Shown: positions 1-64,000 of the stretch, in pieces
Position numbering within the stretch: the first letter of the stretch is position 1
Layout of the letters: each line of letters opens with the position of its first letter
NCBI RefSeq assembly: GCF_000004825.1
Contig: NW_008805070.1
Coordinates: 124,001-188,000, forward strand
Direction: 5' to 3'
Origin: Heterostelium album PN500
Lineage: Eukaryota > Evosea > Eumycetozoa > Acytosteliales > Acytosteliaceae
DNA length: 64,000 nucleotides
Program-made: the position numbers and the translations under genes
Notes under the pieces: model-generated
What the model was told of the DNA's origin: nothing
The model's database searches: none
What the model saw: the letters and a program-made list of their open reading frames with translations, nothing else

Positions 1-758
1 GCTGCCATTCCGAGTTCGACCATGTGGATACACTCACTCTGACTGTCACACTTTAGATCCTTGCATGTAGTTGGCACGCATTGAGCCGATCCTCTTATGG
101 ACTTGCATACGAATCCATCGGGACAAGGCATATCGCATATACCTCTGCTAGTTTGCCACCTGTACTGATCGAGGATGTTGCCGGATGTGGTGCTTTGCAC
201 GCAGGTCGGCGTCGACCGACAACACTCTAGGTCGTCCAGAACACACGTAGACGTCTGGTTGACACATACCAATCCCAGTCCTTCACAATTCATCGTAGCA
301 CAGGTCATGTTGTTCGGTGTCGATATCTCGTAGCCCGGGAGTTGTGAGATTTCATAGTCGAGCTGGTAGACCTGATTGGTTATGATATTCTTCAGACAGT
401 TTGGCTGACCTGTAATCGTGGTATTGCCGTTGTCAATGATCGAAGTGTAGGTAGAACTGACACATACAGAACCGACACCGTAGCAACATGCTCTGATAGG
501 AACGACAATGCAATCGGGGTAGGCTGTCAGACATGAATCTGGACCTAGTGTTTCACATTGTCCTAAACCACTGACTTGATGATTACCAAACAAAGAAATA
601 AACAACAATACTATAATTAATAGATTTATATTGTTTTTAATTGCTATTTGATTATTATGAGAATTGTTATTGACTGATGAAAAGCTGATCAAGTGATCAT
701 TTTTTTTATTATGATAAATTTCATTTTTTTTAATATTATTATTTTGATTATTTTTCAT
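1..758 (-). CDS. Secreted Cys-rich FOLN-type protein, 5' part
   Basis: One open frame runs from the ATG at 758 off the left edge, about 252 codons with no intron seen. A polar Asn/Lys-rich head of about 40 residues precedes a hydrophobic stretch (NLLIIVLLFISLFG) that reads as a signal peptide or anchor. After it come many paired cysteines. The last visible part has the follistatin-like (FOLN) spacing used in dictyostelid spore-coat and extracellular matrix proteins: C-x3-C-P-x-G-x2-C with G-S-A-x-C, then a second start C-x4-C. By family this suggests a matrix or spore-coat protein; the exact orthologue is not recognised. The unusually long hydrophilic head before the signal may mean translation starts at a later codon. 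Confidence 0.7.
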   Translation of the reverse strand, partial: MKNNQNNNIKKNEIYHNKKNDHLISFSSVNNNSHNNQIAIKNNINLLIIVLLFISLFGNHQVSGLGQCETLGPDSCLTAYPDCIVVPIRACCYGVGSVCVSSTYTSIIDNGNTTITGQPNCLKNIITNQVYQLDYEISQLPGYEISTPNNMTCATMNCEGLGLVCVNQTSTCVLDDLECCRSTPTCVQSTTSGNILDQYRWQTSRGICDMPCPDGFVCKSIRGSAQCVPTTCKDLKCDSQSECIHMVELGMA

Positions 759-1368
759 TTTATCATATTTTAGACTATAAATATAACTAAAGATATTGAA
801 ATAGATTTATATAGATATAATCTAATCAATTCATTTATCACTAAATTATATATTGAGTAAACAATCAGCACCCCATCATTCTATTTTAACACTAAGTGTT
901 TTTTTCTTGTACAATCATCAAATAAATAAATATATATTTATTGTTATTTTATTTCAATTAAAAATTCAAACAAAAATTATATTGTGTCAAATTACTAGAG
1001 TTGGATCATTCGTTTTAACATGATTCAATGATATATTTATAAAAGTATATAAACAAGAAAAAATAAAAAAAATAAAAAAATAATAAATAAAAACATCGCA
1101 TCGCAACTCTGTTTACCTATTATGGATTATATATATTTATATATATTGCTATTGTCAAGTCTTTATAATCATATGATTAGCAATTGTTATAAAACATTAC
1201 TGTAAATGATCAATAAACAAAAAAAATTTTAAACATTTTTTTTTGTCTGAATTTTTTTTTTTTTTTTTTTTTTTGAACAAAACGAAAATCGATTTGATTT
1301 ATTGCTTTCATTGTTTTGTTAATATTATATTATAGTTATTGATCAATTTTTGGAGACAGAACAACAGG
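759..1368. other. Divergent intergenic region
   Basis: A+T-rich spacer between a minus-strand gene (ATG at 758) and a plus-strand gene (ATG at 1369), so it should carry both promoters. It has A-rich runs near 1050-1085 and a long T tract at about 1252-1274, which are typical dictyostelid promoter features. No RNA gene or conserved element was recognised. Confidence 0.5.
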
Positions 1369-2580
1369 ATGATGTCATTGTCAAGCAGATTCGGTTCGAT
1401 GTGCATCTCGTCGACATCGAAATCATTGATCAGTAGTAGTACTACTGGTATTAGATCATTTCAATATATAAATAAATATGCTGGTGTAGCATCATCTTCA
1501 TCATCATGTCTATTCAACACCTCATTTTCAGTCAATAACAATAACAGCAGCAATAATATAGATACAACATTCAAAAGAACCATTATATCATTACCACATG
1601 AAATTTCATTAAATAATCTTAGAGACAATCCAGGTGCAAATAAAAAAGTATGATCGATCAACATTTCAGATTCAATTTAATTAGTTTTAGTTCAAGTTAT
1701 ATATATGAATGACTTTAGAATTGAATCAATAAGATGTTTAGTAATAAAGAATAGTTTACTAACATAAATTATGCTTCTAATTATAATAATAATAATAGAA
1801 AATCAGATTAGGTAGAGGTATTGGTTCAGGAAAGGGTAAAACTTCAGGTAGAGGTCATGGTGGTCAAAAAGCAAGAGCCGGACACAGTATGTATCAATAA
1901 AAAGAGTTAAAGCAAGTTAGCTATTAAAGTAAGAAGCAAAAGTTTAGCTAATTCAATTCATTATACTACTTTATAAATAGATATACCAAGAGGATTCGAA
2001 GGTGGTCAAACACCATTATTTAAGAGAATGAGAAAGTATGGTTTCTCGAATGCCAGATTTGCAAGAGTACTCAATCCATTGAATTTAGACAGATTGTCAA
2101 GATTGATCGATGACGGTCTTATCAATCCAAACGAGACAATCACAATGAAGCATCTTTACGATGTTAATGCTGTCGGTAAAATTAAATTTGGTATCAAGCT
2201 ATTGGCATCGGTAAGTGGTTCATTATTCATATATGAATGTTATTAATAGTATCTAACAAACTTACACTTATTATTATTATTATTGTTATTAGGGTGAAGA
2301 AACATTTAAACATAAAATCAATATAGAATTGAGTGATTTCTCAGAGAATGCTAGAAAAACAATTGAGTCATTGGGTGGTAGTGCATCGAATGTCTATTAT
2401 GATCGTGTCGGTTTGCGATTCTTGCTCAAGCCAGAGAAGTTTGATTTCACACCAAAGCGTGCAAGAGTTCCACTCAAATTGAAAGAGAAATACCCAAATC
2501 ATCCAACTGGTTATTTGGGTGCTTACTCAACTGATGGTTCACCACCCGCTCCAAAAGAATCAACAACTGAATCAGCATAG
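1369..2580 (+). CDS. mrpl15: Mitochondrial large-subunit ribosomal protein L15 (uL15m)
   Basis: Four exons: 1369-1647, 1799-1886, 1981-2210 and 2293-2580, with phases that join cleanly. The N-terminus is Ser/Thr/Arg-rich with no acidic run, as expected for a mitochondrial presequence. Then comes the uL15 signature: NNLRDNPGA, then KIRLGRGIGSGKGKTSGRG and GHNIPRGFEGGQTPL. The C-terminal half holds the conserved core ending in a short Ser/Pro tail. The protein binds large-subunit rRNA in the mitoribosome. The first in-frame ATG pair (1369, 1372) was chosen; the frame is open upstream but only through non-ATG codons. Confidence 0.93.
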
Positions 2581-2907
2581 AAATATATACTATATTTAAT
2601 AATAATAATAATAATAACAATACTCCTCACCAACTCTGACAACAACAAATTATATCAAAACAACACAATTAATCATAAAGTAGTTAACTACTAATCATCA
2701 ATTTGAATGAACGAATCAAAATAAATGAACATAACAATAAAATATTAATTACAAACAAACCATATGAATTGTATTGTGTTGTACATTTATTCTAAAAAAA
2801 AAAAGATAAAAACAACTTCATAGCTGATTCTAATTGTTTTTATTTTTCTTCAAAACAACAGATCTATCTAATTATTTATATTTTTGGTCATTAGTGAAAA
2901 GCAAACG

Positions 2908-3402
2908 ATGTTTGGAGGTTTTAACAATAATAATAGTAATAGAGGTGGTAACAGTGGGTATAGAGGGAATAGAGGTGGTGGCGGTGGTGGATATAATAGA
3001 GGTGGTGGATACAACAGAGGTGGCGGTGGTGGATACAATAGAGGCGGTGGTGGTGACGGATACAACAGAGGTGGCGGTGGTGGATACAATAGAGGAGGCA
3101 GAGGAGGTAGAGGAGGAAATAGAAATCACTACCAACAACCAAATAGCAGTGGTGGCGGTAACCCAGCAACTTTTATAACAACATTCTACTTTAAACCATC
3201 TTTTCTTGAAGATCCATGGAAACATCTGATAAGTAACCCAATAAACACAACACCTATAGATACTACTACAACAACATCGACTATATCGACAACCTCACAA
3301 ATACCTGTAAACAATGATAATAACAATAATACCACAAGAGACGCTCCTACTTCTACTTCTACGACAACTACCTACAAAGATAGTAATGAAATCGAAATAT
3401 AA
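2908..3402 (+). CDS. mplkip: RGG-rich protein with MPLKIP/TTDN1 signature
   Basis: A single exon of 164 residues. Residues 1-75 are a low-complexity RGG/GGGYNRGG array, a typical RNA-binding and condensate-forming segment. At about 95-106 sits YFKPSFLEDPWKHL, nearly the same as the conserved C-terminal core of animal MPLKIP (TTDN1), where the order is Gly/Arg-rich region then YFKPSMLEDPW. TTDN1 is mutated in non-photosensitive trichothiodystrophy and linked to intron-lariat debranching. The remaining tail is Thr/Asn-rich. The ATG at 2908 is used because it directly starts the Gly-rich region. Assignment rests on one strong short motif plus overall architecture. Confidence 0.7.
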   Translation: MFGGFNNNNSNRGGNSGYRGNRGGGGGGYNRGGGYNRGGGGGYNRGGGGDGYNRGGGGGYNRGGRGGRGGNRNHYQQPNSSGGGNPATFITTFYFKPSFLEDPWKHLISNPINTTPIDTTTTTSTISTTSQIPVNNDNNNNTTRDAPTSTSTTTTYKDSNEIEI

Positions 3403-3488
3403 ATAAAAAAAACATTGTATTTATCTTTATATTATATTATACAAAATCTTATATTTATTATTATATATTCTATAAGCTATCTATCTAT

Positions 3489-4200
3489 CTATTTCTTCAT
3501 ATTATGGAAATTAGGTAATGTTTTATGTAAGAATTCTAAATGTTTTATATGAGTTGCACTGTGCATCTAGATTTACAAATGATTTGATTGAGAATGTATT
3601 AGTATAACTATCATTTACTATAAATTAACTGTAGGTTATAATAAATTACTTCTAGTGGAATTGTAGAGTTGATTCTATGTAATGTTGGACCTGATACGAT
3701 TGAATTATCTAGATAATGTTCATTCTCTGGTGTTATACAACCAGCACCAATCGTACATCCATTGTTAATTGTAACTCCACAACTGACTTTTGCTTTCGCT
3801 TCAACTATATTTTCATTTCCAATTGATTTACATTCTATAACTGTATTGTATTTATAAATATAAAAAAAATAGAAATAGATTAGTTGTTGTTGTTATAAGA
3901 TTCAATACTATTGTACTAGTAATAAAACATAATAATAGAAAACTAACCTGAACCAACTTCAAATAGATTACCGGCACCTATGATCATAGGTTCTTTTGAA
4001 CGATTGACTATGGAAACTAGTTCCTCTATGATATTGTTTTCACCGATGGTAATAGGTGCACCATGCAAAGAGGTGATCGAAGCTTTAGGGTGTAGTACAG
4101 TGCCTTTACCAATGGTGACATGTTCACCAACGACACAATCTTGACAAATAATCGTTAGATCAAGTGATATTGGTGTTGAAGTTGCTGCTACTGTTGTCAT
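3489..4200 (-). CDS. dctn6: Dynactin subunit 6 (p27)
   Basis: Three exons on the minus strand: 4200-3948, 3840-3650 and 3566-3489, giving 173 residues. The body is a left-handed beta-helix of isoleucine-patch hexapeptides (TIICQD, VTIGKG, ITIGEN, MIIGAG, CTIGAG). The last small exon gives HIKHLEFLHKTLPNFHNMKK, the match to the LDFLMKILPNYHHLKK end of animal DCTN6, and this fixes the final intron. With DCTN5 it forms the pointed-end cap of dynactin, helping dynein-dynactin engage cargo. The gene lies 160 bp downstream of the 3' end of the next minus-strand gene. Confidence 0.9.
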
Positions 4201-4360
4201 ATTTCTATTTATCTATCAGAACAGAATAAAATTAATTAAATTTTTGATTATTTTTAATCAAAACAACAACAAAAAAATGCTTATCTTAATTTGGAAAATT
4301 TTGTTGGTTGGTTGGATCAACAAAAACAAATTCATCAAAAATAAATAAATAATAGATAAT

Positions 4361-6005
4361 TTACAAAATATTTATAGTTTTATTATTTGAATATTGAGAA
4401 CAAAGAGTATTTCTTCTTATGATGAATTCATACTTTGGAATGTAGTTACTCTCAAAGAGATTGGAGAGTTTGACGTATTCCTCTTGGAGTTGTTCGTTGC
4501 TACTGAAGTTGTATTGAACTTTCAGCTTTTCCCAGTCTTCCAGTTCCTTTGTTGTCAGGGAATAGCTGAATTCCTCTTCGTCATAGTCAATGTCATCCTT
4601 GATGACACCGTCGTCGTTGAGCGCATTCTCATAGTCGACAGCATAGCCTTGATAGTAGAAATCGGGTGTAGCATTACCACCGTACAGAATATTGGAATAG
4701 ACATCGCTATCGGTATCACCAAAACTAGCGTCATCATCATCATCGTCATCCAAGAAATCTCTTTGTGCACCTCTTGACAAATAAACTCTTTCAAATGCCA
4801 AAGAGGATGTTGATGATGATGAATTATCATTGTCATCCACTTCTTCATCGCTATAATAATTTACATCATCACCATCTTCATTACTATTACTATTTTTTAT
4901 ACTATTTCCATATCCATTTCCATTTCCATATCCACTTCCATTTCCATTTCCATTTCCATTATTTTGTATTACCTTATTATTCTTTAAATAGCTTAATAGT
5001 TGTTGTTTTACTATGTTATCATTAATTGTAAATCCACATGGTTTGTTGTTGTTGTTGTTGTTTTTTGATTTGTTTGATTTTTGTTCTTTCTTGAGTTCGT
5101 TGTCAATGATTTCTTGTTTTCTGAATTGATTCAGTAGTTTGAGGTCTGCGCGTTGCTGTGAGAGCTGTTTGTATTCGTCTTCAGTGATGATTCTCACTTC
5201 GTATTGTTCATCACGTGAGAAGATCTCTTCGTAGTCACGATGTATGGTTGGTGCACCATGATCCTGCTCCACCGCGACACTGTAACGCTTGCTGGAGGAT
5301 CTTCTATTCTTTTCAAAGACAATTTTATCACGTTCATATATGGAAGCGATGTCATCTTCCTCCAAATCTCTCTCTCCCCATCGAGAGTAAGAACTTGAAT
5401 CTTGTGTTTCTGCAGGTGTACACGAAAGTTCACCTCTTGCAATGGCAGCACGCTTATTATATGCTTCCTGTACCTGTTTCTGATGATTCTCTCTTGCCTC
5501 TTTCTTGTTTTGAATCAATTGTTTGTAGCCATCCGAATATTTACTTCCGGGCACAATAAAATTGGTTTTTCCAGCTGGTTTGATTGTTAATGATTCAATA
5601 ATAATAATAATAATAATAATTAGTATGTTGAATAATTCAAATAACAAAGTCTCTTGTGGATGGTCAATGAAAAGCGTGTAGTAGTAGTAATAGTTACTTT
5701 TTTCAGATTTATAATAAATTCTTGGAGGATTATCATAGACAGCAATGATTTTAGCAACTATGATTGAATTTTCTTGGTGTCCAAAACGACGATAACCATA
5801 AGAATAACGATTTCTAATTTGATATGAGCTGAGCAATCAAGCAAAATTAATAATTTGTATTTTATAAAATAGAGTGATAGTGTTTGTTTGTTGTGTTTTG
5901 ATCAAAAGTATACTTTTTAATTTGAAGATAATCACCAACTTTATAATTTTTTTTAAAAAGAGTTTCCTTATTTCTATAAGGAATCAAATCATCTTCAATG
6001 GCCAT
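4361..6005 (-). CDS. Unassigned acidic low-complexity protein
   Basis: Exon 1 is 6005-5914 (MAIEDDLIPYRNKETLFKKN, then YKVGDYLQIK). The rest lies in the frame 4361 to about 5826, with two equally phased acceptors giving either an NSYQI or KNRYS junction. Within it, 5697-5575 is probably a further 123-bp in-frame intron: it would otherwise encode runs of Tyr and Ile, and removing it yields a smooth SEKTGKTNFIVPG. The conserved-looking N-terminal patch (VGDYLQIK, YRRFGHQENSIIVAKIIAVY) could be a small beta-barrel of Tudor or CAP-Gly type, but I do not recognise the family. The C-terminal half has Asn/Gly and acidic runs (DDDDDDD). Function unknown. Confidence 0.65.
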
Positions 6006-6595
6006 TGTTTTTCGAAATTGATTCTAGATTTGTGTTTGTTGGACTGATTGACTGACTAGATTGTTTATTGTTCTTGTTATTATTATTATTGCTGTTAATT
6101 GATAATAAATAGTTTAACTAATCTAATCTAAACAAACCATTTATTCAAAAATAATAAAATAAATAAACAATTGGTTTGTTTGGTAATCTATCTATCTTTT
6201 TTGATCTTACTTTTTTGTCTTAAAAAAAAGAGATAAAAAAAAAATAGTGTTGTTGTTGGTAATACAAAAAAATTGATCTTTTAATTTAAATAATCTTTTT
6301 TTAAACCAAAATTAAAAAAATAATTAAATTTCAGAATTTGCAAAAAATTGAAAAAATTCAGAAAATCAAACAATTGTTACTTTTGTGAGAAAAATAAACA
6401 AGAATCATAAAGGAAATCTTTGGTTATGGGGGTAATGGTAATTAATTAGCAAAGTTGGTGGTCATCTTCGTTTCACAACACGTCATATGAACAACCACTT
6501 GGTAAAAGATTGATTACCTTGATTTGTTAAAAATTAAAATAATATTATTATGTTTGTTTATTTTCTTTTCTCTTTCTTACTTCTTCTTCATCTTC
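6006..6595. other. Intergenic spacer between tandem minus-strand genes
   Basis: About 590 bp of A+T-rich sequence with A and T runs, holding the promoter of the gene starting at 6005 and the 3' flank of the gene ending at 6596. No further coding or RNA feature was seen. Confidence 0.5.
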
Positions 6596-7362
6596 TTACT
6601 CTTGTTGAGCTTGACGAATCATATCGATTGTCATTGTTTTTGGTAGACCCATGACGGTTTCCATTTCACCATCGATACGCTCAACGTATTCGGTCATATG
6701 TTCAATGGTGAATCCACCGGCACAATACATAACATCACCTATCTCAATCAGCTTTTCAATGAGTTCGTCTGGCAATGGCTTAAAATGTACCACTGCAACT
6801 TCGGTCTGTGCCAAACGCTTTCCTGTCTTTGTATTTACAACAACAACACTTACAATACATTCCGCAGGATACTTTTCATAACTCTTTAAATATTCTCTAC
6901 ATTCTTCTTCTGAAACTGTTATTATTATTATTATTATTATCATAAAAAAAATAATAATTAATATAAATGAAATAATAACTTAGCTTATCTTGGCTTATCA
7001 ATCAAATTGAATTAATTGATTAATAATTACCTGGTTTCTCTCTAATTTTATTATTACAAACGATGACTTGATCTGAACAAATCAAAATGGATGGTTCCAG
7101 TACTTTATCTAAAAGTGCATCGGTTTTAGCTTGTGTGATCATCATTGTAAGTTTTCTTGCATCTGTATCTCTAATTGCCTTTTTTTTATTTTGTTTTTAT
7201 AAGTGACCTTTCATCATCAGTAGATTATTGTAATAATAACAGACCAACCTTTTCATCGATGTCTGGTGACATAACAGTGAAATCTTTAATACCGATATGA
7301 TCACTTAATACCTTCTTTCTCCAAACAGATGAAGATCCTAATATAATTTTATCGACTGTCAT
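6596..7362 (-). CDS. Maf-like nucleotide pyrophosphatase
   Basis: Three exons, 7362-7249, 7178-7031 and 6915-6596, give 193 residues, the normal length for a Maf/HAM1-type house-cleaning enzyme. Visible family marks are IILGSSSVWRKKVL at the N-terminus (the substrate loop S-S-S-x-x-R), MSPDIDEKAIRD, ICSDQVIV (the conserved D-Q) with IREKPG, and a C-terminal CAGGFTIE corresponding to the usual A-G-x-F/Y-x-I/V motif. Members hydrolyse non-canonical or modified nucleoside triphosphates (dTTP, UTP, m5CTP) to monophosphates. The first intron starts GTTGGT, not the common GTAAGT. Confidence 0.88.
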
Positions 7363-7535
7363 GTCTTTTAATATAATAATAATGTCTGTACACTCTTAAT
7401 ATAAAGATAAATAAATTAACAAACTGATTTTTAACTTTGAATGATTCGTTTTTTTTTTTTTTTTGTAAAAATCAATCAAAAGAGCGATGTGATTCATCTG
7501 ATCATGATCAAATAGTGATAGTTTAATTAACCAAC
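7363..7535. promoter_or_regulatory. Compact bidirectional promoter
   Basis: Only 173 bp separate the divergent ATGs at 7362 (minus) and 7536 (plus). The gap contains a T tract of about 17 near 7449, typical of dictyostelid core promoters, so both genes probably share it. Confidence 0.4.
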
Positions 7536-9740
7536 ATGTTAAATTTACTTAGAAATACAAATAATTGCTATAATTATACTTCAAGAGTTATAACACCATC
7601 ATTATTATCAACAACAACAACAACAACAACATCGATTTTATCAAGTAAAATATCTACAGTTAATTATTCAACAGAAAGTAAAAAGAATCTTAATAGTAGT
7701 AGTAATAATAATGATAAAAAAAGTATAAATAATAATAGTAATAATAATAATAACAAGAAGAAGAAAGATAAAAGTCAATCAAGTCATTTAACAGATAGTG
7801 GTAAAATCTTTAAGAAAAGGGCTGTTGTGTCATATCATGAATTGCATTCGAAAAGAGATATAATTCAACCAGAGATAATTACAAAGATTAAAGATATAAC
7901 CAAAGATAATATAATCACTGAGAAGACAAGATCAAAGAAGTTCAAAGATGCACTCAGATATGAAGTACAATCCAATGCTAAGCTCATTCTATTCCTTATG
8001 AATTGTAGTGGTTATGAACAACATCATATTATTAATCAGAAACAACAACAAGCAGATCAAGTAGAACAACAACAACAATTAGAACAACAAGTAAAGTTAG
8101 ATAACATACCTTTCGATAGATATATAAAGTTATTATATAAATATGTTGTTCGTATGTTTGGAATGTTACATGTCAATAACTTTGTTACACCACACAACAA
8201 GTTGATTCTCTACTGGCTTCATCAATTGGAAACATTGATTGGTTACAATAATAATAATAATAGTGATGATATTGGTAGTGGTAACGGAGAGTTGTTTAAG
8301 GAAGGTAGTGAGAGATCTAGACAGTGGTTGGTAGATCTATCATTCATAGTCAAGAGAATTCACTTTGGAACGGGCACAGAGTGGACAGAGTTGGAGAGAT
8401 CGTACCGAAAGGACATCAAAGAGTATATCGATGTAGAGCGCTATCAGCAATGGCTAAACGATAACGATAGCGGCGATAACGTCAATATCGAACAACATAT
8501 CAATATGGTGAAAGGTGTGACACCCTACCAAGAGATGAATGCCGCCGACATCAAATTCTGTATCAAATTCCTCTGTTCCTACGAGCGCGTCGAACCCGCC
8601 AAGATTAAAGGTTACAAAGAAAACGATCAACTACTAATCACCGTAACAAAGAGTGAAAGTACATTATACAAAGAGCGATTAACAATTCAAAAAGATATAA
8701 AGAACAAGCTATCTTTTGATAATAAGCAAAATAACAAGAATAAGAATAGGAATAAGAATGATGATGATGATAATGAAGATAATGATAGTAATAGTAGTTA
8801 TATAAATAGTAGTATTTTATCAATTGATAATTATAAGAATCATATACAATATAAACATATCGATAGTTTGGATGTTGATGCCTATGTACCGATTAATAGA
8901 TTCTTGGATTGCGAGATTGGCTACTCGAATGCAACCATTCAGTTCTTGGCAAAGTTGGTCAAGGCGTATCCGGTCGAGTCGGATATCGAATCGATGGAGG
9001 TTCAACAAAAGGTGTTCATTCATATGATCAATATGTACACAAAGATCAGACTGCAATACCTCTGTAGACGATCGTTTCAAATAAGCAAGGAGATGCTCGA
9101 GAAGTATATGAATCTGCTGATGGATATCATCGTGACGTGGTGTCGTCTCTCGGAGAACCAGACGTTGAACTACAAGTCGCTCGCTTTCTACCTGGCGAAA
9201 ATCGCCGAGATCTCCTCGAGTATCAACTTCCGCGAGACTAGCGTGACGCAGCAGACCGAGTTCCTCGATATGCTGCTGAATCAGGTGTTGGAGTTGCACG
9301 GTCACAAACAGCGGTTGATCACCGAGAAGCAATCGCTGATTCGCGATCTTCAGCGCGAAGCAGAGACCGCCCGTCAGGAAGAGAGCCGAGAGTACTACAC
9401 AGAGATATCGTCGGCTATCGACAAGCTCAACGACGAACTCCAGATGCTCAGAGACGAACAGCGTGAACTCTCACAGCTCTCAAACATCGACTTTGGTGTC
9501 GTCAGTCTGTCACTCAAGGAAATCGATATTCTATTGTCGCGTGTCTTGATCTTCAAGAACATACTCGAAGATCTACAGTCTCGTCTCAACAAGCAATCCG
9601 ACCACTATCTACTGGTAACGCATCAAATTGGCAACATAAGCATTTCACTCTCACAAATATTACATCTAAGAGAAATAGAACAACAAAACGAACAACAACA
9701 ACAACAAAATGAACAACAAACAACAACAACAAATAGATAA
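7536..9740 (+). CDS. Putative mitochondrial protein, coiled-coil C-terminus
   Basis: An uninterrupted frame of 734 residues. The N-terminus MLNLLRNTNNCYNYTSRV continues Ser/Thr-rich without acidic residues, then NYSTE, which is the composition and likely cleavage context of a mitochondrial presequence. Residues 50-85 are Asn/Lys-rich. Two globular parts (about 100-350 and 440-590) flank acidic Asn/Asp inserts. From about 590 to 700 a long heptad-like region (REAETARQEESREYYTEISS) predicts a coiled coil, and the tail is Gln-rich. No known domain is recognised. Its convergent neighbour has the same overall plan. Confidence 0.8.
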   Translation: MLNLLRNTNNCYNYTSRVITPSLLSTTTTTTTSILSSKISTVNYSTESKKNLNSSSNNNDKKSINNNSNNNNNKKKKDKSQSSHLTDSGKIFKKRAVVSYHELHSKRDIIQPEIITKIKDITKDNIITEKTRSKKFKDALRYEVQSNAKLILFLMNCSGYEQHHIINQKQQQADQVEQQQQLEQQVKLDNIPFDRYIKLLYKYVVRMFGMLHVNNFVTPHNKLILYWLHQLETLIGYNNNNNSDDIGSGNGELFKEGSERSRQWLVDLSFIVKRIHFGTGTEWTELERSYRKDIKEYIDVERYQQWLNDNDSGDNVNIEQHINMVKGVTPYQEMNAADIKFCIKFLCSYERVEPAKIKGYKENDQLLITVTKSESTLYKERLTIQKDIKNKLSFDNKQNNKNKNRNKNDDDDNEDNDSNSSYINSSILSIDNYKNHIQYKHIDSLDVDAYVPINRFLDCEIGYSNATIQFLAKLVKAYPVESDIESMEVQQKVFIHMINMYTKIRLQYLCRRSFQISKEMLEKYMNLLMDIIVTWCRLSENQTLNYKSLAFYLAKIAEISSSINFRETSVTQQTEFLDMLLNQVLELHGHKQRLITEKQSLIRDLQREAETARQEESREYYTEISSAIDKLNDELQMLRDEQRELSQLSNIDFGVVSLSLKEIDILLSRVLIFKNILEDLQSRLNKQSDHYLLVTHQIGNISISLSQILHLREIEQQNEQQQQQNEQQTTTTNR

Positions 9741-9805
9741 TAAAATGCGATTATATTTTTTATTATTCTTATTATTAAAAACAAGAATGGTTATATGTAT
9801 TTTAT

Positions 9806-11143
9806 TTATTTATCAACAACTTGATTTAACTTTAGATTATTAAGGTCTGTTGTTAATAGGTTGATGATATGTTTGAACTTTTGAATGTCTTTGTCGGCGG
9901 TGGCGTTGTTGTTTGTTTTTGATTGTTGTTGAGCAACATGTAGCTTTGCTTGTAAATAATTGATGGTTGATGTATATTGTGAGATGCTTCTAGGGTGCAT
10001 GTAGACGCTATCGTAGAAGAACATGCGCTTGACATCGTTGAAGAGTTCACGATCGTTACCACTCTGCTCAGTAACGGTAGCATTATCGATATCGTACAAC
10101 TTCTCAACGGAATCGATGTATCTAATCAACGAATATTTAACATACTCTATAGTAGATTCCAAGTCTGCAACTTGCTTTTTCAGTTTGGTTCTCTCGGTTT
10201 CGTCGACCACTGATTCCAATCGTTTATTCTGTTGACTATACTCTAACTCCAAACTATCTAGTAGATCATCGATTTGTTTCTGTTGTTCGGCTTTGCCGGC
10301 TGTCAGTCTAGCTTCGCTGTCGATCATCGATTGTGTCTCGGCGACCTGAGTATCCAGTACGTTGCAGAGATGTATGAACTTGTAGAGTCTGAGTGATTTA
10401 CCACCGGCAACATTGGTGCCTCTGTATTGCGACAGCTTTCTCTGGAGCAGTTCACGTGTGTTCTTGGTGGACATGGCCATATCGTTGAGTGCAACCTCCA
10501 AGTAACGATCGATATCGGCGGAATCAACATTGGTTGGCTTGTAGAATGACTTTTGATAGCTGCTACTCAATTCCGATTCAATCGATTGTTGAATCAACTT
10601 TAAAACATTGTCATCGGATGACTGTTTTTTGTTGTCTTTGGTGTGGTTGCTGAGGATTCTATTCATACTCGACTCGATAGTGCGTTGGTGTTGCTGTTGC
10701 TGTTGTTGTTCGACTTGATTCGATGTCATCTTGTTGCCTGGTGACACTAAATCCTTGAACTCTGACAAACGACTGTAGAGCCAATTGACACTGCCTTGGA
10801 GAGAGTCGATCTTGTGTTGATAGTAGTCTTTGACACCGACATGTGTTTCAATCTTTAGTTTCGATCGATCGATTTGTGAACTGAATACACCACCATTCTC
10901 CTCCTTTTTACTTTCTTCTTCTACCTTTTCTTTCTTCTCTTTATCACTATCTTTTACTTTCTTTGTTGTTGTTGGTGATCTTCTTCTTTTTGGTGTAGAG
11001 ACTGTTGTACTATCTTTTGTTGTTGTTGTTGTATTTGAATCTGTTGTATATCTGTTACTAACAATAGTAATACCACTGAAAGTAGAACTACCACTAACAC
11101 ATAATCTAGTTAGTATACTTTGACCACCTCTTATTCCAATCAT
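9806..11143 (-). CDS. Putative mitochondrial coiled-coil protein
   Basis: A single-exon 445-residue protein from the ATG at 11143. The start MIGIRGGQSILTRLCVSGSS is basic and hydroxylated, with RYTT following, consistent with a mitochondrial targeting peptide. Residues 45-85 are charged (KKVKDSDKEKKEKVEEESK). Residues 260-340 form a predicted coiled coil rich in Glu, Lys and Leu (QIDDLLDSLELEYSQQNKRL). The family is not recognised. It converges on the gene ending at 9740, leaving 65 bp between stops. Presequence, low-complexity insert and coiled coil repeat the neighbour's plan, which may mean a shared complex, but that is inference only. Confidence 0.78.
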   Translation of the reverse strand: MIGIRGGQSILTRLCVSGSSTFSGITIVSNRYTTDSNTTTTTKDSTTVSTPKRRRSPTTTKKVKDSDKEKKEKVEEESKKEENGGVFSSQIDRSKLKIETHVGVKDYYQHKIDSLQGSVNWLYSRLSEFKDLVSPGNKMTSNQVEQQQQQQHQRTIESSMNRILSNHTKDNKKQSSDDNVLKLIQQSIESELSSSYQKSFYKPTNVDSADIDRYLEVALNDMAMSTKNTRELLQRKLSQYRGTNVAGGKSLRLYKFIHLCNVLDTQVAETQSMIDSEARLTAGKAEQQKQIDDLLDSLELEYSQQNKRLESVVDETERTKLKKQVADLESTIEYVKYSLIRYIDSVEKLYDIDNATVTEQSGNDRELFNDVKRMFFYDSVYMHPRSISQYTSTINYLQAKLHVAQQQSKTNNNATADKDIQKFKHIINLLTTDLNNLKLNQVVDK

Positions 11144-11341
11144 CTTTATTCGTCTGATTAGTTGAAGTCGATCTGATTACTGAAAAATAAAGTGGTGTGT
11201 GATGTCAATCTGACAAACCATAATAAAATAGGTGTCAGATACCCCATTTTAAATATTTTTATTTTTTTTAATTAAATTTTTATTTATTATCATTGATTGT
11301 TTTGTTTTTTTGCCATCTGTAATATTACAGTTATTATTTAT

Positions 11342-11776
11342 ATGGATAATAAAAAGAGAGCACAAACGGAGGAATTTTTTACAGATTGCGCTCAACGCAA
11401 GAAGCAAAGAATCAAAGAATATTGGAGTCCTTTTAATGAGGTATATACAATATTATTTTATATTTAAATTAAATTAAATTTTTATTAATAATAATTTTCG
11501 AAATCTGCAGTGGATAGCCAACAACTTTGAATTCGTTAAAGATGCCACAAACAACAGATCTGAACTAATCACTAGCGAAGATTTTTGTAAATTACTTTCA
11601 CAACAAGATGGCTTTCAACCATATTTAGATAAACATGTAACAAATCAAGAAGTCGTTTTAGCTCAACACACTTTTAAAAGCTTAAACCATATTTTTGGAA
11701 TGGGATCTTTCAAATATATACGAGATTCGAAAAAGATCAAACCATGGTACTTTCCTTTAAAAGTAGGTATAGGTAA
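11342..11776 (+). CDS. 5' reading frame of the transposon
   Basis: Exon 11342-11440 starts MDNKKRAQTEEFF and is joined in phase over a 70-bp intron (11441-11510, ending CTGCAG) to an exon starting WIANNFEFVKD at 11511. The frame stays open to a stop at 11774-11776, about 120 residues in total. Several GT sites near 11763-11773 could splice it to the transposase exon beginning near 12193, making this the N-terminus of the transposase; the exact junction cannot be fixed by eye. The first exon is Lys/Arg-rich (RKKQRIKEYW), suggesting nuclear import or DNA binding. Confidence 0.45.
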
Positions 11777-11893
11777 TTAAAAGACACTATAGTATCTTAC
11801 TAATATTTTCAAACATTCTTGTTTCTATTATCTTTTATTGTTGTGGTTCAAAGATTAGATCAGATTCTAAATTAAAGAATGAAACAAACGATC

Positions 11894-12090
11894 AAAAGAA
11901 TATTTTGTAAGCAAAAGATATTTTGAAGTTCACAGTTAGCAGATCAAATGCTAACCGAGAACACAAAAGAATATTTTGTTTTTCACGCATCTTGCAGTTC
12001 AATTGCTAACTGAGAACACAAAAGAATATTTTGAAGTTCACAGTTAGCAGATCAAATGCTAACTGAGAACACAAAAGAATATTTTGAAGT
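11894..12090 (+). repeat. Tandem hairpin repeats, about 55-bp unit
   Basis: At least three imperfect copies of a unit that begins AAAAGAATATTTTG and continues through GAAGTTCACAGTTAGCAG and AAATGCTAACTGAGAACAC. Each full unit carries an inverted repeat, GTTAGCA then TGCTAAC separated by 7 bases, so each can fold into a small hairpin. A degenerate copy follows to about 12150. The array lies between the two reading frames of the transposon, in sequence that is probably intronic. Confidence 0.8.
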
Positions 12091-12192
12091 TCACAATTAG
12101 CTGATCAATGAGCTGTGAATGTAAGAGCAGCAAAAGATTATTTTGTCATATTGGTTCAATTTTTCTGATTTCTAATGCACATTTTTATCCAG

Positions 12193-14274
12193 AATAAATA
12201 ATTATGAAAATGATATATCATTTGAAGATAGTGGAGACTATCCAGATTGTACACAGGTTGAGGCCTTTGATGGTCCATGTGGTATGGAGCAAGATATTGG
12301 TTCACATTTCAACCATATTCCAGATTGTACACAGGTTGAAGCCTTTGATGGTCCATGTGGTATGGAGCAAGATATTGGTTCACATTTCAAACCAAACAGT
12401 AAAGTTCAGCTCAACAATATTTATGATATGAATACAACATCGACAACAACATCGACAACAACATCGACAACAACATCGACAACAACATCGACAGCAACAT
12501 CTACAATAACGTCGACAACAACAACGACAATAAGCGGAAAGTCAAATCAGATAACAACCACTACAACTACCACCACAACCAATTCTGATAGAGTTCTAAA
12601 AATGAGAGTTGAGGAATTGGAGGAGCAACTAAATTTTCTTAAAGGTGAACTCGAGAAGAAGAAAATAATACCTCCTTTTAAGCAACTGCCATTAGGCAAG
12701 CCCAGATATACTCAGAATATGACCAATAAAGATGGTTTGTTATATCGTCTGGACTACACCGTAAGTAATTTAATTTATAATTCTGTCAACAACAATAATA
12801 ACATTTTTATTTTTAGGGTATTGTAAAATATGATTTGAGCAAAATCAATGAAACTGACCTTGACCTTATCATTTTGTGGGCAAACCAAATATTTCCTAAA
12901 GTTTCAGATTCTCAACCGAGAAAGATTGGAGTTAGGAATCCTACAAACAGTATCAGTAAAGCAGACCCAATTTCTCATTTTTGCCAAGGTCTGGAGTATC
13001 CAGAATATATTAAGATGGCATGCTTGATTTATGGTCCTTATATTTCTTCCCAAGCTGGTATTTATGGATTATATTCTAATGGAAATTACTTCGCTTGCCC
13101 CAAAGATACAACTACTATAAACAGACTATACAAAGGAATCGCCAGATGCGATCATTGTTCCCAAATGTCGAAAATAATATATGACCGGTTGCAAAAGATT
13201 AAGGCCAATAATGACAACATACTGGAGATTGACTATGGAGGTGATGGTGCCGAGAATGAGAATAACATTGATGATGGTAAAGGGCCATTACCAAAGCTGG
13301 TAGAGAGGATGGTGGAATTATACCCTGAAATCAAACAATCATTCTGGTATCATTATATGGAAGAGAGTTGTCTGCACATCTTAAGTGGTCCAGGTGGTCA
13401 CAAATGGTCATCCGAAATCATAGGATTTGCAACCACTTTAAGGTTCATTGCTGGAGAAGGTGCCATTCATTTTCTGCAAGGTGGAGCTGCTGAAAAGCAA
13501 AATCGTCGTATTGTTTACGATAAATCCAGAGTGGCATTGCCAATGCCCTCAATATCGACAATTAAAAACCATCTGCCACCAGTCAAATACTATTCAGATG
13601 TGGTAATAGATGACTCTTTGTTGCCAGCCCTACGAATATTTGTAGAAAAACATAAGCATTATGGTTTGGCTATGGATGAAATAGAGATATCAGCAGGAGC
13701 TACTTATGACCAGCACAGTTGTCAAGTGGTTGGGATTGCCAAGGAACCAATAACAGCTGATAATATTAGTAAATATGAAGCAATGTCTAAAGATGAAATC
13801 TATCCTCGGTTCGCATCAAAGATCATGAAATATAGCCTATTATCAATAATCGAAGGAGTTGCTTTTCCGCTTTGCTCATTGCCAACCTCGAAGGTAGATT
13901 CCAATGATGTTACTCAATTTACACTCAAAATTATCGAAGAGTTGAAGTGTGTCAACCTCCATGTGGTCATGACATCGACAGATGGGTGTGAAATTGGCGA
14001 TTTCTCCTTCACAATGGATAGCAAAGGAGTGTTCCACATATATGATTATGTTCATTTAACAAAAAACCTCCGCAACTATCCATTAAACAAAGTGCTTTAC
14101 GAACCTATTCCATTAGATGAATCCACTGGCCAACCGAAGGAATTTGCAGACGAAGAAAAGAAACTGAATAGTCATGGCTTTAGTTTAAAGGGTCTGCATA
14201 TTCTATTTGAGACAGATTCTTTACCAGGTATCAGTGACATATTGACTTTTGAAGCATGTCCAAAGGTTATATGA
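12193..14274 (+). CDS. Transposase, N-terminal and catalytic part
   Basis: Exons 12193-12760 and 12817-14274 join in phase (intron GTAAGT to TTTTAG). The first exon has two copies of a 26-residue repeat (78-bp direct repeat starting at 12242 and 12320, PDCTQVEAFDGPCGMEQD), a Thr/Ser run, and a short Glu/Lys/Leu coiled coil. The second has C-x2-C (RCDHCSQM) and the RNase-H-like core: GLAMDEIEISAGATYD (first Asp), VVMTSTDGCEIGDF (second Asp) and HIYDYVHLTKNLRN, as in P-element and THAP9 transposases. The frame ends at 14274 while the rest of the protein continues in the +1 frame from about 14246, so there is a frameshift in the 26-bp overlap, recent or possibly programmed. Confidence 0.7.
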
Positions 14275-16021
14275 TAAAAAGGTTACCGATTATTTGAAGG
14301 AGCAAGCTAACCACCCAGAGCTTGTTCGACTTTCCAGGTACCTATCAGCCATCAGAGAATTTTACGAAATATTCGATAGCCACGAGGATGCAAATCAACA
14401 ACCAATCCCTCTATCCGATAGAATTCAAGAGTTAAAGAGGTTACAAACCTATTTTAAATCAATTAATGGTTTGCCACCTCAGTTTCACAATCATATGGAG
14501 GCTACCATCAATGGACTGTCAAGTCTGGACCAATGGTACAAAAATACATATCCAAATCTTCCACCAATCACAAAGATCTGCCACTTGGGTACCAATTGTG
14601 TTGAATGGTTCTTTTCTACAGTTCGGAGAAAGATATTTAAACCAAACTTCATGAGTTTTTACCAGTACCAAATGGCTGCCCTCCTTGAAATGGTCAAGAA
14701 GCATAACGACGAATCGATTTACAAGCCACATCGGAAGACTTTTAATGTAACTAGAAACTACAACTCAAACCAAGATTTACAATTCACAAATTCCATTTTG
14801 GAATCTCTCCGCCCAAATGAAACCAGAGGAGCAACCACCAAGAAAGATACTGCATCCCAAAGCAAACCATCGGACCAAATGATAGAACGCCTCAAAGCCT
14901 TCTGTAGGAACTATCCATGCATTAAGAGAAGATTAACTTTCAGGCAATCAACATGCAGTATCAATCCAACCATGACCAAAACTACAAGGGGCCATCCATG
15001 TCCAGAGATCCTGTGTCCAAAGGTTTACATTTATACCAAACGCTTTATTTCCCATTTGATGGATGATCATAGATACACTAAAGAGAGAGCCCAGGCCTGT
15101 CTCAATGATACCCCTGTGGAGGTGGATATAGAAGAAATCAGTGGCGTAGATGAAGACTTTCATTTTGACTTTGATCTGCTTCTTTCTTCAAGTAACTTTA
15201 TCCAATTCCAAGCTTCAACCAGCCTACCGGTGTATCCAGACGAAGTCGCCACAAATCTAGAAATCTTGAACCAGTACCAATTAATAGTACCATCTGATAG
15301 TATTTTCGTTGCCCTGGATTTAGAGGCCGCTGGAGATGCTATATGCGAGATAGCTGCCATTGATATGACTACTTCCAAATGTTTCACCTCTATGGTCAAC
15401 CCAGGACCTGGTGCCCCTTTCACATATTGTCCAGTCAGCAGTCAAGAAGTAACCCAACTTCCACACCACTGGAATAGAGTTGGTCAAGCCTTTTACTCAT
15501 GGCTTGAATCATTACGTGATAATGAATCACAAATCATATATCTGGTTGGACACAATATTAAAGGATATGATTTAAATAAGCTACAAAAAGATTCAATTAA
15601 ACATGCAATCGGTACACCAACAAATGTTAGAATCATCGATACTCTTGACAACTTAGACTGGGCAAAGAAACACTACAGGTTTGATAGTAAAAAGCTTCTG
15701 TCATTAGCTGCCATCTACAGCATCTCGAATCCTCACCCACATAGAGCTCTATTCGATGTCATTACAACTATCAAAGTTATCGAAAAACTTTACAATGACC
15801 CAATAAATCCAATCAGCGAAATCAAACCAAAACCAAGTATGTGGTCATATTTATTATTAACCCACGACAGTATGAAAAAGGATCAGAGAAACAAAAGATT
15901 GGATGACAGCGATAGACCACAACCTCCAACATCATCTAAGACTACCAATCCATATCATTGTTCATGTGGCGAACTATTAAAAGGACACAAAGTCAAAGGA
16001 CAATGCCCAAAAAAAATGTAA
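14249..16021 (+). CDS. Transposase C-terminal part with DEDDh exonuclease
   Basis: This frame continues the transposase from about 14246. TNCVEWFFSTVRRKIF near residue 112 supplies the expected catalytic Glu. Near residue 250 is a C2H2-like finger, C-x4-C-x12-H-x4-H (CPEILC then HLMDDH). From about residue 350 comes a DnaQ/ExoIII-type 3'-5' exonuclease: motif I ALDLEAAGDAICEIAA (D-x-E), motif II VGHNIKGYDL, and motif III HRALFDVITT (H-x4-D). The C-terminus ends in a Cys/His knuckle, CSCGELLKGHKVKGQC. The exonuclease residues are intact, so this module has been under selection until recently. Confidence 0.75.
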   Translation: MKHVQRLYDKKVTDYLKEQANHPELVRLSRYLSAIREFYEIFDSHEDANQQPIPLSDRIQELKRLQTYFKSINGLPPQFHNHMEATINGLSSLDQWYKNTYPNLPPITKICHLGTNCVEWFFSTVRRKIFKPNFMSFYQYQMAALLEMVKKHNDESIYKPHRKTFNVTRNYNSNQDLQFTNSILESLRPNETRGATTKKDTASQSKPSDQMIERLKAFCRNYPCIKRRLTFRQSTCSINPTMTKTTRGHPCPEILCPKVYIYTKRFISHLMDDHRYTKERAQACLNDTPVEVDIEEISGVDEDFHFDFDLLLSSSNFIQFQASTSLPVYPDEVATNLEILNQYQLIVPSDSIFVALDLEAAGDAICEIAAIDMTTSKCFTSMVNPGPGAPFTYCPVSSQEVTQLPHHWNRVGQAFYSWLESLRDNESQIIYLVGHNIKGYDLNKLQKDSIKHAIGTPTNVRIIDTLDNLDWAKKHYRFDSKKLLSLAAIYSISNPHPHRALFDVITTIKVIEKLYNDPINPISEIKPKPSMWSYLLLTHDSMKKDQRNKRLDDSDRPQPPTSSKTTNPYHCSCGELLKGHKVKGQCPKKM

Positions 16022-16567
16022 ATTAACAATTTTTTTTCCCGCTTGCAAATTTATTTTTAAATAAAATTGAATTAACACATCCCATAAAAAATAATTTTTT
16101 GAGCATCTTACGCGTGGTGTGGGTAAAATAACCCACAGCTGGCTACCTACCAAAATTAATAATAATAATAGTTTTAACAAACTTTTGCAATTGTATTGAT
16201 ATCATGTTCATTGAATTGTCAAATTCTTTTGCAGAATAGAAAAAATTTCTGACTTAAAATTTAAGATGGTCATCGCATTGGATAGATATTTTTCAAAACA
16301 AAAAAATTGTTGTATTGCACACTTTTTTTATATTAGGATGGATGATGGTTTTTTGGGTGATTAATATCTAATACCCACACTTTGATTGAATAGAATAAAA
16401 TAAATAATAAAATAAAATAAAAAACAATATTAAAAATCATTTTATATTCATCATCATCATCATCATTATTTTATTTTAATTTTAAAAGTAGTAGTAGTAT
16501 AAATAATTATTTGTATATTATTTGATTTTTAAAAAAGATATATATAATATAACATAACATCAGCAAA
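16022..16567. other. Intergenic, 3' flank of transposon
   Basis: A+T-rich spacer. A 20-bp hairpin, TGTGGGT and ACCCACA around a 6-base loop, lies at about 16118-16137 and may belong to the transposon end. A related TACCCACAC occurs near 16373. The rest is promoter for the gene at 16568, with ATC microsatellite near 16450. Confidence 0.45.
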
Positions 16568-17520
16568 ATGGCAACATTAATTGACAATAGATATGGTAAA
16601 GCAAAGGTTAGAGTATTAAAAGTAAATAAGAATAAGGACTATCACACGGTATTCGATTTGGATTGCTGTGTTTTGTTGCAAGGACAATTCGAGGAGACCT
16701 ACTTGACTGGAAACAACGAGCGTGTCGTTGCCACCGATTCCATCAAGAACACCGTCTACCTGCTCGCGCAAAAGGAGAACTTCAAATCGGCCGAAGACTT
16801 TGGCATCATCTTGGGTAAGCATTTCCTGGCGACCTACTCGTGGGTGTCGCACGTACACGCCACCTTCCGTGAGAATCAATGGGACCGTATGAAGTCGAGC
16901 TACGAGAAGAAGGAGCACGACCACTCGTTCGTGCGTGCACGCGAGATCCACACTGCCTCGGTGGTATCGATGCGTGGACGTCCACCACAAGTGAAATCCG
17001 GTATTCAAGACCTGCTCATTATGAAGACAACCGGCAGTGGATTCGAGAACTTCTACCGCGATCAATACACCACCCTACCAGAGACCAAAGACCGTGTATT
17101 CGCTACCATGGTAACAGCGGAGTGGACCTTTAACACCACCGACAATGTCAACTACCCACACATCTACCAGGAGTTCAAAAACTCGGTATTCGACATCTTC
17201 TCATTGCAATACTCAAAGTCTGTACAAGAGACACTCTATCTCATTGGAAAGACTGCAATTGAAAGATGTAAAGAAATTGGTAAGTAGAGTAGTAGTTTAA
17301 TCTATTTTGATAAACAAATAAACATACAAACAAACAAGCAAAACTAACCTACCATTCATTTCTTTTAGATGAAATCAACTTATCACTACCAAACAAACAT
17401 GCATTTGGCTTTGATTTCGCTAAACTCAAGACAAAGAATGAGAACAATACATTCCAACCAGTTGAAGAGCCATCCGGTCTAATTGAAGGTACAGTCAAGA
17501 GATTGAATGCTAAATTCTAA
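16568..17520 (+). CDS. uox: Urate oxidase (uricase)
   Basis: Two exons, 16568-17279 and 17369-17520, encode 287 residues, close to the usual 300. The family's catalytic residues are visible: Lys in YGKAKVRVLKV, Thr in VVATDSIKNTVY and His in PNKHAFGFD. HFLATYSWVSHVHATF, the uricase signature, and the duplicated T-fold half SGIQDLLIMKTTGSGFENFY are also present. It oxidises urate to 5-hydroxyisourate in purine catabolism, normally in peroxisomes. The C-terminus is NAKF, lacking a canonical SKL-type PTS1, so targeting may be weak or altered. Exonic G+C is clearly higher than in the flanks. Confidence 0.95.
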
Positions 17521-17677
17521 AAAAGAAAATGAAAATGAACAAACAAAACAAAACTAAACTAATAAGTAAAAGTTTAAAGTTTTAAAATATATATATGTAA
17601 TAAAAATATAAAAGTAAATAATATTGTAAAGTTTAAAGATTTTATTGGTTTTCTTAAGGAGGATGATAGATAGAGAT

Positions 17678-19105
17678 TTATCTTCTATCTCTATCTCTAT
17701 CGTATCTATCTCTGCTTCTGTCTCTGCTTCTATCTCTATCTCTATCTCTATCTCTGCTACTTCTTCGATAGTCTCTATCTCTATCTCTGTCTCTGTCTCT
17801 TTCATAGTCACGATCGCGATCACGATCATAATCTCTATCTCTATATCTATCTCTGCTTCTACTTCTGTCTCTTCTATCGCCTCTATCTCTACTTCTACTT
17901 CTATCACGTGCTCTTCTATCTCTATCGTAGTCATCGTGATATCTATCTCTTCTACTACCACTATCGTATCTATCACGATATCTATCTCTTTCATAATCTC
18001 TATCTCTATATCTATCTCTATCTCTATCTCTGTCTCTTTCTCTTTCTCTTTCCCTTTCTCTTTCTTTTTCTCTATCTCTTTCTCTGTCTCTTTCTCTTTC
18101 ACTACGATCTCTTCTCAAATCTCTGTCATCTCTTTCTTTTTCTTTCTCACCACCATCACCATTACTATTACTATTATTGTTATCACCACCATTTCCATTT
18201 TCATCTTTAATATTTGTCACATTTTGAGCTTGAGAAGTAGTATCATCTGATGACGATGATGATGATGATGATGCAGGTTTCTCAGAGACATCGAATCTTC
18301 TATATTTTCTATCTCGTTGTTGCTGTGAGTTGTCAGCACCAATCGAATCCTCTGTTTCTCTCCTCTTTGAACTCAATCCATAGTTGGTAGTGGTAGCTGT
18401 TGTTGGTGGTAGATGTTGATTGCCATCGACTCTACTCATGTTACCCATCTTTTGTTTCGCTCTTTCAAGACCCTCTTTGATTCTGTTCTCCTCTGCAGCG
18501 ATCTGCTCAGACATCACCTGTAGATCCTTCAAAAACTCCTCGGGGACACCAATCTCTGTGGTCTGTGCTTCCAGCAACAGACTCCAAAGCTTATCCATGA
18601 ACTTCTCGGTATCATCCGCCAAGAATCCAGTGATATTGATCTGAATAATCTTTGGATCCGGAGATTCCTATAACATTGTAAAATATTCATATTAATAAAC
18701 TAAACCATTTTGCAAGTAAGTTCTCTTTGTCTTTGTTTTTTTTTTCAACCTACACCTTCTAATAAACCATATATATAATCAACTAATACGTCATCTTCGA
18801 ATTTCAAGAGTGATTCTATTTCTTTTGCCATCCACTTTCTAAAAATAGGTAAATTAACTTTAGTTATATCAACTTTTTGCGAAAAATGAGGTGGAAACTT
18901 CTTGCCTTTAAGCAATTTCTTCTCCTTATCAGAGAATCTATTGTCTTGTTCCGCTGATGTACCCTATATACATTACACATATTTAGAATGATAATGTAAA
19001 TTTATTTATAAAGATAAAAAGATAAAGTTAGTTATAATACCTATATTTATAAAAATTAATATATAAATATTTTATACAAACACGAAAGAATCCACCAGAA
19101 TCCAT
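17678..19105 (-). CDS. srrm1: SRRM1/SRm160 homologue, PWI and RS domains
   Basis: Three exons: 19105-19082, 18963-18754 and 18667-17678 (407 residues). The start MDSGGFFRGTSAEQDNRFSD is almost identical to the human SRRM1 N-terminus. The PWI fold follows: LPIFRKWMAKEIESLLKFED and PDPKIIQINITGFL. Residues 90-160 are Ser/Asn-rich, and the C-terminal 230 residues are RD/RE/RS dipeptide repeats. SRRM1 is a splicing coactivator that links SR proteins, snRNPs and the exon junction complex. The GTAGGT donor at 18753 is chosen because the nearer GTGTAG breaks the frame. Its 3' end converges on uricase with 157 bp between. Confidence 0.93.
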
Positions 19106-19367
19106 TATTATATATATAAATAGATTAGTTTAGTTTGGTGTTAACTGTCACTATGACTATTTTTTTTCAGTTAACAAAAAATTTTCAAAAATTTCAAAAA
19201 AAAATTCAAATTTTGGTGGTGTATGTATGTTCAAGAACTGCATAATTTAAATAGATATTGAGAGATCTCTCTCGGTTTATTGATTTATTTATTAATAATA
19301 TTTGAATCATCTTGAAGAACAATTATTATTATTTTACATTATTTATTTATTTATTTATTTATCAATT

Positions 19368-20231
19368 TTACTTTTTCTTTTTTGTTGAGTATCTTGCTGT
19401 GAAATCTGTTACCTGTGTAATTGGTGTTGGATTCTAAAATTAAAAAGTAAAATACAATTAGTTTTGATTGTTATAACATTTATGTGTTTTGTTGTGTGTT
19501 TGATTTGAGTTTATAAAAGTACTTACAACTACAGTTACAACGGAACCTTGCCTTATTCTTTGTCTTTCCATTACTATGTTACATAGTCCGTGAATGTTGT
19601 GTGGATCAATGGGAATACCGATGGTTATTTCCAGTTTCTCTGTTATATCATTGACACCTATCTTCTCGGTGTTTCCATTGTTAAGTGTTACTACGGTGGT
19701 ACCTTTATATCGACAATATGCAATGAAAATGGTACGACCAGTCTGATTTACTATACGGACATGCTCAGATGTATGCTTTGAAAGTTCGGTTCTTTGCTCG
19801 ATGGTAGGTCCATTATCGAATGGCGATGAATTGATTACTACTGGTGGTTGATAGAAAACAGGCATGGGACCTGCCATTCCTAGTTGTCCTGGCATTGGTG
19901 CTCCTACAGGTAGTGGTGGTGGTTGATAAAAATGTTGGGGTGGTGGAGATGGTTGCATTCCTGGCATTGTTTGCATTCCAGGTTGTGGATGTGGTGGTGG
20001 CTGATAGAATTGTTGTACAGGTGGTGGTTGATGCATTTGTTGTTGTTGTTGTTGTAATTGTTGATTCTGCATGAATAATAAATACTGTTGGTAATTTGGA
20101 TCGTTTTGTAAATATTGTTGTATTTGCTCTGGAGTTGGTTGTTGTTGTCCATTATTATTATTTGGAACCCCAACTAAACTTGCACTTGAAGGTGCACTCG
20201 GTTGTTGTTGTACATCATTGTTTACCACCAT
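19368..20231 (-). CDS. Pro/Gln-rich protein of unknown function
   Basis: Exons 20231-19527 and 19433-19368 give 256 residues. The N-terminal 130 residues are Gln- and Pro-rich with repeated FYQPPP units and a run of Met-Pro-Gly, a likely disordered region. The conserved-looking C-terminal half (SEHVRIVNQTGRTIFIAYCR, then TVVTLNNGNTEKIGV) alternates beta-strand-like segments and ends in a Lys-rich tail, STKKKK. I do not recognise the fold. The intron (GTAAGT to TTTTAG) is supported because read-through gives an unstructured Asn/His tail instead. Confidence 0.7.
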
Positions 20232-21200
20232 TTTTTTATTATTTATTTATTTATTTATTTTATTAAGAATATGATATGTATGGTTATAACTAAACTTTCA
20301 GAAATCTTAAATTTATATTGATTTCTTTTATATTAAAAATGAAAATCTAAAATAGTTTAAAATGTATTAAAATAAGAATGTTTTGGAAGAAGTATTCTAA
20401 TGATCACTTCTACACACTCAAAAATCCTTTAAAATAAAGTGATTATAAACTCTTCACAAAATGGGTACACCTGATAATCTGACCCAAACAAATCTTTTAC
20501 CAGAGTGGTGTTTTCAAAAAAAGACCTTGCATCTATAACCCCTAAAAAAAAAAAAAAAAAAAAATTAAAAAAGAAAACAAAAAAAGATGATTAGTTTGAT
20601 TATTGCATGCTTGAGACTTATTTATTCTCTATTTGTTAAATATTTATTATATTATCATGAATGAATAGAGAATAAGTTACTTTCAAAGTATAATTTAAAA
20701 TTTGGATCTTTATACTTGTATTGTTAACAATCTATAGAAATTGTTAATTTTTTCAAGAGTAAAATAGTTATACTTATACATTGTTTGATTTGATTAAAAA
20801 AAATCATGTTTTTCAAAATAGTTTCTCTAACATAATAATAATATTGCAGTTTGGTGGTGACAAGATTAATGGTGTAGTTATTTTATCATATGTATACAGC
20901 ATCTTGACAATTTCTCTTTTGGTTTGAGTTGTTGGGTGGAAGATCTGTCTTTTTACTCTTTTTGTTGTGCTCAAAACAAAGAGAATCATTTTCTCACTCT
21001 GTTTTCATCGAATTTAATTTTGCTAATTTCAAAGTTTTTGAGAATTTTTATCAAGTATTTTATGAACAAACAACTTTGCAAAAGATATCCAAATAAAATC
21101 ATGATAATATAAATAGATTGATTGATTATAAAAACAAATTGATCAATTATTTTTATTCATTATTATTTTTGTTTTAGTTTTTTAAAAAAAAAAAAAATAG
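20232..21200. other. Intergenic region, about 970 bp, likely holding exon 1 of the VWA gene
   Basis: Divergent spacer with poly-A runs at about 20548 and 21184. It should hold the first exon of the VIT-VWA gene, which I could not place. One 25-codon frame at 20460-20537 starts MGTPDNLTQTNLLPEW, but nothing ties it to either neighbour. Confidence 0.35.
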
Positions 21201-23618
21201 GATTTAAATCCAATTTTCTATAATGCAAGTTATTATCGGTTCTTTAGAACTTTAGAAGAATCTGCGAATGAGAATTTCTATCGTCGTGGAGCAGGTTTGA
21301 TACTTTCGCATGACAATACTTTAAGCGACCGATTTGTTGGTCATGTTTTTGGTTTGAAATCAATGACGATCAATGCAAACGTAACTGACACCTGCTCGTT
21401 GACCAAAGTAGAACAACGATATGGCGCTCTACACCCAAATGATTCAACACTAAAGATAGGAGATGACTCCAATTTTGAAGCTGTCTATTCTTTACTGTTG
21501 CCACCGTACGCAGCCATCAGTTCGCTCGAGGTTGAATACGAGGGTAAACTTCTGGTTGCCACTATCAAAGAGAAAGAAACAGCTGCCAACGAATATAACG
21601 ATGCCATCGCCTCTGGAAACTCTGCATTCTTGGCATCGAAATCACAATCCGGTCAATTCCAAGTGTCACTCGGAAATATTGATATTCGATCCAGTGTGGT
21701 GGTGAGATTCACAGTGATGTCTGATGTTGGATATCATATGAATTACCTACAGTTCTGCTTGCACAGATTCTGGTTCCCACTTGGTCACTATCCAGTGAAG
21801 ATCACCATCGATCTCAAATTGAAGAGTAATTTCGATAAGTTCGAGGTCTCCAACTATCAATATAAAATTACCAAGACAACCGATAGCCTTAACAACATTA
21901 TAACTATTGAAAGTGAAGATGGTCTACCAAAGAATATTATGGTTATGGTGAGATTGCTGGAATCGGATGCACCACAGTCATTTGTTGAAACAAGTCCAGC
22001 CGATCCCAATCAATATGCTGTCGCCTTGAGTTTCAAACCAAAGTTGGATTGCGATTCGCTAAAGGTCAGACAGAAAGCAGAGTTTATCTTTGTTGTCGAT
22101 TGTTCCGGTTCGATGGAAGGAACTAGAATCGCATTGACCAGAAGAGTACTTCATTTCTTGGTGAGATCTCTGCCGTTTTCCTCTGTGAAATTCAACATCA
22201 TTCGTTTTGGAAGTAATTTCAACAAGATGTTTCCACAATCAAAGATCTATGACGACGATTCTGTTAGTGATTCAGCAATGTACATTGATAATAAAGTGCA
22301 TGCCGATCTTGGTGGAACCGAGCTCTATCAACCATTAAAGAGCATTTTGTCGCAAAAACACGACGCTGAATATCCGAGACAAATCATTGTGTTGACCGAT
22401 GGTGGAGTCTCTGGAAAGGGTCACCTCATTGATTTCGTAAGGAAAGAGGATTCAACATCGAGAATATTTACCGTTGGTATTGGAAATGGAGCTGACCAAG
22501 ATCTTGTTAGAAGTTTGGCTGAGGCTGGAGGTGGAGAATGTCGTATGGTTATGGAAAACTCTGAATTTTTTGAATCAGAAGTTCTTGAACTACTTTCGAT
22601 TTCACTACGTCCAAGAATTTCTAATCTGACAATGAATTGGCCAAATAAGAGTGAAGTAAAGGTAATTCAAGCACCTCGTAATATTCGTCCAATTTATCAT
22701 AATGAAAGAATGGTAGTCTATGGATTGATAACTTTGCTAAAACCTGAGGATTCAATGAAATCATACACTGTTTCACTTCAAGGTACAAGTCCAACCGGTC
22801 AGACTTTGACATATCCAATCGAGCTTGACTTACAGAATACCGATGGAACTGGATTGATGCTACATACTGCAGCTGCCACGATGTATATTGCTAGTTTGGA
22901 GTACGAGGAATCAAAGATCACCAAAGACAATAGCAAACCACACAAAAAGACAATAACGGAATTGGCTCTAAAGTATAATTTGGTATCAAACTACACTTCG
23001 TTTGTTGTTTCAGCTGACCGCGACCAACCAAACTACGAAACACTCAAACAAGTTAATATTCTAAACAATTTTGGAGAATTATACCCAAGACAAGGTGTTA
23101 AACTTGGCTCATCAGTACTCGTGAGTGCAGATAGGTATCAGTCTCAAGCGTCAAGCGGATGTTGTTCCGGTGGAAGCTACACTCCTCCTCCTCCTCCCCC
23201 TACAAAATCCAGCTTTTTCAATTTTTTCAACAACAACAACAACAACAACAACTCAACCACCCAAACCTCATCAACCACAACAACCCAAACCTCAACAAGT
23301 CAATCATCCAAACATAAAGAATTACTACTTTCAATTATAAAGTTGCAAAATGCCAATGGATCTTGGAGCGTCACTTCAGATACTAAAAAATATTTGACTG
23401 TTCAGTGTCCACTCAAAGAGATTGATAGTCAAGATGAATTGTGGTTGACAGTGTTGATCATTGCAATGCTCGAGAAAGACTTCCCATCAATGAAGGCAAT
23501 CTACTCCAACAGCATCTTGAAATCTAAACAATGGATCAATGACCAACTCCCACCAAACATCACCCTCGAAAAACTTTTGGAAACAGCACAATCATTAACA
23601 AAACAATCAAATCCATAA
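21201..23618 (+). CDS. VIT and von Willebrand A domain protein (first exon not located)
   Basis: A large exon of 805 codons begins after an acceptor (AAATAG at 21195-21200) with DLNPIFYNASYYRFFRTL, so an upstream first exon is missing from this call. Residues about 40-190 form a VIT domain. The VWA domain (about 295-470) has a complete MIDAS: VDCSGSMEG (D-x-S-x-S), GGTEL (Thr) and LTDGG (Asp). A Cys-rich CCSGG, a Pro run and an Asn/Thr linker precede a helical C-terminal region like that of VWA5/PARP4-type proteins. Such proteins are cytosolic or secreted and bind ligands through a metal ion; in dictyostelids the function is unknown. Confidence 0.85.
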   Translation, partial: DLNPIFYNASYYRFFRTLEESANENFYRRGAGLILSHDNTLSDRFVGHVFGLKSMTINANVTDTCSLTKVEQRYGALHPNDSTLKIGDDSNFEAVYSLLLPPYAAISSLEVEYEGKLLVATIKEKETAANEYNDAIASGNSAFLASKSQSGQFQVSLGNIDIRSSVVVRFTVMSDVGYHMNYLQFCLHRFWFPLGHYPVKITIDLKLKSNFDKFEVSNYQYKITKTTDSLNNIITIESEDGLPKNIMVMVRLLESDAPQSFVETSPADPNQYAVALSFKPKLDCDSLKVRQKAEFIFVVDCSGSMEGTRIALTRRVLHFLVRSLPFSSVKFNIIRFGSNFNKMFPQSKIYDDDSVSDSAMYIDNKVHADLGGTELYQPLKSILSQKHDAEYPRQIIVLTDGGVSGKGHLIDFVRKEDSTSRIFTVGIGNGADQDLVRSLAEAGGGECRMVMENSEFFESEVLELLSISLRPRISNLTMNWPNKSEVKVIQAPRNIRPIYHNERMVVYGLITLLKPEDSMKSYTVSLQGTSPTGQTLTYPIELDLQNTDGTGLMLHTAAATMYIASLEYEESKITKDNSKPHKKTITELALKYNLVSNYTSFVVSADRDQPNYETLKQVNILNNFGELYPRQGVKLGSSVLVSADRYQSQASSGCCSGGSYTPPPPPPTKSSFFNFFNNNNNNNNSTTQTSSTTTTQTSTSQSSKHKELLLSIIKLQNANGSWSVTSDTKKYLTVQCPLKEIDSQDELWLTVLIIAMLEKDFPSMKAIYSNSILKSKQWINDQLPPNITLEKLLETAQSLTKQSNP

Positions 23619-23788
23619 CTCTATCTAATCTATCTCTAACCTTGCAATCAAATCTGTAACAATGAAATAAAACTTTTACTTTTTTTCTTTACCAACTGTT
23701 CGTTTTTATTAAACTAATAACTATTACAAATTTATTTGTTACAAATAATTGATCTTTGGTTACTTTAGCACCCCTTCTATTAAAATGT

Positions 23789-24010
23789 TTAATTTAATCT
23801 TTTATTTAACCATAGATGCTTTTGCAATGGTTGATATGTTAGGTCATTTTTTATATTCTTTTTTGAGAGTTTAAAAGTAACTACCTCTGGATATAGTTTG
23901 ATTGGTGGTTTAATTTGTTTTACCTTTGAATCTTTATCATTAAAGAGTGATTGATAAGGTGGTTTTATCATGAATATTAATTGTTTTGCTGATTTATCCG
24001 ATCTCATCAA
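23789..24010 (-). CDS. Lys-rich short frame, possible last exon of HAP2 gene
   Basis: A 73-residue basic frame (MMRSDKSAKQLIFMIKPPY onwards) on the same strand, just downstream of the HAP2 exons. Its frame is open upstream to a possible acceptor at about 24059 (AATATAG, then NFKTGQSKNKISLL). It could be the end of the HAP2 cytoplasmic tail, but the phase does not match the best donor of the preceding exon, so it may be a separate small gene or not coding. Confidence 0.3.
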   Translation of the reverse strand: MMRSDKSAKQLIFMIKPPYQSLFNDKDSKVKQIKPPIKLYPEVVTFKLSKKNIKNDLTYQPLQKHLWLNKRLN

Positions 24011-24192
24011 ACATCCTAAGAGAGATATCTTATTTTTAGATTGACCAGTTTTGAAATTCTATATTAAGGGTAATCTAAATTAATAATTTGATTTTTTTTG
24101 GTAATATTTTATCCATTTAGAAATAATGGATGTTTGTACATACAAATAAATCCATTTTTGTTTCATCAAGAGATATATTAAAAAAGACCAAC

Positions 24193-26265
24193 CTTTGAGA
24201 ACGAATAATGTTGTCAATATCGCTGCTTGATACAAATATATCATATTCATCATCTTCTTCATGTCCATCACTGTCCGAGTATATCTCAACTTTGGTTTTC
24301 TTTTTGTTCTTTTTCGATTTTCTTTTCTTATTCTTATCCTTTTTTCTAAAACAACAACATCCACATATCCTTGAACATATATTTAATTTCCAACACGTAC
24401 AAAGTGCAAAGATGACAAACACGATCATTCCAACTATAATCACAATGTTCCAAATACATTCTTTATGAGCAAAGTAACATAAAATATTTGGACTTTATTG
24501 AACATGTTAGTAAACTATTATAATTAATTGATTTGTCTTTTGTTAGTGAACTTACAAAGTACAGTAATTTTGACAAGATAATTCAGGTACAGCAGGGTTT
24601 GGTGTATCTCCAGATCCAGTTTCATTGTAACCAGGTACCTTAATGACAGTGTCGGTTGTATTGAATTTAATAAGAATCGAGTCAAACAATGTTCCCATAG
24701 CAAAACCCTTTAGATCGGCATAGCAATGCTGATTACCACCAAATTTAGTTACCGTTCTAATTTCGAATTTGGTTTCAACGATTTCATTTGGTTTCATGGT
24801 GAACACTTGACTAGGATTGTTGACTGTGATTGCCTCCGTACAGTTCAAAACATTGAGAACATACTGGGTGTTGGTCGCCCCGATATTCTTTGTTTGAATA
24901 TAGAGATTGCCATCGGATGACATTGATTCGAATGTTTCGAGACGATTCGAAACAATGACACCTGGACTTTCTTTATAGACAAATGCAAAGTTGTCGGCTT
25001 TGATCTTTATGGTGACCAATGATGTCTGTTTGCCACTGAGCTCGACCTGAAGAAACAGATTGTTATTTCCGGTATTCTTGTAGATTTCAGCAGTGGCACC
25101 ATAGTTCTTGATTAGATATTGACCTTTTTTGCCCTTGGCGTACAAAGCCATATCCTGATCTCTGAACTTCTTTATTTGGTTGTCTAAACATGAATTCAAA
25201 GGAGCGCTACATTGATTCGGTTGATTCTGAAAAGCTACATAATCCGTTGCGATCTTATTACATTCATTGGGAGAACCGACGTCTGACTTTGAGAAGATCA
25301 TAGCTCTCATTTCGAAAGGCAGCTTGTGTATTGGGTTGTTCGGATCCGATTGTTCGTTGTTCACAAACAACATGCTGTCTTCAAAGGTTCTCAGTGCTTG
25401 TGGCGATGCAAAATCACCGACCAACTTGATAACGATACCATTGGCATTGAGAATTAGGTTGTCATTGCCTAGCCGGTAAGTCTGAGTCTGGCTAGCACCG
25501 GTGGTCACGTTAAACTGTGTGATGTTGACAACGATATCGTAGGTGGTTACGGGTGGTTCGATCGAGTAGGAATCGTAGAGGAGAGGTCGCTGAGCCATAC
25601 ACGATGCCGATGATGACCGACCGCCAAAGAGAGTACAAGAGAGATGCGAGCGACTGTCACGGTCGATACCGACATAGCTACCTAGGTCACAGCTACAGCA
25701 GAATCCTTGACTATATGGCACCTGATTACCAGAGGCGTCTCTAACGGTCGGACATGTATGATCGGACGGACTATCTTTACAACTACTGAAAAGCAAGTAG
25801 TCATTGGTGTAATGTACATTCTCGTATTTCTCCTCAGAATACGACTTTCTATAGATCAGAGATGATTTACCGTATTGTTTAGATTTTGAAAACGATATCT
25901 CCACTGGATAGACCAATGAAAATGTATCACCATTCTCATTTTTAACATCGTTTACTGTGAATTGAGATAATTCTGTATGGTCCTATTTTTTTGTTTTTTA
26001 AAAAATTAAAATTTTAATAAATTTATTTTATTTTATAAAAGATTAATTATTAATACTATTTATTTATACTTACTTGATTACTATCTATAGTCAAAGAGAC
26101 AACAAACATTTTTTGACATTTTAAATATTGATTATCTTTTTTAGATTCTAGAGTACCATCGTCTTTACATATTTGGATCTGACTCGATGAAATCACATCA
26201 CTATTTATTATATTTAAAATATAAATAAACAAAATTAATAGTATATATAAATATTTTTGTAACAT
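24193..26265 (-). CDS. hap2: HAP2/GCS1 gamete fusogen homologue
   Basis: Exons 26265-26074, 25982-24556 and 24492 to about 24193, type I membrane protein. A signal peptide (LYILLILFIYILNII) starts it. The ectodomain has the HAP2/GCS1 hallmark: GFCCSC at about residue 157-162, then 30 residues later SCMAQRPLLYDSYSI, matching the family's HCLRF-x-LWY stretch. A transmembrane helix (IVIIVGMIVFVIFALC, about residue 556) follows a Cys-rich stem, then a Cys cluster (CGCCC), a Lys-rich segment and an acidic tail. HAP2 drives gamete membrane merger; dictyostelids have such proteins for sexual fusion (HgrA/HgrB in D. discoideum). The 3' end of the cytoplasmic tail is unresolved. Confidence 0.88.
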
Positions 26266-26719
26266 GTTATAACTACAATATCTATGTCTAAAAGAAATGC
26301 TGTTGAGAGCAAAGTTTTTGGTTTTTTGGTCCGGAAACAACAAACACCACATACATTCTGCAATGAGTCAAATTGGAATATGATTGAATCATATAAATTT
26401 GTGTTAGCAATTTTTTTTTTAAAATTTTTTATTTTTATTTTTTACCAGTCACTTAATTCTCCCGATTTCAATGGTTGATCATTTTGATTCCAATATAAAT
26501 ATTAAGTATAAAACTGATACTATTGATTTTATATATAAAGTAATATCAAAATCCTAAATCTTTCTAGTGATAGATTAGAAGAGAAATAGAATAGAAATCA
26601 ACATACTCTCTTTATCTTTTTGATACCTATGTAACACAATTTGAATCTTAGTGACATAGACACCAAATTAAAATCACAATCATAATATTTCTCCCAAATC
26701 CGTCTTAAAAGAAGATTTT

Positions 26720-26806
26720 ATGAATGTCGGCGGATCCACTGTTGTTGGTCAACTATCAGCTGCACAACCAGCTGAATTGAAAGATTATCTGTACCAAGTT
26801 GGATAA
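26720..26806 (+). CDS. Candidate 28-residue small frame
   Basis: A short frame, MNVGGSTVVGQLSAAQPAEL followed by KDYLYQVG, with balanced amino-acid composition and higher G+C than its flanks. It reads like coding sequence rather than chance frame in such A+T-rich DNA. It might be a small peptide gene or the last exon of an unplaced gene; AAAGAAG at 26708-26714 could be an acceptor. No function can be given. Confidence 0.3.
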   Translation: MNVGGSTVVGQLSAAQPAELKDYLYQVG

Positions 26807-27127
26807 TGCTTAAATAAATAATGATAATAATATATAATAATAATAATAAGTAAATGCATTTTATTTTATTTTTTGCTAAAAAAAAAAAAACAAAAATATT
26901 TTATTTTATAAGATCAAATCTTTAAAACTATAAATTTTTTTTGGTTTAAGTTTCAAAAACAAAATAGGAAATGGTTGTTGATAAAGCATCATCAATGACA
27001 AAAAACGAGTAAAAAAAAAAAAATTCAAAAAAAAAAAAAAAAAGATTTAAATTTCAAAAAAATTAGCAAAATTATATTTAATTATGGGTATTCAAATTAT
27101 ATTATTAGCAATAATGTTTTGTAAATA

Positions 27128-27192
27128 TAATCGAGTGGGGGTATACCTGCTCTTTGAGCACTCCAACATTACCAAAACAAACACCTCCCGTA
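27128..27192. ncRNA. Structured G+C-rich patch, possible small RNA
   Basis: In otherwise A+T-rich spacer a 60-base patch contains GTGGGGGTATACC, the perfect hairpin TGCTC-TTT-GAGCA and a following CACTCC that could pair with upstream GAGTG. This is what a small structured RNA could look like, but no family (tRNA, snRNA, class I RNA) fits. Confidence 0.2.
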
Positions 27193-27565
27193 TTTATTTG
27201 CAAACAGAATAAAACAAAAATAAAATAAAAAAAACAAAAATAAAATCATTTCATTTTTATAATTGTTTTTTGAAAACAGATACAAATAAGATATAGATAA
27301 GAACTTATACAATACATTACACATTCATTACACTTCATTATAGTTCATTTACACTTTATAACATTACAGAATAACACTTCAGAATATACATATATCAAAA
27401 AGTGTAGTATAGTTAGTTAGTTAGTTTAGTTTGTTAGTTTGTTGTTTGTTTAATTTATTTAGAAATCAATCAAACATTTTCAATCTAAATATAAATAGTT
27501 ATTATAGTTTTAGTTTAAACATTGTTTGTTTATTTAGTTGATTTGGGAATTAAAGAGAAATAAAG

Positions 27566-29349
27566 ATGGGTGATAAAGATATGCCAATGGATATAATTAC
27601 GGAGGAGAATGCACATAGATTTAAAATAGAGGATATCGATAGTAGTGATGAAGATCTGAAGGATATAGAATCTGTAAGTAACAAATTGAAAAGTGTTCAC
27701 ATGTGATTTGATTACTAATTCCGATTATTTCTTAAAACTACCTATTTTTAACTAAATCTTTGTTGAATTGGATGAATCCATCATTAATCCAACTTGTTAT
27801 CATCGAATATCTATAAATCCGCTCTTGTCCCTAAACCAATTTAAAATTATCAAAATCCATATTATCTACATATAAATGTCTACCTATTCATATATTCTAA
27901 AAAAAATTTCTATATTCTACTGAATCCATACTCTAATCTTGTGTATCCATACAAACTATACATTATTTATATTATATATATTATATTTATTATTTATCCT
28001 GTTATATATCTCTATCTATCTCTATCTCTATATATTATTTGTATCTATATTATCTGTATCTGTACCTGTCTTTTATATATATATATATAATTAAATATAA
28101 TAGATATTATATGAAAAGAATAAAAATAGTTTTGAAAGATTGGCAAATGATTTAATTACCGGTAAGCGAATTGTGTTTATCACGGGTGCCGGTCTGAGCG
28201 TACCGAGTGGTCTATCTGCATATAGAAATACAAAGAAGGCTATTTGGGAAGAGTTTATAGTTAATTGGGGTACAAGAAAGAAGTTTAAACAAAATCCTGC
28301 TTCTTGGTGGGTAAGTACTATATTCTCTAATTATTATTATTATTACTATTGTCTTTACTAATTATATATAACTTGTTTTAGAATCAATTTTGGTTGAGAA
28401 CACATGAAAAACAAGAATATATAGATGCACTACCAAATACTGGTCATTTTGCAATAAACAATCTCATCAGACTCTGTAATACTAGAATTATCACACAAAA
28501 CATTGACGAACTCCACCTGAAATCAGGTGTACCCGAACCAAAAGTAATCGAAATACATGGTCGAATTGGATTATATAAATGGTATGTATAAATGAGTTAT
28601 GATTAAACTATATTATTATTATTATTATTATTATTATTACAAATTATATTAACTTCTTCTATATTATTAACAGTATTAAACCTGGTTGTAAATATACATA
28701 TGATGAATCAATCTATGATTTAGATATAAACTCTTATGGTATGTCTATCTATTAATCTATCTATTATTAACTTGAGGAAATCCATTATTAAACATCTATC
28801 TGTTTTCTATTTTTCTATTTCTATTTTTTAAAATATAATTATATAGCAATAAATGGTACATCTATGAAAGATGGTAATTTACAAATTTCACCACCAAACT
28901 GTCCGAATTGTCGCTCACCTATTCTGCCGCAGTCGCTGCTGTTCGATGAAGACTACAATTCACATTCGTTCCTGCGATACCACGAAGCGATGGATTGGAT
29001 CAGTTCGGCCGACGCCTTTGTCTTTGTGGGAACGTCATTCAGTGTCGGTATTACCGACGAGATAGTACTCCAATCGAACGAGCTCGGCAAGACAATGTAC
29101 AACTTTAACTTGTACCGCGAGGACAAGTACCCTTCGATGCTGCATATACTCGGTGGTTCAGAGGTGACACTGCCCATGCTCGAGTGTATTGTTACCACCA
29201 AAGCACTGAAGATGGCAGGTCAGATGCTCTGGCCACACAGCGCAATCCAACAACTCTGTCAACAGAGCGCAAAGAAACACGGTTTCAAATGGGAAGTAGA
29301 GAAAGAAAAAGAGAAGAAGAAGAAGAAAAAGTCATCCAGCAGTCCATAA
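27566..29349 (+). CDS. Sir2-family deacylase (sirtuin), divergent
   Basis: Five exons: 27566-27673, 28104-28310, 28382-28581, 28674-28738 and 28847-29349, 360 residues. NAD-binding motifs are present: [17 protein letters not shown] (GAGxSxxSGxxxFR-like), [12 protein letters not shown] with the catalytic His in VIEIHGRI, and GTSFSVG. Two Cys pairs (YKCIKPGCKY and CPNC) make the zinc module. It should remove acyl groups from lysines using NAD. Changes from canonical forms are SGLSAYRN for SGIPDFR and NIDELH for NIDGLH. The N-terminus is acidic and the C-terminus is a Lys/Glu run. The first intron is 430 bp, long for this genome. Confidence 0.9.
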
Positions 29350-30132
29350 TAGTAGTAATTTGAAAAAAAAAAAAAAAATTTGGATGGACACAAACAAAAA
29401 AATTAAAACCAGAAAAAAAAAAAATTAATAGTGGAGTTGGACACCACTATAAAAGTAATGATAGCAACAACATTAAAGTACTACTTAAAATAATTATAAT
29501 TATAATAAAATGTAATTTTAAACATAATATAATTTATTATTATTTATATTTATATCTATAGTTATTTATATATTTATATTATTATAAAAAATATTATTTA
29601 ATATATATTTATATATTTATTCTTCTTTCTTTCTCTCACTATTTTTTTCAATGCATTATTGAAACACTGTTTTTTTTTTAATGTGAGCAAAAAAACGTTG
29701 TTTGTTTGTCGAAAAATAAAAAATGGAATTATTTTTTGGAAAATAAAATATTTAATTAAAAAAATGGATTTTTTTTTCACATTTATTTTAATTTCTTTTT
29801 ATTTCTTTTTAGATTTTTTTTTTTTATAATTTATATTTTAAATATAATTATTTTTTTGAATTAATTTATAAAATTTCAACTTTATAAGTTATAAATAAAT
29901 AACATCTTTATTTTTCAAAAAAAAAGATTTTATATTTTAAATTGATACCCATTACTAAAAAAAAGTTCCAGGTGTGCTTCATGGAAAGAAAAAATAAAGA
30001 AAAATGGAAAAAAAAAAAAATATCTCTTAATCTTTCAATCATTTGATTTTTGATTGTATATTTTTAATTTTTAATTTGTAAAATAATTTACAAATAGAAA
30101 ATTTTAATTTATCTATCTATTTATTTTGAAAA
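29350..30132. other. Intergenic region, 780 bp
   Basis: Very A+T-rich, with many A and T homopolymers. I see no gene, RNA or repeat beyond promoter-like tracts before the gene at 30133. Confidence 0.5.
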
Positions 30133-31849
30133 ATGGATAGTGATATTATTATTTCTAATATGGTTTTCAATATTTATATTCAGAGTAAAATATTTCAGGC
30201 TGCTTTCAATGATAAACATTATAATTTTCGGTGGCGATTATCACTTGGTCTAGTTTCGAAACGATGGTTTGAATTTATAAAGTCAGCGGTATCACAATCG
30301 AAAATTGTAGTCAGATGTGATCATCTGAGGAGTGGAATAGGAACAATCAAACTTTATAGTGATTTCCATCATCTTTTGAATAGAGAATACTGTGTTTTCA
30401 GTTATGCCACCAGTATTCTAGTTTATCCAATGGTATCGTTCCCCTTGAATTTCATGTTGTCTCATTATATGGAGTTGTTTGGACGTATCTGCTCTCACTT
30501 CCAATCGGTTGTACTTCATTATGATTATAGTGTCGATACCGATTTCATGGGTATCATGATCGACGTGGTAAATAAATCGAAAAAACCGATTGCATTCGAT
30601 GGAATCTACTCGAATGCCGAATCCAAGTTTTTCCAGGTTTTCAAAGAGTGTCGTGTTCCCATTAGATACATTCCAAACTTCCCATTGGCAGAATCAACAG
30701 AGACATCGGTTTCCACTGAGATCAAAGATCGTCTTCTTCGATCAGTCCAAAACGATGGTTATCTAGAGAAGTTAGGTTGTTATTCGTCGGTTCAGTTGCA
30801 TACACCTATACCTTTGCAATCCAGCAGTTCGCTGAAATCATTTGAATATGTACTCTATCACAATGATCCGATCACTCATGAACTTGATTATCTCAGTCAG
30901 TGTAAACAACTATCGAAACTATCGATATCATTCAATAGTATATCAATGCATGCAGTCGAAATTGTAATGTTCATGTCAAAATGTGAAACTCTTACAAGTT
31001 GTGAATTCGGTCTGGACTTTTCAGATGTAATCATATCAAGAATCTTATCAAATCCAAACATTAGAAAGTTAAAGTTACAACGATGGGTTAAAAATTCACA
31101 GATGAATGAACTGCAGCCGATTCTAGATCAATTGAAACTGAATATTAATAGTGTTTCAGCATGTAGTCTTCCAAATACATCACTTAGAAGATTGGTATTT
31201 CAAGAAATACATAGAACCATTACATTGGATAATGATAACTATAAAGTCTTCTTCAATCCAACTACATACATTACAAGACTATCAGAGTTAACTATGAGGA
31301 CAATACTTCCTGGACACAAAGAATGGTTATCTACTTTGGGTAGTGATACTACTCTAGAGTATCTTTCACTCAATTCCAATGTCTATTCTAAACTGGCATT
31401 TTTCAATTGTAATCATTTGGAGAATCTGATCGTATTGAATCAAACACTCAGAAAGTTATCTATTGGTAGTGGAGTGTCTATGAAGATCGATGACTTGAAG
31501 AGATTTGTGGAGATATTAGATAGTAATACATCACTACATACATTGGATATCATTGTAAATACTCAAAGGTGTGAGCTACCAGCTGCTCTTAATTCGCTGA
31601 CTCGTTTCAAATTACATCGAATTCATGAAGAGCAATTAAATACAATTCATTATTACTATAATGGTATGGATCATAAAAAACTAATTTATAATTTATTATT
31701 TATAATTTTTTTATTTAATTCAAAAAATTAATTGAATAGTTAGGAATAATCATACTCTGAATGAACAATCCGGATTCAATCTCACTGGTCAAACAATTTA
31801 CAGTAACTTTTTAAATGCATTGTCTTATTTTGGTATTAGAAAAACATAA
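30133..31849 (+). CDS. F-box/LRR-like protein, paralogue 1
   Basis: Exons 30133-31663 and 31740-31849 join in phase to give 546 residues. The N-terminus holds an F-box-like remnant, WRLSLGLVSKRWFEFI, common in large dictyostelid families. The remainder is a set of irregular leucine-rich repeats (LSKLSISFNS, LRKLSIGSGV). The second exon was placed by matching intron position to the paralogue at 34878, which also splits just after a HYY/HYS tripeptide. F-box proteins of this type may be SCF ubiquitin-ligase adaptors; the substrate is unknown. Confidence 0.75.
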
Positions 31850-32094
31850 TAATTCTTTTTTCGAGATTAGACCAATTAATTTCCTTGTACAATAATATTT
31901 TCTGTTCTTCAATGGTGAATAAATCAAATCTAGTTGAAGTACTTCAATTCTTTTTCTTCTTTATATACACCTCTGAACTAGTTGAATATCGACTGATGGT
32001 CTTTTATTGTCTAATAATTCTGATTATCTTCTTTATTTTTTAAATCATAGCAAAAGTGCACTAGACCGCTATTTCAAAATATGTTTTGTTTATA

Positions 32095-32230
32095 GCTTGA
32101 CTTCTATAACGATCCAAAGAAAGCGGAGCTTCCTCAACCAATGATAACAGTCAATCTGATGACACCACAACTACTTTTAGTTCCTGAATCAGTGTGTTAT
32201 TTTAAAGACTTCTATCTTAAGAAATTTTAA
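32095..32230 (+). pseudogene. Gene fragment, terminal-exon-like
   Basis: After an acceptor-like TTTATAG, the frame CTT GAC TTC reads LDFYNDPKKAELPQPMITVN and on through MTPQLLLVPESVC to a stop, 44 residues with coding-like composition. No upstream exon fits, so it is probably a decayed or detached last exon. The parent gene is not recognised. Confidence 0.35.
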
Positions 32231-32231
32231 T

Positions 32232-32363
32232 ATGGCGTCCATTTCTAGAAAGCGTGGTGGCAGACCGAAAGTGTTTTTTAATATGAGACTTTCCACGATA
32301 AATTTTGATGAGAGTGCGTTTGGTTTCCAATATTCTTTTACAACACAAAACAAATGGTGAATA
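32232..32363 (+). pseudogene. Fragment with AT-hook-like KRGGRPK
   Basis: A 43-codon frame, MASISRKRGGRPKVFFNMRL and onward to TTQNKW. KRGGRPK resembles an AT-hook or nuclear localisation signal, as seen at the start of some transposase-type proteins. The core DNA AAGCGTGGTGGCAG recurs inverted at 34800-34813. Confidence 0.35.
32250..32263 (+). repeat. Left copy of an inverted 14-mer pair
   Basis: AAGCGTGGTGGCAG, preceded by ATTTCTAG, occurs here and in reverse orientation at 34800-34813 (there preceded by ATTTCT). A G+C-rich 14-mer is unlikely to recur by chance in this genome. The pair flanks a 2.5-kb unit containing one gene and may be the worn ends of a mobile or duplicated element. Confidence 0.5.
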
Positions 32364-32660
32364 AGTTGCGTCATAAAAAATTTTTTTGAAGTTTTTTTTT
32401 CTTCACAATTTTTATTTTTATTTTTTTATTATTTATTATTATTTTATATTTTTATTTTTTTATTATTATTTTTTATTTATTATTTTTTGAATTGCTTTAT
32501 AACTATTTTTTATTCATTTTTTTTTTTTTTTTATTATTTTTTTTTTATTATTTTTATTTTTTTTTTTTTCGTTTTTGATTGATTTTTAAAAAAAAAAATA
32601 TTAATTTTTGATTATTTTCTTCGATTACATAATTAATTTTATACTAACTTGGTAAAATGA

Positions 32661-33973
32661 ATGGATTCACAGAAAAGAAAATCTACTTTCCCTGAAAGAC
32701 TGAATTGCGATGAAACTGATGGAACCACAGTGACTAAAAGAAGATCCATGTCATCTGTAGCACCAACTCCAGTTATCGCACCAACTCAGGATGTTCAACC
32801 CCCCATCGCACCGGTTGCACAGTCTCCAATCATTACTGCCCCACAACCAACTACAGGTATTGTAATACCTAGCCCAATACCAGTTATTGATCAGTCCCCA
32901 GTCGATACTTCAAATATAGCTCCAACAACACCGTCTCCAATCATTGCTCCTGCAGCTCCAGTGGCTCCTTGTCCTAGCAGAGAAATAGTATGGGTGGATG
33001 CTGATGATAAGAGAGTCATTCCAGACCAGTCTCTTGAGGTTGTAGTCTTTGGTCTCCCAGTATCTCAAACTCCCATGGTACATCACTTGAAAAAAGTAGA
33101 TTTATCGTATTATTCTTGCCCATCTATCTATTCTCCGCAATATCCGGTGCAACTGCGCCCAGCACGTGCTCTGGCAGAATCTTCCATATCAACAAATCAT
33201 ATACACAATGTAGATGAGAGCGACATGGACGACCGACAGTTCACCTCAGTAACAGTTCAATCCATCAAATGTAATCAAAGTAAAGATCCACACAGATTGA
33301 TGAGCACATCGATGAATATCGTCAAAAATACCAATATCGGGAATGAAGTTCGTATTACAACAGAGGATTTGGTGCTTCTACATAAGAGATTAATTTTGGA
33401 CCAGTTTCTATTCCTGGCTGAAAACAGAATCAATGACAGACTAGGGGTACGTGGCGGAAAATGCGTTACAAATCTGGATATTGGAACTGTGGAGTTTGGA
33501 GTGTTGGTGGCACACTTTAACAAGCATCAAACAGGTAAGTAATTATTTATTTTTATTTTTTTTTTTATACGTGTACACATTATATTTAACCTAATTAAAT
33601 ATTATCAGATACAAACATGAAGATGACCAACAATAAAGTAAAATACTGCATTGGACATCAAGATGTCCAAACTCCAACTACTACGTTTGAATTTTCTAGG
33701 TATAAATCAAATTCGAATATGAATGAAGAACTCTTTAAGCTACCACCATTATACACCGATGGATGGCACCAGAGTGTATTTGCAAGGACATCTGTTGGAA
33801 CAAAGAAAGATATAATCAATTCAAAGATAGATTGTGTGTCTTTTGTATACAATCATTATACTTGGATGGTCACTTGTAATTTCAAATACCGTAATTGGAA
33901 ATGTGATGCTGCTTGCGTTCGTGGCGCTGAACCACCAAAAAAGACCTTAATTGTGGATCATTTAACTGGTTGA
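32661..33973 (+). CDS. Unknown protein with Pro/Thr-rich N-terminus
   Basis: Exons 32661-33534 and 33609-33973 give 412 residues. The first 110 residues are Pro/Ala/Thr/Ile-rich (repeated PTPVIAPT and PSPIIAP units). The rest looks folded: VVVFGLPVSQTP, LILDQFLFLAENRINDRLG, then a second-exon domain with YIGHQ-like CIGHQDVQTPTTTFEFSRYK and WMVTCNFKYRNWKCDAACVR. No family is recognised. It lies between two inverted copies of a 14-mer and may belong to a mobile unit; base composition resembles neighbouring genes. Confidence 0.7.
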
Positions 33974-34294
33974 ATGACTAGTACTCATTTATGAAAACTA
34001 TAAACTTTTTTTATCAATCTTTATAAACTCAAGAATCCTCATGGATCATGATTTCTGCGATGTATTAAAATAAATCTAATTTTATAACTTTTAATATAAA
34101 GTAATACAATTAATAAAACGAAGTCACGTTGAATATAATGTTTAAATTTATTGATAGAGTTTTCATCTCGGTTGTTAACGATTATTATATATTAATTTTC
34201 AAATAATTAATTATACAGATATGATATCTCCATTCCTCTGCTTCTTTGCTATCAAAAAAACCATACTCTAAAAGACCATTCTGACTTTGTCTTA
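33974..34294. other. Non-coding spacer
   Basis: About 320 bp of A+T-rich sequence between the stop at 33973 and a minus-strand coding fragment. Nothing recognisable. Confidence 0.4.
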
Positions 34295-34637
34295 TTAAAT
34301 CGATTTTGTTCTTCTGCCCCATTGAGTTGGTAGACCATTTTTGAGATCATCTAAAATTTCATTATTGTCTATAGAATGGAAACATTCGTCAATATTTCCA
34401 CCAAGTCGAGGCAAAATAGGAATATTGGTTGTTGTGTGGTTGTAATGATGACGAAAGATGAAAAATCCATCATTAAAGTCTTCAGGGATCATTTGGGTAC
34501 CATAATAGTGATGATTTAAATAATGAAAGAACTGAGTACGCTCTAATGGATTAAAAGCTGTGTGAGGAGTCTTAAATTTAGAGCCTTGACTATGAACTAA
34601 TTCTTGGATGCACAGTAATATGAAGCCAAATTAGTTG
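34295..34637 (-). pseudogene. Minus-strand coding fragment without start
   Basis: An open frame of about 110 codons with no usable ATG at its head: FGFILLCIQELVHSQGSKFK, then FNPLERTQFFHYLNHHYYGT, IPEDFNDGFFIFRHHYNH and PRLGGNIDECFHSIDNNEIL, to a stop at 34295. Composition is clearly protein-coding. It is either an internal exon of an unrecognised gene or a gene relic. Confidence 0.45.
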
Positions 34638-34799
34638 ATAGATTTATAAATTTAAAAAAAAAAAAACACAAAAAAAAAATCTTAAAAAAAAAAAAAAAAA
34701 GTTTTAAGATTCGATCATTTCGATTTTGCATTTTCTGGGATTTATGTTTTTTTCTGAGTTGAAAAAAATCTGTCCCTATTAAATATGATTTTTTAAGAC

Positions 34800-34813
34800 C
34801 TGCCACCACGCTT
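34800..34813 (-). repeat. Right copy of the inverted 14-mer pair
   Basis: Reverse complement of AAGCGTGGTGGCAG at 32250-32263. Its minus-strand reading is ISKRGGRS, parallel to ISRKRGGRP at the left copy. It lies 64 bp upstream of the second F-box/LRR paralogue's ATG. Confidence 0.5.
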
Positions 34814-34877
34814 AGAAATTAAGTTGTTTTTTTTGGTCCATATATCACACAAATTTATTTCATTAACGAAACAATTC

Positions 34878-36466
34878 ATGTTAGCAATTGATAGCAACAA
34901 CAACAACAATTTATTTAATAGTTATATTCAGAGATTTATATTTTCAATATTATTTAATGATAGTTTATATTGTTGGAAATGGAGATTATACTTGAATTTG
35001 GTTTCAAAGAGGTGGTTCACTTTTATGAAATCTGAATTATTAGAAAGTTCAAAGAAGATAAAGATTCAATGCCAATCTTCTTTACTTTTCGTGGAGGATG
35101 AAGAGTATGATTATCATCATCTCATTAGAGATACTTGTGTATTCAGTGTCTATCCTTCAACTTCTACCAATAATAGCATTACTCTTGTTATTGATGCAAG
35201 TGTTATAGATAAATGCATCACGACAGCCACCAACAAAGAGAAAGCAAAACAAACACTCGAATTGATCGAGCAACTCTGGAGTAGATACAGAATACATATC
35301 AAGTGCTCGCTAAGATGCTTGCAAACTTCAGTACTCGAATTCATCCAACGAATGAATAAACCGATCGACATTGAAACTTGTGGTGTTACAGGACATATAT
35401 TGGTGGATGTTATCGATCGATTTCCAGAATTCACAGCAACCAATTTGGAAGAGCTCATCGATAATCCTGGGGAATATGATCTACTAAACAATCGACACCT
35501 TAAGAGACTCGACTGTTCTTCAGAGTACCAAATCACAAAGGAATTATCTATTCGCTCGACCTATTCATTGACTAGTTTCCATTATGAACTATATAATAGA
35601 GTCGAGAATGTAGATTGTGAAGTTAGATTTCTCAAACAATGTCCTCATCTTTCTAAATTTAAACTTTACATGTCATATGAAATCGTTTGCATCGAATCGT
35701 TGGTCGAGTTTATCTCAGAGTCGAAAACTCTCAAGAATGTTGTATTTCTCCATGACTTTGATGATTCTATTGTATCTGCTTTCATGATGAACAGCAACCT
35801 CAGAAAATTAAGATTTTCTAATCCTCGACAACACACCAAAAGCAATTGGAAAATTAACAAACAATTACCAACAATCATAAATACAACACTAAGATCTTTA
35901 GATTTTACAGTCAGACTTAGTTCAATTGATATCGATGATTATCAAATCTATATAGAGCCAACCAAATATTTTGTTAATCTTCAAACTTTGAAACTGGCAA
36001 TGCTTACTATCAATAGTCATGATCAATGGTTACAATCACTTGGTAGCCATACAACAGTTCAATATCTCTCTATCTCTCATGTACATATGCTACGGTGTCC
36101 AAGTGATTATCATAGTAGTAATGTATTCAAACAGATTCTCACAGATAGTACGACACTTAGACGTTTGTCATTACATGATAACTTCTTTGAATCATTCAAT
36201 GATCTCGATCATTTCATTCATTTAGTACATGAAAGTAAATCATTAGAGATACTTCATATCAACTCAAAGAAATACGATTACCTTATCTCCAATCTGAAAC
36301 AATTCGAATATATTAGTTCAAATAGATATACTGGGCGTGTTTTAAAACATTATAGTAAGTAATTATATCATATAGTTACTTTAACAAATAACACAATCTT
36401 CTAACAATAAAAATTTGTTTATTTACCATAGGAAGAATCAAAAGCAATGATATTCAAATCACTTGA
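34878..36466 (+). CDS. F-box/LRR-like protein, paralogue 2
   Basis: Exons 34878-36354 and 36432-36466 give 503 residues. The ATG at 34878 (MLAIDSNNNNNLFNSYIQRF) is preferred; upstream open frame lacks ATG. LVSKRWFTFMKSEL is the F-box-like helix shared with the gene at 30133. Irregular LRRs follow, and the last exon encodes only RRIKSNDIQIT, with the intron at the same place as in the paralogue. Sequence similarity between the two is modest but the layout is the same, so this is an old duplication. Confidence 0.75.
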
Positions 36467-36796
36467 TATTAGATTTAATATGCTACTTGTTAACAATAAA
36501 TGTGTGAATAATAAATGTGAATATTTATGTGAGGAACAAATTTTTGTTTATATTACCAACATCAATTATCACTATGAAATGGTGGGATCTGGTATACTAG
36601 TAGTTAAAAAAAAGTTGAAATCATCATCAGTGTTAAAATTAATATATGTGTTTCTATTTTCAGAAAAGCAGTATGAAATTCACTCTGCAATAGTTTTTAA
36701 ATTGATATCTGTAGGTAAATAATAAAAATTTAATTTTATCGGATTCTAACAATTAAATAATAAATAATAGTTTTAATTGAAAAAATATCAAAAAAG
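36467..36796. other. Spacer with a dubious 91-codon frame
   Basis: A plus-strand frame from 36447 to 36722 overlaps the end of the previous gene. Its first part is an out-of-frame reading and its later part (YITNINYHYEMVGSGILVVK) has only weak coding character. I leave it uncalled. Confidence 0.35.
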
Positions 36797-37147
36797 ATGA
36801 AGATTTATCTTTTTTTTTTAATGTTATTTCTTATTGGAATGGTAATTTGTCAGAGTGATGACGATAATGAAGTTTGTGGACCTGTTTCACTTACAATAAA
36901 GCCAGAAGATAAAAAGTATTACAATGTTAATCTCAAAGGAAAGATGTGTTACAAACATTTCTATTTCAAATTCTACCAAAGTGATATGGAGTATTTTGAA
37001 CTCTATAATCCATGGATCAACAGAGAAATGAATGTAGACTCTATTTTAATTGTCACCAATAATACTAAATTGAAACTAATCAAAAATATGGTGTTTATTA
37101 AAGATACCGATGGTCTCTATGAAATATTTATAGTGCCCAGACATTAG
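36797..37147 (+). CDS. Small secreted protein
   Basis: A 116-residue single-exon protein. MKIYLFFLMLFLIGMVICQS is a clear signal peptide with a plausible cleavage near CQS. The mature part is about 96 residues with two Cys (VCGPVSL and KMCYKHF) that could form one disulfide, and a beta-rich look (LTIKPEDKKYYNVNLKGK). Family unknown. Confidence 0.65.
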   Translation: MKIYLFFLMLFLIGMVICQSDDDNEVCGPVSLTIKPEDKKYYNVNLKGKMCYKHFYFKFYQSDMEYFELYNPWINREMNVDSILIVTNNTKLKLIKNMVFIKDTDGLYEIFIVPRH

Positions 37148-37477
37148 AATAAACCAACTGTATAAAAATAAACAAAAATTAAATTAACTTTAAAAATCAT
37201 TTCAAAAAAACTGATTTAATTAAATTTAGACAAAAATCAAAAAAAAAGGTGGTGTGAACAAACAAACAAAAAATGATTTTTCCTTTTTTGGTCGCTGAAT
37301 GAAAAAAGAGATGTATGTTTAAATCATTGTACTAAAATCAAATCTTCAAAAGAAAAATATGGGTTTTAAAAAGAATTGTTGTTTTAAATTCAAATAATAT
37401 AGATAACATACATATACAAATAAATATCTTTGATATACATATAAATATAATTAGTTAAAACTAACAAGATCAAGATA
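37148..37477. other. Promoter region of the RdRP fusion gene
   Basis: 330 bp of A+T-rich DNA with A runs, between the stop at 37147 and the ATG at 37478. No other feature seen. Confidence 0.4.
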
Positions 37478-40400
37478 ATGTATTCATTCTGCAAGAGGTG
37501 CAGAAGTAAATTCATTCCTACAGATCAACTATGTTTGTTTAGAGAGGCTAACGGTGGTGCTCATCTAGCAATAAGATCAACAAATACAACAACAACATCT
37601 CAGAGTGATGTACCTGTTGAACTTAATTATAAAGGCAGCAATACCAACAATGATCATTGTAGTAGTAGTAGTAGTAGTATTAGTAGTAGTGACCGAATCT
37701 CAGTTGCTAAAGATCAGATCGATAATGACAATGCCGATTTCTATCTGGTGGAAGACCTCCGAGGAAGAGCGCAGATACCATTCAAGATACTCCATAGACA
37801 CTGTCAATACGAGATAGGTAGTGTCATCCGAAAGTTTGGTGATCGTTACATGTTCTGTTTGAATCCGGATTCCATCTCTTTGAGTCAGACCTATCTAGAG
37901 GATAGCAACTCCGCCGCCGATGTCGGTACTGCCGCCGCAAATGGAGTTCCTACAACCGTGGTCGCCAATAAGAAATGGAGATCTTTCGATAATCAATATT
38001 ATTCAGATCTAAATATTGAAGTTATCGAGAGTGTCGATGTCTATCAAGAGAATTCTTCACAGTTTGCCAATAACAAAGAATCAATCTCCAACAACAACAA
38101 CAATAACAATAATAATAATAACAACAATCAAGATGATTTAATCTATATGCCAACAAAGATACCAGATACCATTTCATTCTCATTGATGTCATTGCTAAAC
38201 ATTCAAGATCTCTATGATTTTCAAATTGAAACACTTTACAGAGCAACCAAACGTAATACTATTTTAGTTGTTCCAACAGGTATGTTTGTTTTTAATTTAA
38301 ACTTGTCAGAATAACATCCATCTTATTTGAATTCTAAATATACATATATATATATATATATATATAGGATATGGTAAAACAATTGTATCTATTCTTTTGA
38401 TGAAACAACTACATCCTTTGAATGGAAGATTACTCAATGAGATGACTGCCAAGAGAATGATATTGTTTGTTGCAGATCGTGTCCCGCTCGTAAGACAACA
38501 GTGCGCTGCCATTCAGTATCATGTCGGGTCGGAATTCGTGGTTTCTTCGATTCACAGTGGCGAGCGATCCGATTTCCAGAGTGCCAATGTCAGACGTCCC
38601 GACGTCTTGGTGTGCACTTCCGACTCGATCTTGAATCTTCTCCACGGAAAGGTGTTGAAACCGATCGATTTCTACTTGGTGGTCTTTGATGAAGCGCATC
38701 ATTGCGGTGGTTCGCACTCGTATTCACGTCTCGCCAAGTTACTACAATCGATTGGCGACGAACGGCTGCGCCCGCGCATCTTTGGTATGACTGCTTCGCC
38801 TACGACTGGAACACGCTCCAATATGAGGATATCGATGGTCGGTCTAGAAAAGGAGATGGGCGCATCGCTCTACATTCCACCGTCGATCGATATGGTGCGC
38901 AATCAGACCGACACCACGGTGATGTCGATCGTTGAATACCGGCTGAGTAACGCCGATTGCCTGGTGATCGACGTCATCGAGCAATCGATCGTTCAGATCA
39001 TCGAGTGTTTTCTCAGAGAGTTGGATAACTATAGTAACCCTCTGAAGTATGCCCGAATGAATAGGGGAGCTTTTATCTTTCATTGTCGTGTTCTGGAGAG
39101 ATATGTCTTCGAACGCAAACTCGTTCATCTGAGTTATCATCCCTATCATCTAACACAGTTACTCGAGTTGATTTCACTCATTGAGTTGGAAGGACTGGTT
39201 AAACTACAACAACAACTGGTCAACAAGATCGAAGAGCAAGAGAATCTAGCATTCAAGTCGACACTCGAAGAGATTAGTATAGCAGTAAACGAGATAATGA
39301 CAAGTTGTTCATCCAGTAGTAACAGTACTATTAGTAATGAAATAGCTACTTCTACAACTCCTACTACTTCAGATAACCAGTTGTTTAAAACTAAACTAAA
39401 ACTGTTGGAAGAGATTATCGAACAGAATCTTAATGATTCTTTATCGGCTATTATTTTCGTGCAGACAAAGACAACAGTGTCGAGTGTACTTCGTGCGCTA
39501 AAGAAGAAACATTTCAACAGTTTTCTACATGCTAAAAAGTTGATTGGACATTATATGGCGGATGGTGGAATGGATTTGGAGGAGCAGCAAGAGATACTAG
39601 CGAAATTTAAGGATAATGAATGTCGACTGCTTGTTGCCACTTCTGTACTTGAAGAGGGTATCGATATTCCTGCTTGTAATCTCATTATTTGCTTCGATGA
39701 CGACTTGCAGCTGCGCTCGCTCATTCAACGTCGTGGACGTGCACGTTCTGCCAACAGCAAGTTCTATGTGTTCAAACAGTATAGCGATCCCAATCGTTTG
39801 AAAAACCTGGCGTATCGCGAGGTATCAATGCAGAAAACCATTGTTTCACTGAACCGCAAGCACCAGAGAAAAGCCGACAAGTTTGACTCGCGCGATATCC
39901 TTCAAAAGTACCAGTCCTACATCGTCAGCAATATGATTGCTCTCGATGGAACACTGGTCGATAACACCAGTGTCAATACATTGATCTTTATCTTTTACTA
40001 TGTGTCGCCCGATGTAGATTACTACCAACTATTCACATCGAACGGCTATCGAATCAAACAATATCAACCTATCAACAGTGGTAACAAATACTTGGCCATG
40101 AGATTGATGGTTTCCATTGAGACTTCAACGACCGTTACCAATTTGATAAGTTTACTTCAATCGATATTGAATCAACAGAGATATATTATCGATATCAATT
40201 ATAAGAAACCACAACCACAAAAACAATTACAATCACAAAAACAATTACAACAACAAGACAAACAACAACAACAACAACAACAACAAACTTATTTATCAGG
40301 TATTCCAATTAAATTACAAGGTGGTAATTTCATTGATCAAATACAATTCTCATTGGCATGGGAACACTCTGTTACTTTGTATGTAAAGAACGGTCATTTA

Positions 40401-43400
40401 TCATTCCGTCATCAGACCAATGGTGGTAACAGAACGGTTGAGGTTGTAACTATACAATCGGATCTATTCCATCGTGTATTCTACGATATTGAGACTGGTT
40501 ACCACTATCTCATTTTGAATCGTCCATCAAGAATATTGGTATTAAAGTCTGGTGCTGTTGTCGATCGTCTCGGACAACTACCCTACACAAAGCGATCCAC
40601 TCCTCCCACACTTGTCTATAGATTCAAACTCGCCGGACAACGCCACAACCTCATCTCTGAACTACTCAATATTCCACTAGTCTATTGTTCATTCTCAACC
40701 ACAACACTTCCAATTGAAACATTCAAAGCGAAAATAGAATATCAATTTCCAAAAGAGATAACTTATTTATTATCTGTATTAGAAAGGTAAAAATAGTTAA
40801 TAATAATAATTATTAAAATAATTTCCACTTTAACTAACTAATTATTTCAAAAATATTTTTTAGTAATCATAAATTTGGAAACTTGATTATTCCAAAGGAA
40901 TTCTATGACGATATATATTATTTGTTGGCGAATGACCATGTCGAGCAAGCAGAGTATATGATATTCTGTGCGATCGATGCATCTCCTTTTAGTTGTCCGT
41001 CTTGGAACAATATTCCACCGCGTGCCAAATCCAACGTGAAGCCACTCAATGCCAATTTCTGTTGGATCAAGAAAGCCTATGTTACACCGAGTCGTATCTT
41101 GTTCCAACGCCCGCTTATGGTTCAAACCAATAGAGCGATTCGTTTGTTTGGACCGGATCGTTTCCTCATGGTGCAAATCACCGAGGAGACAATCAGTGAC
41201 TCGATCGACTATCAACCGCTGATCTCCAAGTTGATGTTGGATAAGCTTATCGATGGAATAGCTGTTGCCGGTTACGGACAATATCATTTCCTCGGTTACA
41301 GTAACTCGCAGCTGCGAAAGAATACCTGTTGGTTCTACTGTCCCGATGCCATAGATTCACTGGACGATGCACCGTCACTCGATGACGTCAAACAGATTCT
41401 CATAGGTGACACATCGATCTATACGGAACCAAGACAATATCTTCGTTCACTTTCCTTGGTATTCCCTTCGACCACGCCATCTCTGTTGATTCCGGCCGAA
41501 CACATCCACGAAGTGCCCGACGTCGTCAGTGCGAACACCGGTCAGATTTTCTCGGATGGAATCGGTTATATTGGCAAGCGTGTTGCACTCCAAGTGATTG
41601 AATTTGCCTCGCTTCCAGAGGAGACCTGTGCATTCCAGATTAGAATAGCAGGATACAAAGGTGTCGTGACAATTCATCCGACGATCGACGACGGAATCTA
41701 CTTGCGTCCTAGCATGAAGAAGTTCCAAGCGGATCTGACACAGCAGCACAATTGCATATTGGAGATAATCAGTATCAACGGAGACAATCCTTGTCATCTC
41801 AATCGTCAGGTGATCAACTTGCTCTCGGGACTCGGTGTTCCCGACCAGTATTTCCTGCGGCTACAAAAAGAGGCGCTAATGGACTTGGCCGATCTGCTCC
41901 ATAATCCTGCCGAGTCGATTCGATGCTCCGAAGACTTGCCATGGCTTCGCACCATTGAAAAAGAAGATCTCCGATCGGATCCGATGATTCGTTCGCTCGT
42001 CCATCTCGTCTACCAAAAGAGTATTGCTGAGTACAGTGATAAATGCTTCATTCCCATTGCCAATGGTAAGACAATCATCGGTGTATTGGATGAAACAGGA
42101 TTGCTTGAAGCCGGACAAGTCTATATCAATATTTATAATACCAAGAATGGCCAATCCATGGTGATTCAAGGTGCGGTTGCAGTGTGTAAGAATCCTTGTT
42201 TGCATCCGGGTGACGTTCGTATTCTTCAAGGTACCGACATTGAGTTGTTGAGTCACCTGAAGAATGTCGTTGTGTTTTCAGCGCGTGGCGACAATCCTGA
42301 TTTCAAAAAGTGCAGTGGCAGTGATTTGGATGGTGACCGTTACTTTATTTGCTATGATCCCGAAGTCATCTCAACGGTGCGCCAATACGAAGACTACCAC
42401 TATGAGGATCCAATCAAAGTGAAACAAACGATACCCATCAATCAAAGCACAATATTAGCACAGTATCTTAAATCCATTGATAAAGGTACGCTCGGTAAGA
42501 TTGCGCTCTCTCACTTGGCTGTCAGTGACAGACTGACTCCTCTCGATCCACTGGCTATCGCTCTGTCGATTCAACATTCGATTGAAGTCGATTCTCCTAA
42601 GACTGGAGTACATGGTAAGCTGCCTGAGGATGTCAAGAATGTCATTGGTGACTTTGAGAGTTTTCCAATGTTCATGGAAAAGTCACTGCCCAACAAAAAG
42701 TATTGGAATAGCAGGAAAATACTTGGATTGATGTACGACCAGTGTAAACAGATGCATTCAATTACCGGTGTGGTCGAACGTAACTACGATCCTAACAAAC
42801 TCGTTGATGGATATCACCAGTATTTGGATTCAGCTACCAAGACATACCATCAGTATCAGCACAACATCCGGTTGCTGCTCAGTCGCTTTGGCATTGAAAC
42901 CGAACAGGAAATCATTGTGCAGTTCATCGATTACTGTCAGGACGCAGATAGTATCAACAAACCGATGATTAAAGAGGCATTCAAAAACTATGTACAGATA
43001 CAACGACAGTTCCAGATTGATTTCATGGTTGAATTCCAGCCGGAACCTCACAAAAAGCGTGATATTATCAATCGAAAAGTATCGGCATACTATCATTGTG
43101 CTTATAAGGATCAGAAACATCCACTCTACAGTTTCTATTGGATTGTTAAACAATTCTTTAATAATGAAGTGACCATAAGTTCGACAACTGCAGGTGCAAG
43201 TGAATCACCGGCTGTTGTTGTTGGCAAACCAATTGATATCGTTCATTACTTCACTATCAATTCATTGGAGATGTTCAAGATCTATACCAATCGATTGCAG
43301 TTGGTAACATCGATTGAGAATATACTGAGGGCGTATCATCCTGGTCTTAGAGACTGTAGAATTGGAATCTACGGTTCACAATCGATGTTCCTCTTCAATG

Positions 43401-46400
43401 AGTCATCCGACATTGACTTGTATCTCAGCATTCCAGAGGAATCGGAACTAAGTGGTGCCAGTCAGATCTCCATCTACAAGATATTGGAATCGATATTCAC
43501 CAACAATGACATCGATGTCAAGAATATCGAAATCATAGAGAATGCACTCTTCCCTATCGTCAGATTCCGTATGCTTCACACCAACTGTGACTTGTCCCTA
43601 GATGACAATGGTTTCAAGAAGACCAAATTGATTTGTGAATACTTTAAACAATATCCATTCTTACTTCCATTATCGTATGCAATCATCCAATGGGGTAGAG
43701 AAAGTGGATTATTAACTGGATGCAACAATAACATCAACATCAACAACAAAATCAACAACAACGATAATAATAATAATGGTGACTCAGCAAATAAGGTTGA
43801 AAAAGTTAGAACACTTAAAACATGGTCATTACTGTGGATGGTTATACACTTTTGTTTACAATGTCAAATTATACAAAAGATTGATTTCGATGAGCAGGCT
43901 TACCAGGCGAAAAAGCAGATCGATAACAATCCAGTTCAATGGTGGATAGATCTGTATCAAGCGATTCAAATTCCCGATGGCCATGCACAGCTGCTGAGCG
44001 AATATCTTCGTAGTTTCTTTAGATTCTACATTGAATTCTTGGGTACTAGCATCTACTCGGGAATAAGAATGGTCGTTGTATGTCCACTCGATGTGGAAGA
44101 TGTTCCCAGTCTGGTTGTGACACCCGATTCCGTCTATCTCTTTGAAAGCTTCCAGATTGCCTATCACACATTGTCGTCCAGTAGCAACATCACCTCGTTC
44201 CTCAGCAAATCATTGAACCACAATGTCAAGCATATCAACCTGGACAGTCGTATCTCCAAGATCATCAGAGAACAGGAGGAATACTTTGAGAGTAAGATCA
44301 GCGCTAAGACAGGAACGAACGTCGTCCTCCAGAAACTCAACGGTAAGCGCTACCAGATTCGGGTGGAGGGTGATCCCTATGCGATACAGTCGGCCGTCCA
44401 AGAGATATCGGATCTCGCACACGAAGTATCGCGACTTCCCGTGCGTACACAAATCAACTTGGTCACTGGAGGTGGCAGCATATTGCTAATCCAAGGCTGC
44501 ACCGACCAGAATGAAACACTGAAATTCGTCGATCTCAAATTGAAACACATCCAGGTGAACATCTACCATTTCTTCAAACGGCCATTCCGACCGATTCTTT
44601 TGCGTTCACCCAGCTCCAAGACCGCAGCTAAAGCCGAGGAATCCTATTTGGAATTCGGTGCCGCTTACTACCGCCAGATGGAACGTGTCTACAAGTATTA
44701 TGATCCCGATGAATACGGAGAGATTCGTGCATTCCTCAGGTTTGGATCGGTCTATATCTTCAATGTTCCGTACAACGGATTCCAAAAGAGTGTTGCCGAT
44801 ACTCGTAAATCTCTGTATGCTCCCGGTAGTAGGAAAATGGTATCATTCAACGAACAAAAGGTTACACTACCCATTGAGACAACAAAGATTATTGCCAAAC
44901 AACGCAATCAGTTGATTGTTAACAAAATGAAATCTGTAATTCCGTTGGATCATTTAATAGCGCCACCCATAATGGAATCTGATACACCTGATTACGGATC
45001 TGAAACAACCCCAACAACCACATCGATAGTACCAACTCCACAATCACCAACATCAACAACAACAAATAACAACAACAACAACAAACAAAAGAAATTCAAG
45101 TCAATAGAAAACAAACCGACACAACATCAATTATCAAATTCCAGTACTAATTCTCTTACAATTCCTACACATAAAACAAACATAACAAAACCAAAAAAAG
45201 AGAAACAGGATCACAACAACAAATCAAAGAATTTAACTAAACAGGACAACACTTTAATCACACCCAAATCCACCAATACGATTACTATCGCCAATCCATC
45301 ACCACCACAAAAACAACAAGAATCAACTAAATCCAAATCATCTAAGCCAAAGGTGTGGGTACCTAAAACCCAAAACAATACAACCGCTCGACCAACAACA
45401 AATATACCTCATCCAGATACTTCAAATACCACAACAATTACTAGCGATATACCAAAACGTGATCCAACCAAAAACAATCAAGATACACCTGTAATAACTT
45501 CAACTACCAATGAACCATCAACCACTCTAAATACAACAACGATTTCAGAGAATAACAATACACCAACAACAAAATTACTGTCTATAAATGCACCAATCTT
45601 CATACCAAAAGTACAACCACCACAACAAAAAGTACCGGCAAACAATCAACCAACAATTGAACAACCAATTCAACAACAACAACAACAAACTCTACAACAG
45701 AAACAACAACAAACTCTACAACAGAAACAGCAACCAAATGTCTCAAATTCAACACAAGTTAAGCAATCCAACAAATCAAAACCAAAATGGAAACAACCTA
45801 AATCTAAATCCAAAAAAACAGCAGCAAAAACAACAATAATCACCAACTCTTCAGTAAATCCAACAAATCTATCCAACCTTACTACACCAAAACCAATTGC
45901 AAAACCAAATGTCTCCAATGTTGCTCCTAGTAATACTGACGAAACATCGGTTGATATTGGTGGCAGCAAAGTACGATCTATGAAACTCAAGATTGACTTT
46001 AGCAAAGAAGAGCATAAGGGTATCTATACTGCAAAGAATCCAAAATCATCGTTTGCTGTCTATATTGTCGATTACGACGAAACAATGAGGAGGTTACAAT
46101 CTTTAGGCTGGAGTGTTGTCGATACTCCCAATCTACCGCAGGATTTCGTAAGTGAATTCTACTCCGTGTCATTCTTCAATTTCGCCAAAAGAATTGAAAT
46201 GAAAATCTGGGCGGATACCGACCTCAACACCTACAGACTCGGTAACACCAACTTGGGATGGCTAACCAGTGACTACAAGACCAACCAAGATAAACTGGAT
46301 GTCCGTTACTCCATTCAATCAAAGAAAGTCTACTGTGAGAACTCTTATGAATACCAGAAATATATGAACAAACCTATAATTCAATTCAATAACAATAATA

Positions 46401-46890
46401 ATAATAATAATAATAGTAATAACAATAAGAAGGTAGAGCAACAAGAAGTAAACAACAATAATATCGATGATCCACTTCAAGAACAACCGATAGCATCTGA
46501 AGAGGTAGTCAGCGATGAACCCGAGAAGAAATTTATTATCGCGCCAGAGTTTAGAGATTCAGTTTATCTGATTAGACATCATTTTGAAATCAAAAGATTG
46601 AAACCACCCCCAAACCATCCGCTGTCTGATTATAATCTTGGTGCTACCATCAGAAAGAGTCATGAATTTACCAATGAAGGTATACTCTACAATGTAAAGT
46701 CGGAATTAGAAATCGAATTGAACATTCCTAAACAAGAGAATATCCACAAATTCATATTGTTGTATTGGTAATTATTTTTCATTAGTTTTAAAATATGTGT
46801 TTACTAACAACACGCGTTTTGATATATATATAAAAATATAGGGAACTTGGACAATCATTACTCAACCTATTAAATCTTGAACAACAATAA
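37478..46890 (+). CDS. Helicase-RdRP-nucleotidyltransferase fusion, RNA silencing
   Basis: Four exons (37478-38279, 38368-40786, 40864-46767, 46842-46890) join in phase into 3,057 residues. Order: (1) residues 1-200, possible RIG-I-CTD-like zinc module (FCKRCRSKF, LHRHCQYEIG, KKWRSFDNQYYSDL). (2) Dicer/RIG-I-type helicase: PTGYGKT 266-272, DEAHH 375-379, MTASPT 408, ATSVLEEGIDIP 691, QRRGRARS 721. (3) DUF283-like segment near 790. (4) RdRP: FSDGIGYIG 1303 and catalytic SGSDLDGD with Asp 1561, 1563 and 1565. (5) Cid1-type nucleotidyltransferase: GS 1911-1912, DID 1923-1925, Asp 1983, then TLKTWSLLWM 2057. (6) KH-like segment, long Thr/Gln/Asn linker (about 2450-2760) and an unknown C-terminal domain. 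It is related to dictyostelid helicase-RdRPs (Rrp family), which act in small-RNA amplification. No RNase III or PAZ domain is present. Confidence 0.92.
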
Positions 46891-47317
46891 TTTATAAATG
46901 ATAGAATACATTAAATAAATAAATTAGTATATGATATATTACAAATGGTTTTGTACCGTACATGAAAGAAATAAAGATGGTCTCCAAATCGACACATATG
47001 AAAAAACAGAAGCAAATTAAAAAATTTGAGTGGTCGTTGAATGGAATTAAACCTATATCCTAATTAGACATACTTGTTTTAAAGGTGATAAAAAAGTATA
47101 TTTTTTCTTTATATTATATACCAATTATAATTGTTTCGTTTTTAAAGATTATTGAACTTTTGTTTTGTGAAAAGATTTAAGATAACTATTATTTTTTCAT
47201 AATAATTTTAAAATATGGTCCATATGGATATAAAAATTATTTAAAATAAAAGTGTTACTAATTATTTAAAACATTTTCTTATTTTTTATTTTTTGTTAAA
47301 CAATATATTCTTATTCA
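46891..47317. other. Intergenic, upstream unit U1 of duplicated gene
   Basis: 427 bp. The part 47100-47240 (ATTGTTTCGTTTTTAAAGAT, CATATGGATATAAAAATTAT) recurs upstream of the second copy at about 51065-51100 and 51575-51592, showing that the promoter was duplicated with the gene. Confidence 0.7.
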
Positions 47318-49468
47318 ATGGAATATAAAATATTAAATAAGATAAGGATTGATAATCCTTTAGTTATTCTCAAAGAAACCAATGCTACACCTTCTTTTAT
47401 CTTTTATGCATATGGTAACAGTGTTGTAAAATATGACATTATTCAAAATAAAAGATACATTCAACAATATGGAAGATATCAAATCACTCATTTAATTGAA
47501 TCTTGCAAACATTCATCATCTTCATTCTACATTATCAATAAAAATAATGCAATCTATAAATACAATATTAATAATAATCAACAAAAAGAAAGAGTAGAAG
47601 TTGCTTATCATTTAAATCAATTATCAAACTGTCCGATCATATATATAGAATCACTAATTGATGATAGATTGTTAATTCATTATCAAAATGAAGATAATAC
47701 ATCGAAATGCTACTGTATTTATGATTTGCATTCAAATGATATCATATATTCTAAATCAAATATAAACAAAATCATTGTTGTCAGTTCTAAACATGAATGT
47801 TGTCAGTTCATTGAACAACAAGAGAATAGAGTAAACCTAGTTACTTTCACCTTCGATAGTAGAGAATGTTTAGAGAAAAGTAAAGAAGTTAATAATGTCA
47901 AAGATGATATCCTTGCTTTATATGGCAGTGATATTGTGTTTATCATTCATCAGGATCATTTAGAAATGACGTTATGGAATATCAATGATAATAGTTCAAG
48001 TGTTGTTTCGATTGATCAGCAACAACCACAAATACCAGCTAAAACAATTAAATCAATTAAACTTATAGATAACAATACTATCTTCTTTGAATTCATTGCC
48101 TACAATAATGAATTGTCATATTCATTGTTCAGTATTAAAAATGGATGGAGAAATATCAATATAAGCACAACAAATAGTGATAACAACTTTCAATCGATTC
48201 TTTTATCGAATGAATATCTAGTTATATCAAGAAACAATCAACCAAATCAACTACAAATAATATCATTGCAATATGGAGAAGTCGATAAACGAATGATCTT
48301 TGATGATCAAATGGAATCAGAGATATTATCAATGAATCATATTGGTGCATCTTTGTTACTTGTTGAATGTAAAAAATCTCTTTTTGTATTAAGACCAAAC
48401 AATTCAAACAACATAAATAACAACAATGACAATGATTATCTCTCACAAATCAAATTATCAACCAAACAATATGATCAAATCAAAACAAGAGAGATTATAA
48501 CAAATATCTTAAAAAATAACAATATTAATATTGAACAATTGAACTCTATATTCACAGTTTTAAAAGAATCATCATTGAAATCGGAATCAAGATTATTCTC
48601 GTTGCTTTGTTCAAAGCTAACGAATGATACTAAATACCTATCGGTATTTAAGAATCAAAAATGTAAATCAAGATTGATTGTTGGTGATGGTGATTTCTCG
48701 TTCACGATGGCATTGATCAATAAACACAAATCAACACACCCATTGCTTGCCAACTCTCTTACCACCTCTGAACTCTCAATGTCTCCATTCAAATCACATG
48801 AAATCAACTCTCGAATGGAACAATTGAATGAACTTGGTGTTCGAACCATTGTTGGACTAAACTCCAACGACATCTCAAATGTATTTCAAGGTCAGCGATT
48901 CAAGCGTATTCAATGGAACAATCCTTGGCCGTTTTGGTCATTAAGTATCTACAAGAATTACATCAGCTCAGTACTACCTTCTTTCTATGTATCGGCATCG
49001 CAATTACAGCAGCCAGGTGATCGTATCCACATGACCCTTGTACAGGGGAGTGAAGATTTTAAATTCCGTCAAATGGAGAATCCATTGGTTCGAGCTTCAT
49101 TCCGTGCCAACTATCGTTTGATTAGAAAACGTCGACTCAGTAATACTAGATATCCAGGATATTTTCATCATTACACTGGATTGGCTCAGAAATTGATTGG
49201 AGATTCCAAACGTGAGTTCATTTTCGAAAAGGTTGACCCAAAAGAGACAATGGAAATCAACAATTTCACACAGGATTGGGATGAGATCAGAGTTCAAGCT
49301 ACCAAACTCAGAGATACCAACAAAAAGTATTATGAAATCAAACCACATGAAAAGATAACCCGTATGGTTCAGAATACAGAGGTAACATTGGAAGATAACT
49401 ATTTCGATTGTAGTACTGATGATGATTCCTCTGACTATTTCGAATCTGGAAGTGATAGTGATGACTGA
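47318..49468 (+). CDS. Propeller plus BMT5-like (DUF2431) protein, copy 1
   Basis: A single-exon 716-residue protein. Residues 1-400 are repeats of beta-strand-like segments with YN/W ends (VVKYDIIQNKRYIQ, MTLWNINDNSSS) that suggest a degenerate beta-propeller. From about residue 450 a Rossmann-type methyltransferase region of the BMT5/DUF2431 family starts with SRLIVGDGDFSFTMAL, followed by FKRIQWNNPWPFW and GDRIHMTLVQ, with a Tyr-Pro-Gly-Tyr-like RYPGYFHHYTGL near the end. BMT5 proteins methylate uridine in 25S rRNA; here the usual FNFPH is changed (WNNPWP), so activity or substrate may differ. The C-terminus is acidic. Tandem paralogue at 51679. Confidence 0.78.
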   Translation: MEYKILNKIRIDNPLVILKETNATPSFIFYAYGNSVVKYDIIQNKRYIQQYGRYQITHLIESCKHSSSSFYIINKNNAIYKYNINNNQQKERVEVAYHLNQLSNCPIIYIESLIDDRLLIHYQNEDNTSKCYCIYDLHSNDIIYSKSNINKIIVVSSKHECCQFIEQQENRVNLVTFTFDSRECLEKSKEVNNVKDDILALYGSDIVFIIHQDHLEMTLWNINDNSSSVVSIDQQQPQIPAKTIKSIKLIDNNTIFFEFIAYNNELSYSLFSIKNGWRNINISTTNSDNNFQSILLSNEYLVISRNNQPNQLQIISLQYGEVDKRMIFDDQMESEILSMNHIGASLLLVECKKSLFVLRPNNSNNINNNNDNDYLSQIKLSTKQYDQIKTREIITNILKNNNINIEQLNSIFTVLKESSLKSESRLFSLLCSKLTNDTKYLSVFKNQKCKSRLIVGDGDFSFTMALINKHKSTHPLLANSLTTSELSMSPFKSHEINSRMEQLNELGVRTIVGLNSNDISNVFQGQRFKRIQWNNPWPFWSLSIYKNYISSVLPSFYVSASQLQQPGDRIHMTLVQGSEDFKFRQMENPLVRASFRANYRLIRKRRLSNTRYPGYFHHYTGLAQKLIGDSKREFIFEKVDPKETMEINNFTQDWDEIRVQATKLRDTNKKYYEIKPHEKITRMVQNTEVTLEDNYFDCSTDDDSSDYFESGSDSDD

Positions 49469-49960
49469 TTGTATCTTGAAATAAATAAAAGTATTTTATT
49501 AAATGAATCCAAGCTCATTTTGCGGCACTTTTAAATTTTTGTTTTTAGACAACAAATAATGTCTTCATGAATAAATATGATTTGTTATCAGTTTGATATT
49601 CTTGTTGTTGATTATGATAATAAGATGTGATATGTGTTGATGAAATAATAATAATTGTTTAGCAATGTTGATTGGCGCGTGCCAAGTATCCAAATTGATA
49701 ATACAGTGCCATAGCCAGGTATGAATTAATATCCAATCCTGTAGTAATAATATTATTCATCTCGAGCTAACAATAAACTCGTACCAGCCATTGAAGTGAT
49801 ACAGCTCCAAAAAAAATCATTATTATTAATTGTTTAATTCCATGTTTGCTGACTACGAATCGTATTGCAGAGTAAAGCAGTTTCCACAAATTGAACAAAT
49901 TTCAATTTAAAACGCCACAAACGATATTTTTATCTTACCTAATCTTTAAAAAGTTTTTTT
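49469..49960. other. Spacer left of the mitochondrial insert
   Basis: About 490 bp downstream of copy 1. It contains moderately complex sequence without an open frame and ends near TATTATGAGGTTATATTTTT, a string that recurs in similar form near 51515. Confidence 0.45.
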
Positions 49961-50341
49961 TCATATTATGAGGTTATATTTTTTTAATTTTAATTTTAAA
50001 TCATTTTTTAATAATTTAGTCCAGATTTGACTTCTTTTTAATCCCATTAGTAATTTTCTTTTAATCATTTCCTGTGCTTGAATTAAATAGACAATCATAT
50101 TTTTTAAATTTTGTAATAATTTAATATTTAAATTACTAATTTTTTCAAATAAAACTAAATATTCTGCAGAACGCGCTTTTAAAGTTTCATCTATACTGTT
50201 TTCTATTAAATTATAAATTAAAGTAATACTAATAAGAAAACTTATGATGATTACAATTTCTTCATTTAATGCAATCTCTTCTTTTGCAATATCAAAAATT
50301 AAAATTAATAATAAATAAAATCCAAATTTTAATTTATTCAT
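49961..50341 (-). pseudogene. atp4: Mitochondrial ATP synthase b subunit (atp4/ymf39) copy
   Basis: A 126-residue frame. A hydrophobic N-terminal segment (FGFYLLLILIFDIAK) precedes LNEEIVIIISFLISITLIY, the conserved ymf39 opening, then an amphipathic helical region with ARSAEYLVLFEKISNL, as in the peripheral-stalk b subunit. The reading frame is intact, but in nuclear context it has no presequence or promoter, so it is called a nuclear copy unlikely to be used. Confidence 0.7.
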
Positions 50342-50344
50342 TTC

Positions 50345-50650
50345 TTAGATTTCTTTTAACTTACTTATTACTTTTCCTATTTCTTTTTTGATATTTCCAG
50401 TTGTATGATTTATTAATTTTGAGGAATAATTTACATTTAAATAAAGTTTTTTCATTTTATTTAACTCCTCTAAAAATATTCCTTTATTTATCATTTGAGA
50501 AAACTTTTTATTTAAAAATTTTTCTCTTGTTTTTAATATATATGCTAATTTGGTAATAATGTATCTTAAAAATAATACGTAGAATAATCCAAATCCTACT
50601 ATTAAATGATACATTTCATTAAAAAAAATTAAACTATCTAATTGTGGCAT
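50345..50650 (-). pseudogene. atp8: Mitochondrial ATP synthase subunit 8 (atp8) copy
   Basis: A 101-residue frame starting MPQLDSLIFFNEMYHLIVGF, the well-known MPQLD start of ATP8, with one membrane segment and a Lys-rich matrix tail. It lies 3 bp from the atp4 frame, as expected for compact mitochondrial DNA. Intact, which points to a recent transfer. Confidence 0.78.
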
Positions 50651-50782
50651 CTTTTTTCTTTTTTTATTATTTTAAAGTTTTTTATAAAACTTTCATAAAA
50701 CTTTATCACCTTATAACTATGTTTTCAATTATAAAAAATACAGCAAGCGCTGCACCTATTTATTATAAATATTATAATACTA

Positions 50783-50992
50783 TTATTTTGTATTTTGTAA
50801 AGCTTTAATTATTTTATATTCAATTATATAAATGAATGGGAATAATACTAATACATAAAAGTATAAAAGAGTACAAATGAATCCTAACATTAAGTAAGGT
50901 TCACCTGCTGGCATTCCTCCTAAATATCCATCTTTCTTAGTTGTCTTTTTAAAATCAAATAATAGATGAAACTTGGACCAATGAATTCTTAT
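50783..50992 (-). pseudogene. cob: 3' fragment of mitochondrial cytochrome b (cob)
   Basis: 69 codons before a stop: KFHLLFDFKK, GYLGGMPAGEPYLMLGF, then a last transmembrane helix (LLYFYVLVLFPFIYII) with an EYKII end. This matches the end of cytochrome b (G-x-P-x-E-P-Y, last helix, E-N-K-like end). Everything upstream of this part of cob is missing, marking the right edge of the insert. Confidence 0.72.
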
Positions 50993-51678
50993 TTAATTTA
51001 AATTTTTCTAGATGAATTATTCTCAAAAAAAAAAGAATTTTTATTTAATAAAATTTATTTTCTTTATACCAATTATTATTGTTTCGTTTTTAAAGATTAT
51101 CGAACTTTTGTTTAGTAAAAAGATATATTACAAATCAGACAAATTTCTTAATATCTCTATGGTTGATGATAAATATAAAAACAATATGGATAAAGTATAC
51201 TATTTGAGTTGAATAGATATGAGTTGAATAGATATAACTTGAATAAAATAATTTTTCCTCTTTTTCTAAAGAATATTAATAAAAAATTCTACTTGTACTG
51301 ACTTTGAAAAATAGATTTGACAAAAATAATAATTTTGAGATTGAATTGCATAATTAATTAATATTTATGATAAAAATTTGAACAGTATTTTTTTGAAAAT
51401 ATGACGATGATATCCTATGATATTTTTAGGGTTGAACTAGTTTCTGAAATTTTATTTTACTTAGATACTTCAGATAGATAATCCAAATTTTTAACCACAA
51501 AAAAAAATCTTTAATATTATGAGGTGATATTTTTATCTCAATAGAAATTAATATATTAATATTATATTATATGGATATAAAAATTATTTAAATAGAAAGA
51601 GTTAATATTTAATTATTATAAATATTTATTATTTTTGATAAAACTCCTAAAGTTTTGTTAAAAATATATTCTTATTCA
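50993..51678. other. Upstream unit U2 of the second copy
   Basis: Non-coding DNA between the NUMT and the second paralogue. 51050-51130 and 51515-51679 match the region upstream of copy 1, separated here by about 380 bp of extra sequence. A 66-codon frame at 51012-51212 is just this shared promoter sequence read as protein. Confidence 0.6.
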
Positions 51679-53835
51679 ATGGAATATAAAATATTAAATA
51701 AGATAAGGATTGATAATCCTTTAGTTATTCTCAAAGAAACCAATGCTACACCTTCTTTTATCTTTTATGCATATGGCAATATCTTGGTAAAATATGACAT
51801 TATTCAAAATAAAAGATACATTCAACAATATGGAAGATATGAAATTACTCATTTAATTGAATCTTGCAAACATTCATCATCTTCATTCTACATTATCAAT
51901 AAAAATAATGAAATCTATAAATACAATATTAATAATAATCAACAAAAAGAAAGAGTAGAAGTTGCTTATCATTTAAATCAATTGACTAATTGTAGAATCA
52001 TAAACATAGAATCACTAATTGAAGATAGATTGTTAATTCATTATCAAAATGAAGATAATATTTCGAAATGCTATTGTATTTATGATTTAAATACAAATAA
52101 TATCATATATTCTAAATCGAATATAAACAAAATCATTGTTATCAAATCTAAACATGAATACAACCTCATTGAGTTCAACAACAACCATGTCTATTTAGTT
52201 AAATTCAACAAAGAAGAAAGAGAATATAGAACAAACAAAAAAATTGAAATTTTAGATGGTATTTATGATGTCAATTCATCTTGTAACTCTGAAAGTGGAA
52301 TTGTTTTTATCATCCACCAAGATCAATCAAAAATGACATTATGGAATATCAATGATAATAGTTCAAGTATTGTTTCAATTGATCAGTCATTTAAATCAAT
52401 TAAATCATATAATAGTAATTCTATATTATTTGAATTTAAAGAATCTTTCTCATTATTTAATATTGAAAAAGGCTGGAATCATCTAGCTGATAGAGATTGT
52501 AATAATGAAAATATTCAATCTATTCTATTATCAAATGAATATTTAGTATTAACAGGAACCAATCAACCAAATGAACTACAAATCATATCATTAGATGATA
52601 AAGACATTGACAATAGAATAATATTTGATAATCTAATGGAGTCAGAGATATTATCAATGAATCAAATTGGTGAATCTTTGTTATTACTTGTTGAATGTCA
52701 AGGATCACTTTTAATTCTCAGACCGAACAATAGAATCAACATTAATATCGACAATGATTTTCTTTCTCAAATCAAATTATCAACCAAACAATATGATCAA
52801 ATCAAAACAAGAAAGATAATAACAAATATCTTTAAGAACAATACCAACGTTGATAGTGAACAATTGTATGAAATATTCACAGTTTTAAAAGAATCGTCAT
52901 TGAAATCGGAATCAAGATTGTTCTCATTGCTTTGTGGAGAGTTAACAAATGATAATAAATACTTATCGGTATTTAAGAATCAAAAATGTAAATCAAGATT
53001 GATTGTTGGTGATGGTGATTTCTCGTTCACGATGGCTTTGATCAACAAACACAAATCAACACATCCATCGCTTGCCAACTCTCTTACTACCTCTGATCTA
53101 TCGATGGCGCCGTTACAGTCGGAAAAAATTCAGTATAAGATGGAACAACTGAATAAACTGGGTGTAGAAACCCTGGTTGGTCTGAACGCTATCGATATCT
53201 CTGGTCTCTTTCCAAACGGACGTAGATTCAAGAGAATCCATTGGAATTGTCCTTGGACCAATTGGTCATCGGACAACTTACTGACCAACTATGACAATCA
53301 TTTGAAGTCGGTGGTTACCGACTTTTTCGTTTCGGCGTCACAGCGGCAGTTGGCAGGCGATCGCATCCACATGGCGCTGATCCAAAACAAGGAGAACTAC
53401 AAAGCCAGACAAATGGAGAATCCAATCGTTCGTGCTTCATTCCGTGCCAACTACCGTCTGATTAGAAAACGTCGATTCGACAACACCAGATATCCAGGCT
53501 ACATTCACTTGTTTACTGGTCTCTATCTTGAGCATCCACAAATATTGAAATATGAATTCGTATTTGAGAAGCTAGACAACATCGTCAAGGGTATCAATAA
53601 CTATACACTCGATCCGAAAGAGATCAGTGAACAAGCTGCCAAACTTCAAGATACCAACAAAAAGGAGTATCAAGTCATACAAGAATCAACAGAGATAACC
53701 TTAACAAGAACCAAACAACATGTTTTAAAATTCAACGATAACTATTTTGAATGTAGTTCTGATGAAGATTCCTCTGATTATTTCGAATCTGATGGTGATG
53801 ACAATGATGATGATGATGATCAATTTTTTAATTAA
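51679..53835 (+). CDS. Propeller plus BMT5-like (DUF2431) protein, copy 2
   Basis: 718 residues from the ATG at 51679 (MEYKILNKIRIDNPLVILKE), which aligns with the start of copy 1; eight further in-frame codons upstream begin with TTG and are ignored. The 5' third is nearly identical to copy 1 at the DNA level, silent sites included. The middle has many changes and indels, and the methyltransferase region (SRLIVGDGDFSFTMAL at about 460) is similar in protein but partly different in DNA. The 3' region 53095-53520 is much richer in G+C than the same part of copy 1. The acidic tail is longer (DDNDDDDD). Confidence 0.78.
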   Translation: MEYKILNKIRIDNPLVILKETNATPSFIFYAYGNILVKYDIIQNKRYIQQYGRYEITHLIESCKHSSSSFYIINKNNEIYKYNINNNQQKERVEVAYHLNQLTNCRIINIESLIEDRLLIHYQNEDNISKCYCIYDLNTNNIIYSKSNINKIIVIKSKHEYNLIEFNNNHVYLVKFNKEEREYRTNKKIEILDGIYDVNSSCNSESGIVFIIHQDQSKMTLWNINDNSSSIVSIDQSFKSIKSYNSNSILFEFKESFSLFNIEKGWNHLADRDCNNENIQSILLSNEYLVLTGTNQPNELQIISLDDKDIDNRIIFDNLMESEILSMNQIGESLLLLVECQGSLLILRPNNRININIDNDFLSQIKLSTKQYDQIKTRKIITNIFKNNTNVDSEQLYEIFTVLKESSLKSESRLFSLLCGELTNDNKYLSVFKNQKCKSRLIVGDGDFSFTMALINKHKSTHPSLANSLTTSDLSMAPLQSEKIQYKMEQLNKLGVETLVGLNAIDISGLFPNGRRFKRIHWNCPWTNWSSDNLLTNYDNHLKSVVTDFFVSASQRQLAGDRIHMALIQNKENYKARQMENPIVRASFRANYRLIRKRRFDNTRYPGYIHLFTGLYLEHPQILKYEFVFEKLDNIVKGINNYTLDPKEISEQAAKLQDTNKKEYQVIQESTEITLTRTKQHVLKFNDNYFECSSDEDSSDYFESDGDDNDDDDDQFFN

Positions 53836-54142
53836 TGAGATGTTCTCTGTTTGCACATAAAGCAATAAAATCAATTATCAACAAAATAAATAAATAAAAA
53901 AAAAATCAAAGAAACCATTTTTTTGAATAAAAAAAAAAAAATTGTTATACTTTCCGAAAAATTTTTATATGTGTGTGTTTGGTTTGATTCTCACAAAGAA
54001 ACTGTCGATCTTAAAATAATCAACTTTTTTTTTTTTTAATTGTTTTTAATTGTATTCATTTTATTTATTTATTTAGTTAGTTATACTTTTTATTGTTTTA
54101 TTTAGTCTTTTATTAATTAGTTTGAAAGAAAAATAACAAAAT
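53836..54142. other. Intergenic spacer
   Basis: 307 bp of A+T-rich DNA with A and T runs. It carries the 3' flank of copy 2 and the promoter of the nucleoporin gene. Nothing else seen. Confidence 0.45.
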
Positions 54143-56165
54143 ATGTCTGACGATAGTAGTATGTCTGAAAAATAGCTAATGTTACAATACATAAACACTC
54201 TTTAAACTAACAAAAAAAAACTACCTACTACTATGTTTATGAATGAAAAACAGGTCATGGAAGGAAAAAGAGAGTCAACACAAAACAAATAATTAAAGAT
54301 GAATTCAGAGAGGATGATGATGATAACGAATCTGGTCCAGAACCAAAGTTTGATGTAAGTATAGTACTATATATATATATTTAATATCGAAATTCGATCT
54401 AGTTAGTTTGTTGGTACTAATTTTGTTTGTGTTAAAGGGTTCATTTGAAAGAGCATCACCCGAGGAGATGGCAAAGAGAAAGTAAGTAAAGACAAAACAG
54501 TTATAATAATAGGATATTATTAAAACAAAACTAATGAATTGCATTGTTTGCTTGCTTGCTTGCTTGCTTTTGATTTGACTACTACTCTATAGGATTTTTA
54601 AATTGAAACCAAAGAATAAACCAGTACAACAACCAGACGAGAAAAAGACATCGACATCGACATCCACCAATTCACCACCTGCAGCCTCAGCAGCTGCTGC
54701 AGAATCAACCAATCCATTTGCAGCGATCTCATTTAACTTTAGCACACCACCAGTCATCACATCGGGAATGTTCAGCACCAACTCATCAAGTTTATTTGGT
54801 GGCTCGACATCGTCATCCACAACAACAACAAGCTCACTCTTTGAAAACTTTAAACAACAAAACGAAAACAACAAGAATAACAGCAGCAACAATACACAAG
54901 AGACATCTATTTCATCACTTTTCCCACCCGTAAAATCGTCATCAACAACCTCACCAACACTATCATCTACCAGTACTTCAACCTCTACTTTATTCCCACC
55001 ATTAAATAACAACAACAATAGCAATAGTAGTAGCAGCAGCAGCAATATTTCGACTTCATCATTATTCCCATCATTAAATGGTAATAATAATAACTCTACT
55101 TCGACTACCTCTGCAACATTATTCCCTCCATTAAATAGCAATAAGAGTAATAGTGGTTCAGGATTTGTATTTTCACCATTAACAGGTTCATCAGCACCAA
55201 CAACAACAACAACAACAGATTCAACTTCCACCTCTAATACCACTGCTGGATTCGTATTTAATCCAACATCTTCAACTGCTAGCAGCTCTTTATTATCAAC
55301 AAACAGTTTGAAGCCATCTACAAGTTCATCATCATCATCAACTTCTTCCTCTACTTCAGAAAAATGGAAATGTGCATGTTGTGAAACAGAAAATGAAGTT
55401 ACTGCCAAGACCTGTGTTTTGTGTATGGTTCCAAGACTTGTTCCAAAAGTCGAGAAATGGAAGTGTGCATGCTGTGAAACTGAGAATGAACCTGATGCCA
55501 AAACATGTATTTTGTGTATGGTTCCCAAACCAAACAAACCCATCACCGTTCCAGCAGCATCGAACAGCGCCTCTTCAACATCGTCGTCTGGTCTATTCTC
55601 CGGAATGAAATCGGGTGGTACTGACTTTAAAGTAAACTTTGGTTCGACTGAAACCTCTGGAATTAAATTTGGAACAACTACCGACTCCTCTAGCGGTGGT
55701 GGTGGAATCAAATTTGGAACAACTGACTCCTCATCATCCTCAGGCGGTGGTGGTGGTGGAATCAAGTTTGGAACAACCGATTCTAGTGGAATCAAACTTG
55801 GTGGTGGAAACACTGACTTTGGTGGAATTAAGTTTGGAACACCATCTGGTTCTTCAGCTATCAAGTTTGGAACATCATCATCATCCGATACCGAGAATAA
55901 AAAGAGTGAGACACCAGCACCATCGAGTGGTGGTGGTGGATTCGTATTTAATGCCAGTGCAACACCGGCACCATCATCTACCACTGGAGGTTTCGTATTT
56001 AATGCCAGTGCAACCGGTAAATCACCGATCGATACACTATCTGACACCAAAGAAACAGAGTCACTTCCCGATGGTAAATGGAAGTGTGCATGTTGCGAGA
56101 AAATCAATGAAGAAAAAGATAAATCCTGTGAATTATGTATGGTTCCAAGATTAATTAAAAAATAA
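54143..56165 (+). CDS. nup50: Nup50-like nucleoporin with three RanBP2 zinc fingers
   Basis: Four exons: 54143-54158, 54254-54354, 54438-54481 and 54593-56165 (577 residues). The N-terminus, GRKKRVNTKQIIKDEF, then GSFERASPEEMAKRKIFKLK, matches the Nup50 importin-alpha-binding start (basic patch, then G-x-F-x-x-A-S-x-E-x-x-x-x-R). The middle is Ser/Thr/Asn-rich. Three RanBP2-type fingers carry the core WKCACCETENE to LCMVPR at about residues 305, 335 and 555; repeated GIKFGT units and FVFN repeats form an FG-type region. It probably works in nuclear transport at the pore. The first exon has only 16 coding bases. A (TTGC)n microsatellite lies in the last intron. Confidence 0.87.
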
Positions 56166-56279
56166 GAAAATAAATAAATAAATAAATAAGAAAAATAAAG
56201 ATAATAAAATAAGTTAATTAATAAAATAAAATAAAACACATAAAAACAATATAAATTAAATCTAATTATTTTATTTATT

Positions 56280-57109
56280 TTATTGAGTCTTCTTTTGAGT
56301 GGAAGATGATGATTGTTGTTTACCACCACCGGTTTGAATGAAACGTTTACGCTGACCGAGCATATAAGTGTACAACCATGGCAAACCAACAACGTAGAAT
56401 ATCAAAGAACCAATCAAAACGTATTTGGTATTGAATGAAAAGTTGATAGAGTTTGGCATTGTCATATAGAACAATTGCTTCTCTTCGACGTATGGCAATG
56501 AGTAAATGATAGTACCAGTCTCACCAGTAACACCACTTGGATATAAAACAATGAATAAAGTATATCTAAATAACAGAATTGGATTGGTGTTGTTGGTAAT
56601 ATGTTAAATGTTAAAAATATTATGTTAGTCGTTGATTCGATCTATATGTTGTTGTTTTGTGTTGTTGCTGTTGTTAATGTTTGATTAATGATTATTTACC
56701 TTAGCCAACCGAGTACATAGGGAACGGAATCAATCAAGGAGAGTGCGTAGAAAAGATAACGAATGACTTCGGTGATGGACCAGCTGAATAACATCAAAGT
56801 GAGTACCCAGGTGTTGTGAATGGTTGGTACAAAGAGGGCAAGAGTGACACAGGCAACTCTTGAGAACACTTGGACAAAGGTGGTGGAGGCCGGTGTTCTT
56901 ACGAGACCAAAGACAGAGTGCAACACTTCATTGCAAGCGGCAAACTGGAAGTAGGTAACGAGAGTACCGACTTTCTCCCAGACACCCTCGAATGCAGCGC
57001 TACTCCAATTGGCCTGGTGGGCATGCTGTACCAACAACAACAAGATATAAGACCATCCTGCAAATTGTATGAGATTATAAGTAATCAAATATATCTTGCT
57101 AAGATTCAT
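56280..57109 (-). CDS. Very-long-chain 3-hydroxyacyl-CoA dehydratase (PHS1/HACD)
   Basis: Exons 57109-56700 and 56565-56280 give 231 residues, usual for the PTPLA family, with about six membrane helices. Family marks: YNLIQFAGW near the start, NEVLHSVFGLVRTP (L-E-x-x-H-x-x-x-G-x-V), SITEVIRYLFYAL with the catalytic Tyr/Glu region, and YTLFIVLYPSGVTGE. It removes water from 3-hydroxyacyl-CoA in the endoplasmic reticulum elongation cycle of very-long-chain fatty acids. The C-terminus has QRKRFIQ and a Gln/Ser tail. Converges with the nucleoporin gene (114 bp apart). Confidence 0.94.
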
Positions 57110-57691
57110 TCTTTTTCTATTTTATCTAAATCTAAAGATATATATTTTTAAAAAACAGAATAAAAAAAAACGACAATAAAGATAAGGGGGTCATGTTATT
57201 GCACCTTCAGAAACTTAATTTGATTTTTTTCCAAAAAAAAAAAAAAAACTAAATAAATTGATTTTTAATTATTTTAAAAATATCTTCAACATTTATATAC
57301 ATTTATATTGATTTAGGGGTTTAATAAATCTCAAACAAATAATATATTAATAATATTATTTTTTTGATCATAGATCTAAACTATCTACTTTTTTAAAAAA
57401 CAAAAAAAAAACAATCTAAATTGGTTTTATTTAAACCACCATTTATAAATATTGTTTTTATCAAAATAGTTAACCATTTTGTGTTTCAGACAAACACACA
57501 ATCAATACTTTTATTTTAATATTTCTATTGGATACATATTTGTTTGTGTATTGAAAAATATGTTTAATTTATAGGGATTTATCCATTTCGGAATACTTGT
57601 TATTTAATTATTATTTTTTTTTCGTTGTTGCAACCATCAAAGCAAAGTTTGTTGGTTTTAGGTGTAAAAGAGTCTTATATAAGTTTAAATG
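57110..57691. other. Intergenic region with a dispersed palindrome
   Basis: A+T-rich spacer. GTGTTTCAGACAAACAC at about 57481-57497 is a palindromic 17-mer (GTGTTT and AAACAC around CAGAC) that recurs with the same four flanking T bases at 62462-62478. Confidence 0.5.
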
Positions 57692-59405
57692 TCACCACCT
57701 CAACTGTTCAAATAATTCATTTAAATTATTGGTCATCGTTACAACCCGACTATTGAAAATAAGAAAGTATTGTTCATCTAGTTTTCGAATGTCGATTATT
57801 ATATCTCTACTGAGTCGTATTAGTGTGTGATTAACTTTGTATGTATTCGGTATGTTGGTCAGTGATCCTGATACGATTAGTTTTTCGATTGAGCTTGGAA
57901 TGATTTCTTTTAATAAATTGATTCCTTGCTCAGAAGTAATCAATTCCTTAACTGTGCTTGGCAGAAGATCCAATCTCTTGATGCTAGACGGCTTGGCAAC
58001 TGTTATTGTGGTGACTGAAGATGGTATGCTTGACGGGTCGTCGATTCGTAGCGAAGAATCTAAAGTAAGCAGCTTAACACCAAATGGAATCTTAATTAGT
58101 TTCAGTGAAACATCATCATCGTCGTCACCAGTGAATCGAAGCTTCAGTTCACGAATTTTCAAATGGCTGATATCGTCTTGTTTCGTACCACTGAGAATCA
58201 ATTTCGTAAAGTGATATTGTGATCTCTCTGGGAATATCTCATCGATATCGTAATTGGTATAACAGATATTCAAGTGTGTGATTGTGGATGGCATTCTTGA
58301 CTTTAAAGTTGTATTGACCGTGTTGATAGATAGCCTGGTTAGGTTGGGTGGAAGTTGGTCAAGATCGAATATTGGAACGCTTTCATTCTGATAGAATTTC
58401 AAACCTTTGATATTCGGTAGAAGTCTGATTGCGGCGATCCACGATACCGGGGCATTGGTGAGTGTGTATAGTGTATTAGGTAAAACACCAGTTTCTTTGA
58501 TGACAATGTCGTGTCCAGAGTAGTGGAGAACCTCGAGTTTTGGCGGTAAAGATCCAACCTCTAGTTCATGTTTAAATAAATGATTGAGTTTCAGTATCTT
58601 GAGTGACGGAGGTAAAGCTCCTGGCTGAATGGGTTGGTTGTACCTGTAGTTGAGCTCTAATTCCTCCAATGTATTGGGTAGCTGACCGATTCCAAACACT
58701 TGATTAAACGATGGTCCTAACTTTAAAATCTTCAGAGAAGCTGGCAGGAATCCAGCTGTTAACGGTTCATTGAAATGAATATCGAAACTGATACAAGTCA
58801 GATTGTCAGGTAGTTTCATCGATAACGATTGAACATGTCTTAGAGTAGTCACATTTGAATTGGTGATCAATTTGTATAAAGCAGAAGTAGTAGTATAATC
58901 CATTTCCTCTCTATCATTGTACGGAATAGAAACAGTATTGATATTCGATTGAATAGAATCAATAGAACATAATTCACCTAAAAAAAGAAACATGTTAAAT
59001 GTGATAATCAAGAAAAGTAATTAGAAAAAGCAATACAATAAGGAAAAAAATAATTATTTTAACTACATTACCTAAAGAAACAACATAATCAGGGGTACCA
59101 CTTTTATTCCCAATAGATAGTGTTGCATTACACTTTTGATTAATCGATTGTATCAACCTGGATTTATAAGAATTTAAAAAAATACTATTACATTGTTGTA
59201 CTTTTGATATATATAAATGTTTTGTGTTGAAGGTAGCTATCAAACAATCTCTTTGGTCGAACCATCTCTTACAAACTAATGTAAAGAATATTTTATCAAT
59301 ATTATCATTTAATTCATCTATTATCCTTTTCAGTAGTATATATGATAGATTTACAAAGATATTATTCACATTTGAATTATTATTATTATTATCGTTGGAA
59401 TTCAT
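57692..59405 (-). CDS. F-box and FNIP-repeat protein
   Basis: Exons 59405-59072 and 58977-57692 give 539 residues. An F-box-like region starts the protein (LLKRIIDELNDNIDKIFFTL, then VCKRWFDQRD). FNIP-type repeats follow: LPASLKILKLGPSFNQ, LPNTLEELELNYRYNQP and LPPSLKILKLNHLF, each about 22 residues, then more diverged repeats to the end. FNIP proteins are hugely expanded in dictyostelids; the F-box suggests a role as a ubiquitin-ligase adaptor, with FNIP repeats binding the target. The ATG at 59405 (MNSNDNNNNN) is chosen; an in-frame extension upstream to 59498 is less likely. Confidence 0.85.
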
Positions 59406-59817
59406 TGTTGTAAAATATAAAAAAGGAATGATATTCTTTTTCACAAAATATCTTTTAAAAGTAGAAAAAAGTTTGATTTTATTGTGAGATTTTCCCAAAA
59501 AATCTTTGAATCATTTTATCTGGTTTTAAAATATAATAAATAAAAGGTTTTTTGTAATTTGAAAATATTTTTGAAGTAATATATATATGATTTTGAAATC
59601 AAGATCAAACCCTGTAATTTTTTCCGACCTGTTTTGATTTTTTGCAGGATGACGTCAAATTAAAAATGGATAATTTGAAGTCATCCTGTTTTTTGTAACT
59701 CTGAATATCTTTGGAACCCGAGGTAAGTAAATGAGAAATCTGAATAAAATGAAATAATTTTACAAATATTAATCAATCAACAATAAATCATAAACAATAA
59801 AAAGATATATAAAAAAA
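59406..59817. other. Divergent intergenic region
   Basis: 412 bp between the minus-strand F-box/FNIP gene and the plus-strand BTB-TLDc gene. It includes two short related stretches near 59644 and 59679 (GATGACGTCA and AGTCATCC). No gene found. Confidence 0.4.
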
Positions 59818-60811
59818 ATGTCAACTGAAGAGATAATTATCACATTAAATGTTGGTGGAAAAGAATTCCAAACATCAAAATCAACTTTGACCAAAGTAGC
59901 TGGTTCATTCTTTGATAACTTGATTTCTGGAAAGGTAGAGGCTGGTAAATCAAATAGTTTTTTCATTGATAGGTAAGTTTATTTGAATTGTTTTTATTTT
60001 TTTAAAATTATAATAATATTAATAAAATATTACTTTTTTTAATTATTACATCAGAGATGGAGAACATTTCAGATATATTTTGAATTACTTGAGAGATGGT
60101 GACTGTCTATACCCAGAATCGATTGCGTATGAGGTTGAAAAAGAATTGAAATTTTATAAGGTTTTGCCACAATCACAATCCACTTCTTCTTCGAATTCAA
60201 CACAAACTACCGTTTCATCACCACCATCATCAGCTTTAACATCAGACTTGATTGATTCTGAACATTTTGAAATAATTAACAAATGGTTAGGTAATTCAAA
60301 GATCTCAGAATTACTCTTTAAAGTATGTAATATAAAAAAGGTTTGGAATGAAATAGTTTTTAACCTCTATTCTATATAGGCTTCTAAAGATGGATTCGAT
60401 GCTACCAAATTCCATGCTAACTGTGATTATAAAGGTGCCACTGTTAGCATTATAAAATCATCGTGTGGTAATGTTTTCGGTGGATACAATAGTCAATCGT
60501 GGCACAGTGAGAACAAATACTATGGAGATGACAAATGTTTCCTTTTTACTTTGGTGAACAAACATGGTGTAAAGCCAACCAAATATATTCCAAACGGTGC
60601 AAACACCAACTATGTAGCCGGAATCGACACCTACGGACCAACCTTTGGTAGTGGACACGATCTGGTAATCAGTAACAATTGCAATGCCAATAAGAATAGT
60701 TTACAAAATTTCCCAACCACCTATGGTGATTCCACTCGTAATGGAAAGTCTACATTCGCCGCTGACTATGCATTCTTGGTAACCGATTATGAAGTGTACT
60801 CTGTACTTTAA
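59818..60811 (+). CDS. BTB (T1/KCTD-type) and TLDc domain protein
   Basis: Exons 59818-59972, 60055-60322 and 60380-60811 (284 residues). The N-terminal BTB of the potassium-channel-tetramerisation type reads ITLNVGGKEFQTSKSTLTK, then FFIDRDGEHFRYILNYLRDG. A Ser/Thr linker of 30 residues leads to a TLDc domain: LLFKASKDGFDATKFHANCD, GNVFGGYNSQSW, CFLFTL and VTDYEVYSV. Dictyostelids have several BTB-TLDc proteins. The BTB part probably oligomerises or binds cullin 3; TLDc domains bind V-ATPase or act in oxidative stress in animals. Confidence 0.9.
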
Positions 60812-61040
60812 AAGACAAACAAATAAATAAATCGAAAAGACTTTGCCAATGATTTTGGCTAAAATATTTTTACCTTCTTTTAAAAGTTCACTGAAAAGTC
60901 AAGTTCTTCTTAAAAAGTAAAGAACGATTCGATAATTGGGTACAATACAAACAATGATGTTTATGACTGTTATGATAGGTAAAATTCATTAAATAATAAA
61001 TGAAGATGTTTGAACAATTATGTAGAAATAAAATAACAGA

Positions 61041-62004
61041 TTAACTATTGGATTTATTGTGAATTTTTTTTTTAGGTATGACTATTGGTTCACCAATTGC
61101 GTTGATAACGTAGTTTTTACATGTTTGATGATCATGAACAAAGGTGTTAAATAAATCTATTGATCTATCATGTTTTCTTACCAATTCAATAATTGGGTTC
61201 CAACATGCACTGATACCATAATCAAAAATGGTTTTAGCGAAACTGAAATCTGGTTTCTCCTCCTTCAATTTTGATTGCGCTGTCAAAGATATAGGCAATC
61301 CATAAAAGATGGATATATCAAATAGCTTATGCAACTCGATTGAACATTCGAAGTCTTGTATCAAATAATTTTCTCCTTCAAACAACATATCACCACCTTC
61401 CTGAAAGTTGTATCCAAGTTTTTGTTTATCCTATTATTATTGATCAATTTTAACATAAATATATTAATATATATAGCACAAGGAATTTTCAACTAAATTC
61501 TAACTTACATTGCCAACCCCATTGGTTTCTATATATAAATGACAAAATAAATGGAAAGGATATCTTCAAGAAAAATTAGAAAACATATCTCATTTTTAAA
61601 AGAATAAATAAACTATATTACTTACTCTAGTTGACCAAGATATTCCAGACTTTTACTAGAAGAGCCATGTTTTTTCTGAACACTTTTTACAATGATCTCG
61701 AAAATCTTTATACCATCCTCTTCTAATGACTGCAACATGTGGTAGGTATATTCTTCTACTGGAGATTTAAAATTTTGTAGAAAAAAAAATCGAAAGAATA
61801 CAGCTTTGACCTCTAAAGTAAATTATTTATAAAGAAAAGTTTTAAGCAAAGATTAAAAACTCTGTACTTTTCATTAGAATTTATAATTTTATCAAAAATT
61901 TATAGTTATAGTTATTGGGAATACATTAGTTATAAAACCTTTTAAAAAGGCAACATCATGCAAATAAAAAATACTAACAATTTTAATATTCGTCCTATCT
62001 TCAT
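61041..62004 (-). CDS. Unknown protein, four exons
   Basis: Exons 62004-61975, 61810-61626, 61563-61509 and 61430-61041 join in phase to give 219 residues: MKIGRILKLLVKAVFFRFFF at the start, SPVEEYTYHMLQSLEEDGIK, then FQEGGDMLFEGENYLIQDFE. No domain is recognised; the helical look is compatible with divergent ankyrin-like families common in dictyostelids. The first exon (30 bases) is the weakest part of the model, as it rests on a GTATTT donor. The last residues are Lys-rich (IPKKKIHNKSNS). Confidence 0.55.
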
Positions 62005-62697
62005 TTCAATTTTGATCATTCCCATATGTTAACTTTTATCGTAGATATCTTGGTGATCACACCAATAAACAACTCTTGTGAAATTTATTTATTTTTATCG
62101 CGATTTACTTTTACTTCAGTCAATGAAGAGAGTTGAGTGTTTTTTTCAACAACATTAATATAACAGTTATAACTTCATGATGAAGTGTGATTGATAGTTT
62201 GTTAGTTTCAATGTTATACTGTTCCTAATGACAATCCTTCTTTTGGAGCTTGCTTTACTTGCTATTGTATTTGTGATTTATTCTAAAGTGTAGTTCAAGT
62301 CCGATGCGAATTAAATAACAAACAATATCAAAAATTATTTGTTAAGATCTATCTGCTTGTTACAAAAAAATGTAATATTTGTTTTAAAAAAATTTTGTGT
62401 TAATATTTTGACCACTTTTTATATGGTTTTGGTTTATTTTGACAAATATATTACACCTTTTGTGTTTCAGACAAACACTATTATTGTCACACATCCATCA
62501 CACACTCTATTAAATAATTTATACTCTTGGTAACAACACCAATTTTACAAAATCTCAATCAATAATTTTAGCATTATTTATTGTTTTATTAACTAGTTTT
62601 TATATCTTTCTTTAAATCATTTCACTTTCTATATAAACATACATATATAAACATATAGAATAATAAATATATATTTTATTTATATAATCAATAACTC
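62005..62697. other. Divergent intergenic region
   Basis: 690 bp of A+T-rich DNA. It contains the second copy of the palindromic 17-mer GTGTTTCAGACAAACAC (62462-62478). Otherwise promoter-like tracts only. Confidence 0.45.
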
Positions 62698-64000
62698 ATG
62701 TTATTTGGTAGATCTAATAAGGTCAACAATAACAATGCTAAAGTAGATAAAGATAATATAAAGTCAAAGTTTAATCAATCTTTGGAGATGAATTTAGATA
62801 ATAATAATAAAAATGAATATAATAGTAATGTAAATAATAATAGTAATGTAAATAGTAATAATATAATTGTAGATAGTAATAATAATGATAATAGTCTAAA
62901 TATAACTTTATTAAGAAAAGTATTAAATTGTATATATTTAAGAAGATATATATTTAGAGAGATAAAATTTATTGATAGAAGAAAATATGGTTTGGTCAAT
63001 TGCGAGTTTGAATTGCTGAATGATGATTCCAATCAATTGGGAAGTACGATTGTTGCTGGTGTCGATACTATTAGATATTACGACGATATATGGTCTGCTG
63101 AATGGATGCTTCAACATGGCTATCACGAACTACTAAAATACCGGATGCGTCACTCTCATAACGTTCAATTCAATTTGCAATCGGTGTTGATTGCTACAAG
63201 GTCGCCAAAGATCAATGGTTCAACGTTGTCTTTGATTCTGACGGAGCATCCAGAGTATCTGTTACCGCAGCTCTACGAGGTGGCAGCGCGACACGGCCAA
63301 TTGGAAAAGTTGAAATTGTTAGAACGACTACTACCCTCCGTTAGTAAATCGATGATAGGTGACGCCCTAAATACATCGGTATCGGAGAATCAGTTGGAAG
63401 TGTTGAAGTATCTGGTGCAACGACATGGCTTGGAGAGGGAACATCTCAGTCATGCCAATCGTCGGAGTTTCTACAAGACACGCAATGCTGAGCTGATACG
63501 ATACTGTGTGGAGACACTGATGAACCAGCAATGGACGTTGGAACTGAACGTAGATCTACATCTGTTCTATCTTTGTGGCGACTTGGAGTTGATCAAGCGA
63601 ATGTGTAACCGTGTCGATGCCAACGCGCGACATGTCATGCTGATAGCGCTGGAACACTATATCAATGATCTACTGATACTGCCAGAGTACGCAGTGGAGT
63701 TTGATCATCCATCAAAGAATCATATCGGTATCATCTTTTATATCTATCAATTGATTGGTTTCGGCATGGACACTGTGCCTAAAGAGACTGCCGAGTCGAT
63801 CGTCCACAGATTCCAGCTGGAGCAACGCGAGCACAAACTGTTGGCGATATTCTATATAACATTACTCCAGATGAATCTACATATATATGCACAGGGAATA
63901 CAGAGTTACAATACCATTCGAAAGATTGTTGCAATCAATAGTATACCGCTAATAAAGTACATCATTGAGATGCCACTGAAACGCTCACAGACCAACAACT
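62698..64000 (+). CDS. Ankyrin-family-like dictyostelid protein, 5' part
   Basis: An open frame from the ATG at 62698 runs off the right edge (434 codons seen). After an Asn/Lys-rich start of 80 residues come YGLVNCEFELLNDDS, YYDDIWSAEWMLQHGYHELL and helical pairs such as LYEVAARHGQLEKLKLLERL and LNTSVSENQLEVLKYLVQRH, which look like diverged ankyrin-type repeats. G+C rises sharply after 63000, as in other real genes here. Large families of this kind occur in dictyostelids; no specific function can be given. Confidence 0.7.
   Translation, partial: MLFGRSNKVNNNNAKVDKDNIKSKFNQSLEMNLDNNNKNEYNSNVNNNSNVNSNNIIVDSNNNDNSLNITLLRKVLNCIYLRRYIFREIKFIDRRKYGLVNCEFELLNDDSNQLGSTIVAGVDTIRYYDDIWSAEWMLQHGYHELLKYRMRHSHNVQFNLQSVLIATRSPKINGSTLSLILTEHPEYLLPQLYEVAARHGQLEKLKLLERLLPSVSKSMIGDALNTSVSENQLEVLKYLVQRHGLEREHLSHANRRSFYKTRNAELIRYCVETLMNQQWTLELNVDLHLFYLCGDLELIKRMCNRVDANARHVMLIALEHYINDLLILPEYAVEFDHPSKNHIGIIFYIYQLIGFGMDTVPKETAESIVHRFQLEQREHKLLAIFYITLLQMNLHIYAQGIQSYNTIRKIVAINSIPLIKYIIEMPLKRSQTNN

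Follow-up and report, generated by a model that had tools for sequence, protein, structure and literature searches.

A predicted single-chain fusion of helicase, RNA-dependent RNA polymerase and nucleotidyltransferase domains in Heterostelium album

The RNA-copying enzymes of yeast and ciliates partner with helicases and tailing enzymes, and why tailing is needed is poorly understood. A gene of Heterostelium album PN500 raises the question of whether these activities can be carried by one polypeptide, and of what a nucleotidyltransferase (NTase) would do on the same chain as an RNA-dependent RNA polymerase (RdRP). The gene lies in a stretch of 64,000 nt, called the window here; positions given without a contig are those of the window, and all features of the gene are on the forward (+) strand.

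Gene model and the second copy

The whole gene is located at 37478-46890 and was deduced to have four exons (37478-38279, 38368-40786, 40864-46767 and 46842-46890, the last of which includes the stop codon). Based on the splice sites, the reading frame and the intron positions common with a paralogue on contig C27, a spliced coding sequence of 9,174 nt was predicted, which would encode 3,057 residues followed by a stop. The chain consists, in this order, of an SF2 helicase, a cellular RdRP, a Trf4/TUTase NTase, a KH-like stretch and two conserved regions of no known fold, and the order is common with the C27 paralogue. All three introns have GT...AG borders. Intron 1 (38280-38367, 88 nt) splits the Walker A motif between PTG and YGKT and is absent from the paralogue; intron 2 (40787-40863, 77 nt) separates the helicase half from the RdRP half, and a paralogue intron lies in the same Ser codon and the same phase; intron 3 (46768-46841, 74 nt), near the C-terminus, corresponds to a paralogue intron in the same Trp codon, also in the same phase. 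According to the splice junctions, frame and motif positions, the three introns, the length of 3,057 residues and the motifs were all as the first-pass annotation of this DNA had given them. Its central claim, one polypeptide with a Dicer/RIG-I-type helicase, an RdRP and an NTase, was borne out by Pfam matches above the cut-off, PDB matches and hhalign, and the HMM search of the 3,057-residue protein that it had proposed found DEAD, Helicase_C, RdRP and MTPAP-like_central in Pfam.

The coding sequence from the RdRP through the NTase to the C-terminal region is contained in a single exon (exon 3), within a stop-free frame of 1,977 codons. When the exon 3 stretch (5,934 nt) was simulated by a first-order Markov model in 300 replicates, no stop-free run exceeded 229 codons, as against the 1,977 of the real sequence.

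The fusion was found in both RdRP genes detected, which goes beyond the first-pass annotation, as do the further conserved regions after the NTase. In the genome searched (32.9 Mb in 39 contigs, with match counts being lower bounds), PF05183 gave three matches, namely one in the window and two that are exons of one C27 gene. This paralogue (C27:34250-42348) was spliced by hand into the exons 34250-37308, 37376-38081, 38161-42188 and 42264-42348, and its product of 2,625 aa has the same domain order as the window gene. Identity between the two, taken by segment, ranges from 23 to 42%: it is 34% in the helicase, 23% in the post-helicase region, 41% in the RdRP, 30% in the NTase palm (138/141 aligned) and 28% in the KH-like stretch. 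The C27 gene has kept PTGLGKT, DEVHH and QRRGRARN in the helicase, SGSDLDGD in the RdRP, and GS, SDLD and CD in the NTase. Two of the three window introns have positions common to both genes; window intron 1 and a C27 intron within the RdRP are private. The fusion is therefore older than the duplication, and in both genes the motifs of each of the three active sites have survived strong divergence.

Catalytic domains and the remaining regions

The helicase (38195-39785, residues 240-740, with intron 1 inside) is of the SF2 DExH, RIG-I/Dicer type. Pfam matches were obtained at residues 249-726 (DEAD, PF00270, 1.7e-16; Helicase_C, PF00271, 3.3e-22), and the RIG-I/Dicer-type motifs I, II, III and VI are all present: PTGYGKT at residues 266-272, split by intron 1, DEAHH at 375-379, MTAS, and QRRGRARS at 721-728. 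When the PDB was searched with a query starting downstream of motif I, the matches, among the best 60 of 125, included RIG-I (3.1e-25), LGP2 (1.2e-24) and Dicer homolog 1 (5.9e-24). By its motifs, and by having its best similarity to RIG-I, LGP2 and Dicer among those 60, it is placed with the RIG-I/Dicer-type SF2 helicases. It is nearer to RIG-I/Dicer and Dicer-related helicases and is not of the Hrr1 type. DRH-3 of C. elegans, a Dicer-related helicase acting with RdRPs, is the closer helicase parallel.

The RdRP core (41081-42745) matches PF05183 over its full length (positions 1-582 of 582; E 9.8e-130; 434.4 bits, cut-off 23.8) and contains the catalytic SGSDLDGD at residues 1558-1565 (nt 42314-42337). 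This full-length core with DxDGD assigns it to the cellular RdRP family, and its PDB matches are to cellular RdRPs, including RDR2 and QDE-1, which we take to be of the plant type (RDR) and fungal (QDE-1), respectively.

The NTase palm (43283-43642) was recognized both by Pfam and by a PDB profile search. It covers positions 19-137 of 139 of MTPAP-like_central (PF22600; 52 bits, cut-off 27; E 1e-13), a family found in both members of the window/C27 pair. The superfamily has a catalytic triad of two Asp in D.D after GS, plus a third Asp. In the window gene GS is at residues 1911-1912, D1923 and D1925 lie in SSDIDLYL, and a third Asp, D1983, lies in NCDLSLDD (nt 43373-43426 for GS and the Asp pair; within 43583-43606 for the third Asp); D1923, D1925 and D1983 are the triad. 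With GS, D.D and the third Asp of the palm at residues 1911-1983, the domain qualifies as a Pol-beta terminal NTase, and the conserved catalytic residues make NTase activity likely. A two-sequence NTase profile matched Tailor (3.2e-8), poly(A) RNA polymerase protein 2 (1.6e-6) and CutA (1.6e-5) in the PDB. By sequence profile, their palm likewise carries GS, the Asp pair and the third Asp; they are stand-alone enzymes, whereas the NTase here is fused and has no detectable PAP_assoc. In an hhalign comparison, two canonical NTases encoded elsewhere in this genome were matched (94.7%, E 5.8e-8, 145 columns) as far as query column 253 of 571, through LKTWSLLWMVIH; the match covers the palm and first central helix only.

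The second half of the NTase (43643-44242) is a helical part with LKTWSLLWMVIH and CPLDVEDVPS, and it is 42% identical to the paralogue (189/220 aligned). PAP_assoc (PF03828) was not found by Pfam at E<=1 in either the window gene or the C27 paralogue, compared with six matches genome-wide. Since PAP_assoc, by which the Cid1 family is recognized, was not detected, the NTase was classed as Trf4/TUTase-like and not as Cid1-family. The first-pass annotation had named a Cid1-like transferase at residues 1850-2160: the range was correct by PF22600, the PDB profile and hhalign, and the Cid1/Trf4-like palm with all three catalytic Asp stood, whereas the Cid1-family PAP_assoc domain went undetected. 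A search of the genome for a stand-alone source of this NTase gave nothing beyond the gene itself, its C27 paralogue and a weak match at C9:1914963 (E 0.01).

The remaining conserved parts are less readily assigned. The N-terminal region (37478-37912) has CxxC at residues 5-8 and a later HxHC, and is 29% identical to the paralogue (158/230 aligned); it is possibly zinc-binding, as judged from these residues. It has no Pfam family, and no PDB match was obtained with the paralogue alone or with a trimmed two-sequence profile. The idea, taken from the Cys pattern, that it is a zinc domain like the RIG-I C-terminal domain received no Pfam or PDB support and was rejected. A tentative KH-like stretch (44294-44410, residues 2218-2256) follows the NTase: KH_1 scored 12.8 bits in the window gene and 12.4 bits in the corresponding part of the paralogue, both below the cut-off of 21.5, and a vigilin KH was matched at 0.0074 in the two-sequence PDB profile search. 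After it comes a conserved region of no known family (44411-44902), with GGG..LL..GC and LRFGSVYIF, which matches only the two RdRP genes in the genome. A low-complexity linker (44903-46012, residues 2421-2790, about 370), rich in N, T, Q, K and P, aligns to the paralogue over 133/370 residues and leads to the C-terminal conserved region (46013-46887, residues 2791-3057, with intron 3 inside), which is 40% identical to the paralogue (158/267 aligned) and likewise matches only the two RdRP genes in the genome. This last region has no family in Pfam, and its best PDB match was moeA at 0.62. The sub-cut-off Pfam matches SecM_small (0.0066) and PRC2_EED_ins (0.13) were discarded; they fall on an Asn-rich stretch of the window copy and are missing in the paralogue.

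Known systems and the RNAi setting

The helicase-RdRP part of the fusion is already known, and the NTase is its new part. In the excerpts of PMC4791657, helicase-RdRP fusions are reported from Dictyostelium, peronosporomycete oomycetes, Hydra and Nematostella, and in those of PMC3661229 the Dictyostelium proteins RrpA-C are each large and combine helicase and RdRP, in agreement with what the first-pass annotation had stated of the Rrp proteins. In the gene described here, too, an SF2 DExH helicase precedes the RdRP on a single chain, which is the dictyostelid Rrp architecture, and RrpA, RrpB and RrpC would by inference come from the same organism group. The D. discoideum proteins were compared by description only, and that description, as excerpted, gives helicase and RdRP and leaves an NTase unmentioned (PMC3661229). 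The oomycete, Hydra and Nematostella fusions also have an N-terminal DExH helicase with Helicase_C and then the RdRP; their Pfam diagrams carry no NTase, and "nucleotidyl" occurs 0 times in that text (PMC4791657). No description of a helicase-RdRP-NTase fusion was found in the open-access library searched, which agrees with the first-pass statement that the full fusion is not known to have been described. Relatives were sought in viral contigs (48 pattern-matched stretches) and genome contigs (127), where none was confirmed by tblastn, and in phages, where none was found; eukaryotes are few or missing in these collections, which are therefore silent on other dictyostelids.

The RNA-dependent RNA polymerase complex (RDRC) of S. 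pombe, to which the first-pass annotation had likened the protein, has the same activities, with an RdRP (Rdp1), a helicase (Hrr1) and a PAP-family NTase (Cid12) physically joined. Cid12 is described in an excerpt as the PAP-family component of RDRC (PMC5322907). The S. pombe components are separate subunits, and Hrr1, according to the excerpt, is orthologous to the SF1 helicase ZNFX-1, whereas the window helicase is SF2 of the RIG-I/Dicer type (PMC9276528); the likeness to RDRC thus held by activity and failed by subunit. Because of this difference between SF1 and SF2, the window gene does not qualify as an RDRC by orthology to Rdp1, Hrr1 and Cid12, and the parallel is one of activities, not of subunit families. 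For Tetrahymena, Rdn1 and Rdn2 are reportedly nucleotidyl transferase subunits, a term from the title of a cited reference. The Tetrahymena RDRC likewise has an RdRP with such subunits, Rdr1 co-purifying with Rdn1 or Rdn2, and recruits Dicer; it differs in that the subunits are separate and that the co-purifying proteins named in the excerpt include no helicase (PMC6562869).

Two Dicer-type loci, deduced from four RNase III matches (two per locus), and two Piwi genes were found in the genome. No helicase was detected within 10 kb of the Dicer loci with a profile of the two RdRP helicases (best E 0.38), and neither locus is among the 15 genome-wide helicase matches. According to excerpts of PMC4894637, the D. 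discoideum Dicers have no helicase, the helicase being encoded instead in the RdRPs, and the helicase-free Dicer loci fit this published arrangement.

Other helicase genes were observed in the same genome. On C3:138001-148000, two adjoining genes (frames 1-2418 and 4785-6734, +) each encode an SF1 Sen1-like helicase (AAA_11/AAA_12) with an MTPAP-like NTase, a second kind of helicase-NTase fusion; the Sen1 match of the second is 8e-68, and PAP_assoc lies inside the first frame and, for the second gene, in the next frame. A RIG-I-type helicase that carries a dsRNA-binding motif, on C33 at about 231-235 kb (frames 28-2694 and 2707-3459, +), continues into a tyrosine/serine kinase domain. The match to that domain breaks at profile position 56, where either an intron or a frame break divides it between the two adjoining frames. 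The C33 helicase has a close relative on C7, at about 1,659 kb (1165-3468, -), which also has a dsRNA-binding motif and whose layout resembles that of D. discoideum HelF as published (PMC4894637, in excerpt).

Proposed function, its alternatives and neighbouring genes

The one spliced frame, the Pfam and PDB domain matches, the C27 paralogue, the helicase-free Dicer loci and the two Piwi genes together led us to consider it moderately probable that the gene encodes an RDRC counterpart in a single chain, which would couple unwinding, 3'-end addition and second-strand synthesis. Counting against it are the undetected PAP_assoc, the limitation of the hhalign match to the palm and first central helix, and the origin of both genes from one genome. 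In the scheme proposed, the helicase would load onto or unwind the target RNA, the NTase would add nucleotides to a free 3' end, either that of the template, from which copying could then start more readily, or that of the newly made strand, second-strand synthesis would be the task of the RdRP, and the duplex would be handed to Dicer proteins that have no helicase of their own. We infer that all three sites work, and likewise the substrate and nucleotide of tailing, the order of the steps and the hand-over to Dicer.

The NTase might instead tail the products, for example by adding U to siRNAs or to duplex ends made by the RdRP, so that passenger strands or small RNAs are marked to be turned over or sorted. 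The nearest PDB match of the NTase profile is a uridylyltransferase, Tailor, and a Paramecium RdRP paper mentions, in excerpt, siRNA that is oligouridylated alongside an accumulation of antisense siRNAs (PMC12876857). However, Tailor is simply the nearest solved relative, nucleotide specificity is unreadable from these sequences, and fusion to an RdRP fits template and product tailing alike; we regard product tailing as unlikely, if still deserving some weight. A catalytic role of any kind would be absent if the NTase and KH-like parts were an RNA-binding or scaffolding module for assembly or 3'-end recognition, a reading to which the undetected PAP_assoc would be congenial, as would the better conservation between the paralogues of the second half of the NTase (42%) than of the palm (30%). 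It is distinctly improbable, given that GS and all three catalytic Asp are retained in both genes though the palm is just 30% identical. That two adjoining genes were read as one, through an error of gene model or assembly, has next to no probability and is largely refuted: the helicase-RdRP junction does rest on a predicted intron, but the RdRP to the C-terminal region is one stop-free exon far beyond the simulated maximum, a helicase-RdRP fusion is already published for Dictyostelium (PMC3661229 and PMC4791657, in excerpt), and the second gene, on another contig, repeats the domain order and the junction intron, which argues for a gene family and against a misjoin.

The single-chain RDRC reading, if extended to the whole group, would mean that the dictyostelid RdRPs are such complexes family-wide, fused before the two-gene split, with the NTase of RrpA, RrpB and RrpC overlooked by older domain models and tailing built into dsRNA synthesis; we hold the chances for and against this extension to be about equal. 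The fusion described here also suggests that the domain layouts published so far for dictyostelid RdRPs may not be complete. Being kept in two diverged genes, it indicates that unwinding, copying and tailing are parts of a single machine and are fixed one to one, and with one recombinant protein, or a single gene in organisms amenable to genetics, the part that tailing plays in silencing could be tested by a point change.

No RNA families or tRNAs were found in the window. Upstream of the fusion gene, a weak TNP-like RNase H match (12817-14274, +; 20.8 bits, cut-off 24.6) is in a frame overlapped by that of an RNase_T exonuclease domain (14246-16021, +; 30 bits, cut-off 24), and a gene with VIT and VWA domains is located at 21201-23618 (+). 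Downstream are two genes with BMT5-like rRNA methyltransferase domains (47300-49468, +, 2.5e-25; 51622-53835, +, 2.8e-28), both with long N-terminal parts of no assigned family, and a gene with FNIP repeats at 57692-59020 (-).
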